NCBI GenBank assembly: GCA_030141605.1
Contig: JAQGDQ010000540.1
Coordinates: forward strand, 62,001 to 126,000
Source of the DNA: Tubiluchus corallicola
Lineage: Eukaryota > Priapulida > Priapulimorpha > Priapulimorphida > Tubiluchidae
Direction: 5' to 3'
DNA: 64,000 nt
Under the pieces are notes generated by a model. That model saw only the letters and a list, made by a program, of their open reading frames with translations. It ran no database searches and was not told the DNA's origin. A program made the position numbers and the translations under genes. The stretch's first letter is position 1, and each line of letters starts with the position of its first letter. Below are positions 1 through 64,000 of the stretch, piece by piece.

Positions 1-315
1 CAAAGAGGTCGAAACGTACTGAATATTTTTATTTATTTATCAATTTATTTCAGCTTAAAGTCATACACAAGTATATACACACATGCAATACATATTACAT
101 AAATCTAAACTATGGCATACAATGTAACCGTGATCAATGTACAAAAATCACATCAAATTAGTGAACTGTGACTGTGTCAAAAACTGTGGTAAGATTCTGC
201 TTCTGTAACATGAGGCGCTTTAAATGACAGCTTTTGTTTTGTATTTACAAATAAAAATTCTTTTCAAAATAATTAATAACACTGTATTAGGTTAACTATA
301 AGTATGGTTGTATTT

Positions 316-622
316 GTCTCATCGAGACCTTTCATTTGATGAACTACAACTTATGCTATTGCTCAACATAAGAAGCCATTCGTATTTCTGGCTCGCAAAT
401 TCATTTTTTTGTCCTCTAGTGGGGTTAGTGCTTGACCAGTCTAGGCTTAGGTCATAGCATTCAATTCGTCTCATCGAGACCTTTCATTTGATGTATTATA
501 AGGTATTAAACCCGGAACTTCCATTTTACCAGTGACCTCGGGGTCAAAAATCAACAAATGCGGGCATGACTTATACCACTCAGTTAATCTCACTGATACT
601 TTTCATTTGATATACTACAACT
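316..622 (+). repeat. Three spaced copies of a ~33-bp motif
   Basis: A motif with core CTTTCATTTGAT followed by a variant of RWAYTAYAA occurs at 316-351, 468-500 and 588-622. The first two copies share the longer lead GTCTCATCGAGACC; the third is more diverged. The spacing is about 152 and 119 bp, so this is not a simple tandem repeat. No function can be assigned. It could be an old minisatellite-like or transposon-internal repeat. Confidence 0.6.
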
Positions 623-710
623 TGACACTAAAGCATTTGTCCCCAGACCTTCAGATTTTGGTTTTAGACCCCTAGCGGAAAATTTTCACATACGCAAATG
701 GCCCATATTC

Positions 711-949
711 AGTCGCGCATAGGATCTCGACCCCACCACGTACGAAAATGCGGCCCTAGCTCAAAACTGTTAGACGAGTTCCAGCCTAACGAAAAGCCAA
801 TAAGCTCTGTTCGTTCCGTTACCTTTGACCCAGGTGTGACGGTCATGTGTCAGCATAAATCCCCCTACCTGGAGAGTGTGCCCTGTGAGTTTCATGAACC
901 TAGCCCTGCGCTTATGCGAGTTATTGAAGAAAAAAAAAGGCGTAAGTAA
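711..949 (+). CDS. Short terminal exon or small gene, unrecognised
   Basis: The frame is open from before an ATG at 698 to a TAA at 947-949. A plausible acceptor (ATATTCAG) ends at 710, so this may be the last coding exon of a gene lying upstream of the window. The alternative is an 83-residue single-exon protein starting at 698. The peptide is polar, carries RSVTF near its middle and ends in a basic run (EEKKRRK). RSVTF fits the loose PP1-docking pattern R-x-V-x-F, but that pattern is short and common. Codon choice is less AT-rich than the surroundings and poly(A) signals follow at once, which supports real coding. I do not recognise the family. Confidence 0.45.
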
Positions 950-951
950 AT

Positions 952-967
952 AATAAAAATAAATAAA
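952..967 (+). terminator. Clustered AATAAA poly(A) signals
   Basis: Three overlapping AATAAA hexamers begin at 952, 958 and 962, directly after the stop codon at 947-949. This is very close to the stop, so cleavage would give a short 3' UTR. Confidence 0.4.
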
Positions 968-3017
968 AACCGTGAGTAAGTCAAGAAGATTCTGCTATAA
1001 GCAGCGTCTTAATTAGTTACTAGTGTAAAAAATTATATACAAAGTAAAAGTTATCGTATACGCAGAAGTTGTATAATTGGACCTGATAAAAGCACCTGCG
1101 GCAGTGCAACACGAACTTTGATCTGTCTCGTACGTCAGACAGATTCATAAAACCCTAATAATGAAATTATTACTCCTATCATTGATTGTAGACCCGATAC
1201 CATAAGAAGCTTTTCTTCTTATAACGGCGAAATGTGGTATACGGTTCATTTCACATATAAATGATGCTCTAGTACCACATTCATAATTACAAATTTTTCT
1301 TACAGCAGTATTATACGCAGATCTAAGTTTACAAATCTTTTACAGATTAAATTTAACCCATAAACTAGAACACTAGAACTGAATACAATATGTGCAAAAC
1401 CGTCACCAAATATCTTAATAATACAATAAATGGCACTTTAATTATGTTTAAATTATAGCGTTCCTGTTACTTGTTTCTCATCAAACAAGACTGTAAATTT
1501 GCAATTTCGAAAATATGGTACCCAGACCTACAAGTACGGGATGCGCTTTTTTGCTATCTGATACAAACTTTTCCGTTAGTTGTAAGCCTTATTGTTCAAG
1601 TAAGAGGAAACTCAGAAATGAACTAAATTTACGCCACTTCTGTCTTCTTTGCCTTAAAAATGAAATTCATTATTTCGTGAGCTGACAAAAATTGACAAAA
1701 AATTATCGAAAATTGCGACAGATTCATAGAATTTAAATGCTGGGGAAAATGCAGCTCCTTTTCGAGTCTAACTGTAACACGTAGATTAACAGTAAGCCAG
1801 TAAATCTGTAACGCTAGAAAGCCAATGTTTACTGTCTAATATTTGCCTTACTATCAATTACTTTTTGCTGAAAAGGCTATGAGTGTTTGTTTTGTCAAAG
1901 TTCGAAAACAATAAAATGATACGTAAAGTTTCAGTTTAATCTCTGCTATTATTGTAAACCGCCCAAGGACAGATTTTGGTAGTGTAGACCTATGATACTC
2001 GGTGGCTACACTATATCTACAGTACGATACTGGCCACTCACAAGATAATTAGGTAATTAAAATTAAAAATAAAATACTGTCTTCAACAATTCTAAGATTT
2101 CGTCAAGAGCAATGTCCAAGCAAGGATTATGGAAAAATTGCCAATGAAATCATTAGTTATTTTTCATATTCCTACTACATGCAGTTATCAACTAACTAGA
2201 ACTTCTTTGATGTTCTATTCTACTTTAATTATATAATTACCTATTTCAAATGCTCATTCTCGCTGAGCATAATGTTTTAAAAAGAAATAAAGATGTGAGG
2301 TAATGCCATCCGCGCCACTATATTGATGGTGATGATGATGATCATGATGACAGCGATGCTGTGAACTACTACTAGTGGGCCCCGATTAATTAAAGTTTAC
2401 TAAAACACTAGTCACTCACTCACTCGCTCACTTACCCACTCACTCATTCATTCATTCGTTTAAGTATTTTTCATGCGTACGTTATTCACTAATTTGTTTG
2501 CCAGTTTTTTCATTCATTCGCTAACTTTTTTATTTATTCACCTGGCTGTCATTCAAACGATGTATATTTATTTTAACGCAGATCGACTTGTTTTAACACC
2601 AATAAAACGTTTGTTTATTTTAAAATAAAGCGACATTATCCTTTGTTATTATTTTTGTTATATTTCTTTGCAAGTTTTCGTAGGTCTTTAATAGTGCATG
2701 ACACATAGTATTTCTCAGTTTTTGGTGTAAATTTTAACTTTTATATAGCGTTTTTCATGTGCTGAAATAAACTTTAAATTAAATTAAAAATGAACCGGTG
2801 TCAAAAAGTTAATGACTTCCTTTGATTTGCTCTGAGCATTCAGATTAAATTTTCCGATATTTTATAAATTTTAATCCTGATGTGAACTCGTAAAGCGTTA
2901 CGTAAACACTCCTATCAGGTGAATAGCTGAACGCCCGACACACCTGCGTGCGCTTTTATTGACTGATGTGTGTACAATGGTTCCGCGTCAGTAGTGCTGC
3001 TGCGTCCATTTTTTCCC
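968..3017. other. Intergenic stretch upstream of the SLC6 gene
   Basis: I see no coding exon here. The stretch is AT-rich and holds a short GATGATGAT-type run near 2325-2352 and an imperfect CACTCACT/CATTCATT tetranucleotide run at 2411-2465. The promoter and any 5' UTR of the SLC6 gene should lie near the right end, but no core promoter element is convincing. Confidence 0.5.
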
Positions 3018-6000
3018 ATGGAACGACTTATTCCGCGAAGGTTTGCTTACCAGGATCTAGACGAGCAAACCAAGTCGACTTCAAAACATAACAAAATGGA
3101 GAAAAAGGTCGAATCAGTGTCTACTTTAAGTTCTGGACTGGTACGTAATGATAACATTGTAATATTATTGTTTATTTACTTCCGGGTTTATACATATTAA
3201 GTCAGTTCGTATTGTTTACAAAAGTCACAGTAACGTTTGCTGAATTGAATCATTTTTCAGAATAACGACAGTTAGCAAACATAGCACCCTGATTTTAGAA
3301 TTGTCTCCAATTATATCATTATAGAAATTTTAATATAGATTAATAGGAGACGTTTAAAATATCCATTATTAGTATGCGCTTTAGTCAATGTTTATACGCA
3401 ACATTGCTGAAAAGCAGTTTACAAAAATCTAGCTTCGATATTAACAGAGAAGGGTTATATTAAAAAATAATTTTTCCACGGGGTAATAAAATTTTTTTTG
3501 GAAAGTTATGTACAACATTAACCTAAGTGAATGGCGTGAAACTGCGTGTACCGTATACATTTCTCACAAGTCAACGAACTAATAATTAATGCACCTGTAC
3601 ATGTTTTCTTGTCTGATGCGATAAAAGAAAATGAACAAATGGACGAATGAACAAATAAAGAAATTAATAATCATAAAGAAGCAGAAGTTAAAAGGGCAAA
3701 AATGTATGAATGGGTGGCTTATAACAAAAATATAAGCGAGCTTTTTCTCTTCTTATTAATAGCCTTCGAAAGTTTATAATTATTTAAGAAAATTTTGGCA
3801 CTATTATTGGACTATATTGTACCGCTGATCTTATCAGGGGGAGTATCAAGACTTTGCGACCCCCTTGGCTGATAGTTTTGTCCCGCCCATCCCTATTGTG
3901 AACTTATTATTGTGCATGTAATGAGCAGATCAAACAATTACTTGTGGTGTATTAGATACACTATTAACCTAGTTTGTACGTTCCACGTAGTCATGATTAA
4001 TTACATGTGCTTATTTGCATAGCGCTTATATTCAAACAAGCTGCACAACTGCTTGTTGTGTAATACCTTGCCCCTATATGTGGCACTTATACAGAAGCTG
4101 CCCTCAGTAATTGCCTGTGGTGTGTTCTAAAATGCGCCCTTTGCATGGATATGAAAGTATACGCATTTTCCGAGGAGAATAGGATTTTTTTCTAAAATTT
4201 GACGCCTCTCAAACTTTGGCGCCCTAGGCTATAGCCTAATTAACCCATTGGTTAATACGCCCCTGGGATCTTATTATATACAAAAGGTTTAAACTTTATC
4301 AGCAGATAAACAAACAAACAAACAAGCAAAAAACCAAGCAAACAAACCGAACTAGTATTCGTCCTTTAACGATTTTACCTTAGCCTATGACATGTATTGT
4401 AAGACAGGTGGGATTAACAGGTGACAGATGTAGTTTTATGCTGTCTAACCAAAGGCGCATGCGCTTATTTTAACGATTTTTTCCACCTGCTTGTCGCCAT
4501 GACACCTATATAGCCTCTGGACAGGTAATTTAATTCTTAGGTGGGGTTACTACATTCTTGATTTCATTATGAGTTCAAGTAGCCAAGTTAGGTTGCGCCC
4601 TAACAAATGTTGGCTGTATTATACATGATAATCATTGAAATTTTAGCTCATGAATTCCATTAAATATTGTGAAGAACGAAACTAATTCTTGTAGTATTCT
4701 TAACAAAATTTTATGGCAATCGTAAGGTCACAAAATCACTCTATCTAAATTGTATATATACAACAAGTCGGTTTACACCTCCGGTGTAAGTATGAGGTTC
4801 ATATTTATTTTTTTTTGACAAAACAATTAAAAACCATTTTGTAATGTCATTACCATTTCATTTTTCAGGGTCACTATCTTAAACAAGCGCACACAACATA
4901 TTTTTTGTGGAATATGTCCTAAACCCTACGATTATAATAACCATTTTCCTGGAACATCGGAAAACCAAGCCTTTCTATGTCAGGAAATTATTTATTAGTT
5001 GCATGTTGCACATTACCATCCACGACTTAAGGTTATACAAAAAAATTAAACCGATTTTTTAAAAAAATAACTTTTTCTGTTTGTGTTTGCAACAAGAGCA
5101 CCAACAGTGCGACTATGTGACGCGATAATAACATTGTGCTGCCTGCAGTCACATGACCTTGAGACCCTGGGAGCTTTGATAGTGTTCGACGGCAAAGTCG
5201 GATGCTGTTGACCTAAAAAATTAATAATAGCTTCATAGTCAAGAAGCTACCATAATTTAGCAAAGAAGTCAGGTCACAACTAAAATGACTTAACTTAGAT
5301 TAGCCTAATTTACTTTTCGTTCCTTAAATTAAAAGTCCACGTTTTCATGCGATGAGCGCTGATAATGATCATAATTCGCACGTTTTATAATATCATTATT
5401 GAAAGTGTAGATGTAGTAATTACACGAATTAAGGTGTTATATATATTAAATTTTGCAAATACCCCATCAAGCTGCGCGAGCAAGGAATTCTGTTCGGAAA
5501 TTCACTCAATGTAAATGCTTTCAATAAACTGCAATAAAAATCAGCATACAAAAGATGTTGAGGACACAAAAGATTGAAACATACAAGTAAAGTCAAGCGT
5601 CTGAAACTTCTCGTGTGCAGTTCCCGAACTAAGGTGTTGTTTGTACAGTTTGAATTTTGCAGTTCTGTTGAATTTAACATAATCTGTAATTTATTGTTGC
5701 ATAAATTTTATTAAGTTGCTAAAAAACTTATACTGTGAATTTGGTAGCTGTGAAATGTGGAGACACAATCGAGTGTCATGGCAACTGCCCCATGCATCTG
5801 AGTCAGAGGTAAACTTGACAAATTTTAGGTGCGTCTTCAAACCCTCAAACATAGAAAATGGTTCATCGTCGAAGCAGCATTAAATACGCAAGTGTAACAA
5901 AGAAAACTATTTTCAAAATTAATTATGTTTTACAAAGTTAAACTGAAAAAGTTTGTTCAACACCTAAAGAAAAAGGCGTAAGGTGCATAACGCTTAATGC

Positions 6001-8254
6001 GAGAATTTTCTCAAAGTTGCTTGACGCTTAACATAGCTTCAAAGTTTGTAAACACTTTGTAGATAACACTTATTATTTCGGTTTAACAAAAAAGGCATTA
6101 AATTACGTATATTGATTAAATGCATATCGCCTACTGCAAATTTCGATGCTGAATAAGTTGAATAACCCTTGCTCTTAAAGTTAGGAAAAAATTAAAATAG
6201 CAAGTTCCGAGGCCAGCGTCGTTCTGGCCGAATCCGGGTAAAGTCCGATCAACTGAAAGTCCCAGTCCATAAATTTCTCCCTATAAGCAGTGATGTCTGG
6301 AAAATAAATGCGATTATTGGCCCAAAAATCTGTAGCGATAACTCGGCAGCAAACTTGTCTTGTGTTTGTGGAAAAGGTGCTGTGATAGTAAAAACATTTC
6401 TCCGTTTTGTTCTGCATCAACATGCCATTATATGTCACTGGTTTTACACCTTATATGCAATGCTGATATGCGATGGCTTCATCGTGGATTGAACCATTAC
6501 AATGGTTCGGGGTGTATGAAAATAAATGGCATTTCGACGTCGCAACAATATATTTACTGAAAAAATCAGGGACTGCATTTCATTTTAAAGGCAAAAAATG
6601 TATATAATTAGATTTTTCTCGAAATAGGTCGGTAACAGCGTAGAATTTCAAAGGACGCTTTGTGGCACACATCTTTGACGTCTGACTGCAAAAACCGATC
6701 TTCAAGAACATCTGTCTCTAAAATTTAATTGCATTAATCTACACGGTTTTCAAAATATATTGCACATTTTTGTAATATTTCACAGAATCCTGCCAATGAC
6801 ACAGGAAATTCCTTGGCGGATAGTCGTCAACCATTGGAGGAAAGTGGGGACGAAAACAAGGAAAGGGGAAATTGGAGCAGTCAAGTAGACTTCTTGCTCT
6901 CCTGCCTGGGCTATGCGGTGGGTCTTGGTAATGTGTGGAGATTTCCCTACATATGTGGACAAAATGGAGGCGGTGAGACTGCATAATTATAGTTTTATAG
7001 TTTATTGATTAAGAAGTAAACGTGTGAGTCAGTAATTCAAACAAAGCACAAAGCGTTAATTTTTCAAAACAGCAAAATGATCGGTAAACACCTAAACACA
7101 AGAATGAGACGTTTCTTAGTTATGCATTAATTATGCTGCATTTCAGACAATAAAGTACAGAAGCGCATTGAAATTCTTTCTTAGACCTCTTTCTTACATA
7201 ACCCATGCTAAAGCAAGTTTTTTTTTGAAATCACTAAATAAAGCTGTATTATCATGTTAACGATTTTATAAAAAAAATAAGATTAGTAATTGCAACAGAG
7301 CAATAATTGCAGAAAACTCAAAATGATTGATTTTACCTGCCACGAAGAAAGTAGGCCTACCACCCACAAAAACCATGTTAAGTGGCATTTACCTAGCATC
7401 TGGAATGCTTATGCGTTATGCGGAATAGATAAAATTGTGTTATATTGTTTTCAGTGCACCCGTTATTATACTTGCGTTATTTTTTCTGCAGCTATTTCCT
7501 ATTGATTTGTCCGCAGTGGATAACGCATACGCATTCCAATGCTAGGTAAACGTCACTTTACCTGTCCTGGCTCCACTCATTGTACGTACGGCCAGCTAAT
7601 TACAGGTTTTATTTCTGTAAGCATAATAAAGATTTCGTTGCAGGTGCCTTTTTCATACCATACATTATTATGCTTGCGTTTGTTGGTATGCCTGTATTCT
7701 ATATGGAATTATCTATGGGACAGTTCAGTAGTGAAGGACCGCTTACAGTGTGGAAAATATCGCCTCTATTCTCAGGTTAATTCTAATTAAATTAATTAGC
7801 ATAACACGCATAGGTATTTCTTCTTTTGTTCATCTCTTTCTGGTTTTTCTTCCTTTATTCTCACCTCTTTTATTTTTTCCCTTATTAGTTCCGTTTAGAT
7901 TTCTTTTTTCTTCTCGCGTTTTTATATCTCTTTCTCTTTCGTCCTTTTGCTTTGTCTTTTTTCTTTCTTTCTTTCCTTAGCTTTCTTTAACTTGTTTTTG
8001 AAGTTAATAATTTGAAAATCATAAACAAAATCTAACGCCACATATTCTACTGGAGTGACACTAAGTACTGAAGTTTTTAAAAATAAAACAACACTGTTAA
8101 TACGGAATTAAATTTGAAATTGTTGTAAATTTGTTATCATTTTTCCGTTGTTGTTTTCAGTATCGCTACTACTGTTACTTACATGAAAAGAAAATAATTT
8201 TTGGTAGTAACAAGTTTGGAATTAAACTTTGACGCGACCCTGCTTTATACGCGC

Positions 8255-8291
<37 letters not shown>

Positions 8292-11200
8292 CGTGCGTGA
8301 GTGAGTGAGTGAGTGATATAATCTATACTGAGCGGTTAACAGTTATAACTTGGAAGATCTGTTGTCAGAACTACTTCTGCTACTCGGACACTTTGCTGTT
8401 CCAATGCAACGCTGATCCATCTATAATCACACATATAGCAGCATTTATGCATTGTACGTTACAAAAAAATATTATTTTATTGAAAAAAATTGTGTATTTT
8501 TATTTTTCTAGGAATTGGTTATGGAATGATAGCGTCTTCATTTTTTGTAGCTATTTACTACAACGTTATTATTGCATGGACACTTTACTATCTGTTTGCG
8601 AGTTTCCAAAGTGTTTTGCCGTGGACTGGATGTGACAATTATTGGAATACTGACGGTATTTTTAAAATAGAAAATCTTTTAAATTAATTCAAACGGAAGA
8701 AATTCCAAAATTTAGTAGGGGAAAGATGAGCAAATAACAGAAGTAAGACAAACGGAATTGATAAATATATGTTGCAAAAGAACAAGCGTGTGAGGTTCAT
8801 AATGAATGATCAATTAAATTTATTTGTGTGAGAAACAAAACATTTGTTTTATTTTCAGACTGTTACGATATTGAGAAAGTGAAAGAATGTAACGACCAAG
8901 GGTTTTTGTACTACAGAAAAGTGTGTTACAATGATACCGCTGCTCACCTATTTGGGGTGACAACTGAAACGGTCAAGAATGCAAACAGGTCTACACCAAG
9001 CGAGGAGTACTTCAAGTAAGGCTGGCTATTTTCTACTACATAAATGCGACACTGAAACATTACATTTTATAAACTACATATGGTTATTAAACTTAAACTA
9101 AACCCTCACTATAAGATTATAGCTTTTACAACCTATTATTGTATTCTCATTACGAATATTCAATTTATTTTATTATAAACTTAATGTAAAACTTGTAACC
9201 TTTGATTTTTATCACTTCGTTGTTGACCGTATTAAATTTGAAGAACCGCCGTTTTTCGTTGCGCGAGAAGCAGTCACGAGGTCACCAAAGATTGGTAAAC
9301 AAACATCAGTAACCAAAGACGCTTTCTGTACTACGTACGTCATTCTCGCTCACTCGCGCCAAAGACCCGAAACATGGCGACCTTTACGGCAATGCATGCG
9401 TTCATAATTTGCCAGAAAACGGTAAGTTACTTAATTTATAAGTTGCTTTTGTGCGAAACATAACTATGAATTGTTTGTGTGATCATAATAATGCGTTAAA
9501 AAACTTAAATGTCTGTTGAGGCTATGTATGCCTTTAAGCATACCATTATGCTTTACTCAGTATATTACTCAACAAATTGTCGTACATTTAACAATCTTTG
9601 CAGTTATCGAGTTATGAAAATTGACAAAGAGAACCCGGGTCTTGCTGGAATGGGTGCAGTGGACTGGGAAATAGTTTTATGTTTGCTGCTGGCTTGGATT
9701 CTTGTATGCGGATGCCTGTGTAAAGGAATCAAGTCATCTGGAAAGGTAAATAAGAAAACTGCCTATTCTAGAATTATATGTCCAGCCTGTGCACTTAAAT
9801 TGTGTTACTTGTTGATTGACGAACGGACCAACAGACAAATCATTTCTCTTCAACGTGAATTTTTCTTAATTCTGTTTTGCAACGTAAATGAGTAGGTTAC
9901 ACCTAGAAAGTGATGTATCATTTATTGAGCGACTCATCGAGTGACTGACCAATTGACAGCCTGGCAGCTCTCATTGAAACTGAACAATTCTGTTTTGAAT
10001 ACATTATTCCTAGTGAATGATATGTCATTTATTGATTGACTAAGCAACTGAGCAAGAGACTAATAGGCAGTTCATCTTAAACCCCAGTAATATCTTTTGC
10101 AGGTTGCAAAAATATGTTACTTCTAGGTAATGTGTCACTTACTGACGGACTCACTAACTAATTGATCAACAGACTGCAAGTCAGCTGTTCTTAAAGTTCA
10201 CAAAGTACATTTTGCAGCTTGTATGGATACATTACTCCTGGAAAGTGATATGTGACTTATTGATTCGCACACCAGTTGACTGACAAACTGACTGACATCC
10301 AAATTTTGTTAAACTAAAGAATTTTATTCTTCAGGTTGTGTATTTTACTGCAACATTTCCATACGTTGTCTTGTTAGTTCTATTAATTCTTGGAAGCATT
10401 CAAGATGGAGCAGTAAAGGGCATCCAATTTTACATTGTACCAAAATTTTCAAAGCTAAGAGACCCCAGAGTGAGTAAATGATACATTGTATAAATTTCTA
10501 GATCTAAAACTGAAGGGAAAATCGCTTGTTAACTTATGTCGCTTATCTGAACGTATGTAAAAATGACAATGTTTTGTTTATGTTTTCTTCTTTTTCTTTC
10601 TCTTCTTGTGTTCAGCCTAACAGAGAGTGATAAGTAATATCGTGATACTATAGATTAACGCAATGTGTAACAAAGATGTGCAGTGTATAATTTAAAAAAT
10701 AAAAAGGAAATAAAAATGTCTCTAAATAAACAATAAAATCAATGCTGTAATGTAAAGCTTTACCGCTAAATGCATTTATTTTCATATTTGTACACAACAT
10801 TTCGGCAGCAGCTTCTGCCATTGACAACTGCCTAAAAATTTAAAAAGTTCACTATCAGCAACAGTAACCTAAATTATTAATGCATGTAATAGCTTAAATT
10901 ATTGTTCATTGAATGCTGATGTAACAAATTTGACATCAGTGCCTTTGTTCTGCATTCATTAACAGGTAGTTCCTCCAGTGTCCAAATAGAAATAAGAGTA
11001 ATTTTATAACAATAGGAGGAAGGGGGCAGATTTTTGAGAAACAGTTAGTGTGACTTATCCTCCTCATTTCTTGAAATTTACGTTGTTTGTTGAAGTGTTC
11101 GAAAATTTTAAATTGTAATATCTAACAAATCTTGTTACTTTAAATTAAATTTTAATTTTTGCTAGAAAATTTTAAGATGGGACCAATATTGTGCATGGAA

Positions 11201-14200
11201 AAGTACTTACACTTCAACTGACACGAAATAAGTCAAGGACTTTAAAAAAGTCAAATGTTTAATGTGTAATGTTTACAATAAAATAATATTTATCGGGAAT
11301 TTGGCACTTATTGTCATTGTGTCACCAGGAGAGGTAGAGTGCAAAGGTAGACGTAAGCAGGAATGTTGATTTATGTTAACATAGGCCTACTATTAGAGGT
11401 TCATTAATTCGAGGGATTTAGGCCGGGACATTCGTGTAAATCAGCTTTTGCACAATTTTGAGTTTAGATCGTACTGCGACCAAACTTACTAATAATAACT
11501 TTCTGGTTCATTTTAGGTATGGACCGACGCTGCTGGACAAATCTTCTTCTCTCTTTCCTGCGGTGGTGGAGGCTTGGTTACGCTTGCTAGTTACAACAGA
11601 TTCAGGAACAATTGTTATAGGTACTCGGCGTCTTCTTCAACCTTTCTATTCTAGAGACAACATAATACGTCTCTTTGATTTATAGTTTTTTAAACGTTGG
11701 CGTATTTAAAGTCTAGAGATTTTTTTCATTACGTGTGTTCTTTCTCCTTTTCACAGGGATACTATGATAGTTACTATAGGTAACTGTGCAACAAGTGTGT
11801 TTGCCGGTTTTGTGATATTTTCTATTATTGGTTTCATGGCTCATCAAAGAGGGATCCCTGTTCAAGAAATAGCAGGCGGAGGTATTTTTACTTGTTTGCT
11901 CGAGTCGAGTATAACTTTCTGACTTACCTACTTGCCTTCTAGCTTCTTAGCAGTATCTGCCAAGTACCTATCTACCTACATACTTGTCTACCTGCCTTCC
12001 TACCTACCCTGTCATGCTACTTAACTACTTAATTACCTACCTACCTAAGCACCCACCCACACACCTATCCAACCAACCAACCAACCAACCAATAACAATT
12101 GTATTTATGACAATAACCCTGAAATACTTTTGCTCTTAAACTTTGATACAGCAAAGAGAAATTAGCAATTGCATTGTTCGTTCCGTAAATAAAATTGAGT
12201 TTACTCATAATATCATTTGTATCAGTCATGTTACAATTCAGTGAACAGCCAAGACGATCAACTTTAGTGCACCAAGAAAGTGGGTGTCCGTCAAGAATTA
12301 TGCGAGACGAATCATTGTAGATACGTACTGAGCTTTTTTTAAAAACAATACATTTGCTCTCGATCTTATTACGTTGTATGTTAACAAATGTGATACTATA
12401 TTTAGAAGCATAATCCTAACACATTTTTAACAGTTCTTGCAATGCTTTAACATTGTAGACACGTACTGAGCTTTTTTTAAAAACAACGCATTTGCTGTTG
12501 ATCTTATTACGTTGTATGTTGACAAATGTGATATTATGTATATTTAGAAGCATAAGCCTCACATATTTTAACACTAGGTGCAAGCAAAGTCAAGTCATCA
12601 ACATAAGAAACAGCGCCACTATACATATTTCCTACGTAACACCCAATTTAGGAATTATCTTTTTGATCTGTTCTGTATTATTTTTCTGTTCTGCGCTTTG
12701 GTGGCTATTTTGATTATTATAGCTGCAGTGTTAGATACTTATTGATTAAGCAATATAGACCTTCTAGAACACAGCTCTATTGTTTTGTATTTTCATTTTT
12801 TGGTTATCTTTGGTACAGCCTGTTTATTTGTAGGAAAATGCAAGTAATGGCATTGACTAGATATGAGATTGCGGTTTAATTTCTAGGTACTGGTTTGGCC
12901 TTCGTGGCATACCCAGAGGCTGTTTCACTGCTTCCTGTTCCACAGCTTTGGTCCATTTTATTTTTCTTCATGCTTTTAACGCTTGGGCTGGATAGCCAGG
13001 TAAGGTTTTTCTATGCTCTGCTGTAGATAAACAGACAAACATTGTTTTTTTACAGTGTAAGCGCCGCACGAGAATTTGCGCTCAGACTTCAGACTACCCA
13101 GACCTTAGTGTGTCACACTTCATTTTTCAAGGCTAAAGAAGAAATACCGCTAATTTTAACATTTTGAAAAGAAAACATTATAACTATTTAATGTCCAATT
13201 ATTTATTTTACTGCCTGATGTGCAATTCCAAACACTGCACCTGTTGTGTTCTGTGTCCAGCATTCAGTGGCATTGTCTAATGTCTATAGATACGTGGCCA
13301 CACTGGGAAGCTTTATTATCTTGACTCTTATCGCCAGAAGATTGTTAGCCATATTCGATATGAATATAGGAATCCAGGTAAAAAACTCACAGGAGGTAAA
13401 AAAAATCACAGAAAAAGTCACAGGAAAAAAGAAATAACCGCAACCATAACCTTAACCACTAACCCTTACGCTCACCCTAACCCTCACCTTAACACCTAGC
13501 CCTCGCCCTAACCCTACCTCCACCTTAATCCCTAACTCAAAAAATTTTAACTGTGACCTTTTCCCTAGTCGAAATTGTGCTTTTTTCCACGACTTTTTTC
13601 CTGTGACTTTATTACCGTTCACCGAATATATATGTCCTTCTTTAAAGAAAAAATGAAGCCTAGACAGTTCAGCATGTAAAAATGACGTATTTTAGAAGCC
13701 ACCCATATATTTATTTGCTAGGTTCGGCACTTCTTAAGTTTACAGCCGAACACACAGCGTGGCTCTTCTCAGCCTTGTGTCGTTTTTTAGTTTGTGATGG
13801 TTGAAGTTGCAAACACAGCTGTTCTGGACTATTTCCATTCACTAAGGCCTTACAAAACGTGGACAATGGTTGTAATCAGTGTTGTAATGTTTCTTTTGGC
13901 TTTGCCAATGTGTATGAAGGTAATGTACGAAATAGTACTACAAATAAATGAATGAATGAATGAACGAATGAATGAATGAATAACCGAAGGAACAAATTGG
14001 AAACTCATCTGAAACGAAATGTGCTTTTAAATCTGTGATTGTGTATTGCATTTAAATTATAAACTTACGATCAGCACGAAAGTAAGAAAGACAAACAGTT
14101 ACGCTTGTACAAGATTTGCTTCACATAAGTCGTATTCATATTAATTCTGAAAAAAATTGTTGCTTTTAGGGAGGAATATTTCTTCACCAGCTGGTAGACC

Positions 14201-16323
14201 AAATGGCAGCTGGTTGGTGTATCATCATTCTATGTTTTCTTGAACTATGTGCCATTACACTCATGTACGGTAAGATATTTTTTGTAGTTACTTAAAAGGG
14301 GGTGTTTATAAGAAAACAGAATAGATTATAGCGAATAAAGGTCTCACTGATTTTTGCCTTAAACTACCTGTGTTTTGCAAAATCTAAACGAATCATCAAT
14401 GGCGGGGTAGTTTGTACTTTGCGCATTGTATATCCGGTTTTAACAAACGGTGTTAACCATCTGGCGCAAATTTGCTGCACTCACAGAACATCCTTCTGCT
14501 TTAACCGACGTAAATTATTTCAGACATGCGACCCTTGGTGACAGAAATCATGGAAGCAAGACAAGTCAACTTCCACACAGTAAAAAAACTCGCCAAGCCT
14601 GGTCGTTTCTGTGAAGATATTGCAATGATGATTGGCTACTCGCCAAACATTTACTGGAGATTTTGTTGGAGAATAGCCTCGCCGCTTTTATTGTTTGTAA
14701 GTTTGTAATTAGTAATGTCTTTGACGAGGAGGTTGAGATCAGTTTTCTTCCTTTTTCATAAATTCTATCTATCGAATTCTCGTTGTCCAAAAACAGAGAG
14801 CTATAATGAATTTAAGATGTCGACAAAAACATGTGGTATGTATTTGTACCTGGCACCTATATTTGCTGTGCAGTAGGGAAAATAAATCACTATTATTATA
14901 AACTGGCATCATCATCGTCGTCGTCATCATCGCTATTATTGCCACCGGCATTGTTGCTGTGATCGTCGTCATTGGTATTGTCGCTATTCTCACCATTATC
15001 AACCTCGCTATTATCGTTATTATTAGACGTTATCACAATCATCATAAATATTACCATCACCATCTTTCTCAACATTATCTTTGTTTTGTGTGTAAGCTTT
15101 GGTAGTTAGTTGCCTTTGCGCACTGTAGTACCCAAAAACTTTAGAAAGTTGAAAGACCGTTACACAGTTTTAATTAGCATAATAGCAGTTAGATAACAGG
15201 CACTCCAGTGAAATGCGTGACCCTTGAATTAGGTCAAAGTGATTGCCAGTCTCTTCGTCTTAAAACAATCATAGAAAAAAGGTTCACAACACTAGCTTAT
15301 TTGAACCACAAAAATATATAAATAAAAATAATGAAAGCACTAAAATTGTCGGACATTAAATTTAAATATTCGCTGCATGTCTGGCGGACGAGACTCAATG
15401 TACAAACTATGCTTTTATTTCCACTTGCAGGGCATCATAATATTCAGTTTTGTGGATTACCGACCTCTGAAATATGGCAATGACTACACGTATTCTTCGG
15501 GAGCTCAAGCAATGGCGTGGTTGATAGCGTTAAGTTCAATTCTCATGGTACCTCTTGTTGCAATAGTGGAGATGTGCCTTTTGAAAAAGTCCAATATGAG
15601 CTTCTTCGAGGTAGGCAATAACAAAACTTCATTGTATTATAGTTTAATTCCCCAGTCTTCAAGTTCGGTGGCAATAGTTGGATTGCGCTCCACTGTAGGG
15701 TAGGGTACTTTTATATTATTACGCATATAGCCACGTTAGTATATGGACGCCCACCGATCTATGCTTCGCGCCATCTGTATTGTGTAATAGTTTTCTTTTT
15801 GCAAAGAAGTTAGGTTAAATCTTTGCCGTAATTATTTTAGCAAGTATTCTAGCAAATTTATTAAAAAGCGGACTTGGCTAAAATACATACTATTATTTTA
15901 TATGTGTTTGGTTCATATCTGTGTCATCCTACATTAGTATAAAGCCTATACTGAATGTATACGTATACCGTATAGTATTAGCTGTTGCATTGTATCCTGA
16001 AATGACCTTTTTGTACTAGTCAACCTTAAGACTGAGATACGAAAAAGTGACAAATAGGCGAACTAGCACACTACTCATGCTGAATTGCAATTGAAAATTG
16101 TCTTTTTCAGAAGCTGAATTTTTTATCAAAACCTACGCCGGAGTGGGGACCTGCATTAGACAAGTTTCGCACTGGAATCTACATGCCAATGGGGAAAGAG
16201 TTGAAGCAACCGCATAAACCCATTTATTCACTAGACCAGAGTGGTACTAAATCTGACCAAGCTTATCTCAATCCAGCTTATACACACAAAAACAACGCAC
16301 CTGTGTACGAAACAAATATTTAG
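3018..16323 (+). CDS. SLC6 Na+/Cl- dependent amino-acid transporter, glycine-transporter-like, 15 exons
   Basis: Exons: 3018-3140, 6786-6972, 7644-7775, 8512-8655, 8859-9015, 9604-9745, 10335-10469, 11517-11620, 11757-11881, 12887-12999, 13791-13919, 14170-14269, 14524-14696, 15431-15610, 16111-16323. They total 2157 nt (718 aa), all junctions are GT-AG and all phases agree. The start is the first in-frame ATG, in good context. The protein should be a 12-helix plasma-membrane symporter. TM1 has the hallmark [10 protein letters not shown] with Gly, not Asp, at the amine-binding position, so it is not a monoamine carrier. Chloride-site residues are present (Gln348 and Ser352 in TM6; Asn and Ser in GNCATS of TM7), as are Na2 residues Asp452-Ser453. 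Extracellular loop 2 has NDT and NRS glycosylation sequons. The C-terminus T-N-I fits a class I PDZ ligand. Odd features: about 25 extra residues in intracellular loop 5 (about 531-556), and Gly357 where glycine transporters carry Trp. The nearest subfamily appears to be GlyT; substrate unproven. Confidence 0.93.
3835..4266. mobile_element. hAT-type MITE in SLC6 intron 1
   Basis: A ~431-bp segment begins CAGGGGGAGTAT and ends ATACGCCCCTG(G), giving short imperfect inverted termini of CAGGGG type. It is flanked by the identical octamer GATCTTAT at 3827-3834 and 4267-4274. An 8-bp target duplication with CAGGG-like ends is the hAT hallmark. There is no coding capacity, so it is non-autonomous. 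One extra G at the right end makes the exact boundary uncertain by one base. Confidence 0.72.
4267..6785. other. Remainder of SLC6 intron 1
   Basis: Apart from the MITE, intron 1 is AT-rich and contains no recognised exon. A minus-strand open stretch at 6181-6438 includes a good acceptor (TTATTTTCCAG) but matches nothing I know and is not called. Confidence 0.4.
8257..8314. repeat. (GT)n-(GCGT)n-(GAGT)n microsatellite, intron 3
   Basis: A run of GT dinucleotides grades into GCGT and then GAGT tetranucleotides. It lies between SLC6 exons 3 and 4. Confidence 0.9.
9095..9527 (+). repeat. Dispersed ~430-bp repeat, copy A (SLC6 intron 5)
   Basis: This segment matches the reverse complement of 59018-59434 over its whole length. 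The central ~180 bp (about 9260-9440) are the best conserved. The core holds a short open frame starting at the ATG at 9374 and ending at a consensus donor (GGTAAGTTA). Copy B encodes a very similar 16-residue peptide (MATFTAMH versus MAIFTAMH) before the same donor. It could be a transposon fragment or a duplicated promoter plus first exon. I cannot assign a family. Confidence 0.7.
9900..10300 (+). repeat. Degenerate ~112-bp tandem repeat, SLC6 intron 6
   Basis: The phrase (A)GTGATATGTCAYTTATTGA recurs in variants near 9908, 10016, 10127 and 10242, each followed by a GACT/CTGA-rich stretch. The copies are about 108-115 bp apart and strongly diverged. Confidence 0.6.
11990..12095. repeat. Tetranucleotide repeat tract (CTAC/AACC)n
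   Basis: CTAC/CTAC-like units are followed by five or so AACC units in SLC6 intron 9, immediately next to the antisense LINE fragment. Confidence 0.8.
12104..12690 (-). mobile_element. LINE reverse-transcriptase fragment, antisense in SLC6 intron 9
   Basis: Read on the minus strand, this segment encodes a decayed non-LTR reverse transcriptase. The catalytic box [11 protein letters not shown] lies at about 12573-12605. It is followed by a [10 protein letters not shown]-like helix, an SKC-VFK motif, then the ILDG..LSW..KVDRLG block and a distal part to about 12110. An in-frame stop, frame changes and an internal duplication make it non-functional. Only the palm/thumb portion remains; there is no endonuclease and no 3' tail. 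The YADD-LLAPS style is typical of jockey/CR1-group and related LINEs. Confidence 0.8.
12313..12585. repeat. 138-bp direct duplication inside the LINE fragment
   Basis: The stretch starting CATTGTAGA at 12313 recurs at 12451 with a few substitutions. Each copy covers the same part of the reverse-transcriptase coding sequence, from the ASKY to the VRIYN region. Confidence 0.8.
13430..13550. repeat. Degenerate CCCTAA-like tract, SLC6 intron 10
   Basis: Irregular units of the type ACCCTAA, ACCCTTA, ACCCTCA and CCTTAA follow one another for about 120 bp. This is close to the CCCTAA/TTAGGG telomeric repeat but imperfect. An inverted repeat flanks it: TCACAGGAAAAAAG at about 13420-13433 and CTTTTTTCCTGTGA at about 13590-13604. 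Confidence 0.7.
14905..15060. repeat. Degenerate trinucleotide tract (ATC/GTC/ATT)
   Basis: CATCATCATCGTCGTCGTC grades into ATTATTG, GTCGTC and ATCATC units over about 155 bp in SLC6 intron 13. Confidence 0.8.
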
Positions 16324-18518
16324 AAAGTACATAGGTTTAGGCTTAATCGAAAACTGATTTTTATACAGAGATTCAATCATTGGATTTTGTAATGTTTTTT
16401 GTATAATATTTTTTACAATTACAATTTTCTGTAAATAATGAGAATTTTGTAAATAGAGAAATATTGTAGACCAGCCGCACAGCTCGATCTATTTATTTGA
16501 TATGTTCACGAACTAAAACATGGAGCAGTTCACAGTATTTCTGTATTACCGTATTACTGGACACTATGTAAATATAACTTTCAGAAATTAGTGATCAACG
16601 GCGTCAACAAAACGCATTATCCACATTATACTTTTTAAATAATTGACAAGGACGACAAAATTTTTCTCTCTCGTTACAAAATAACCACATCATAACAAAT
16701 AACTTTCCATAAAATAGTCTATATACACTTCTGCATAATGACAATTGGTGGCATTTCTTTTTACAAGAATTAACTATAAAAATCATTATTATTAAGTGGC
16801 TCATTATTAGTTAGTAGATTCCATGTACAGTTACTGTACGATGAGACGAATAATTGGATTTTTTCCGACTTTCACTTATTATTTAATAACTTTTAACAAC
16901 GAAGACAATGACAACAACAGCGCCACACTCCATTACCATCACCACCACCAACAACAACCGCAGCCGTTGTTCCACCACTGTTGTGTAACTTCTTAAGCTT
17001 CTGTGCTTCCGTCTATTAGGCGAAATCCAACACTAGCATACTTGAGGTGTGCCGAGTAATTACCAATTTTAGTGAACTACGCACTGAACTCGACTCATTA
17101 ATTAAAGGAATTTGCTAACATCTTTGCTGATGCTTAGTCTATGGATTATCTCAGTTTACTATAATGAGCGACTTTTTATGTTGTTTCTTCAGGCTCTCTA
17201 CATAGGCGTCAACGAGGTGAATTGATTCTTACTTACCAGTTGCTCCATTGCCTTGTTGATTATGATTAGAGATGTCTTTTTGCGTTGTCTAGTAATAAGG
17301 GCTTTTGTAGACATGATTTAAAGCTTACAAATCCACAAGTTCGACTCACTATGCGGCTATACAGTTTTGCATGTCGAGAAATAAATGTATGAAACTCTTT
17401 GCCATTCGAAGTTGTAAGTGCCCCTAACTTTACTTTTTTAAATCCGCCTTCACAGCCATAACTACCAAAACTCGTAATGTTTTTTATAATTTTGTACTTC
17501 CTGTTAATAGTTACAGTCATAGGTACGTAAAGTTTAGTATTAATGTTCACATTTGCATTATTGTACTGTATGATATGCTGCACTATGTTGTCCCCTTCGT
17601 ACGTGGACTACTTTGGGTAATTTAAATTATTGTACTTTGTTGTAATTTTTGCTTGCCAGTCGAACTACAATTACAAAAAGAGTATAAACTCAATCTGGTA
17701 TCTTCTTTAAGCCCCATCCAGATTGTGAGACCATAAGTTCTAGCTTATTTAGCTTATACCTAAATCTAGCACTGATCATATATACCGGCCCACTTGTACC
17801 TAATTCAAGAAATAGAGCTCAAGAATAAAAAACATTTTCGTTCACTCAGTCTGGGGACCAATTTTCAGGTGAGCCTTGTGAGTGGTATGGGTCCATTTGT
17901 GGGACTACCGCCCCCCCCCCCCAAAAAAACCCTTGTTAATGCAAATTTGTGCATGTGACACCGGATTTATTTGTTTTGTTTTCTGTTCTTTAGTTGAACC
18001 AGATTTACTCCAACAATTACCAAACTAGTACTCCTAGCCGAGCAGCGAGGTAGTACACAGATGGTAGTAGTTTAGAAACTGAACGAGTTGGCCCTCGGTA
18101 CTTCTACGGGGCGTACCTTGAGGCAAAAGATCAAATCACGAGTAGGATCTTAAGTGTCAGCTATAAGTTGATGTTTTTGTGTTTAGCAAACAAAGTGTGA
18201 ACTATTCATGATATTTTTTACTATGTAAATACTTTTTAAACGTTCACAAAAAGACACACTACAAAAACACCTATTTTTTGTGTATAGAAACGATCAAAAT
18301 TTAATGAACAAATTTGTGATGATCAAAAGGATATTTTTCAAAATTAGTGCTGTACTCCCTTTTGGTTTAAAATTAAATGTACTTTCAAAGACAGTCTCAC
18401 AGACAACAAGGCTATACTTAATTTAATCACTAGAGAGTTGCTATTTTTAATTAAAACAAATCTAAATCATGTCATAACTTTAAACAACAAACCTTCAAAT
18501 TGTTGCAAAACTTCTTAG
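16324..18518. other. 3' flank of SLC6 and intergenic DNA up to the gap
   Basis: No gene is recognised. A homopolymer C12 followed by A7 lies at 17911-17929. A minus-strand open stretch of 105 codons (17266-17583) has no recognisable domain and is not called. No canonical AATAAA sits close behind the SLC6 stop. Confidence 0.5.
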
Positions 18519-18618
18519 NNNNNNNNNNNNNNNNNNNNNNNNNNNNNNNNNNNNNNNNNNNNNNNNNNNNNNNNNNNNNNNNNNNNNNNNNNNNNNNNNN
18601 NNNNNNNNNNNNNNNNNN
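18519..18618. other. Assembly gap, 100 N
   Basis: Exactly 100 undetermined bases. The tandem array starts at the very next base, so the gap probably hides further repeat copies or the true left boundary. Confidence 0.99.
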
Positions 18619-18974
18619 ACAGTGTTGTTTACCAGACATGGAAGAAAAATAAATACGAGGCAAAATCAAACTAAAGATAAACAAATCAAGATCTAATACA
18701 CTAGATACTCACTAATTACCCTTTCCCCGGGAGGTGCACTGAAAAACCTGTCCACACTGAGATGCATTAACATCTTAGCACATTTTTTGGCATACCACAT
18801 AAGTCATTGGTAACATCACTGGAAACGAAGTCTACACTGTCCAGTAGATGAGGTAGGTGAGTTAACATCGAGAATGGTTTAGCTTCCCCAGAGGCTGGCG
18901 TCAGGTAAATTTATGTGGTGATATTCATTCCAACCTCCCACGTGAACAGTAGCAACACTACAAACGGATTAAGC

Positions 18975-19235
18975 AAACTGTCCCAAGTATCCACTTGGCT
19001 GTAAATTCCGATAGTGCACAGAATGCATCATAACATATCTGGACTGCTCGAAAACGTTGCTGTCCTTTAACTGTAATCACAGTTATAAAAATGCTAAATG
19101 CCAAATTGTAGCAAATTACATAGCCCACTGGCAAAACGTACAGGGGAAAAAGTCTTTACATCCTAGCGAGAAACGTGCCAATTGAAGCCGTCGAAATAAA
19201 ATAGGACGACAACCTAGTTTCCGACTTATGCACTT
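18975..19235 (+). repeat. Dispersed repeat, also present at 39115-39330
   Basis: This block recurs in the array at 23181-23441 and 27387-27647. It is clearly related, in the same orientation, to 39115-39330. Shared landmarks include CTTGGCTGTAAATTCC, CATATCTGG, GTTATAAAAATGC, GCCAAATTGTAG and AAAATAAAATAGG. The array copies carry about 75 bp that the 39-kb copy lacks. The element family is unknown. Confidence 0.75.
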
Positions 19236-19879
19236 GTTGAAAGGCTTGTTCAAATGTTTAAGTGCACTTATGTCCAAATGTAATGTTTTCTAATTTTACT
19301 ACATTATTGATTGCATAAACTGGAAAGTTTTAGGACGGTAAAATTAAAAAAAAGACGTGTGAAAAGTCTGACGTTAACATATTTTTGGTTATGGTCGAGT
19401 GGGACAGGGGCACATTTTATCACCAACTGGCCATAATTGTGCGCTAAAATGATGTAATGTATTATTTAAAATATATGTGATCACGTGCATTGTACTGTTG
19501 TGAGTAACGTTGGAGTGTAAGTGTATAGTGTAATGTTGGAGTGCAGAGAAATTCAAAAACATTACATTGGAACATAAATGCATTTAAGGAAACATGCCTT
19601 TTTGGGAGTTAACGTGTTCCGTCTGTTGACGGAATAATGCTATTCCAGACCTGTAGATATCTTTACCTGGATACAGTATTCCTTTCTCTAAAATACGGAA
19701 GCATAAAAAGGTAGTTATTTGTGAGGTCTCAAATCAATGCTTTAATAAACCCAATCACATAAAGAGTGCTTTGGCTTCGACTTCAACCTGCGAAGCTTCC
19801 AAGGTCAGTTCCTGGTATAATAATCTGTCTTTCTTTCTTATAATCTGTCTATAATAACTTACTTTCCTGGATCAACGTG

Positions 19880-20087
19880 TTCTGATTATCAAGACGACAG
19901 TCAACTATATTACTCTCGTCTACACACCATTTAAAACAAACCTATCCTCGCCTGGTAATACTAGGCGATTTTAATGACATTTCCTTGGCGCACAATATCA
20001 AATCATTTCGACTTGAAACAAGTTGTTAAAACTTAAACATGTGACAAAAAACTTTTTAGACATCATATTCAGTGACCTGTCAGAATT
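19880..20087 (+). mobile_element. LINE endonuclease fragment (array copies at +4206 and +8412)
   Basis: The plus strand encodes LVILGDFND at about 19952-19978, the conserved core of the apurinic-type endonuclease of non-LTR retrotransposons. After frame changes an LDIIFSDLSEF block follows (about 20057-20089), also typical of that domain. It joins directly to the integrase remnant at 20088. Equivalent fragments lie at 24086-24293 and 28292-28499. Confidence 0.7.
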
Positions 20088-20690
20088 TTCTATGAAGAAA
20101 TTTTTTCTCATCACGGAGTTCCGAATTGTTTTCAGCCAATGCCTGCTATTCGAGTGCAGGGTTCTCTATATTCGCCAAGGAATTTCAGACATAAAACCTC
20201 TAGCCCTCATTTTCCTCAAGCCAATGGTCTTGCAGAAAATTCGGTGAAGATTGTAAAGAGAACCTTCAAGAAAGCACATGAAGGCAAAGAAGATCCATTA
20301 ATGGGGTTGATGATCTAGCGCAACACCCCTCTCGAGAATGGATACTCCCCCCCGGCCAATTGCTAATGAACCGCTCTACACGTACTAGATGGTTGCAAGC
20401 CTCTTAAAGGTCGCACCTCTAATAACAATGTGCTTAAACTATAAACTACAACAAAATAATTACTTCAATAATCAATCTAGCCATAGCCCCTTACTAGAAC
20501 TTGTACCTGGAAACACTGTTAGCGTACGAACTTCAAAAGGATTAGTCAGAGCAAGGAGAAATTGCAAAACAAGTAGCCCCCCAGATCTTACCTAGTGAGA
20601 ACAGAAAATGGAGCCCTACACAGAATAAACCGCAAACATCTTCTGAAGATTAGAGACATGCCACCATTTGTCATGACTAACACTCATGCA
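20088..20690 (+). pseudogene. Ty3/gypsy integrase C-terminal remnant, array copy 1
   Basis: In one frame the segment reads the end of a retroelement integrase core: a HHGVPN-like block, then SSPHFPQANGLAENSVK at about 20200-20255, which includes the catalytic Glu of the DDE triad. A stop codon at 20316-20318 interrupts it. A degenerate linker is followed by a GNTVSVRTSKG block and a LVRTENGALHRINRKH block (about 20598-20652) typical of the gypsy integrase tail. The reading ends at the hAT insertion. There is no RT or gag with it. Confidence 0.82.
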
Positions 20691-20986
20691 CAGGCCACTT
20701 TATTTAGGTTGTTTAGGCCTAAAATGACCTAAAATGACCTAAATAAGATTTGAAAAATAACCTAAATAACATTTTTGCTCTTTTTCATTTTTTGGATCGT
20801 CGCTGCTTTTTTGCGCGTCAGAGGAGCGAAAATTAGAAGAAACAAGCCACGTGGCGTCCCGTAATCATTGTGACTAGTCATTGTGACGTCATTGATTGTT
20901 GCGTCGTCAAACCCCCATACTTTCTTTTACTTAAACGAGACTAGGCCTACTCGTTTTAATTCTTCCTTGTCTCTCCTCAGTTATAG

Positions 20987-21886
20987 ATGGCTTCTTTTAG
21001 TCCATCCCACGAGCTTGCTTATGGGCTGAAGATTGTGCAGAGGCACCCGAAGACGCAGGCAGTCGTGGCTTCACGATGTGAGTTTTGTTATTATTTTGGT
21101 CGCGAGGAGAAGCCAGGAGCCAAACGCCAGCGAACAGAAAACGTCAAGCTGTTCACAAGATTTCGAGCAGGTCCCTACAAACAACATTTAGAAAATGAAC
21201 ATAGAGTTGGGTGGAGATATTATCAAAAACTCAGCTCAGAAGATAAGAGGAAATTCTTTGACAAAACTGTCCCTCGAGAGCAAACTTTGGCGATCCATTT
21301 TGAAGGCGAGGCACCTATTTGCTTCAAAGTGAAAGCTTCAATCGTGAATGACATCATTGGTGGGATGTTGCTCGATCCTGATGACCTCGAGGGACTTTCT
21401 TTCGCTCGTGCAATGGCAGTGTTCGAGGACACGGATGACGACAATCAACTTGAGGTCAACCTAAAGTCGTCTTCTCAGTTTCGACTAGCAGTCAAGTTTA
21501 TTCGCGATGGAGCCAGTTTCCGACAAGCTGCGGCTTTGGTTAAGTCAACAAAAGAGGAAACAACCTCTGCTGTTTATGTGGGCTGCACCGAAGGAAAATG
21601 TGCAACGTTTGTACGTGTTGTTGTTGCAGCGAACCTGCAAAAGCTCTCAGACATCCTAAGCAAGTGTTGGGCTTTCTCAATTGCAATTGACTCAGGCCAC
21701 AGATGTGGAATGAACTACCTCGACATTCGCGTCCGATTCTACTATGCTGGAGATGTGCAGAATCTCCACTTGCTCGCTGTGCCAATGCATTACCGGAAAA
21801 CTGCTGCAAACATTTTCAATGCATGCGTCAAGTTGCTGGACGCGATTCTGCCAACCGGAGGCAATACAACCTACAATCCGAGATGA
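20987..21886 (+). pseudogene. hAT transposase N-terminal half, array copy 1
   Basis: 299 codons, the same as the third copy apart from the differences noted for the array. Domain details are given for the copy at 29399-30298. Confidence 0.85.
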
Positions 21887-22809
21887 AATCTACCTGTCCG
21901 CGGTTCGTGAACACGAGGTGGAGCTCGATGAAGCAGGTGACTTCTTGGCTTGTGGAGCACAAGGAAAGAGTGCTTGAGTACTTGGAGGAAAAGAACCCTG
22001 GTGTAGGTGAAGCTCGTAAACCCGGACCGTGGTGGGTCCTACTATGTGGACTGAATTTGGTTGCCACTGATGTCCAAGTTACAGTGTCTTACCTACAGGG
22101 AAAGAAAATTCACCTGATGGAGCAACGAGAGAAAGTCAGGAAACTCATTTCGAATTTAAAGGAGCTGTGTGAGGTTGAAGAAGATGACGATGGAAAATTC
22201 ATGTGTTCCGATGAAGAAGGGGAGAGGTTCACTTTCAATTTGGGTTTGTGGGTCTCAAATGTACTGGATGGCTGTACGGAAGATGAGAGGGTGAAGATTT
22301 ACCAATCCTTTGGGAGGCTGTTCACCGGACTAGTCGACGGAATTCAAGGTGTTCTCGATGCTGACGAGGAGACCGGGGCAAGTTTGTTGGAACTCCCAAA
22401 TTTATTGCCTCGAGCCTTGGTGAAGCTGTCAGGAGTGGATTTAACAAACTTGATTCGAAAAAATTTAGTTCGTCTCCGAGATGCTGGATGGGACCAAAAA
22501 CAGATTGAAAACCTTGAGACAGAATTTCATGGTCTGAAGAGAGACTACAGAAACAACGAACCCACCAAGACGGCATTGGATTCGATGACGGACGACACCA
22601 TTCCTCCAAGCTTGGAAGAACTTCGATCGCTACTCTTTCTTGATGGAATTTTCTGGAGGACATGCAACTCTCTTTCCGTCAACTGCTACTGTAGAGGCTG
22701 ACTTTGGCATTGTTGGGGAAATCAAAGATTGCTACAAGCAGAGTATGACAGACTTCAGCCTGGAAGGGTGCCTCCAAGCAAAACAGTTTTCTGAAATGAT
22801 GAAAATGTG
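21887..22809 (+). pseudogene. hAT transposase C-terminal part, array copy 1
   Basis: Continues in another frame from the break near 21880 to a stop at 22699-22701. A third frame then runs to 22808-22810. It is the same broken arrangement as in the third copy, so the lesions predate the array. Confidence 0.75.
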
Positions 22810-24293
22810 ATAACTGATAATGACACAGTGTTGTTTACCAGACATGGAAGAAAAATAAATACGAGGCAAAATCAAACTAAAGATAAACAAATCAAGATCT
22901 AATACACTAGATACTCACTAATTACCCTTTCCCCGGGAGGTGCACTGAAAAACCTGTCCACACTGAGATGCATTAACATCTTAGCACATTTTTTGGCATA
23001 CCACATAAGTCATTGGTAACATCACTGGAAACGAAGTCTACACTGTCCAGTAGATGAGGTAGGTGAGTTAACATCGAGAATGGTTTAGCTTCCCCAGAGG
23101 CTGGCGTCAGGTAAATTTATGTGGTGATATTCATTCCAACCTCCCACGTGAACAGTAGCAACACTACAAACGGATTAAGCAAACTGTCCCAAGTATCCAC
23201 TTGGCTGTAAATTCCGATAGTGCACAGAATGCATCATAACATATCTGGACTGCTCGAAAACGTTGCTGTCCTTTAACTGTAATCACAGTTATAAAAATGC
23301 TAAATGCCAAATTGTAGCAAATTACATAGCCCACTGGCAAAACGTACAGGGGAAAAAGTCTTTACATCCTAGCGAGAAACGTGCCAATTGAAGCCGTCGA
23401 AATAAAATAGGACGACAACCTAGTTTCCGACTTATGCACTTGTTGAAAGGCTTGTTCAAATGTTTAAGTGCACTTATGTCCAAATGTAATGTTTTCTAAT
23501 TTTACTACATTATTGATTGCATAAACTGGAAAGTTTTAGGACGGTAAAATTAAAAAAAAGACGTGTGAAAAGTCTGACGTTAACATATTTTTGGTTATGG
23601 TCGAGTGGGACAGGGGCACATTTTATCACCAACTGGCCATAATTGTGCGCTAAAATGATGTAATGTATTATTTAAAATATATGTGATCACGTGCATTGTA
23701 CTGTTGTGAGTAACGTTGGAGTGTAAGTGTATAGTGTAATGTTGGAGTGCAGAGAAATTCAAAAACATTACATTGGAACATAAATGCATTTAAGGAAACA
23801 TGCCTTTTTGGGAGTTAACGTGTTCCGTCTGTTGACGGAATAATGCTATTCCAGACCTGTAGATATCTTTACCTGGATACAGTATTCCTTTCTCTAAAAT
23901 ACGGAAGCATAAAAAGGTAGTTATTTGTGAGGTCTCAAATCAATGCTTTAATAAACCCAATCACATAAAGAGTGCTTTGGCTTCGACTTCAACCTGCGAA
24001 GCTTCCAAGGTCAGTTCCTGGTATAATAATCTGTCTTTCTTTCTTATAATCTGTCTATAATAACTTACTTTCCTGGATCAACGTGTTCTGATTATCAAGA
24101 CGACAGTCAACTATATTACTCTCGTCTACACACCATTTAAAACAAACCTATCCTCGCCTGGTAATACTAGGCGATTTTAATGACATTTCCTTGGCGCACA
24201 ATATCAAATCATTTCGACTTGAAACAAGTTGTTAAAACTTAAACATGTGACAAAAAACTTTTTAGACATCATATTCAGTGACCTGTCAGAATT

Positions 24294-24896
24294 TTCTATG
24301 AAGAAATTTTTTCTCATCACGGAGTTCCGAATTGTTTTCAGCCAATGCCTGCTATTCGAGTGCAGGGTTCTCTATATTCGCCAAGGAATTTCAGACATAA
24401 AACCTCTAGCCCTCATTTTCCTCAAGCCAATGGTCTTGCAGAAAATTCGGTGAAGATTGTAAAGAGAACCTTCAAGAAAGCACATGAAGGCAAAGAAGAT
24501 CCATTAATGGGGTTGATGATCTAGCGCAACACCCCTCTCGAGAATGGATACTCCCCCCCGGCCAATTGCTAATGAACCGCTCTACACGTACTAGATGGTT
24601 GCAAGCCTCTTAAAGGTCGCACCTCTAATAACAATGTGCTTAAACTATAAACTACAACAAAATAATTACTTCAATAATCAATCTAGCCATAGCCCCTTAC
24701 TAGAACTTGTACCTGGAAACACTGTTAGCGTACGAACTTCAAAAGGATTAGTCAGAGCAAGGAGAAATTGCAAAACAAGTAGCCCCCCAGATCTTACCTA
24801 GTGAGAACAGAAAATGGAGCCCTACACAGAATAAACCGCAAACATCTTCTGAAGATTAGAGACATGCCACCATTTGTCATGACTAACACTCATGCA
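24294..24896 (+). pseudogene. Ty3/gypsy integrase remnant, array copy 2
   Basis: Identical in layout, including the internal stop, to 20088-20690. Confidence 0.8.
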
Positions 24897-25192
24897 CAGG
24901 CCACTTTATTTAGGTTGTTTAGGCCTAAAATGACCTAAAATGACCTAAATAAGATTTGAAAAATAACCTAAATAACATTTTTGCTCTTTTTCATTTTTTG
25001 GATCGTCGCTGCTTTTTTGCGCGTCAGAGGAGCGAAAATTAGAAGAAACAAGCCACGTGGCGTCCCGTAATCATTGTGACTAGTCATTGTGACGTCATTG
25101 ATTGTTGCGTCGTCAAACCCCCATACTTTCTTTTACTTAAACGAGACTAGGCCTACTCGTTTTAATTCTTCCTTGTCTCTCCTCAGTTATAG

Positions 25193-26092
25193 ATGGCTTC
25201 TTTTAGTCCATCCCACGAGCTTGCTTATGGGCTGAAGATTGTGCAGAGGCACCCGAAGACGCAGGCAGTCGTGGCTTCACGATGTGAGTTTTGTTATTAT
25301 TTTGGTCGCGAGGAGAAGCCAGGAGCCAAACGCCAGCGAACAGAAAACGTCAAGCTGTTCACAAGATTTCGAGCAGGTCCCTACAAACAACATTTAGAAA
25401 ATGAACATAGAGTTGGGTGGAGATATTATCAAAAACTCAGCTCAGAAGATAAGAGGAAATTCTTTGACAAAACTGTCCCTCGAGAGCAAACTTTGGCGAT
25501 CCATTTTGAAGGCGAGGCACCTATTTGCTTCAAAGTGAAAGCTTCAATCGTGAATGACATCATTGGTGGGATGTTGCTCGATCCTGATGACCTCGAGGGA
25601 CTTTCTTTCGCTCGTGCAATGGCAGTGTTCGAGGACACGGATGACGACAATCAACTTGAGGTCAACCTAAAGTCGTCTTCTCAGTTTCGACTAGCAGTCA
25701 AGTTTATTCGCGATGAGGCCAGTTTCCGACAAGCTGCGGCTTTGGTTAAGTCAACAAAAGAGGAAACAACCTCTGCTGTTTATGTGGGCTGCACCGAAGG
25801 AAAATGTGCAACGTTTGTACGTGTTGTTGTTGCAGCGAACCTGCAAAAGCTCTCAGACATCCTAAGCAAGTGTTGGGCTTTCTCAATTGCAATTGACTCA
25901 GGCCACAGATGTGGAATGAACTACCTCGACATTCGCGTCCGATTCTACTATGCTGGAGATGTGCAGAATCTCCACTTGCTCGCTGTGCCAATGCATTACC
26001 GGAAAACTGCTGCAAACATTTTCAATGCATGCGTCAAGTTGCTGGACGCGATTCTGCCAACCGGAGGCAATACAACCTACAATCCGAGATGA
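25193..26092 (+). pseudogene. hAT transposase N-terminal half, array copy 2
   Basis: 299 codons with the Gly175Glu difference. Otherwise as described for 29399-30298. Confidence 0.85.
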
Positions 26093-27015
26093 AATCTACC
26101 TGTCCGCGGTTCGTGAACACGAGGTGGAGCTCGATGAAGCAGGTGACTTCTTGGCTTGTGGAGCACAAGGAAAGAGTGCTTGAGTACTTGGAGGAAAAGA
26201 ACCCTGGTGTAGGTGAAGCTCGTAAACCCGGACCGTGGTGGGTCCTACTATGTGGACTGAATTTGGTTGCCACTGATGTCCAAGTTACAGTGTCTTACCT
26301 ACAGGGAAAGAAAATTCACCTGATGGAGCAACGAGAGAAAGTCAGGAAACTCATTTCGAATTTAAAGGAGCTGTGTGAGGTTGAAGAAGATGACGATGGA
26401 AAATTCATGTGTTCCGATGAAGAAGGGGAGAGGTTCACTTTCAATTTGGGTTTGTGGGTCTCAAATGTACTGGATGGCTGTACGGAAGATGAGAGGGTGA
26501 AGATTTACCAATCCTTTGGGAGGCTGTTCACCGGACTAGTCGACGGAATTCAAGGTGTTCTCGATGCTGACGAGGAGACCGGGGCAAGTTTGTTGGAACT
26601 CCCAAATTTATTGCCTCGAGCCTTGGTGAAGCTGTCAGGAGTGGATTTAACAAACTTGATTCGAAAAAATTTAGTTCGTCTCCGAGATGCTGGATGGGAC
26701 CAAAAACAGATTGAAAACCTTGAGACAGAATTTCATGGTCTGAAGAGAGACTACAGAAACAACGAACCCACCAAGACGGCATTGGATTCGATGACGGACG
26801 ACACCATTCCTCCAAGCTTGGAAGAACTTCGATCGCTACTCTTTCTTGATGGAATTTTCTGGAGGACATGCAACTCTCTTTCCGTCAACTGCTACTGTAG
26901 AGGCTGACTTTGGCATTGTTGGGGAAATCAAAGATTGCTACAAGCAGAGTATGACAGACTTCAGCCTGGAAGGGTGCCTCCAAGCAAAACAGTTTTCTGA
27001 AATGATGAAAATGTG
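26093..27015 (+). pseudogene. hAT transposase C-terminal part, array copy 2
   Basis: Same frame breaks as the other copies; no additional lesion was seen. Confidence 0.75.
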
Positions 27016-28499
27016 ATAACTGATAATGACACAGTGTTGTTTACCAGACATGGAAGAAAAATAAATACGAGGCAAAATCAAACTAAAGATAAACAAATCA
27101 AGATCTAATACACTAGATACTCACTAATTACCCTTTCCCCGGGAGGTGCACTGAAAAACCTGTCCACACTGAGATGCATTAACATCTTAGCACATTTTTT
27201 GGCATACCACATAAGTCATTGGTAACATCACTGGAAACGAAGTCTACACTGTCCAGTAGATGAGGTAGGTGAGTTAACATCGAGAATGGTTTAGCTTCCC
27301 CAGAGGCTGGCGTCAGGTAAATTTATGTGGTGATATTCATTCCAACCTCCCACGTGAACAGTAGCAACACTACAAACGGATTAAGCAAACTGTCCCAAGT
27401 ATCCACTTGGCTGTAAATTCCGATAGTGCACAGAATGCATCATAACATATCTGGACTGCTCGAAAACGTTGCTGTCCTTTAACTGTAATCACAGTTATAA
27501 AAATGCTAAATGCCAAATTGTAGCAAATTACATAGCCCACTGGCAAAACGTACAGGGGAAAAAGTCTTTACATCCTAGCGAGAAACGTGCCAATTGAAGC
27601 CGTCGAAATAAAATAGGACGACAACCTAGTTTCCGACTTATGCACTTGTTGAAAGGCTTGTTCAAATGTTTAAGTGCACTTATGTCCAAATGTAATGTTT
27701 TCTAATTTTACTACATTATTGATTGCATAAACTGGAAAGTTTTAGGACGGTAAAATTAAAAAAAAGACGTGTGAAAAGTCTGACGTTAACATATTTTTGG
27801 TTATGGTCGAGTGGGACAGGGGCACATTTTATCACCAACTGGCCATAATTGTGCGCTAAAATGATGTAATGTATTATTTAAAATATATGTGATCACGTGC
27901 ATTGTACTGTTGTGAGTAACGTTGGAGTGTAAGTGTATAGTGTAATGTTGGAGTGCAGAGAAATTCAAAAACATTACATTGGAACATAAATGCATTTAAG
28001 GAAACATGCCTTTTTGGGAGTTAACGTGTTCCGTCTGTTGACGGAATAATGCTATTCCAGACCTGTAGATATCTTTACCTGGATACAGTATTCCTTTCTC
28101 TAAAATACGGAAGCATAAAAAGGTAGTTATTTGTGAGGTCTCAAATCAATGCTTTAATAAACCCAATCACATAAAGAGTGCTTTGGCTTCGACTTCAACC
28201 TGCGAAGCTTCCAAGGTCAGTTCCTGGTATAATAATCTGTCTTTCTTTCTTATAATCTGTCTATAATAACTTACTTTCCTGGATCAACGTGTTCTGATTA
28301 TCAAGACGACAGTCAACTATATTACTCTCGTCTACACACCATTTAAAACAAACCTATCCTCGCCTGGTAATACTAGGCGATTTTAATGACATTTCCTTGG
28401 CGCACAATATCAAATCATTTCGACTTGAAACAAGTTGTTAAAACTTAAACATGTGACAAAAAACTTTTTAGACATCATATTCAGTGACCTGTCAGAATT

Positions 28500-29102
28500 T
28501 TCTATGAAGAAATTTTTTCTCATCACGGAGTTCCGAATTGTTTTCAGCCAATGCCTGCTATTCGAGTGCAGGGTTCTCTATATTCGCCAAGGAATTTCAG
28601 ACATAAAACCTCTAGCCCTCATTTTCCTCAAGCCAATGGTCTTGCAGAAAATTCGGTGAAGATTGTAAAGAGAACCTTCAAGAAAGCACATGAAGGCAAA
28701 GAAGATCCATTAATGGGGTTGATGATCTAGCGCAACACCCCTCTCGAGAATGGATACTCCCCCCCGGCCAATTGCTAATGAACCGCTCTACACGTACTAG
28801 ATGGTTGCAAGCCTCTTAAAGGTCGCACCTCTAATAACAATGTGCTTAAACTATAAACTACAACAAAATAATTACTTCAATAATCAATCTAGCCATAGCC
28901 CCTTACTAGAACTTGTACCTGGAAACACTGTTAGCGTACGAACTTCAAAAGGATTAGTCAGAGCAAGGAGAAATTGCAAAACAAGTAGCCCCCCAGATCT
29001 TACCTAGTGAGAACAGAAAATGGAGCCCTACACAGAATAAACCGCAAACATCTTCTGAAGATTAGAGACATGCCACCATTTGTCATGACTAACACTCATG
29101 CA
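28500..29102 (+). pseudogene. Ty3/gypsy integrase remnant, array copy 3, interrupted by hAT
   Basis: Same as 20088-20690. Here the continuation past the hAT element is preserved at 31455-31600, so the insertion point inside the gypsy tail can be read directly. Confidence 0.82.
29095..29102 (+). repeat. Left target-site duplication of the hAT element
   Basis: The octamer CTCATGCA directly precedes the left terminal repeat. The identical octamer lies at 31447-31454 after the right terminal repeat. Confidence 0.92.
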
Positions 29103-29398
29103 CAGGCCACTTTATTTAGGTTGTTTAGGCCTAAAATGACCTAAAATGACCTAAATAAGATTTGAAAAATAACCTAAATAACATTTTTGCTCTTTTTCAT
29201 TTTTTGGATCGTCGCTGCTTTTTTGCGCGTCAGAGGAGCGAAAATTAGAAGAAACAAGCCACGTGGCGTCCCGTAATCATTGTGACTAGTCATTGTGACG
29301 TCATTGATTGTTGCGTCGTCAAACCCCCATACTTTCTTTTACTTAAACGAGACTAGGCCTACTCGTTTTAATTCTTCCTTGTCTCTCCTCAGTTATAG

Positions 29399-30298
29399 AT
29401 GGCTTCTTTTAGTCCATCCCACGAGCTTGCTTATGGGCTGAAGATTGTGCAGAGGCACCCGAAGACGCAGGCAGTCGTGGCTTCACGATGTGAGTTTTGT
29501 TATTATTTTGGTCGCGAGGAGAAGCCAGGAGCCAAACGCCAGCGAACAGAAAACGTCAAGCTGTTCACAAGATTTCGAGCAGGTCCCTACAAACAACATT
29601 TAGAAAATGAACATAGAGTTGGGTGGAGATATTATCAAAAACTCAGCTCAGAAGATAAGAGGAAATTCTTTGACAAAACTGTCCCTCGAGAGCAAACTTT
29701 GGCGATCCATTTTGAAGGCGAGGCACCTATTTGCTTCAAAGTGAAAGCTTCAATCGTGAATGACATCATTGGTGGGATGTTGCTCGATCCTGATGACCTC
29801 GAGGGACTTTCTTTCGCTCGTGCAATGGCAGTGTTCGAGGACACGGATGACGACAATCAACTTGAGGTCAACCTAAAGTCGTCTTCTCAGTTTCGACTAG
29901 CAGTCAAGTTTATTCGCGATGGAGCCAGTTTCCGACAAGCTGCGGCTTTGGTTAAGTCAACAAAAGAGGAAACAACCTCTGCTGTTTATGTGGGCTGCAC
30001 CGAAGGAAAATGTGCAACGTTTGTACGTGTTGTTGTTGCAGCGAACCTGCAAAAGCTCTCAGACATCCTAAGCAAGTGTTGGGCTTTCTCAATTGCAATT
30101 GACTCAGGCCACAGATGTGGAATGAACTACCTCGACATTCGCGTCCGATTCTACTATGCTGGAGATGTGCAGAATCTCCACTTGCTCGCTGTGCCAATGC
30201 ATTACCGGAAAACTGCTGCAAACATTTTCAATGCATGCGTCAAGTTGCTGGACGCGATTCTGCCAACCGGAGGCAATACAACCTACAATCCGAGATGA
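29399..30298 (+). pseudogene. hAT transposase N-terminal half, array copy 3
   Basis: 299 codons from ATG 29399. Residues 31-34 (C-EF-C) and 67-72 (H-LENE-H) form a BED-like C2H2 zinc finger expected to bind the transposon ends. The first catalytic Asp of the hAT RNase-H-like domain is Asp235 in AIDSGHR. A helix like HYRKTAANIFNACVKLLDAI follows, where intact hAT proteins continue to the second Asp. Instead the frame ends within about 12 codons. The region that should carry the second Asp and the C-x2-H motif is missing, and the sequence resumes in another frame. This suggests an internal deletion of roughly 80-100 codons near 30280. All three tandem copies share it. Confidence 0.85.
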
Positions 30299-31222
30299 AA
30301 TCTACCTGTCCGCGGTTCGTGAACACGAGGTGGAGCTCGATGAAGCAGGTGACTTCTTGGCTTGTGGAGCACAAGGAAAGAGTGCTTGAGTACTTGGAGG
30401 AAAAGAACCCTGGTGTAGGTGAAGCTCGTAAACCCGGACCGTGGTGGGTCCTACTATGTGGACTGAATTTGGTTGCCACTGATGTCCAAGTTACAGTGTC
30501 TTACCTACAGGGAAAGAAAATTCACCTGATGGAGCAACGAGAGAAAGTCAGGAAACTCATTTCGAATTTAAAGGAGCTGTGTGAGGTTGAAGAAGATGAC
30601 GATGGAAAATTCATGTGTTCCGATGAAGAAGGGGAGAGGTTCACTTTCAATTTGGGTTTGTGGGTCTCAAATGTACTGGATGGCTGTACGGAAGATGAGA
30701 GGGTGAAGATTTACCAATCCTTTGGGAGGCTGTTCACCGGACTAGTCGACGGAATTCAAGGTGTTCTCGATGCTGACGAGGAGACCGGGGCAAGTTTGTT
30801 GGAACTCCCAAATTTATTGCCTCGAGCCTTGGTGAAGCTGTCAGGAGTGGATTTAACAAACTTGATTCGAAAAAATTTAGTTCGTCTCCAAGATGCTGGA
30901 TGGGACCAAAAACAGATTGAAAACCTTGAGACAGAATTTCATGGTCTGAAGAGAGACTACAGAAACAACGAACCCACCAAGACGGCATTGGATTCGATGA
31001 CGGACGACACCATTCCTCCAAGCTTGGAAGAACTTCGATCGCTACTCTTTCTTGATGGAATTTTCTGGAGGACATGCAACTCTCTTTCCGTCAACTGCTA
31101 CTGTAGAGGCTGACTTTGGCATTGTTGGGGAAATCAAAGATTGCTACAAGCAGAGTATGACAGACTTCAGCCTGGAAGGGTGCCTCCAAGCAAAACAGTT
31201 TTCTGAAATGATGAAAATGTGA
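30299..31222 (+). pseudogene. hAT transposase C-terminal part, array copy 3
   Basis: Family-like sequence starts at STCPRFVNTRWSS (about 30300) and runs in one frame to a stop at 31111-31113. The upstream part of that frame, from 30115, overlaps the N-terminal frame and is not family-like. Near 31060 the homologous reading moves to a third frame, which encodes TATVEADFGIV and TDFSLEGCLQAKQF and ends at 31220-31222. This is the hATC dimerisation region with the catalytic Glu. At least one frameshift and the upstream deletion make it non-functional. Copy 3 has Gln for Arg in VRLRDAGW. Confidence 0.8.
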
Positions 31223-31446
31223 TAACTGATAATGATAAGGAATAATTTGGTACAATTTAATCACTGTGTTGAAATGAAAGAACAAAATAAATGAATAACA
31301 CTATAAGAGCCTAAAAATCTGACTTTTTGGCATCGAATTCAGCACTGATTTAACAAAAACCTAAAATGACCTAAATAAAATCTGAAAAACAACCTAAATG
31401 AGCTATTTAGGCTATTTAGGTCAAATGACCTAAATAAAGTGGCCTG

Positions 31447-31454
31447 CTCATGCA
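31447..31454 (+). repeat. Right target-site duplication of the hAT element
   Basis: CTCATGCA, identical to 29095-29102. Confidence 0.92.
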
Positions 31455-31600
31455 CCATCTGTGAAATCACAAGTGTCTGCTAGCTAGACTACTGTTATTA
31501 ACCCACCTAGACAACAACTGCCACAAGGTTACATAATCAGATTGGGATAAGTTAGCAAACCACCTAATAGACTTATTGAAACTGCATAGCTTGAATTATA
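31455..31600 (+). pseudogene. Tail of the gypsy element split by hAT
   Basis: Reading on from the integrase tail across the duplicated octamer gives a proline-rich stretch, a YIIRLG block and VSKPPNRL before a stop near 31590. This is the usual C-terminal signature of many Ty3/gypsy pol proteins. Stops at about 31484 and 31551 show decay. No 3' LTR of this element follows; the next element's gag begins within 130 bp. Confidence 0.7.
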
Positions 31601-31727
31601 CATGTGTGAAGCTTGTTTGTACTTAAACTGCAATGCTGAATAGTACTTTTTATAGAGTTAGCTAGACTTAATTAGAATGTCCTACTGCGTTTTAATATTT
31701 AAAAAAGTGAACAAAGCGGCATGCAAC

Positions 31728-32570
31728 ATGCCTAGCTTCGATTGCCATACTATGGAAGGCATCGGTGTTCGATGGACCAAATATATTGCTCGTTATAACA
31801 ACACGATGCGTGTGTTTAACGTTAACGACCCTGAGCAGTTCCTTGCATTTCTTTTTGACTTTGGTGGTGAGGATCTATATGATATATTTCATAATATCCC
31901 CAAAGAGCATAGGCAAGCCATTCCAGCTGTTGATGGTCCTCCTGCAGTAGAGGCACAGAATGTCTACCAACGAGGCATTGAAGTCCTAACGACATATTTT
32001 TCAGCTCGACAAAATACTGAATACCGGCGTTATGAATTTAGACACACAAGGCAACAACCTTCGGAAAGTCTAGTTAAGTTTATCAATAGACTAAGAGCTT
32101 TAGCAGCCACGTGTGATTTTCACGACATTAATTGCTAGCTGAAATCGCAAGTTTTAGCAGGTTGCACTTTTCAAAAATGCGAAGAAAGGGCTTAACAGAA
32201 CATACTTGGGACTTGGCAAGATTAACAGAAACTGGAAAAGCGTATGAAATCGCTGAGGCTCAAGCACATGACATTGGGCAAACTACTAGTTCAGTGCATT
32301 CACTTAGTTTATCTAACAAACGAGACAGTACTAGTACTGATACCAAAACGTTCAGAGCAATGGCAAGAAAATGCTGGAATTGCAATGGTCGACATTCGTA
32401 AAGAGATAGATGCCCCGCTTTAGGCCACATGTGTAATAATTGTGGACTTCAAAACCATTATGCAAATTCACGCAGGTGTCACGCAGCCACTAAAGGAAAA
32501 CAATATAAGCAGTGCAATAAAATACTGCATTTCGCCACAAAGTGTCGATCGAATAAACAAAGTGTACGTC
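31728..32570 (+). pseudogene. gag remnant with zinc-knuckle region
   Basis: The first frame (from ATG 31728) reads through a capsid-like helix-rich segment to a stop at 32136-32138. Homology then moves to another frame (EHTWDLARLTETGKAYEIAEAQA), the conserved end of retroelement capsids. A zinc knuckle starts at CWNCNGRHS (about 32373-32398) and is cut by a stop at 32399-32401. A second cysteine-rich block (CNNCGLQNHYAN, about 32431-32466) follows. At least two stops and one frameshift. Confidence 0.78.
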
Positions 32571-32689
32571 ATTGGCGTCCATTTCACTAAGATAGAGTTC
32601 ACACATTAGCAGGTGGACGAGAAGAGCTTCCGCCACGTGAGAGTGCACGTGAAAGTACTATAGATAGTGATTCTGATCAAGGATGAGCA

Positions 32690-32979
32690 GTTAACCAACC
32701 GAATACAAATGATTCCCAACCGGTGTTCACAATAATGATTAATGGTGTAAAAGTTGACGCCTTAGCTGATTCGGTAGCAGTGTGAATGCATTTACCTTGT
32801 GTGATTCTGAAAAATTACCAAATAAGCCTCATCTCACGAAACATGACCATAATGTGTATGCTCATGGCAACAGTGTACCAATGAAAGTGAGAGGCAAATT
32901 TGTTGCAGAGTTGAAATCTTCAAAAGCTACTTGTAAAACTAGTGTAGTAGTGGTAAAGGACACAACTAGATTCTTCTGA
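32690..32979 (+). pseudogene. Retropepsin-like protease remnant
   Basis: An FTIMINGVKVDALADS stretch (about 32729-32776) corresponds to the aspartic-protease active-site region, with ADS where D-S/T-G is expected. A frame change right after it continues the domain as FTLCDSEKLP... to 32979. The catalytic triad is no longer intact. Confidence 0.6.
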
Positions 32980-33181
32980 GTTGGGATACGCCTAGAAAAT
33001 TAAAGTTGCTTGATACAGTTGCTGTTGTGTCTAAAGACACGTCTCGTGAAGTCAAAAATCTTGTTGAAAAATATAATGATATTTTTCAGGGTGTTAAAAA
33101 GCTGAAAGATGTAAAAGCGAAATTACACATTGCTAAATCAATGCCCCCTGTTGTGCAAAATCAGCATAAAGCTCCATTTCA

Positions 33182-34201
33182 GTGCATAAAGACATAGAAA
33201 AACAGCTTAAGCTAGATGAAGAGCGAGATACCATCGAGCCATGGTCAGAACCGACACCAATCACAACGGTTCCAAAGCAAACTCCAGGTGAAATTCGTGT
33301 CTGTGTTGATATGCGTGCTGCTAATCAAGCCATAAAAAGAGAACATCATGCATCTCTTACATTGAGTGAGCTAGCCCAAGGTCTAAATGGTGCTACAGTG
33401 TTTTACAAACTAGATCTTTGCCAAGGGTATAACCAGTTAGAGCTTGAAAAAGAATCACAGTATATTAAAATCTTCACGACCCACGTTGGGCTGAAGCTGT
33501 ACAAACGCTTATTCTTTGGCATTAATAGTACAACTGAAGTGTTCGAAAATGAGATTCAAAAAGTGCTTAGCGGTCTAAAAAGCGTAGATGACATCTGTGT
33601 CTTCAGGTAGACTACTGAAGAGCATCTTGAAAATCTTTGTGCAGTGATTTATCGTCTTCGTGAGAAAAGGTCTCACTCTAAATGCTGAAAAGTGCTGCTT
33701 TGAGAAAGAAGTTGAATTCTATGGGCATATCTTTTCATGTCGTGGCATTGTGCCTAATCCCAAGAAGATACAAGCTATCCTCAACATGGGTCCACCTCAG
33801 AATGTAACTGAAGTTCGAAGCCTTTTAGACATGGCTAGCTACTGTAGCCAATGATTCATAAAGAATTATGCTACAATGATATATGAGCTTCGTGAGTTAA
33901 CCAAGAAAGGTGTTCAATGGCCGTGGACTGAGAAGCATCATCAAGCATTCGAAAACCTTAAACATGCCTGACAAAAGCTTCAGCTCTGGAATACTTTCAC
34001 TTGAGAAGAGAAACTGAAGTATACGTGGATGCCAGTCCAGTTGGTGTATCTGCCATACTCATGCAAAAGGACCCTCATTCTGAGCATCGTTACAATGTTC
34101 ATTATGCCAGTAGAGCTCTCTCTGATGATGAACAATGCTATAGTCAAATTGAGCGAGAGGCTCTAGCAATTGTTTCTGCTTGCAAACATTTAAATATTTA
34201 G
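33182..34201 (+). pseudogene. Reverse transcriptase and RNase H remnant
   Basis: RT blocks appear in order: PWSEPTPITTVPK, IRVCVDMRAANQAI, the catalytic Asp in YKLDLCQGYNQLEL (about 33405-33446) and SVDDICVF (about 33580-33605). A stop follows at 33608-33610. The frame resumes at 33611-33853 with the GLTLNAEKC and FYGHIFS blocks, then stops again near 33853. RNase H begins EVYVDASPVGVSAIL (34014-34060) and includes YASRALSDDEQCYSQIEREALAI before the stop at 34199-34201. Confidence 0.88.
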
Positions 34202-34205
34202 TTGT

Positions 34206-35408
34206 ATGATTCCTATTTTAAGACCATCGTCCACTTCTGCTCTACTTGATAGTGTTGTTTCCAAACCTAGTGCTAGAATACAAGGTTGGGCTTTAAGACT
34301 GCAACCTCATACTTCTGACCTTGTGTATCAGTCAGGCAAATCAAATCCTGCTGACTATCTGTCGAGACATGTTACAGAGAAAATCACTATCAGTAAAGAA
34401 CAGAGGTTGGCTGAAAGTATTGTAAACTATATATCTGAAAATGCTGTACCAAAACCTTTGCCTCTAGATGAAATACAGCATACTACTGAAAATGACCTTA
34501 CTATACAAACTGTAATTAAGGCTTTGACTGATTGGCATATTTACAAAAACGAACCTGGGGTAGATTACACTATTTATAATAGCTGTCAGTTGCTCCAAGC
34601 TGAATTGTCGGCAACTTCTGACTATAAACTCCTACCTAGGGGCAATCACATTGTGACCCCTAGTGCCTTACAAAACAAGATTGTGAATCTAGCTCATCTT
34701 AGACATCAAGGTATAATAGTAAAAACCAAAGCAGTGTTACGAGAAAAAGTTTGCTTCAGTGGAATAGATAACATAACTGAAAAAGTAGTTAGAGACTGTT
34801 TAACTTGCCAAATGGCAACTGACATGAAGCAGAACGAGCCGCTGTCAATGTCTCCACTCCCTCCTGCTCCATGGATGGAACTAAGTGTTGATTTCGGCTA
34901 TTTACCGAACGGTCAACACCTGTTCGCGGTTATAGATCATTATAGTCGATACCCATTCGTAGAAATTCCAATTACCACCTCAGCTAAAACAGTCAACCCC
35001 ATACTTGATAACGTTTTACTTTTGAGGGGTATTCCTCTCATCATTAAGAGTGACAATGGCCCTCCGTTTAACAGTTTCGAATTTCAGGAATATGCACTTA
35101 AGACTGGTTTTAAGCATCGGAAAATTACACCCCTATGGCCTCGTGCCAATGAAGAAGTTGAACGTTTTATGGGCACGGTAAAGAAAGTCATTAAAGCAGC
35201 TTTTGCACAGTCTTTAGACTGGAAACAAGAGTTACGTGATTTTCTCTTAGCATATCATGCTACTCCACATAGAACTACAAAGTCAGCCCCGGCTACTTCA
35301 TTGTTCGGTTCTGCTATTCGTACAAAACTTCCCGAAATATTACATCCAATCAGTGAAAATGAATCGAGATCACATGATTCTGTTGCAAAAGCAAAAATGA
35401 AATTTTAA
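34206..35408 (+). pseudogene. RNase H end and integrase, the longest intact part of the element
   Basis: 400 codons without interruption. The start is the RNase H tail and connection (KPSARIQGWALRLQ, NPADYLSRH). The integrase HHCC finger follows (H-x3-H around AHLRHQG, CLTCQ near 34798-34812). The DDE core shows Asp in LSVDFGY (about 34885), Asp in IKSDNGPPF (about 35050) and Glu in EEVERF (about 35152). Family-typical HGQ/NG motifs are altered (WPRANEEVERF). It lacks an upstream start of its own and so is part of a broken pol. Confidence 0.9.
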
Positions 35409-35761
35409 TCATGATCAAAAACCATATGTTAAGCCGTCAAACGTTTGTAAGGGTGATGATGTAGTTGTACATGACACAACTAAAAGTAAAACCATCCCTT
35501 ACAACTCCAAACCCCATAGTGTTGTAAATAGAAAAGGTTCTATGGTTATTGCTAAATCTAGTAAGCACTTTGTTACACGCAATCTATCACATTTCTCATC
35601 CTGTTCATAGTGATTCTGAGGAATCTGATATTGATGATGTGCCTGTTAAAACTCCACATAAATCTGTTAATGATTTTGGAGGAAATGGAAATGTTACACT
35701 AGCAAATCGACCTCCTCCAATGCCAAGAAGGTCTATTCGTTCTAGAAACACCCCCCCTTAA
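35409..35761 (+). pseudogene. Integrase tail and pol C-terminus
   Basis: After the stop at 35406-35408 a shifted frame gives a VCKGDDVVVHD block and KGSMVIAKSSKHFVTRNLSHF, then an acidic and proline-rich end with PRRSIRSRNTPP before the stop at 35759-35761. This is the typical ending of a gypsy pol (basic R-S-x-R followed by proline). Confidence 0.6.
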
Positions 35762-36177
35762 AATTTAGAGATTATGTTGCTTGAATATTTTATCTTTACT
35801 TAAGGATGTGAGCTACATCTACAGTTTTATAGTTGCAAGCTACAAGATTAAATACGCAGACAGTTGTGTGTGTCAAGTATACACTCAGTTTTATTTGATA
35901 AGCTGTATCAAACACATAAATTTTAGTTACAAAGTTTTGCTTTGATAGTTACTATAATTAGTGATACAGTAATACGTGACATTTAAAGTTATTGTTCCGA
36001 AGTCACTTATATACTAACTTTACAGTTCTACATTTACAATTGTAGTATTACGTAGTAGTCGTATCTACTTGTTGGATTTAATCATGGTTCACATTACAAT
36101 TTATTGCGTTGCATTCACACTTGAGTTGCAAACATCTTTTAAAGTTCTATTTTTAGTGATATGGTACTTATCTTATA

Positions 36178-36189
36178 GTAAGGAAGGAA
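36178..36189 (+). other. Probable polypurine tract
   Basis: GTAAGGAAGGAA directly precedes a TGTG start, the expected layout of a plus-strand primer next to a 3' LTR. Confidence 0.6.
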
Positions 36190-36349
36190 TGTGATATAGT
36201 GATATATCACTCTTTGTGTATGTCACTTCCGGCTTTACGGAAGTAGTTATTTTAGACTGGTTTTGTGAATAAAGTCACAATTTTATAGCCCCCTATAGAG
36301 TACGTCTATTGCAGCTACATCAGCTGACTGAAGACGACACTAATCCACA
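36190..36349 (+). repeat. Probable 3' LTR of the second gypsy element
   Basis: Starts TGTGATATAG after the purine tract, includes AATAAA at 36268-36273 and can be closed at CACA (36346-36349), giving inverted TGTG...CACA termini and a 160-bp LTR. The right boundary is inferred, because no second LTR copy is present to compare. Confidence 0.5.
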
Positions 36350-37633
36350 ATAATCTTAGTTTAAAGTCTGGTCATTGTGCCGTAATCATTAACTATAATG
36401 ATAATGAACTTTATTATATTTCAAAAAATAGGCTGGTGAGGTATATGAAGAAATTGTATTCTGTGTCTGTTTAACACGAAGTGAAATTCAGTGGAAAAAC
36501 AGTTGGGCGTGGACGTGGTAGCTATGTGCCTATACAGCTTTGCTGAAGTTAGTGCTACTGCCAAATTCACACTCTTATAGTTACAAGTTTAGCTTATACC
36601 TGACTAATTACATTAATATTATAACAATTAAAAATGATAGCAGTTTTTTTGAAAACATTTTACAAATAAAAGAATACTGCAATATCGTCTCATTTAAATG
36701 AAAGTGTAGGATGCTGTTACCTGCAAAAAGACCTAGTTGATGCTTTTTTGCCCGATTTGAACATTTACAAATAACGTAGAGGTTGGGCCCTTTTAAGTAT
36801 TTCGCTATTTTACCACAAATTCACTAAACGGAGTATGTGTAACGAAAATTATTGCAAAAACTTCACACGCACGCACAAGAACGAATAGCAGAAACCAGCA
36901 GCTTGCCTAACAGCATGGTGCCTATGATTGCGTCACTTTTTCGCAATTTCTCTCTGAGGACGCACCGTTTAATTCTCTGTGCCAAGTGATCTTGGGTGTG
37001 TCAACGAAGGAACGCCGCTAGTGCGTGTTATTGCCATGAAATTTGAGAACCTGAAGTTCGAAGAGAGTTCGCAACATCCTGCTCAGTTATTTGTTAACAT
37101 CATAATCTGTATTTATCAGTGCGAAGTGCTGAAGAAAAAATTATAGGTAGAATTTAGAATAATCTTTTATCGAAAAATAAAAATTTACTACCACTGTGTT
37201 TAGTAGTGCGTTCGAGCTTCTTTAGTTATCAGTGACAGTACTAGTAGTAAAATTATAATAATCAGTAATTAAATTTTATTTAAATTTGCTTTTGGTATGT
37301 GTGCTATACACTGCACCTAGACGATTACAGTAGTATTTTATTATAGTAATAGTAGTATCCTGTTACTACTGTTATTAATAATAACATTTCCTCTGGAGGT
37401 TGGACAAACATTAGATCTGACACCATGAAGACAAATGCACTTGCAGTAAATTTTGTTTGAGATGTTCCACATCTGAAACAGCAAAAGAATTGATATTAGT
37501 GCATGTAGTTTAACTTTCGTGTTTGCTTTTTAATTGTCTTTGCTGCAAAGTGGAAATTTTATGAAAATTAATTGCTTTTTTCTTGAGAGATGCTCCCAGC
37601 CCAGGACTTGATTGCAAAAGTTTATTTGTAGTA
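36350..37633. other. Intergenic stretch between gypsy element and MITE
   Basis: No coding exon is recognised. The slightly more GC-rich part at 36860-37060 could contain the promoter or a 5' untranslated exon of the CD20-like gene downstream, but nothing decides this. Confidence 0.35.
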
Positions 37634-38292
37634 CAGTAAGTGCTCTCTTAATGACTCCTCATTTAGCTATGTTGCATTTTAATGACGCTGAAGATTTGAC
37701 GCCTTTTTTTCACTTAACGACTCTTCGTTTTGTTTTAACAACAATTTTTTTGCTTTGCACAAAGCCAATTTTTATTTTATCAACAACTTTTTTTGCTTAA
37801 CTTGATGCCTTTAAACAGTACATATTGCATTATTCTGTTCTAAAAACACACTAGTAATGTAAACACTAATGCTAGCCGTTCGTGTCAAGCAGCGCCGGGG
37901 AGCAAACTATATGCAACCTTTTGTTATAACAACCAAACTAGTGAGTGCTAAGTTTCTAGATAAAATTCCCAAGCTCACCCCAGGGCTTGGCTTTGACTCT
38001 GCTGCAGTGTTTATTGTTTAGCAGTTGCCTAAACTTAAAGTCAACCAAAGAGAAACCGCTGGCTAGCTAAGTAAGCTATATAGGTAGTTTCAAGCAAGTA
38101 GAAGAAATTAATTTGTAGAAACGTGAGTACAGCTCGTAATTTGTATGATTAAGCAGCATTGATATTTGCCTCTGGAACGTATCCCAATTCTTTTACATTA
38201 CTTTCTTTGGAAGTCTTGGCTCCATTAGTGATGTTTCGCTTAATGTAGCATTTTGCTGGAATGCATTAGCATCGTTAAGCGAGGACTTGCTG
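37634..38292. mobile_element. pogo/Tigger-like MITE, ~659 bp
   Basis: The left end TA-CAGTAAGTGCTCTCTTAA and the right end (reverse complement) TA-CAGCAAGTCCTCGCTTAA are mismatched inverted repeats of at least 19 bp, flanked by TA. Such CAGTN-TCCTCGCTTAA termini with TA duplication are typical of pogo/Tigger-group Tc1-mariner elements. No transposase frame is inside. Confidence 0.7.
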
Positions 38293-39114
38293 TATTTATT
38301 TTTCTGCTAGTCATTGTATAACCCTGGATATTCATAGATGCAGAATACTTGCTTATAAATCTTGTTTTTTCTGTCGGTTCTCATCAATGAAGATCTTTAC
38401 CAGAAACTTGTTTTCCTTAGGCTTACAACCTCACGATTCAAGAAGAACATCACTTTGAGTAGTAATTGGCTTTGTTTGGGATCAGTATTTATTAAAAGAA
38501 ATCCTCCATGTAACAAGTGTAATCTGCGGGAATGACATCAAAACTGCAAGTTTAAACTGCGGGAACAAACTGCAGTTTGTAGCAAACTATGTGAAATGTT
38601 GAAGTCGAGTGGCCACTAAAAACTGCTGTCAATTTCTGAAATTTATGTATATTATGAGTTGTAACTTACAGAACTTAGATCGTGGAATATTGATAAATTC
38701 TGGGGAAATGAAAATCTAACAACTTTCCCAAGCCACATTTAACATTCTATTTCTTTCCAAGTCCACTAAAAAAATTGAAATTTTTCATCACAGTCTATTT
38801 TGCTGAACTTTTTTACTCTGTTTTTAATCAATTTTTAGGCTGTCGGCATTAAATGGTAGCATTAAAATACTATAGGAATGAAAGCATTGGAAAATATTTT
38901 GCAAATAAATTGAAAATATTATGTTGTACATTGTCTTTGTAATAATTTAATCATTTGTTTTCTCTAGCCACTCTATACTTAGGCAGCTTTGTTTACTTTT
39001 TTATAGGCCTGTCTGATTATTGTTGTTAGTCGCTTTGAACATTCTGGGACTGTGTTTATTTGTTGATTTTCTGTGTATTTATTCTGACAATTTTCAAATG
39101 TCGTAAAAAAATTA

Positions 39115-39330
39115 AGGAAACTGCCCAAGTGTCCATTTGGGTGTAAATTCCAATTAATCCATAAAATGCATTACATATCTGGTCTGCCTATGAGCATTTA
39201 TGCTCATTAGCTATAGTCATAGTTATAAAAATGCCAATTGCCAAATTGTAGTCTGAACTTGAAGCCTTCAAAATAAAATAGGTCAGTAACCTACTTTACA
39301 ATGTGTGCATTTTGAAGGACAGGCATGTGG
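39115..39330 (+). repeat. Dispersed repeat, second locus
   Basis: Diverged copy of the block found three times in the tandem array (18975-19235 and its copies), same orientation, lacking about 75 bp internally. Confidence 0.7.
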
Positions 39331-39559
39331 CTTTTCCATCTACCTGTACTTACAGTACCTGTTCATAATAATACTAGCTAAACATTTATCTATAGTAAGC
39401 TATTTATCGAAACTCGTACACACAAACTGTCATTACATTATATTACAACCTTATAATAATCTAGCTGCAAATAGTATGTTAATACCCCCGTTCATGACAC
39501 ACATTGTTACAGTATAAATTTATTATATTAAGTCAACATGGTTAACCAATAGGCATGTA

Positions 39560-39741
39560 CAGTCAAACCTTTATATACTGCCTACTTTGGGACTGCAAAA
39601 AAGTTGGTGTTACGGAAAGTTTGTTATTATAACGAGGTGCAAACAAGTCTATGCAGACATATATATTTTGTTTTGCCAAAAATTTCGTATGAAGCGAGAG
39701 GTTGGCATTATGAAGAGGGGCATTATAACGAGGTTTGACCA
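39560..39741. mobile_element. pogo/Tigger-like MITE, 182 bp
   Basis: The left end TA-CAGTCAAACCTTTATA and the right end, read on the other strand, TA-TGGTCAAACCTCGTTATA form mismatched terminal repeats with a TA duplication at 39558-39559 and 39742-39743. Internal subterminal TTATAACGAGG repeats support the pogo-type assignment. Confidence 0.75.
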
Positions 39742-40178
39742 TATATCACTAATATGATTAGACTCTCAAGTTTACCGGAAGGTATTTTGTACATTATAGA
39801 GAATTATTTATTACATTAAGTTAAGATTGTATATACTATTTTGACATGTTTCATAACCTACAGGTGGCCCTATTTGAAACAAAAACTTCCTACATGCAGA
39901 CTGTAGGCCAAGAGCTTTTAATTGATGAATGCATAGATGTTTGTGAATGTTAGAACCTGCTAAAGACAGTTATCTTAATAATGATTTAGAGTGAGCTCTA
40001 GGTGCGATTTTTATTGCAAATGTTTTTTTATATAATTAATAAATATATTCAACAATTACATAATTAATTAATTGGTGTAATAAATACTAAATTGAGTTGT
40101 TTAATAAGTTAATTCTTCTTAATTATTTAATTCTTAATAAATTTAGTTAGCTGAACTATTCAAGTTTTTGCAGAAAGC

Positions 40179-40394
40179 ATGAGTGTGCCTTACGGAAAGA
40201 TGGGTGAGGTGAACGACGTGGAGCCTCATCCTCAGCCTGCAGCTGCTCCTCCACCAGCAGTACCTGCAGTAGTCATACCTGCAGCACCTGTTCAGATACA
40301 ACACGTAACTGCTGTACCTGGAGTGACACAACCTGCACAGCCGCCTGAATCAAAACTGTCTGTTAGATATGCAAAACCTCTATCAATTATACAG
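40179..40394 (+). CDS. First coding exon of CD20/MS4A-like gene
   Basis: 72 codons from ATG 40179 to a GTAATC donor, ending in phase 0. A strong acceptor (AAGTTTTTGCAG, ending 40173) lies only five bases before the ATG. So there is an upstream untranslated exon or, if the host uses it, a trans-spliced leader. The peptide is a cytosolic N-terminus rich in Pro and Ala (repeated PAAAPPPAVPAV-like stretches), ending in KLSVRYAKPLSIIQ. That end flows directly into the VLCGCIA start of each downstream terminal exon and forms the beginning of TM1. No second copy of this exon is seen in the window. Confidence 0.85.
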
Positions 40395-42034
40395 GTAATC
40401 TTTAATCTTTGTAATGAAATTAGTTGGCCACAAAACATGGCAATAGGTTTTTAGATATTGAACCAGATTGAACCTATTGATAAACCAGAACTAATAAACC
40501 AAAAAGTATATATCTAATCAACGATTAACACATCCTCTATCATAGTGATTACTCACAAAGTCCTTACTAACCCTTCTAAACCCTGCTTAACTTGTTTTGT
40601 CCTGATTCACTGTTTCGTTTTCTTCTTAATCTTTTCACATTTTATTGAAATCACTTGAACAACCTCTGCTGTAAACAAGATGACAATTAGTTTAAAATTT
40701 TCAGCATCTGGTAAAAATCTTGTATATGTTTTCAAATGCGTGGTTGTTATGACATAGTAATGTTTAATGTATTTTGTCGAAATAAAAATAAACCTTAACA
40801 TGAACTAACTTAATGGGTTAATGGTTAGTTAATTAAAGGAGAAATTAATAGTCGCAATTCAATATTAAAGGATCTGGGACCAAATTAGGGCCTGATCGAA
40901 CATGTGACGTGCTAGCTATATATATATGGCCCCCCAAAATAGCTATATTGCCGGAAACTTATTGCTTTCCAAGGAGCCTGGGAGTGGCTTCTAAAATTTC
41001 CTGACTGGATAATGGAGATAACCTCCATTTTACATTCAAACACTCAATCCAATGGCATAATTATTACAAAGATGCTGTCTGCTTCTTTGTATAAGGTGAG
41101 AGATTTTTACAGAGTGAGATAAGTAAGAGAAAAGAACACTGAGGAATATGTAAATCCTTCTATAAGTGAGGAAGCAGTAAGTTGAATTGGCAATGAATTC
41201 AGTGAAACCTTATTACTTGAGCTTTTCAAGGTGCTCGTTATTACCTGAAAGACATTTTTGACTTGCTAAACCTTTAATTGGGCTTTGTAGTTTCAAATCA
41301 TCAACAGTTTTTGGTGAACTGTGAACATGTTTCAATTGTGGCATAACTAAAAATGGGACGTATAATAACATTGCTATTGCATGAAGAGATGATCGTCACC
41401 TTTTAGGTTTCAGCTGTTTAACCACCTCAGGCTAATAAGAAAACCATGAAGAGTTGTGCACTCCAGAGCACAGCATTTTTTGTATTGCAGAAGTTTTTGT
41501 CTTGATGTAGTTATTCAGCCTGCAGTAGAAGTGCTATATTTGTTGTAATATTTGCATCAGTTTTCATATTTTGCTAATGAATTTCTGTCAATTTGATCTA
41601 TTTTTTTGACATTTTTTATTTATTTTTGGTATCGTGTCTCAAGAATGTTTGTCATGTAGGTGCATGGATTAGACTTCAAAGTGGGCAATCTTGACCTTGA
41701 ATAGTCTGTAACATTATGCATGTGTTTTTTCTTCTGTCACTTACTCAAAATAATAAGTCATGGCCTGCTGTGATGCTGTGTGTAGTGATAGGATGACCTT
41801 TGCAGTTATGCACCTTTGTCGTCTGCATCTTTCTTGTGGTTTCTTGGTGAATTCCATTTTATGTAGACGATGATGATGCTAATGACCATTTTGACTCGTG
41901 ATCTCATGGTCATAAATTTTTCAGTGACTATGTTCAATGAACTAACTTCAATGTTACATGAAAGTTTTTTTGCCATTGGCTTGTGAGGTAGTAGTTTCTG
42001 GAAGTTTGTTCTTATTTTTCACCTTAACTTTCTC

Positions 42035-42590
42035 TCGTTTTGCCCGGCAACACCATTATAACATCCCTGTAGGGTGTGGCTTATGGCGTGGAATTTTTTC
42101 GTCATTACCGGTGTTATTGGCCTTGCTGCTTGTGTGAAGCCAAAACACAGAGGCATGATAATTGCATTGATGGCCTTGTCAATTATAGCAACAGTGTTTG
42201 CTGTCAAAATAGTGATAATAAGTTCAATATACATAGCGATTACCTGTAGTTCTTTTCGATATCAATGTTGAGCTTCCAACTCTTGGTATGGATACTAATG
42301 TATTATGCATGCCGGAGAGCAGTCAGATGTTCCTTAGCTGCTTATTGTATTCAACTGCTAATCGGAATAATGGAACAGGTATCATCTATCTGGCTGTCTA
42401 TTCTCTGTTCTAAAGTTATCTGTTGTGGAAACAAGTATCATCTTCTGATCATGTACTACACAGCTGGTCAGCCACCACCACCTGTTTCTGACCCCATTGC
42501 TGAAGAACAAACTTTTCAGCAAGTTGGACATGTTCACACAATATCCAGGAATGCAAATTCACCCAACGTCCTACAGGCATAGAGGTACTC
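42035..42590 (+). pseudogene. Decayed terminal exon copy 1 of the CD20-like gene
   Basis: Homology starts inside the exon at the bases encoding FARQ (TTTTGCCCGGCAA) without the upstream acceptor and TM1 part. WLMAWNFFVITGVIGLAAC and the TM3 block follow in one frame to a stop at 42269-42271. The TM4 part and tail continue in other frames to about 42580. The C-terminal PPPY has become PTSY. It cannot be spliced or translated as the intact copies are. Confidence 0.85.
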
Positions 42591-43299
42591 TTTCACTAGC
42601 TAGTTGCTTTGTAGGGAATCAGGTTAGCTATATTTTCACTTGCTGGTTTTACAGGTTGGCTGACTGTTGGCTGATATAATTGACTTGTGACCTATTTACT
42701 TACAACTACAGATATGAAATTTTGCATAAGTGAAGCTTGTCGCTGGTTACATAAACATATTTTATAGGCCTTTTTTAAAGTTCTTTGGGGTGAGAGGAAG
42801 GCCAGCCATACAATGGACAGCCCAAACATTATTCATTACAAGGCTACAAAATTGGACTAATTGGTCATTTTCACTATTTCACTGTTCTGCAGTGATAGAA
42901 CTTAATAGCCTTCTAGTCCTCGTTTCAGCCACAACGATAAATAAAGAAGATGTGAATTATTACAGCTTTCCAACACAACATTTTCTGCTTAACTATACCT
43001 TATATCATTATTAATATATACGATACCAATACCAATAATTCCTGCATTCTTTAAACCAGTTTTATCAAAAAAAACATACTCCATTCCATTTATCACAGTT
43101 TTTGGCCAGCATAATTTATAATCTCTTCTGCACCTTAAACCAAAGTTTAAGTGACCAAACTCGATCTAAGATGACTGGAGACCCACTTACGTTCTAATTG
43201 ACTTACAAAGAACAATTTCATTTGTTGTTGTTTGGTCAGTCACTTACAGTTACTGAGTGGACTAATATTTTTTCATTTGTATGGAGATGATATCGTTTT

Positions 43300-43590
43300 T
43301 GTCAACTTTTCCTTTACTGCCGATGCTATTGGTCTTACAGCTTGTACAAAGCCAGAAAAAAGGAGCTGGATTATTGCTTTGATGGTCATGTCAATTATGG
43401 CAGCACTGCTTGCTGGAATTTTTATGATAGCAATTTCAATAAACATATCTATTATGTGGTTCACTTCCTTGTCACTGCTAAGATTTTAGCTATTCGTGTA
43501 AAAAAAACGAATCTACTTGCGTGTGTGAGTGCTAGAGGATAGCTAGATGTTCCTTGGCTGCAATTTGTGTTCATCTGTTAAATGGACAAA
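43300..43590 (+). pseudogene. Decayed terminal exon copy 2
   Basis: Only the TM2 end and TM3 (AIGLTACTKPEKRSWIIALM...) are recognisable, followed by a stop at 43487-43489. A scrap of the TM4 start (GATGTTCCTTGGCTGC) lies near 43546. The 5' and 3' parts are lost. Confidence 0.8.
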
Positions 43591-43880
43591 CGTGACTCAG
43601 TGTTTATCCCTTTCTCTTTTCTGCTCTTTCAATCATATAAGCATTATCATAATAAAATCAGTTTTAGTGAATAACCTACCTATACAGCTATGATGCAACT
43701 TTTGCTTGCTGTATTGTCAAGTAGAGCTCCATTGGATGTGTCATAGGCACCCAGCTAAGCTAAGCAGTTTAGGTAAAATGTAATTATTATGGTTTGCGCA
43801 AACCCTGTGAAAGAATGTCTAAATTTCTAACTGTTTTCTAAATAAAACCAATTATAAATTTACAAATCAGCACGCTTCTA
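43560..43880 (+). repeat. Duplicated flank, pairs with 48315-48600
   Basis: Non-coding sequence behind decayed copy 2 is clearly related to 48315-48600. Shared landmarks include TCAAGTAGAGCTCCAT, CAAACCCTGTGAAAGAATGT and CCAATTATAAATTTACAAATC. It shows that whole segments, not only exons, were duplicated. Confidence 0.8.
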
Positions 43881-44243
43881 CTTAATTCAGCAATATATAT
43901 TAAGTTATTACAAAAACGAATAATTATTGTACCCATACAATGCATTATGTATGTAAGGAAAGTGCATGGTTCACTAAAAAATGGTTTTTTTCTGCCGGAC
44001 TAATAGACAAAAATCACCATTAGATTTAATAGAAATGAAAGATGGTAATAACACTTTGGCCAAGATAAAAGTGATAGCTATAATTCCATTACTTATCATA
44101 ATACCATTCTCATTTCTCACTGGCATGATCTAGTCAGCAGAATATTTATTTTGCACTTGTTATTGCCTAATGTGCTAAATTTTTTGAATTTTTCTGCCAC
44201 AAAAGTTCCAAATGAATTAAATATGCACTTTGTTTTTCTTCAG

Positions 44244-44849
44244 GTGTTATGTGGATGCATTGCCGTCATTGCAGAGATAACTGCAATTATTGTGTTTGCC
44301 CGGCAGCTCCGTTATAATTTTCCTATAGGACAGGGCATATGGTGTGGAATTTTTTTCGTTATTGCTGGTATTATTGGTTTTGCTGCTTGTGGAAAGCCGA
44401 AAAAGAAAGGCTTGATAATTGCTTTGATGGTCTTGTCAATTGTAGCAGCAGTTTTTGCTGGCATTTTATTGGTATCAAGTTCAATATACATGGCAGTTAC
44501 AAGTGGTTATAATCGATACCGCTGTCAAGATTCTAGCTACTCAGACGAAACTAATGAATATACTTACACCTATGATTATGCATGCCAGAGAGCACTAAGA
44601 TGTTCCTTAGCTGCTTACTGTATTCAACTGCTAATGGGAATAACGGAACTGGTGTCGTCTATCTGGGTGTCTGTTCTCTGTTGCAAAGCTGTCTGTTGTG
44701 GAAACGCGTATCGTCCTGTGATCGTGTACTATGCAGCTGGTCAGCCACCGCCTATTTCTGTCCCGATGGCTGGAGGACAAACTTTTCAACAAGTTGGACA
44801 TGTCTCTCAGTATCCAGGAGTGCAGATTCACCCCCCTCCCTATGTATAG
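44244..44849 (+). CDS. Intact CD20/MS4A-like four-TM terminal exon (copy 3)
   Basis: 201 codons after the acceptor TTTTTCTTCAG. With the first exon this gives a 273-residue protein of the CD20/MS4A type. TM1 completes at VLCGCIAVIAEITAIIVF. TM2 is GIWCGIFFVIAGIIGFAAC. TM3 is LIIALMVLSIVAAVFAGILL. A long loop holds several Tyr and a Cys pair (RYRC ... YAC). TM4 spans about YCIQLLMGITELVSSIWVSVL, followed by a CCKAVCCG cluster (possible palmitoylation) and a cytosolic tail with FQQVGH and a final PPPYV. Stop at 44847-44849. Family members are plasma-membrane or endosomal regulators, some linked to Ca2+ flux; this one's role is unknown. PPPY is a WW-domain (Nedd4-type) ligand pattern. Confidence 0.88.
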   Translation: MLCGCIAVIAEITAIIVFARQLRYNFPIGQGIWCGIFFVIAGIIGFAACGKPKKKGLIIALMVLSIVAAVFAGILLVSSSIYMAVTSGYNRYRCQDSSYSDETNEYTYTYDYACQRALRCSLAAYCIQLLMGITELVSSIWVSVLCCKAVCCGNAYRPVIVYYAAGQPPPISVPMAGGQTFQQVGHVSQYPGVQIHPPPYV

Positions 44850-45164
44850 GCATAGAGGTACTATTTCACTAACCAGTTGCTTTCTAAGAATCAGGTAAGC
44901 TAATTTATGCAACTTCACTCGTTGGTCTCACAGGTGGGCTGATATACTTGACTTGTGACATATGCACTTCCAACAACAGAATGAAATTTCGCATAAATGA
45001 AGCCTGCTGCTACATAAACTTATTTTATGGGCCTTTTTTAAAATAGCTACAGCATGAGGGGAAGACCACCATACAAATAGGCAGTCCAGTCACATTTATA
45101 AGCTATAAGTTCTATGCAAATATTCATTGCAAGGCTACAAGATTTGAAGAATTGGTCATTTAAC

Positions 45165-46290
45165 ATAGAACGTTTGACTTCTACTCCCAGTTTCAGTTAC
45201 ATTGATAAATAAAAATGATGTAAATTATTAAAGCTTGCTAATAAGACATTATCTAATTAATTACGTTATTATATCACATAGTATTACTAATAATTGCTGT
45301 ATTTTTAAAACTAAGGCAGTTTTTGCATGAAAAAACATACTCGATTCAATTTGCCACAATTTTTGTTGCCAGCATAGTTTGTAGTCACTTCTACATCCAT
45401 ACCTAACTCAGTCTAAATCAATTGGAAATCTGCTATTTCCAAACTGACTGACGAAGAACAACTTCCTTTATAGTCACTGGGTAGATTATGGCTTTGTTTC
45501 TTATCCTTTGCAGCACAGGCATTTTATTTTTTTTCTTTGCCAGACACTGGCTCATAACATTACTTTGTTTTGCTGCATAGGCATTTCACAATTCTCTCTT
45601 CCTCTGTTTCAGTCATTCTCTGACTTTGCAGCCTTGTGACATAGTAAAAATCTAAAGTCTTAGAGACCTCTCTATATCTGTGAGGGTTCAATAGCTGATA
45701 TTGCTAGGCAACTCTTAGACTGAAAGACCTGTGTACTGAGGCTCCAATACTGAGATCAATCTTGAATCAAAAGATGAAATAGTGAGACAAAAGAACATTG
45801 AGGAACGAACCAATAGGTGAGAGTAAAGTTAACCGAGTGGGCAGTGACCTGAGGGAAGTCTTCTTACTTAGACTCTCTAAAATGTTCTTCGATTACATGA
45901 AAGGCAATTTTGCTTTGCAAGAACTTCAGTCTTGGTAATTTAGCTTTAATTTTTTTACTTTACTGAAAAATATTTATGAAGCATCGGTACACAATAGCAT
46001 GCATACTGCATTAACATAGTACATAGTACCATGGTACCCATTCCATTTGTTATTAAGTTCTGGGATGATAAAAAATGGCACGAAGTTTATGTTGGTTTTC
46101 CTGAATGAGCTGCAGTTGCTTTGTTTGATTTGCTAAGTTGTACTGGTATCCATTACTCCAGTTCTAGGCAACATTGCGTTACGATTAGATCAAAGGAATC
46201 TGATCTATACCTTTAGGTACAAACTTTCAAATTAACACCAAAAATGGTCCAACTTAATTAATTTTGCACTTTTGTTTTTTTCTTCAAGCA
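45165..46290 (+). repeat. Duplicated flank, pairs with 48595-49381
   Basis: 45165-45540 matches 48595-49000 and 45955-46290 matches 49055-49381. The second pair runs up to the splice acceptor of the next terminal exon and includes GATTAGATCAAAGGAATCTG. About 400 bp differ in between. Confidence 0.8.
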
Positions 46291-46415
46291 TTATGTGGAT
46301 GCATTGCTGTCGCCGCAGAAATAACTGTGATTACTGTGTATGCCCAGTAGCTCCATTATACAACACTTATACGGCAGGGCGTATGGTGTGGAATTTTTTT
46401 CGTTATTGCCGTTAC
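46287..46415 (+). pseudogene. Decayed terminal exon copy 4 (5' fragment)
   Basis: The acceptor is damaged (TTCTTCAAGC instead of TTCTTCAGG). The first ~125 bp still encode the TM1 region and the start of TM2, with a stop in place of the ARQ arginine (CCCAGTAGCTCC). Homology ends in the TM2 region at about 46411. Confidence 0.8.
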
Positions 46416-49381
46416 TAATATATTTTTCATCGATAAAATACAATGCATTCAAGTAAGTGTGGACAAAGCTATGATTTGACCTTAACGTTAAAAAATGCTT
46501 CAGCGATTGCCCTAGTCTCTCCGTTACTGGCATGCCGATTAAGCTTTCCCACATGTAAATACAGCGAGAGTTAGTGTTACACTAGAGGAGTACACACTAT
46601 AACAAACCTAAACTGTCATGATCATGCAAATGAAAACACCAAATACACGAAATTTAAAGGACGTTAAAACAAATAAAAAATGACTGAATTTTTATGGACT
46701 CTATGGAAAATTGTGTTTGAGAATTACATCAAAATAATCAAATTAGTACGTTGTCATTTTCTTTTTCAATGGTTCATGTGTTAGTCCTTTCTTAATCTGC
46801 TAACCTTAATATTTCATCACTTATATAAATTACTAGGTAATAATTTCTTTATCCAAATTATATCGTTACTCCCACAACTAATATGCTTTCATACAGTCCA
46901 GTTCCTCATTTTAGCTTTGTCAGATTTACAAATTTTATTTGTTTGTTACTACTGACAGCCTTCACATGGAATATTGTGGAAACTAATTATTGTGCACTGC
47001 TTAGTATTATGCACAATATTGTATAATACTGTAGTGACTTAAGAGATTCGCTTGCTTCTGGGCCAGAATAAGAGCTGTGATATCTTTAAAATTGCATCTG
47101 GTTATGATTTTACCACAGGAGGCACAGTTACTGGCCATAATGATTTTGGTGTGCCAGCTTCAAAAACATATATTTTGTGCCATCAAGAGAAAATGTTGAG
47201 ACACCTCAAGTGTTTTTTCCATCATGTATGCTTGAATGTGCATTCGTTTCATTTTCCCTAAATGCTTACATTGTTGATACGCACAGCTTTGCACTGGAAC
47301 AATCTGATAATGGTTGAAACGCCATCTAATGGCCTTAGTAACACATGTTCTATGCATCTTACTGTGCCATAGGACTATCCTAGTTTCGGCCATGGTACTA
47401 CATTTTGAGTAGGCTTATCCATAGTGTGCATTGATGAATATAGTGGCTTGACTCCATCGTGCTACTATGATATTGCCAAATGCAGGAGTGCCTAAGTACA
47501 TTCAAAGTGTTTCTGTTTCATAGACTAAGTGCATAACCTCTTATCATCTCTGGAATGATGCTTTGATGATTCTTCATCACTGGTTAGCACTTGTCATTTA
47601 CCAATTTTATTAGTATGGGCAAATTATGATGCAAAAAGTGATAAAGTGAAACAGTATAATCCGTCTGTGACATCTGAAAGAATAATGTTCATTACTGGCT
47701 AGTTTTATGCGTCACTGAACTTTTTCTTTGTGTGTTCTTTTCAGCCGGTCCGTTTCATTCAGCAGTTTCGGCAGTTTGATTCAGTTGTGAAATTTATTTC
47801 TTCTGCTAGGGCTGCCTGGCCAATGGCCAGTTATTTCCAGCTTAGCTTTGATGTTGGAAGTGAAGATAATTCATGGGACAGAACTTCGCTGTTGTTTGTG
47901 TTATGGTTGAATTCCACTAACTGTTAAATAAGTTATGTCAATATAATGTATTTTGCTCAATCCAACTTGTATGGGGCTTCTTCATCAATGCCATGTGCAT
48001 TCATTGAGGTTGTCTCGTAGACCCTTGTGACCACTTACTTTCAAAATACGATTGTACTGGAATAACCATGTTACCGAATTGACTACACTAAAGATAACAG
48101 CACATGTTTCCTGTTTATAACATTAACTATGCTGAGGGTGTTGTTGTGGAGCTAAAAGATTTATACAAACTCCTAGTTTTTTGCAGAGTTCTTGCTTGTT
48201 TATAATATCTGCGGCTATTCTGATTTTGGCTTCTATCTTTTATGTGCCTTGAAGTATGGCGCTATCTGTGATCGTGCCTCATAACTGAAATGTTCTTCTT
48301 AGAATCTCTCTTTCACAACAAACATAATGACTGAGTGTATCCCTTTGTCTTTTCTTCTCTTTTAGTCAAACAAACATCATCATAATGAGTTTTACTAAAT
48401 AACCTACCCATACAGCTATCATGCAACTTTTAGTTGCTATATTGTCAAGTAGAGCTCCATAGGGCATGTCATAGACATCTAGCTAAACTAAGCATTTTAG
48501 CTAAAATGGTATACTTGTGATTGTTATGGTTTTCCCAAACCCTGTGAAAGAATGTTTAAATGTCTAACTGACACCAATTATAAATTTACAAATCTTCTAC
48601 TCCCGGTTTCAGTTACAATGATAAATAAAAATGATGTAAATTATTCCAGCTTGCTGATAACACGTTATCTAATTAATTACTTTATTATATCACATACTAA
48701 TAAATAAATGCTGTATTTTTAAAACTATGGCAGTTTTTACATAAAAAACATACTCGATTCAATTTCTCCAATTTTTGTTGCCAGCATAGTTTGTAGTCAC
48801 TTCTGCATCCATACCAAACTCAGTCTAAATCAATTGGAAACTTGCAATTTCCAACTCTTACTAGGAACAACTTCCTTTATGGTCGAGTTTCTTCGTTAGT
48901 CACTGGGTGGATTGGCTTTACTTCAAAACCAGCTGACGAACCATACGTTTCATGGCTTTGTCTCTTACGTTTTGCTGCGCAGACATTTCATTTTTCTCCT
49001 TGCCCGACACTAGCTCTTAACATTACATTGTTTTGCTTCATAGGCCCTGTTTTTTTAACTTTACTGAAAAATAGTGATAAAGCAACCGTATACAGTAGCA
49101 TGTATAATCCATTACCGTAGTGCGTAGTACTCATTCCATTTGTTAAGTTCTAGGATGATAAAAATGGTACGAAGTTTATGGTTTTCTGGTTTTCCTGAAC
49201 GGGTGGCAGTTGCTCTATTTGATTTGCTAAGTTGTAGTACTGGTGTCCCTTACTCCAGTTCTAGGCAACATTACGTTGCGATTAGATCAAAGGAATCTGA
49301 TCTATACCTTTAGGTGTAAACTTTCAAATTAATTCCAAAAAATGTCCAAGTTAATTAATTTTGCACTTTGTTTTTCTTCAG
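46416..49381. other. Intronic stretch between terminal exon copies
   Basis: Besides the duplicated flank, no exon is recognised in 46.4-48.3 kb. Short open stretches at 47052-47261 and 47730-47927 have no known domain. Confidence 0.4.
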
Positions 49382-49990
49382 GTGTTATGTGGATGCATTG
49401 CTATCGTTGCAGAGATAACTGCGATTATTGTGTATGCCCGGCAGCTCCATTATAGAATACCTATAGGACAGGGCATATGGTGTGGAATTTTTTTCATTAT
49501 TGCCGGTATTATTGGTCTTGCTGCATGCAGAAATCCGAAAAAGAGAAGCTTGATAATTGCTTTGATGGTCTTGTCAATTGTGGCAGCTGTGTTTGCTGTC
49601 ATTTTTCTGATTTTAAGTTCAATATACATATCGATTATAGGTATTTCTCTTCGGTATTTCTGTTACAGTTATGTCTATTCGTATCAAGCTAGTGAAAATA
49701 TTTACACTTACGATTATGCATGCCAGAGGGCACTCAGTTGTTCTAGAGCTGCTTACTGTATTCAGCTGCTAATTGCAATAATGGAACTTGCATTTTCTAT
49801 CTGGGTGTCCGTTCTCTGCTGCAAAGTTGTTTGTTGTGGAAAGACCTATCGCCCTGTGGTCATGTACGATGCGGCTGGTCAGCTACCATCTATTTCTGCC
49901 CCGGCGGCTGGAGGACAAACATTTCAACAGGTTGAACACGTCACGCAATATCCAGGAACACAGATCCACCACCCGCCTCCCTATGTATAG
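49382..49990 (+). CDS. Intact CD20/MS4A-like four-TM terminal exon (copy 5)
   Basis: 202 codons after the acceptor TTTTTCTTCAG, same phase as copy 3. The protein with exon 1 would be 274 residues. TM1 to TM4 are conserved (IIVYARQ, GIWCGIFFIIAGIIGLAAC, LIIALMVLSIVAAVFAVIFL, YCIQLLIAIMELAFSIWVSVL). The extracellular loop between TM3 and TM4 is the most changed part (FCYSYVYSYQASENIYTYDYAC). The CCKVVCCG cluster, FQQVEH and the final PPPYV are kept, with the stop at 49988-49990. The preservation of helices and tail with a divergent loop suggests a functional alternative isoform. Confidence 0.88.
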   Translation: MLCGCIAIVAEITAIIVYARQLHYRIPIGQGIWCGIFFIIAGIIGLAACRNPKKRSLIIALMVLSIVAAVFAVIFLILSSIYISIIGISLRYFCYSYVYSYQASENIYTYDYACQRALSCSRAAYCIQLLIAIMELAFSIWVSVLCCKVVCCGKTYRPVVMYDAAGQLPSISAPAAGGQTFQQVEHVTQYPGTQIHHPPPYV

Positions 49991-52900
49991 ACATTGAGGT
50001 AATCTTTCAGTTCTTGATCGCTGTGCAACGAATTTGCAAGCTATTGCATGCAGTTTCACTCGTTGATCTTGCTCTTGGATTTAGATACGTTGACTTGTGG
50101 CTTGTATGAAATTCCCCCGTAAATGGAACTCCTCGCCTAATACATGGTAAAAATACAAAGGCATAGGGGAATGTCACCATTCGAATGCACAACAGTTTTT
50201 GTAAGAAACTTCAACTGATAATTATAAATAGTCAAAACACAAAACGTTTTTGCTGGTTTTCTGAAACCTAAGTTACCAGCTATTTTTGCTCATTTTTGCA
50301 ATTTTTTTATGTTTTAAGTTGCTAAATTATTGTTTTGTAAATTGTTGTGTTGTACTGTGTTGTTGTATAATTGTATTTAGCATAGTTTTTTTTTGCTACT
50401 GGCCTATTATTCCTGCTTTGGTGCTAAAATTGGCTATTGTAATTGGCTGCTTCAAATTAAAATTCCAAAGAATATTTTTTGCTTAGTTAAATCTTGGTGT
50501 AGCCAACATTCATAGTATGGGATTGCATCTTCAAACACCAGCTCTTCCAAATATAGTATAAATATTTTAATAATGGAATGTGCAGTTGTATTTCAGGCAT
50601 TTCCTAGCATTTTTATATCTGCATAACATGTTAAGGTTAAGCTCAGCATACCTTTGAGCACTATAATCTTCCTGGAAACTTTTGGATAAATGGTACTATA
50701 AATTTATATAATGCTGTGCTTAAAACATCCAACCTGAAGTAATTTTGATTAAGATTTTGCCACAAAGGAAGAGTTCTGATTATTGATATTAACTATTATG
50801 AGCATTATTATGCTGATTTCTGACAGTTTTTTCTGAATTGAGTTTCAACTAGCATACTTACAGTTATGATTTACCATAACTGCATAAGTAATTCAAGCTG
50901 GGCTGCTCTTATTCTTATTGTTTCCATTTTTCTCTTACTTTTAGCTCCTTTTAAAGTCTTCTGCCAAATCACAAAATAGGAAATTCACTTCCTAATCTGA
51001 TAAACTCATAAAGATTCATTTACAGATGCTTACATTTTATATATTTACATTTAATATATTCACATAACTGTAATACTTTATAATCTTGTAGTCTTTGCAA
51101 TAAACATTTGCACAGAAATAGTATGCCATGCCTATAAAAAGAAGAATAGTTTTAGAGAATTGGGGCTCGATGAAAATGATAATGGAGAAGTAACTATAAC
51201 AGTAAGAGAAAATTAGTCGTCTCAGCTAACTATTCCTTATGATTTTAGATGCCAAATTGCAAAATTTGTATATTCCATTGTTACAAAAATGGGTTATCCA
51301 TCTTTTGTTCAAACCAGGTTGCAGTGCAGCTACTTGTAGACAAGTTGCAGTACAAGATGGTATTGTCTAGGTCTTCTTTCCATCTAAGAGATTGTGAGTT
51401 GATTACTGCGGCCGGAAAATACCAAAGGTTTTAAAATTGTACCTGCTGTTACTCTGCCTGCAGTGTGGTAATTAGGATAAAAGTGGGGTAATAATAGTCC
51501 CTGTTATGTAGATATAGTTTGTTATTTACAGCCAGCAAAACGCTCTTTGAGTTTAGTCTTAAATGTTTATCTAAAAGTCGACTTTAAATAAAGACCTTAT
51601 TATTATTTTTTTTATTTTTTTTTATTAAGCTAGCAAACTGGTTATCGCAATGTTCTTAATACTCACTCATTTTGTTCACAATAAGTCAACAGCAATAAAA
51701 CAAGAATTTAACAAGTTTTTTCTGCTGTGGCCAAAATGCAAGCATGTGCTTAGTTACTTGTAAAAAACAAGTGTGCGCTTGGTTAGTCGCAAGAAATTTT
51801 GCTAATTGCCAACTGAAATTACTGCCTTGTTGGATTTTCATCGTTTTGGACTGTGGACTATTCATTTGGAGAGTATGGCAAAGCTACAGGAAAAATGAAA
51901 CAGGACAAGGTAGTCTGTTAGTTTAATTATGTCTTTGTGTGATTAAATATTTACTTTTATGCTTAGGTTAGCAAATTCAGATTAGTGAGTTTTTTTGCAA
52001 TTTACACAGTACTAATAGCTAATAAAAATGATAAATAAAATAAAATGATGTCACATGCAGACTAGAGAGTTCTCTCTCAACTTATTGTGCAACTTCTCTC
52101 TGAGAGTAAACTTGCAAGTGTGAACGGCTTGGCAACTTCTCTCACAACTTATTCTGGTGCTGATTTAGATTATAATGACGAAGCCTAGCCAAATTGTGTA
52201 ATAACTGATAAATTACGATCTAATACTGTATGTGTTATGTCATGCAGAATTTAGGTTTGTACATTTCATACAAATTCGTTTCATATGATATTAAACTTAT
52301 TATTGAATTAAATTGCCCCGAACTGTAATTAAGCAATGCATTTTGTATAATACTAAGTTAACTAATTGAATCTCATTTAATTTGCTCTAAATATTTTCGC
52401 GAAAACTAATGACTTTTAATCAGTGCACCTTGGAGCTGCATATGTGCCACCACGCGCGATATGACAGAATTTTATTTGGCATTTACATTGGCATTCATGA
52501 ACTTAATAAGTAAGTTTTTTCTGGAAAAATAATAACAATTAAAATAAATGATACTGTAATCACTGTAGTCCAAAAAGTGGTATGATTAAGTACTTGCTTC
52601 ATTACAGAGCACTATAATATGGATTTCTGTTTCATTGTTTGAATAGATTTCTGTTTCCCGACTCAGTAAAGTCTCGAATAATTTCAATAATTTATTTGCA
52701 TGAGTTAGAACATAGCGAGTGAATAGTTTATTGATAAAGAACGATAGAAGGTCGTTATTGTTATGAGATATTTATGATATACACGAAGTCTCTGTAACAA
52801 TGTTGGTATGTAAGTTCAGCTCCATGTGTTCCAAAAATTTTGCATGATAATGTAAGCACATTAGAATTAATTACATGTATAATATCTACTGCTAGAGATA

Positions 52901-55227
52901 AATGTGTCGTATTTAATGTGCTCGGTATCTGATTTTAAATATAAGCATTAGTACCTTGCAGTTTATGTGTGAATGTATTTTTATAGTTAAAACACCACAA
53001 CTTTATTAAAACTTTTAATTTACATAGTTAAAAATCATGTCAAATGTTTCGAATAGCTAAATAGGTAATGAATAAGCAGACCAGTAGAAACGAAATTAAT
53101 ACAGTGAATTATGCGCTAATTATATGCAGAAAGCCAAATAGGTAAGGATTATGCGGACTTGTAGAAAAGAAATTGATATAGTAACGTATAGTTGAGTGTT
53201 TGAAAATAAAGTTAAGGGAATTGAACTGCTTTGTACATTAAGAGAAGGCTTATTAGGCTACATTAATAGACTTTGTTTTATTAATAAATTTCAGTTATTG
53301 CTAGCTCAGTGCTGAAATTATTAAAATCAGCTTTGTGACCAGAGACACAATAATGGTCATTAATGCTGGACTGAGGAGAATTTTTTAATTTCGTGCCAGT
53401 TCTAGATGAAATACTTAAATGTTACTTACTTATACCTATATGGCCAGATATCTTGATAAGCTGTGCTTGTTTGATTATGCACAAGCACCTGGATCATTAG
53501 GTTTCAAAGATTGTCATTGATTATGGTATAAACAGTGTCCTAAGAATCAGAAGTGCGGCGATAACTTCCAGAACAGAACAGTTTACTTCCAGTGAACATT
53601 GAATGACTGAGATGACAGAGCAATGGACCAGTAAACAGGAATTATCCATATTTCATGACTGATATACGAATCGGATACATAAGCTGTCAAATCAGCAATC
53701 ACCTCACAAGATGCAAGAATTAAGAATGTAGCTATGCACAGACACTTGCCACTTTCTCACGTCGGTCAAATTAGCTCAGAAAAAGAATTTATCACGTTTG
53801 TTTTGTTTCGGAAATCTTTCATCAATGCGTGCGCACCGAAGACAGGAAGCGATAAGAGTTTTATAAAACAATCAGAGACCTGCAGAGAACCCAGCGACTA
53901 GTATATTTTCATTTTTGCAAATGCTAATTATTTTCAGACCACTCTCACTGCCGGTCTGGGACCGGGAGTCGGCGCGGGCAACGCCTCCTGTGAGATCAAG
54001 ATTCGGGCATCCAGGTGCATGGCATAAATACCACTCTCTCTCTCTCAAGATGGCCATATTCCAGGAAAAAATAAGGGGATGACGATTGAAATGAAATCTG
54101 AAAAATATCAATTGAACAGTGGAAAAGACTATTTTCTAAAAATATAAAGGGCAGTTCTGCCCGAATTTGGGCGTCAATTTTGCTCGAATTTTTTGAAACC
54201 CGAAAATTTGGGGGGCAGTTCCCCCCTGCCCTGATGCATATCAACTGTTTCCATATGTCAGAAAATGCATGTTAACATAGCTCGTGATGCTCTTTTGGCC
54301 ATTTTGATTGCTATTTATGAAAATTGGAAGTAATACTTTTTGGACAGTTACTACAGAGGTGGCATTAGTGTATTATTGTACTATGAGTGGGAAAAGAAAG
54401 CAAAGCACAGGTTTTGTTTACATAAATAATTTAGGGTAGAGAACAATCTGCAGCCTATCATCACTTTGTGAAAGAACTGCAACTAGCTGCAAAACAACAT
54501 AATTATAAGCTTTTTCTTCTTTGCAAAGTGTATAGATCTTAAAATGAATGAGCAAAACTCGCCCGACCAGGAACTCAGTCATGCAAAAATGGTCACTGGA
54601 AACTTGAAAACTTGCTAAATCATCATAAAGGCAATTTCCCGTCTACGCATTGCCGCATGATGCATATTCATGTGATAACGATCATGTTCGAATGAACACG
54701 GAAATCATCACACATTATAGATTTCGTATTACATACACATGGAAACACTTCCACTTATTTAAATATAAACTGATGTGTACGCATCACGGCTCACGCATTA
54801 TACATTACCTTAAGAGTTCTTAAATAATCCCAGTTTTCTATTCATTACTTACTATTAATGAAAGTTCTCAGGGTAATTCATCAGGAGTCAGAATTATGGA
54901 AGAAAGTTTTACGCACTTACACAATTAAGAATTTTGTTATGTTTAGGTATGAGTTAATAATATATCTGTGTAAAGTAGTCTGTGAACTAGTTAAAGCTAC
55001 TGGCATCTTAAAAACAAATTTTCTGTTGAATTCTGTCTAAAATAAATGGAATGAAGTGATGGATTTGATTTTTTTTCTTTGTGTTTTGGATTGCAAACAT
55101 AATTTGCATCTATATTAATTTTTCAAGCATTCTTTTACTTCATGCTGAGATCTGATGTGCTTCGAATTACTTTTGGTTTGTATAAAAATTGTCAAAATGA
55201 GTTGCAGCACTTTTTCCTTTTGTTTAG
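49991..55227. other. Long intronic stretch before the last terminal exon
   Basis: 5.2 kb with no recognised exon. The stretch at about 53930-54240 is more GC-rich than its surroundings. It carries a (CT)n run and GGGCAGTT-CTGCCC and GGGGGGCAGTTCCCCCC-like palindromic pieces, and is probably a transposon fragment. The rest is AT-rich single-copy-looking DNA. Confidence 0.4.
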
Positions 55228-55839
55228 GTGACATGCGGATGCATTGCAAGCATTATAGAGGTAGCTGCTATTGTTATATAAGCCCAAGGACACTATCGGA
55301 TTCTCCCAATAGGAACTGGTTTGTGGTGTGGATTGTTCTTCATCATTGCTGGTTCTATTGGTCTTGCAACGTGCGCAAGTCCTGGAAGAAAAGGCCTGAT
55401 TATTTCTTTAATGATCTTATCCATTGTAGCTGCAGTGACTGATACCATTCTTATGATTGCTTGTGCGATATACATACCCATTTCTAACATATTCATGTCA
55501 GATTGTACAAGTTCTCAGTATTCATATGAAACTCAAGGCTTCAATTACACAACTGATTATGTGTGTCTGAGAGCAACTAGGTGGGTTTTGGCTGCATATT
55601 GTTTGCAATTGATGATTGGAGTTGCAGAGATGGTGTCTGCCATCTGGGTGTCAATTCTCTGTTGTAAGGTTCTGTGTTTTAGAAACACATATCGCCCTGT
55701 ACTTGTTTACTATGGAGCCAGTCAGCCACCACCTAGTTCTAGTCCATTGACAAGTCAAACTTTTCAGCAAGTTGGGTGTACCTCACAGCACCCAGGTATT
55801 CAAACACAACCACCTCCTTACACGCCAGTATATACATAG
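55228..55839 (+). pseudogene. CD20-like terminal exon copy 6, open except one TAA
   Basis: After the acceptor TTTTGTTTAG the phase-0 frame reads VTCGCIASIIEVAAIVI and then TAA at 55279-55281, where the intact copies have Tyr or Phe (TAT, TTT). Beyond it the frame is open for 186 codons with all features: TM2 GLWCGLFFIIAGSIGLATC, TM3, a Tyr/Cys loop with an NYT sequon, TM4, a cysteine cluster, FQQVG and QPPPYTPVYT. An AATAAA-rich stretch lies at 55980-55989. This is the most diverged copy, yet otherwise free of lesions. It may be a recent null allele, a base error, or a copy used in another way. I call it a pseudogene only because of the TAA. Confidence 0.75.
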
Positions 55840-57185
55840 ATTTTTTTGCTTCTGAGACTTTTTAAAAGAATACAAAATGATTTCAGTGAGGGCTTGGGGT
55901 TTTCTGAAGTTACAAGAAATGCGTGCCGTGCAGCAGAAAGTGCCAGACAATACTATTATGTATTTTGATTCCAGATATTTAATAAAATAAAAACTCATAA
56001 TTTATTAAACCAGTACAGTAGTTATCAATGGCTTGATATTGCTGAATGCATAGACTGTAATAAAATAGTTACCTGGCAGTCAGTAAGGATTATACTTAAG
56101 TAAAGCCTGTAAAATAATATATTATTAAATTTATGTGATGATCTTTCTAATCTGATTAATTATGGTATAACTTGCATAATGGAGATTCTTGTATTTGGGC
56201 AAAAATTGTGAACATTAAATTTAGGTTATGGCCTTGGTAAATGTAAATCATAATCCTTATACATATCACTAAGAAGTGGGCATGTGACAATCATGATTTT
56301 AAACGTTTTCCACGTCTTAATGAGCACAAAGATGCTGGCTTTGGGATACGCTAATAGATACACTAAGTTATTCTCGGTATTATTCAAAATTGTCATATTT
56401 ACACCACAGTTGTTTATGGTACATGATAATGATTGTAATACTAATTTTGATTATGATGTTGATTTGATTTGAAAGTTGAATATGTAAATTTACATACAAT
56501 GTTGGTGGATTTGGTGTAAGTTAAGGAATATTGAGTTTTTCTGGACAATATTCATAACCACATTTTGTCTTTATTTGGGCCTATGCCCTTTTAGATTTTT
56601 TTTGTTATGAATGCAAGTTTTTGAAAAAACTCAAATGTCAAAGGCCTAATATGTTGCGTGTAGATGTTGTTTACAATTGAATGATGAAATTGGTACATCT
56701 CATCAAAACTGATTTTGTAATGATTTTATTTATCATTTGTTCTCTATTACTTTTTTGGAGTTTGTTTTAGGTTTCTATGAGAATCTAACGTTATTATTTT
56801 TGTTCGAATTAATAGTTTGTTCATATAATATGTTAATACAATTGTATTTCATTTATTTAATATACAACTGATTTTTATTGTAATGTGATAGTGATTTGAT
56901 TTCATTAGCACTAACTTGAGTATCATGTAGATAATGCTTATATCTTTTGAGAATCTCCAACTTATGTAATCATATTGTACAATATAATTATATACTATGT
57001 AGTTAATAATGTCATAATCTTAACGCTGAGTTTACTTTATTGTTTTTTCTTTTATAAAAAGTATTTTTTGCTAAATTGCTTCCAGTTTATCATTTTTGCA
57101 GGATGAACGTTGGCTTCGCATAATATACAGTAATGTCAGCAATTTATTTTGGATGTATTTATACAATTAGTAACATTTTAGAACG

Positions 57186-57188
<3 letters not shown>
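55840..57188. other. 3' flank of the CD20-like locus
   Basis: Very AT-rich and without a recognised gene. It contains the probable poly(A) signal of the last terminal exon (AATAAAATAAAA at 55980). Confidence 0.4.

Positions 57189-57266
<78 letters not shown>
57189..57266. repeat. (ATT)n microsatellite
   Basis: About 25 perfect ATT units. Confidence 0.97.
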
Positions 57267-57267
<1 letters not shown>

Positions 57268-57794
57268 GTATTAATAATAAAACTCCACCTGCAAAAGTGT
57301 TAAATGAAATCATAAAATCGTTTATTGAAAAATCTGCATAGTATGGAATAACCACAAGAAATGCATTGTTGCATATTGCATGATTGCTATTACTGATAGT
57401 TAATATCACTTAATCAAGTATTGGAATGTTATTTTTTGCAATTCATGTATATTTATCATTATCCCATTTCACTCATTAATCCCTTGTTTTTATTTTTGTG
57501 ACTTCCACGTACAGTTTGACTCAAAAATTACTGTGTCAACAATGATAACTCTGAAATACTGTGTAAATCAGTTTCATATAAATAGTTTTACTGACAAACA
57601 TGTAAAATAGCTATACGTGAATGACTTAAGTATATTATGCTTATTGATTACGACTGTAATAAAACTATTAATGTGAGTGTCATGTATGCGTACCCCTGTA
57701 AATTTTGTTTGTGTAAACTTGTGAATTAAATAGTAATGTACCGTGCCAGTTCAGAAATGTGCGTAATGATTTGCTATTTCAGTCCACACATCGT

Positions 57795-58165
57795 ATGATA
57801 GCTTTGTATATCTACTGATACCCTCCCGCATTTTCTGATATCTTCGTACATCTCTTGATAGATTTTATGTCTTTACACATCTTTTGAATATCTTTATACA
57901 TCTTCTGATGTCTTCACACATGTTTTGATAGCTCCGCACGTCTTTTGGTAGCATTACACATCTTCTGATGTCTTTACGCATCTTTTGAAAGCTTTAAATA
58001 TCTTCGATTAGCTTCATGCATGTTTTCATGTCTTCAGTATTTTCTGATAACTTAATGCATGTGATAGCTTTAGCTGTCTTCTGATAACTTTATGCATCTT
58101 TGTACATCTGATATGTTCTCACACATTTTCATGTCTTATGTGTACTTGCTTCTGCATTCTAGCTG
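57795..58165 (+). repeat. Degenerate minisatellite, ~18-20-bp unit
   Basis: Successive units of the form ACACATCTTTTGATAGCTTT, with variants such as CATCTTCTGATGTCTT, run for about 370 bp. Units alternate between a GATAGCTT and a GATGTCTT ending, which suggests a ~38-bp higher-order unit. Confidence 0.85.
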
Positions 58166-59017
58166 CTTCTCGAGGCTTCACAAGTCTTTTAAACACTTAG
58201 CTCATTTTCTGGCGTCACGTCTGGTACACACTTTTTCTCCGCCTTCTCAATAGATAAAATAACCTATTCCTTTAACGGCAAACATTTTTTGTACAATTCT
58301 GTATCATGAACGTCAAAATCCAGTACTCAGCAGCAGGTCCTGCTCAAATTGGATGGCAAAACTGGGACCTGACTGATTTATTTATCAAGACTGGCTCTAG
58401 GATGAACCATTGATCTCAGTTGCATTCGGATGTACATGTACAAGTTGCAAGTATATACAGCCTTCCTTTCCACTAGGCAAACACTAAACAGCCAGAACTT
58501 ATATGACAAATGAAACTGCCACGGTGAGGATTGAAGCGATTTATACATCCACTGATGCCTCACTGCCTTTCTTAACTTACCTTTCTTAACTACCAAGAAC
58601 AACCTCGCAACCACTGGGCCATGCAGCTCGCCTCGGGTTTGCAGCGGCTTATCAGATTCTATTGGAACTGACACGTTGGATTGGATGTTGAAGCTCCCTC
58701 CATTGGTGTTAATTTCATTAAAATCTTGCAACTTTGTGTATTATTAAATTGAGGCTGAACGATAACTAGGTGTGAGCATCAAACATTCGAATTCGATTCT
58801 ACTAAACTTATAGATTTGAATAATCAGCATAATTTAGCTGCGATTATTGGGCAAAAAAAAATTCAAACAAATTTTTAGTAACCAACCTGGACATTTTCAG
58901 ACACCAACACTGACTCCATCTATAAAATCTGAAGCTTACGAAATCAAGCTTATTGGGTAGAAGCTGCTGTAAATCCATAAAGATCCGGGAATGTGTTTGT
59001 TAAAGGCTCGTGTAATC
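58166..59017. other. Intergenic stretch
   Basis: No gene is recognised. A 117-codon minus-strand open stretch at 58378-58731 shows no known domain. Confidence 0.4.
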
Positions 59018-59434
59018 CCAACAGACATTGAATGAAGTTTTTTAACGCATTATTGTGTTTATATAAAGAATTCATACTTATTAAAGAAACTAAATTAAAT
59101 AACTTACCTTTTTCTGGCAAATTTCGAATTCGTGCATTGCCGTAAAGATTGCCATGTTACGCATCTTTGGTGCGAATGAGCGAGAATGACGTACGATGTA
59201 CAGAAAGCGTCTTTGGTTGCCGAGCTTTGGTGACCTCGTGACTGTACTCCTAAAGTCATTCGTCTCGCGCAACAAAAAATGGCTGTTCTTGATTTAATAC
59301 TGCTAACAATAAAGTAATAAAAATCAAAAGAAACAAGTTTTATAGTAAGTTTATAATAAAATAAATTGAATTGTCGTAATGAGAGTAGAATTTTAAGTTG
59401 TGAAAGCTTATATTATAGTGAGAGTTTAGTTCGA
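59018..59434 (-). repeat. Dispersed ~430-bp repeat, copy B (inverted)
   Basis: Reverse complement of the copy at 9095-9527. It lies 137 bp upstream of the BPNT1-like start codon and faces away from it. On the minus strand its core encodes MAIFTAMHEFEICQKK before a consensus donor at about 59101-59106, paralleling copy A. Confidence 0.7.
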
Positions 59435-59570
59435 CTTTTAGTAAAAAAAACTTATTTTTTGCTAGGGCATTTGCATCTATCAGATGGCTTAAATTGATAG
59501 ATCTTCAACGGAGGTGAAATTTTGGAACCTATAAACTAGCAAACGCATAAACAATAGACTGTAAACAATC

Positions 59571-60473
59571 ATGGTTCCAGTTAACCACCCTGTTCTGCTC
59601 CGTATGATCCGAGCATCTGTGGTTGCTGCCAACCATGCTGGCAACATCATTAAAAATGTCTTGAGAAATGGAAATCTGGCCATTGTTGAAAAGGGACATA
59701 ACGGTCCACAGACTGAAGCTGACAGATTGTCTCAATATGCCATTGTTTCTTACCTTTCTAAGAACTTTCCCAGATGTGAAATAAAAGCCGAGGAAGTTGT
59801 AGACTCCATATCTGTAAGACTGCCTGAACCGATTATCTTAAATGCTTCTGAATCTGAACTTATTAACATTGCGTGTCCAAAATACTTGCAAAACGTTACT
59901 GAAAAAAATATTGTCGTCTGGGTGGACCCTCTGGATGGCACTGCAGAACTGGTTAAAGGATCGTTAGACTGTGCGACTGTGTTAATTGGATTATCTGTAG
60001 ATGGTGTTGCAATTGCTGGCGTTATTCACCAACCATTTTACAAATCGAGCAGATCAGGCCGAACAGTTTGGGGTCTTATTGGCTATGGCGCTCATGGTAT
60101 TAAGGCAGTTAGTCCTCCCGAGGACAGAACAATAATCACTACTACTAGATTACAGGCCAGCAAAAGCGTCCAAAACGCCGTTGATGCTACTGCTGCAGAT
60201 GAGGTCTTATACACTGGTGGTTGTGGTAATAAAGTACTGATGGTTATTGAAGGTCAAGCTCACGCTTATGTGTTTGCGAGTGATGGATTAAAGAAATGGG
60301 ATACTTGCGCTCCTGAAGCTGTGCTACATTCAGTAGGTGGACGCCTCACTGATGTTCACGGTAAACAGATAACGTACCGCAATGATGAGAGTGCATTAGT
60401 CTCCAGTGGAATTCTGGCCACATACAAAAACCATTCTTGCTACTTGAGTAAAATTTCACCTATGCGAGGCTAA
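59571..60473 (+). CDS. BPNT1: BPNT1-like 3'(2'),5'-bisphosphate nucleotidase, intronless
   Basis: 300 codons in one exon, about the usual length for BPNT1 (just over 300). The enzyme class removes the 3'-phosphate from adenosine 3',5'-bisphosphate, a by-product of sulfotransfer, in the cytosol, using Mg2+. It is Li+-sensitive. Metal-site motifs of the inositol-monophosphatase superfamily are present: Asp51 in QTEADR, Glu74-Glu75 in IKAEEV, Asp119/Asp122 in WVDPLDGT, and Asp244 in KWDTCAPEA. The family-typical GEE reads AEE here, and the residue after DGT is Ala instead of Lys. GGCGNK and AYVFAS are also typical. The absence of introns in a region of many-exon genes suggests a retrocopy that has kept an intact frame. 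It may be the functional gene or an additional paralogue. Confidence 0.88.
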   Translation: MVPVNHPVLLRMIRASVVAANHAGNIIKNVLRNGNLAIVEKGHNGPQTEADRLSQYAIVSYLSKNFPRCEIKAEEVVDSISVRLPEPIILNASESELINIACPKYLQNVTEKNIVVWVDPLDGTAELVKGSLDCATVLIGLSVDGVAIAGVIHQPFYKSSRSGRTVWGLIGYGAHGIKAVSPPEDRTIITTTRLQASKSVQNAVDATAADEVLYTGGCGNKVLMVIEGQAHAYVFASDGLKKWDTCAPEAVLHSVGGRLTDVHGKQITYRNDESALVSSGILATYKNHSCYLSKISPMRG

Positions 60474-60654
60474 GGTTGAGGTGAACAACAGAAGTTGACC
60501 TATTATCATAATTATGTCTGGCACGTGATTTATGTTAAAAATCACTTATTGAGTTTTTTTGCCATGTTTTACGGTCTTCTGGCTGCTAGGTGACCATAAA
60601 TTATATTGGTCTTTCGCCAACTGGTCTCAGTACAAATATAGTAAAATGTGTATG

Positions 60655-60660
60655 AATAAA
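60655..60660 (+). terminator. Poly(A) signal of the BPNT1-like gene
   Basis: AATAAA about 180 bp after the stop codon. Confidence 0.55.
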
Positions 60661-60737
60661 TATTGTATAATGTATATGAAATGAGACCAATGAACTCTAA
60701 ATCTAATATAACCTAATCCTGGTTATGAATGTATATC

Positions 60738-62708
60738 ACTTTACCAGTGCACAAATCGTCAGTGGTACAGCTTGCCATTGGTACATTTTGCCAGTGGTAC
60801 ACTTCGCCAGCGGAATGTTTTGCCAATGCACATTTAGCCAGGGGTATGCTTCACAAGTAAAATTTCTATGCTTTATTAGAACCTTAAAAATTTCTTTTAG
60901 CAAAACGTTTCAGTTCGCCAATGAAAATTTCTCTGTAATGTTATTATAAATCATTTAACAAAGTCTTGAAGTTTTGATTGCAATGGTGTGGCTGCATTAT
61001 TCCGGAAAGTCATTGAGAGACACTAATTAGACAGGAGTTTTTCGTACCTTTCTTTACAATGATTGTAAAACATTAACAGTAGGGTCCCTACTATTTTGTT
61101 ATTGTTGTTTGCTGAAAGACCGCTGTTTTTTATCATGTCCTGTACAATGCTCGCTCTGCAAATTGAAATAATAATAATACTGACACATCTATAAAAGCAA
61201 AAATAATTTACAAACGTGTTTTATTGTCACAGGAAGTTACACACTCCAACACTCCTAAAATTTAATCCTCAAGTCTATTGTAATAACAACTTTACTGTTT
61301 CTATAAAGTGCAGTATAAGACTCCTATGCCTTTCAAAAACCATTTGTCACGCCTAAATGCTATGTAAAAGTTGGAATTCCATCTAATTACAAGACTCTGC
61401 AGTTCCAAGCAAGTAAGCCTTGACAAGTTTTCCTTATTCCATTTCACTAATGGGTGATCCTTTGACTGCTTTTAAAGTGTGGAATGTGGTTCTTCGATTA
61501 GTAATTCTTTGCCTGTGGTATGCCTTTGACTAGTTTCCGTTTTGTAAATTAGAATTTTTGTTTGTTTTGATAGCTGTCCTCTGATTTGTCGAAGTACTTT
61601 AGCTGGTGCTAATTTTTATTACAATAATTGGTAAGTTATACGTTTATGCGTTTTTTATACATTTTACTATTAGTGGCGAAAAGACACAAAAGTAGTCGAG
61701 TGCAGCTGCTGTGCGAATAGAATATTACGTCATTGACTGGTGGTCCTCAGACTGCCCAAGTTGTTAAATATAAATGACACGCATGCTGGTCTTATTAGTA
61801 TTATTAGAATTTTACTTCAGTTCGGGTGACCACAAAAAGCAAATATTTACAAGATAAAATGAAAACTATGTTCATTAAGAACTAAAGTAATAAAAGTGTA
61901 TATAACTTCATAAAAATTAGGACTAAAGTGACTGCAGTGAAGTGACCTTTCATATAAACTTTAGCCTTAATGCAAGCCAATCAACAGCAGCAACCTGGTA
62001 ACGAACGTGTCTACAAATCATTCGCGATTTAATCTTGTTAGACTACATTATAGGTAACCGGAAATAATGGACTGACATTTCTTAGATATATAGATCCTGT
62101 CTTATTACCATTACTGATTTTTATTTCAGTCCAGGTAACCTAAAAAGCAAATATTTACAACTCTTACCTCGCAAGTAATTATACACTTTTCAGATACGAT
62201 ATTATCAATAACTGCTTCGCTTTAAATGCCAAATAACATTCAAAATGATTGATTGCTGACAAAACGTGAAACACTGATATGTGTCATATTAATGCCTACA
62301 ACAAAGGTAATAAATACACTGGCTGAGCTGAAACATTTTGTTTAAAAATGTAGTAACGCAGCAGAGAAATTTTGCTGGCAAATGTACTGTTGACAGACTG
62401 AATCATTTTGTTACAGGAATTAGGTGATACATGTACTATAACACAGAAATTTTACTGTCAAAATGTACTACTGGCGAGGTGTCCACTGGCAAAATGAAAT
62501 ATATTGTTAAAGGATAAGTTGGTAATAACATAGCAGAGAAATTTTACAGGCGAACTGTACACTGGCGAACTATATTAATGGCGAATTGCGCCACCAGTGA
62601 AGCGAAATTTATCACTGGAAAACCATAGTGCTCGCGAAGTGCACGACTAAGTAAATGGACCACTGGCGAACTGCACTACTAAGGCGAAATGTCAACTAGT
62701 GAAATAAT
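60738..62708. mobile_element. Foldback-like structure with repeat-built inverted arms
   Basis: The left arm (about 60738-60960) is a run of degenerate units such as TTGCCAGTGGTACACTTCGCCAG. The right arm (about 62310-62708) holds the inverse, such as CCACTGGCGAACTGCAC. The match continues inward: AAAATTTCTCTGTAATGTTATTA on the left pairs with the complement of TAATAACATAGCAGAGAAATTTT on the right. Long inverted arms built of short tandem repeats around a non-coding middle are the layout of foldback elements. No transposase and no clear target duplication were found, so the outer limits are approximate. Confidence 0.6.
61788..62163 (+). repeat. 65-bp direct repeat pair inside the foldback structure
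   Basis: The stretches at 61788-61856 and 62098-62162 share GTCTTATTA, TTTCAGT and AAAAAGCAAATATTTACAA in the same order, about 308 bp apart. Confidence 0.75.
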
Positions 62709-64000
62709 AAGATCATTGCCAAATATTTCAGAAAAAATTTTGCCGAATTATGCGTGACATATAAAATGACTGTGTACATTGTAATTTTGTATAAAAATAA
62801 TTTAGTAATGTAAATAGAACCGCTACACATGACTCCGATCGTACTTTTAGGAAAATGGTGTCATAATGCTCGTTTAAGCTCTAACAAGAACTTCGGCCAA
62901 CAGCCAAATGGAGAAAGTTGAAGAGCAATGGTCTGTGTAGTTGACCACCACGACAAAAAATTATTGGTTCATGATATATGCCTAGTTAATTACAGTTGTT
63001 CATCCACCTATACGTTTATTTTGAAACGATGACTAATTTAAAATGGAAAGTTTTTGTCTGCCTTTGTAAGTCGATTTTATTTCTTTGAAATAATAAGCAT
63101 AAACATCAAAATTTAATTGTATATGAGTGCAACACAAACAAACCATGGTTCAACAGTAGAATTTTTTAGTTTAACAGAATTTATAAATAACCATTTTTGC
63201 AGTAGTCCATTGAAGAAGAAAAGTCTAAGGACGACACGTAAGGTAATATCTTGTCCAGACCTTCGAAGGGCTGTAATACAAAATACAAAAAATCAAATAA
63301 ATTGCTTTGTATGTTATGCTTAGTTGTGGCGAAAGCTGTTTTATTTCATACTGCACTTATTTTTCCATCACAATAATAAGTGATTAACCTTATATGTATG
63401 ACAACAAATAAACTTGATCTGGATAGAAATGGAAAGATTCTTACCCAACAATTACGTAAACAGTTTGATGTAACAATTAAGTAATTAATCAATGCTTATT
63501 AGTTATTAAGTGAACGGGGCAGAGAAAAAAGCGGCATTACGTTTATTTAAGTTTATTGCTATAAAAACATTCATACAAACAATACCGATTTTACATATAT
63601 TCGGTATTGTATTGTATAAATAATATAAATGGAAATAAAAGTTGAAATGAATGTGTTAGTAAGCATAAAAATACAGTCTAAAAAACTTTTTTACATCATT
63701 CTCATAATATAATTGTGGCTGGCCACGAAGTCATTACACGAAGCTAATTTCCCTAAAATAAATGAAAGAACATTCTAATATTAAAGGTAAAAAAATTGCA
63801 CAATAAAAGTTTTTAGCGGTATAAAAATATTAAAATATAATTTCCGTTTTCTTTTTAAAGCACAACCGCGATTTAGTTTCCTTTACATCCTATTCACATT
63901 GTTTAGAAAAATGAATTTATAGACTAGTCACTTATTCCTTATACTCATGAGGCCCACCTGCATTGTCCATCAATGCAATGTTCTACGTCAATCATTCCTT
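62709..64000. other. Right end of the window, no recognised gene
   Basis: AT-rich. A possible tiny exon (63203-63242) has a good acceptor and a GTAATA donor but no supporting homology, so it is not called. Confidence 0.35.

Follow-up and report, generated by a model that had tools for sequence, protein, structure and literature searches.

A single first exon upstream of six terminal-exon copies in a CD20-like locus of Tubiluchus corallicola: possible alternative last exons

Can one first exon serve several terminal exons, each of which encodes a whole membrane domain? The question is raised by a locus of the priapulid Tubiluchus corallicola contained in a window of 64,000 bp, i.e., positions 62001-126000 of contig C1963 in a genome of 343.5 Mb and 2,344 contigs, where six terminal-exon copies follow a single first coding exon (E1). 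In the available part of a survey of the MS4A family its diversity is treated as one of separate genes, and invertebrates are concluded to be without MS4A genes (PMC2826416). The locus described here seems, from its sequence, to be a two-exon CD20-like gene of which only the 3' part was tandemly duplicated and the rest left single. Our best explanation is that E1 and terminal exon A may constitute the main gene and that B, and formerly also C, would serve as alternative last exon, a reading that we believe and doubt in about equal measure.

Terminal-exon copies were located by DNA self-comparison and tblastn, which confirmed what a preliminary description of this DNA had proposed: six copies on the same strand 3' of E1, in the order P1, P2, A, P3, B, and C (Table 1), two of them intact (A and B), one with a single stop (C) and three decayed (P1, P2, and P3). 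The Pro-rich exon ending in phase 0 at KPLSIIQ was likewise verified by translation. In its full form the terminal exon encodes about 200 aa, comprising a CD20-like domain, a tail and the stop. One detail of the preliminary description holds for part of the array only. The start (V)LCGCIA is present in A, B, and P3, and as VTCGCIA in C, and is missing from P1 and P2, which have lost their 5' part; of P3 about 40 codons are left. P1 and P2 are positioned inside the intron between E1 and A. The resemblance between the copies is not due to chance, as tblastn with A found B with an E value of 1.6e-95, C with 4.5e-73 and P1 with 9e-50. DNA identity is 82% between A and B and 66% between A and C, a single 3-bp indel separates the A and B exons across 606 aligned bases, and the 20 nt preceding the B exon are identical to those preceding the A exon. 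E1 together with A and B thus has the layout of alternative last exons, with compatible phase 0, AG acceptors and TAG stops. Because C has a stop, at most two cassettes can yield a full product in the present assembly. The sole run of N in the window (18519-18618) is outside the array, which therefore has no marked assembly gap in which a first exon could be concealed. No allelic contig was seen, the best genome match to A outside C1963 being partial and of 62% identity.

Table 1. Positions of the exons, exon copies and other features of the array within the window (a slash marks a splice boundary)
Feature	Position	Strand	Remarks
E1, first coding exon	40179-40394	+	72 aa, Pro/Ala-rich, ends KPLSIIQ, CAG/GTAATC, phase 0
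P1, decayed terminal-exon copy	42039-42573	+	begins at about codon 18 of A, frameshifts
P2, decayed terminal-exon copy	43306 to about 43600	+	about codons 37-134 of A, stops
Source of segmental duplication	43593-46417 (pieces 43593-43868, 45178-45582, 45950-46417)	+	self-BLAST
A, intact terminal exon	44244-44849	+	201 aa and TAG; acceptor ...tgcactttgtttttcttcag/GTG
TM3-TM4 loop of A	44490-44591	+	residues 83-116, greatest difference between A and B
P3, truncated decayed terminal-exon copy	46289-46417	+	about codons 2-41; nearest relative of B
Collinear copy of source pieces	48328-49511	+	self-BLAST; precedes and enters B, without a copy of A
B, intact terminal exon	49382-49990	+	202 aa and TAG
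Two interspersed repeats between B and C	52980-53423, 53434-54231	.	genome DNA search
C, most diverged terminal-exon copy	55228-55839	+	TAA at codon 18 (55279-55281), otherwise open to TAG

The assignment to a CD20-like family is based on Pfam CD20 (PF04103), which gave 39.3 bits for E1 joined to A, 37.4 for B and 30.9 for C after its stop, the curated cut-off being 27.9 bits. An AlphaFold2 model built from two sequences (A with B) has four long helices and the larger loop between TM3 and TM4, at low confidence (pLDDT 50.2). No CD20 chain was found up to E 10 when A was compared by phmmer with the PDB sequences, a single-sequence search and therefore a weak test.

Whether any copy other than A has a first exon of its own is central to the interpretation. 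Neither tblastn, run with E1 by itself and with E1 plus the first exons of six paralogues, nor a profile HMM of first exons found a second one in the array; this HMM contained E1, by which its score for E1 itself is inflated. A scan by codon likelihood, covering ATG-open frames in phase 0 with at least 30 aa and using a model trained only on paralogue first exons, scored E1 at 39.2 and returned five candidates between A and B and five between B and C, the best of them at -2.8 and none with a CAG donor. Shorter frames ending at CAG/GTR or GTRAGT donors amounted to one of 9 aa between A and B and zero between B and C. The sensitivity of the scan is indicated by C1712, where a first exon that is genuine though distant scored only -0.3, so that a very short or odd first exon could escape it. 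By all five approaches E1 alone was found, in agreement with the earlier claim that no copy in the window carries its own first exon, and the pattern of tandem duplicates with a first exon each is not observed. When the region around E1 (38000-42000) was compared with the array (42001-58000) only three matches of 17-27 bp were obtained, the best with E 0.015, and the array repeats start at 42039 in self-BLAST. As nothing upstream of P1 is duplicated in the array, the duplicated units seem not to include E1, and there seems to be no sign in the sequence of any duplication having carried E1 or its flanks. A search of the genome for further copies of E1 returned E1 itself and one place at chance level (E 3.1). 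Genome searches for COX1 and, as a control, innexin gave no match and hence no indication of the taxon.

Relatives elsewhere in the genome give a picture of how the family is ordinarily built. With A as query 41 matches up to E 10 were obtained; 24 stretches around these matches were analysed, and three more to follow up first exons. This yielded 14 paralogous terminal exons (L001, L002, L005, L006, L009-L012, and two each on C676, C1712, and C2010), one of the C2010 exons being itself a weak match (E 0.033). Eleven loci (L013-L016, L018-L024) were left out of the 14; among them at least L013, L016, L018, L021, and L023 appear to have an ATG in frame within the open exon itself. A first exon or a remnant of one lies 0.4-4 kb upstream in 12 of the 14. 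Nine of these were recognised by homology or inspection (L002, L005, L011, L012, both on C676, L010 with its 5' end cut, and, in shortened form, L006 and L009) and three by codon scan together with a donor (twice on C2010 and once on C1712). No first exon was found for L001 on C2164, where 7.4 kb and a further 9.9 kb (16.8 kb) upstream were searched, or for the other C1712 copy within 6.9 kb. The stretch analysed on C2077 contains a first exon and no terminal exon. Paralogue introns are 433-4036 bp where measured, and paralogue first exons finish in phase 0 at CAG/GTA, in the close group with a spliced junction like LQ/VLCGC. The E1-A junction, Q/VLCGC, is of the type found in the two-exon paralogues. 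Since the junction is the same, both exons are intact and the intron of 3849 bp is within the range of the relatives, E1-A is almost certainly a gene. The paralogues (C676, C2010, C920, C1856, C847, and others) thus share with the window the terminal exon, the phase-0 junction after ...LQ and the Pro-rich first exon. They differ from it in having one first exon each, whereas the window has one for six. This also applies to the terminal exons that lie as tandem pairs on C676 and on C2010, with one first exon per terminal exon, from which it follows that the family usually duplicates whole genes and that the window departs from this. The contrast with separate tandem genes that had been proposed is therefore borne out within the same genome.

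The history of the array can be followed in some detail. In a FastTree phylogeny the window copies cluster with a support of 0.95 when C is included and 0.98 when it is not, C being outermost, and B is grouped with P3 (support 0.97). Recurrence of the source pieces in the same order in the DNA that precedes and enters B (Table 1) points to a later segmental duplication that separated B from P3. Since that split P3 has been truncated, has acquired stops and has a changed acceptor. C and A differ with a dN/dS of about 0.3 at a dS of about 1 and are free of frameshifts, which argues that C was coding through most of its history; its TAA looks recent, or else is an assembly error. The contents of the array thus support the earlier suggestion of a birth and death of cassettes, i.e., copies born and decayed in place.

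If B was neutral since it separated from P3, traces of decay are to be expected in it. The neutral yardstick consists of three alignable noncoding blocks of the duplication only, in which 110 of 977 columns differ (11%), with 19 indels of which 14 are not multiples of three. From this a neutral B branch is expected to have about 34 substitutions and 4.3 indels that shift the frame; no such indel is seen (P 0.013). The probability that no stop had arisen in B is 0.17-0.30 for 30-40 neutral substitutions, and the joint chance that B kept its frame if neutral is about 0.003 under these assumptions. The codon changes are weak evidence that B is constrained. The dN/dS between A and B is 0.45 by NG86 and 0.63 by YN00. 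Polarised with P1 and C, which left 11 sites unpolarised, A has 23 nonsynonymous to 10 synonymous changes (ratio about 0.86, p 0.41) and B has 37 to 21 (about 0.66, p 0.09), and A and B pooled have 60 to 31 (p 0.09). Codons alone are therefore no proof of constraint since the A/B split, even on A, and for B the case for constraint is made more strongly by its retained frame. As B kept its frame after its split from the ruined P3, it was probably used. The open frame of B has its first ATG no earlier than the third helix, so that B, if selected, required a start codon further upstream, and E1, 8987 bp upstream, is the sole candidate found. If E1 is spliced to B with A skipped, the two would be alternative last exons. 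Judged from this evidence B was probably in use at some time, with E1 as the only start found for it.

The way in which such a locus may work can be outlined as follows. The primary transcript would begin at or before E1 and would usually be spliced from 40394 to A (44244), with polyadenylation after A. When the choice of A is skipped, E1 would be spliced to B (49382), and the product would have the same Pro-rich N-terminus, a different four-helix domain and a different TM3-TM4 loop. Before it acquired its stop, C was probably an alternative last exon as well, the third. In such an arrangement new terminal exons would require no promoter of their own and unused copies would decay. Past the stop, poly(A)-like hexamers are present at 359 nt in A, 466 nt in B, and 142 nt in C, a weak sign in AT-rich DNA.

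It is also conceivable that E1-A is the sole working gene and that B is an unused duplicate whose access to a first exon was lost or never existed, undecayed so far, with C, P1, P2, and P3 as later stages of the same decay. Four of the six copies are broken, as expected from this, and codon changes show no significant constraint on B. The intact terminal exon on C2164 implies that orphan exons do arise and remain open for some time, and the lone first exon on C2077 fits the same picture. Nevertheless, an unused B would have had to keep its frame against the low neutral probability given above, and its acceptor end is still that of A over 20 nt. We hold this explanation, by which B was orphaned recently, to be a serious rival, if less likely than not. 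Quite improbable, in our judgement, is a third explanation by which the array consists of separate genes, where B and C have or had first exons of their own whose shortness or divergence keeps them from being recognised. It draws on the paralogues, most of which have a first exon or a remnant of one, and on the rapid divergence of first exons, the one on C1712 being hardly detectable in the very scan that found it. Given the age of C, a first exon could have been lost from it, and its upstream side has received two repeats. However, homology, HMM and donor scans were all without a second first exon, the DNA in front of B (48328-49381) was copied from noncoding DNA of the array, and the flanks of E1 have no duplicate. 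Alternative last exons sharing E1 remain the reading that we prefer.

Loci with a comparable layout have been described in other families. The Drosophila genes mod(mdg4) and lola resemble the E1 locus in having a common 5' exon and many 3' variable regions, and for mod(mdg4) at least 31 isoforms with a common 5' exon encoding the BTB domain are reported in the available part of the source (PMC4667647). According to the same part they encode BTB/zinc-finger nuclear proteins, and their 3' parts can come from separate primary transcripts through trans-splicing (PMC4667647); in the E1 locus what would vary is a complete membrane domain encoded by a single exon. Clustered protocadherins and the 5' cassettes of Dscam in Chelicerata likewise combine tandem cassettes with a shared protein part, but there, as far as the available text of PMC4835542 goes, the variable cassettes are 5' or have alternative promoters, whereas in the window it is the shared exon that is 5' and the variable ones that are terminal. 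Vertebrate MS4A/CD20 proteins are similar in their CD20-like profile match, as small multi-helix membrane proteins and in their tandem expansion (PMC2826416 and PMC11026480, in the parts available). They are encoded by separate genes, whereas the window has one first exon for the array and its likeness to them is by Pfam match. Among the titles listed in a literature search, with subscription journals mostly outside it, there was no report of an MS4A-family array with a shared first exon. A common 5' exon with 3' variable regions is thus a known arrangement; new would be such a layout in a CD20-like family, where its use is predicted. If this is true, a family that copies whole genes elsewhere in the genome grows here by copying of the last exon only, and variants with one N-terminus would be under coordinated expression. 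The paralogues provide natural controls for why this locus differs, and birth and death of splice-ready exons are displayed at several ages within 16 kb.

It is tempting to speculate further, and this we offer as a tentative suggestion only, that the locus encodes receptors, with one promoter and one cytoplasmic N-terminus and with a tandem array of whole four-helix domains as alternative last exons, of which the exposed loop would be the fastest-changing part. If so, new ligand-facing versions would arise by duplication of terminal exons without new promoters. In the TM3-TM4 loop A and B differ in 19 of 34 residues, against 36 of the 167 residues outside it (Fisher p 1.1e-4), the limits of the loop having been set after inspection of the alignment and the helix positions read from the sequence. 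Polarised changes in the loop are 21 nonsynonymous to 7 synonymous, a ratio of about 1.1 that is not above neutral, and those outside it are 39 to 24 (about 0.61, p 0.04). From these ratios the loop looks free to vary, without excess over the neutral level, and the remainder of the domain looks to be under mild constraint.

Both halves of the two-exon CD20-like gene type seem to become orphaned, since the paralogous stretch L001 (contig C2164) carries an intact terminal exon for which a search for a first exon found none, and L025 (contig C2077) carries a first exon for which no terminal exon was found within the stretch fetched. In five more distant relatives, L013, L016, L018, L021, and L023, the phase-0 intron seems to be absent, the start codon and the membrane domain lying within one open exon. 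In L027 (contig C1569, about 225–1106) repeats of the type AFAPERSFSASYASQIVN have expanded from first-exon-like sequence.

Acceptor-like sequence (...ttgcag or ...ttcag) is found just 5' of the start codon at window positions 40160–40178, i.e., before the first exon E1, as well as in L002, L011, and L012, three paralogues with their own first exon. As it directly precedes the start codon, a 5' untranslated exon may be located farther upstream at all four loci.

Elsewhere in the window, an overlapping pair of ORFs (299 and 336 aa) is present in three near-identical copies at 20987–31113 with a spacing of 4206 bp. A Pfam search with the first ORF of the pair gave no match, and the triplication represents either a mobile element or an assembly repeat. 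LTR-retrotransposon-type ORFs are located at 31662–35408.

Pfam matches to other coding sequences in the window
Feature	Position	Strand	Remark
Exon with a match to the C-terminus of sodium:neurotransmitter symporter family proteins	15344–15703		
ORF with an integrase core domain	34194–35408		Among the LTR-retrotransposon-type ORFs
Inositol monophosphatase family ORF	59565–60473	+	Single open exon
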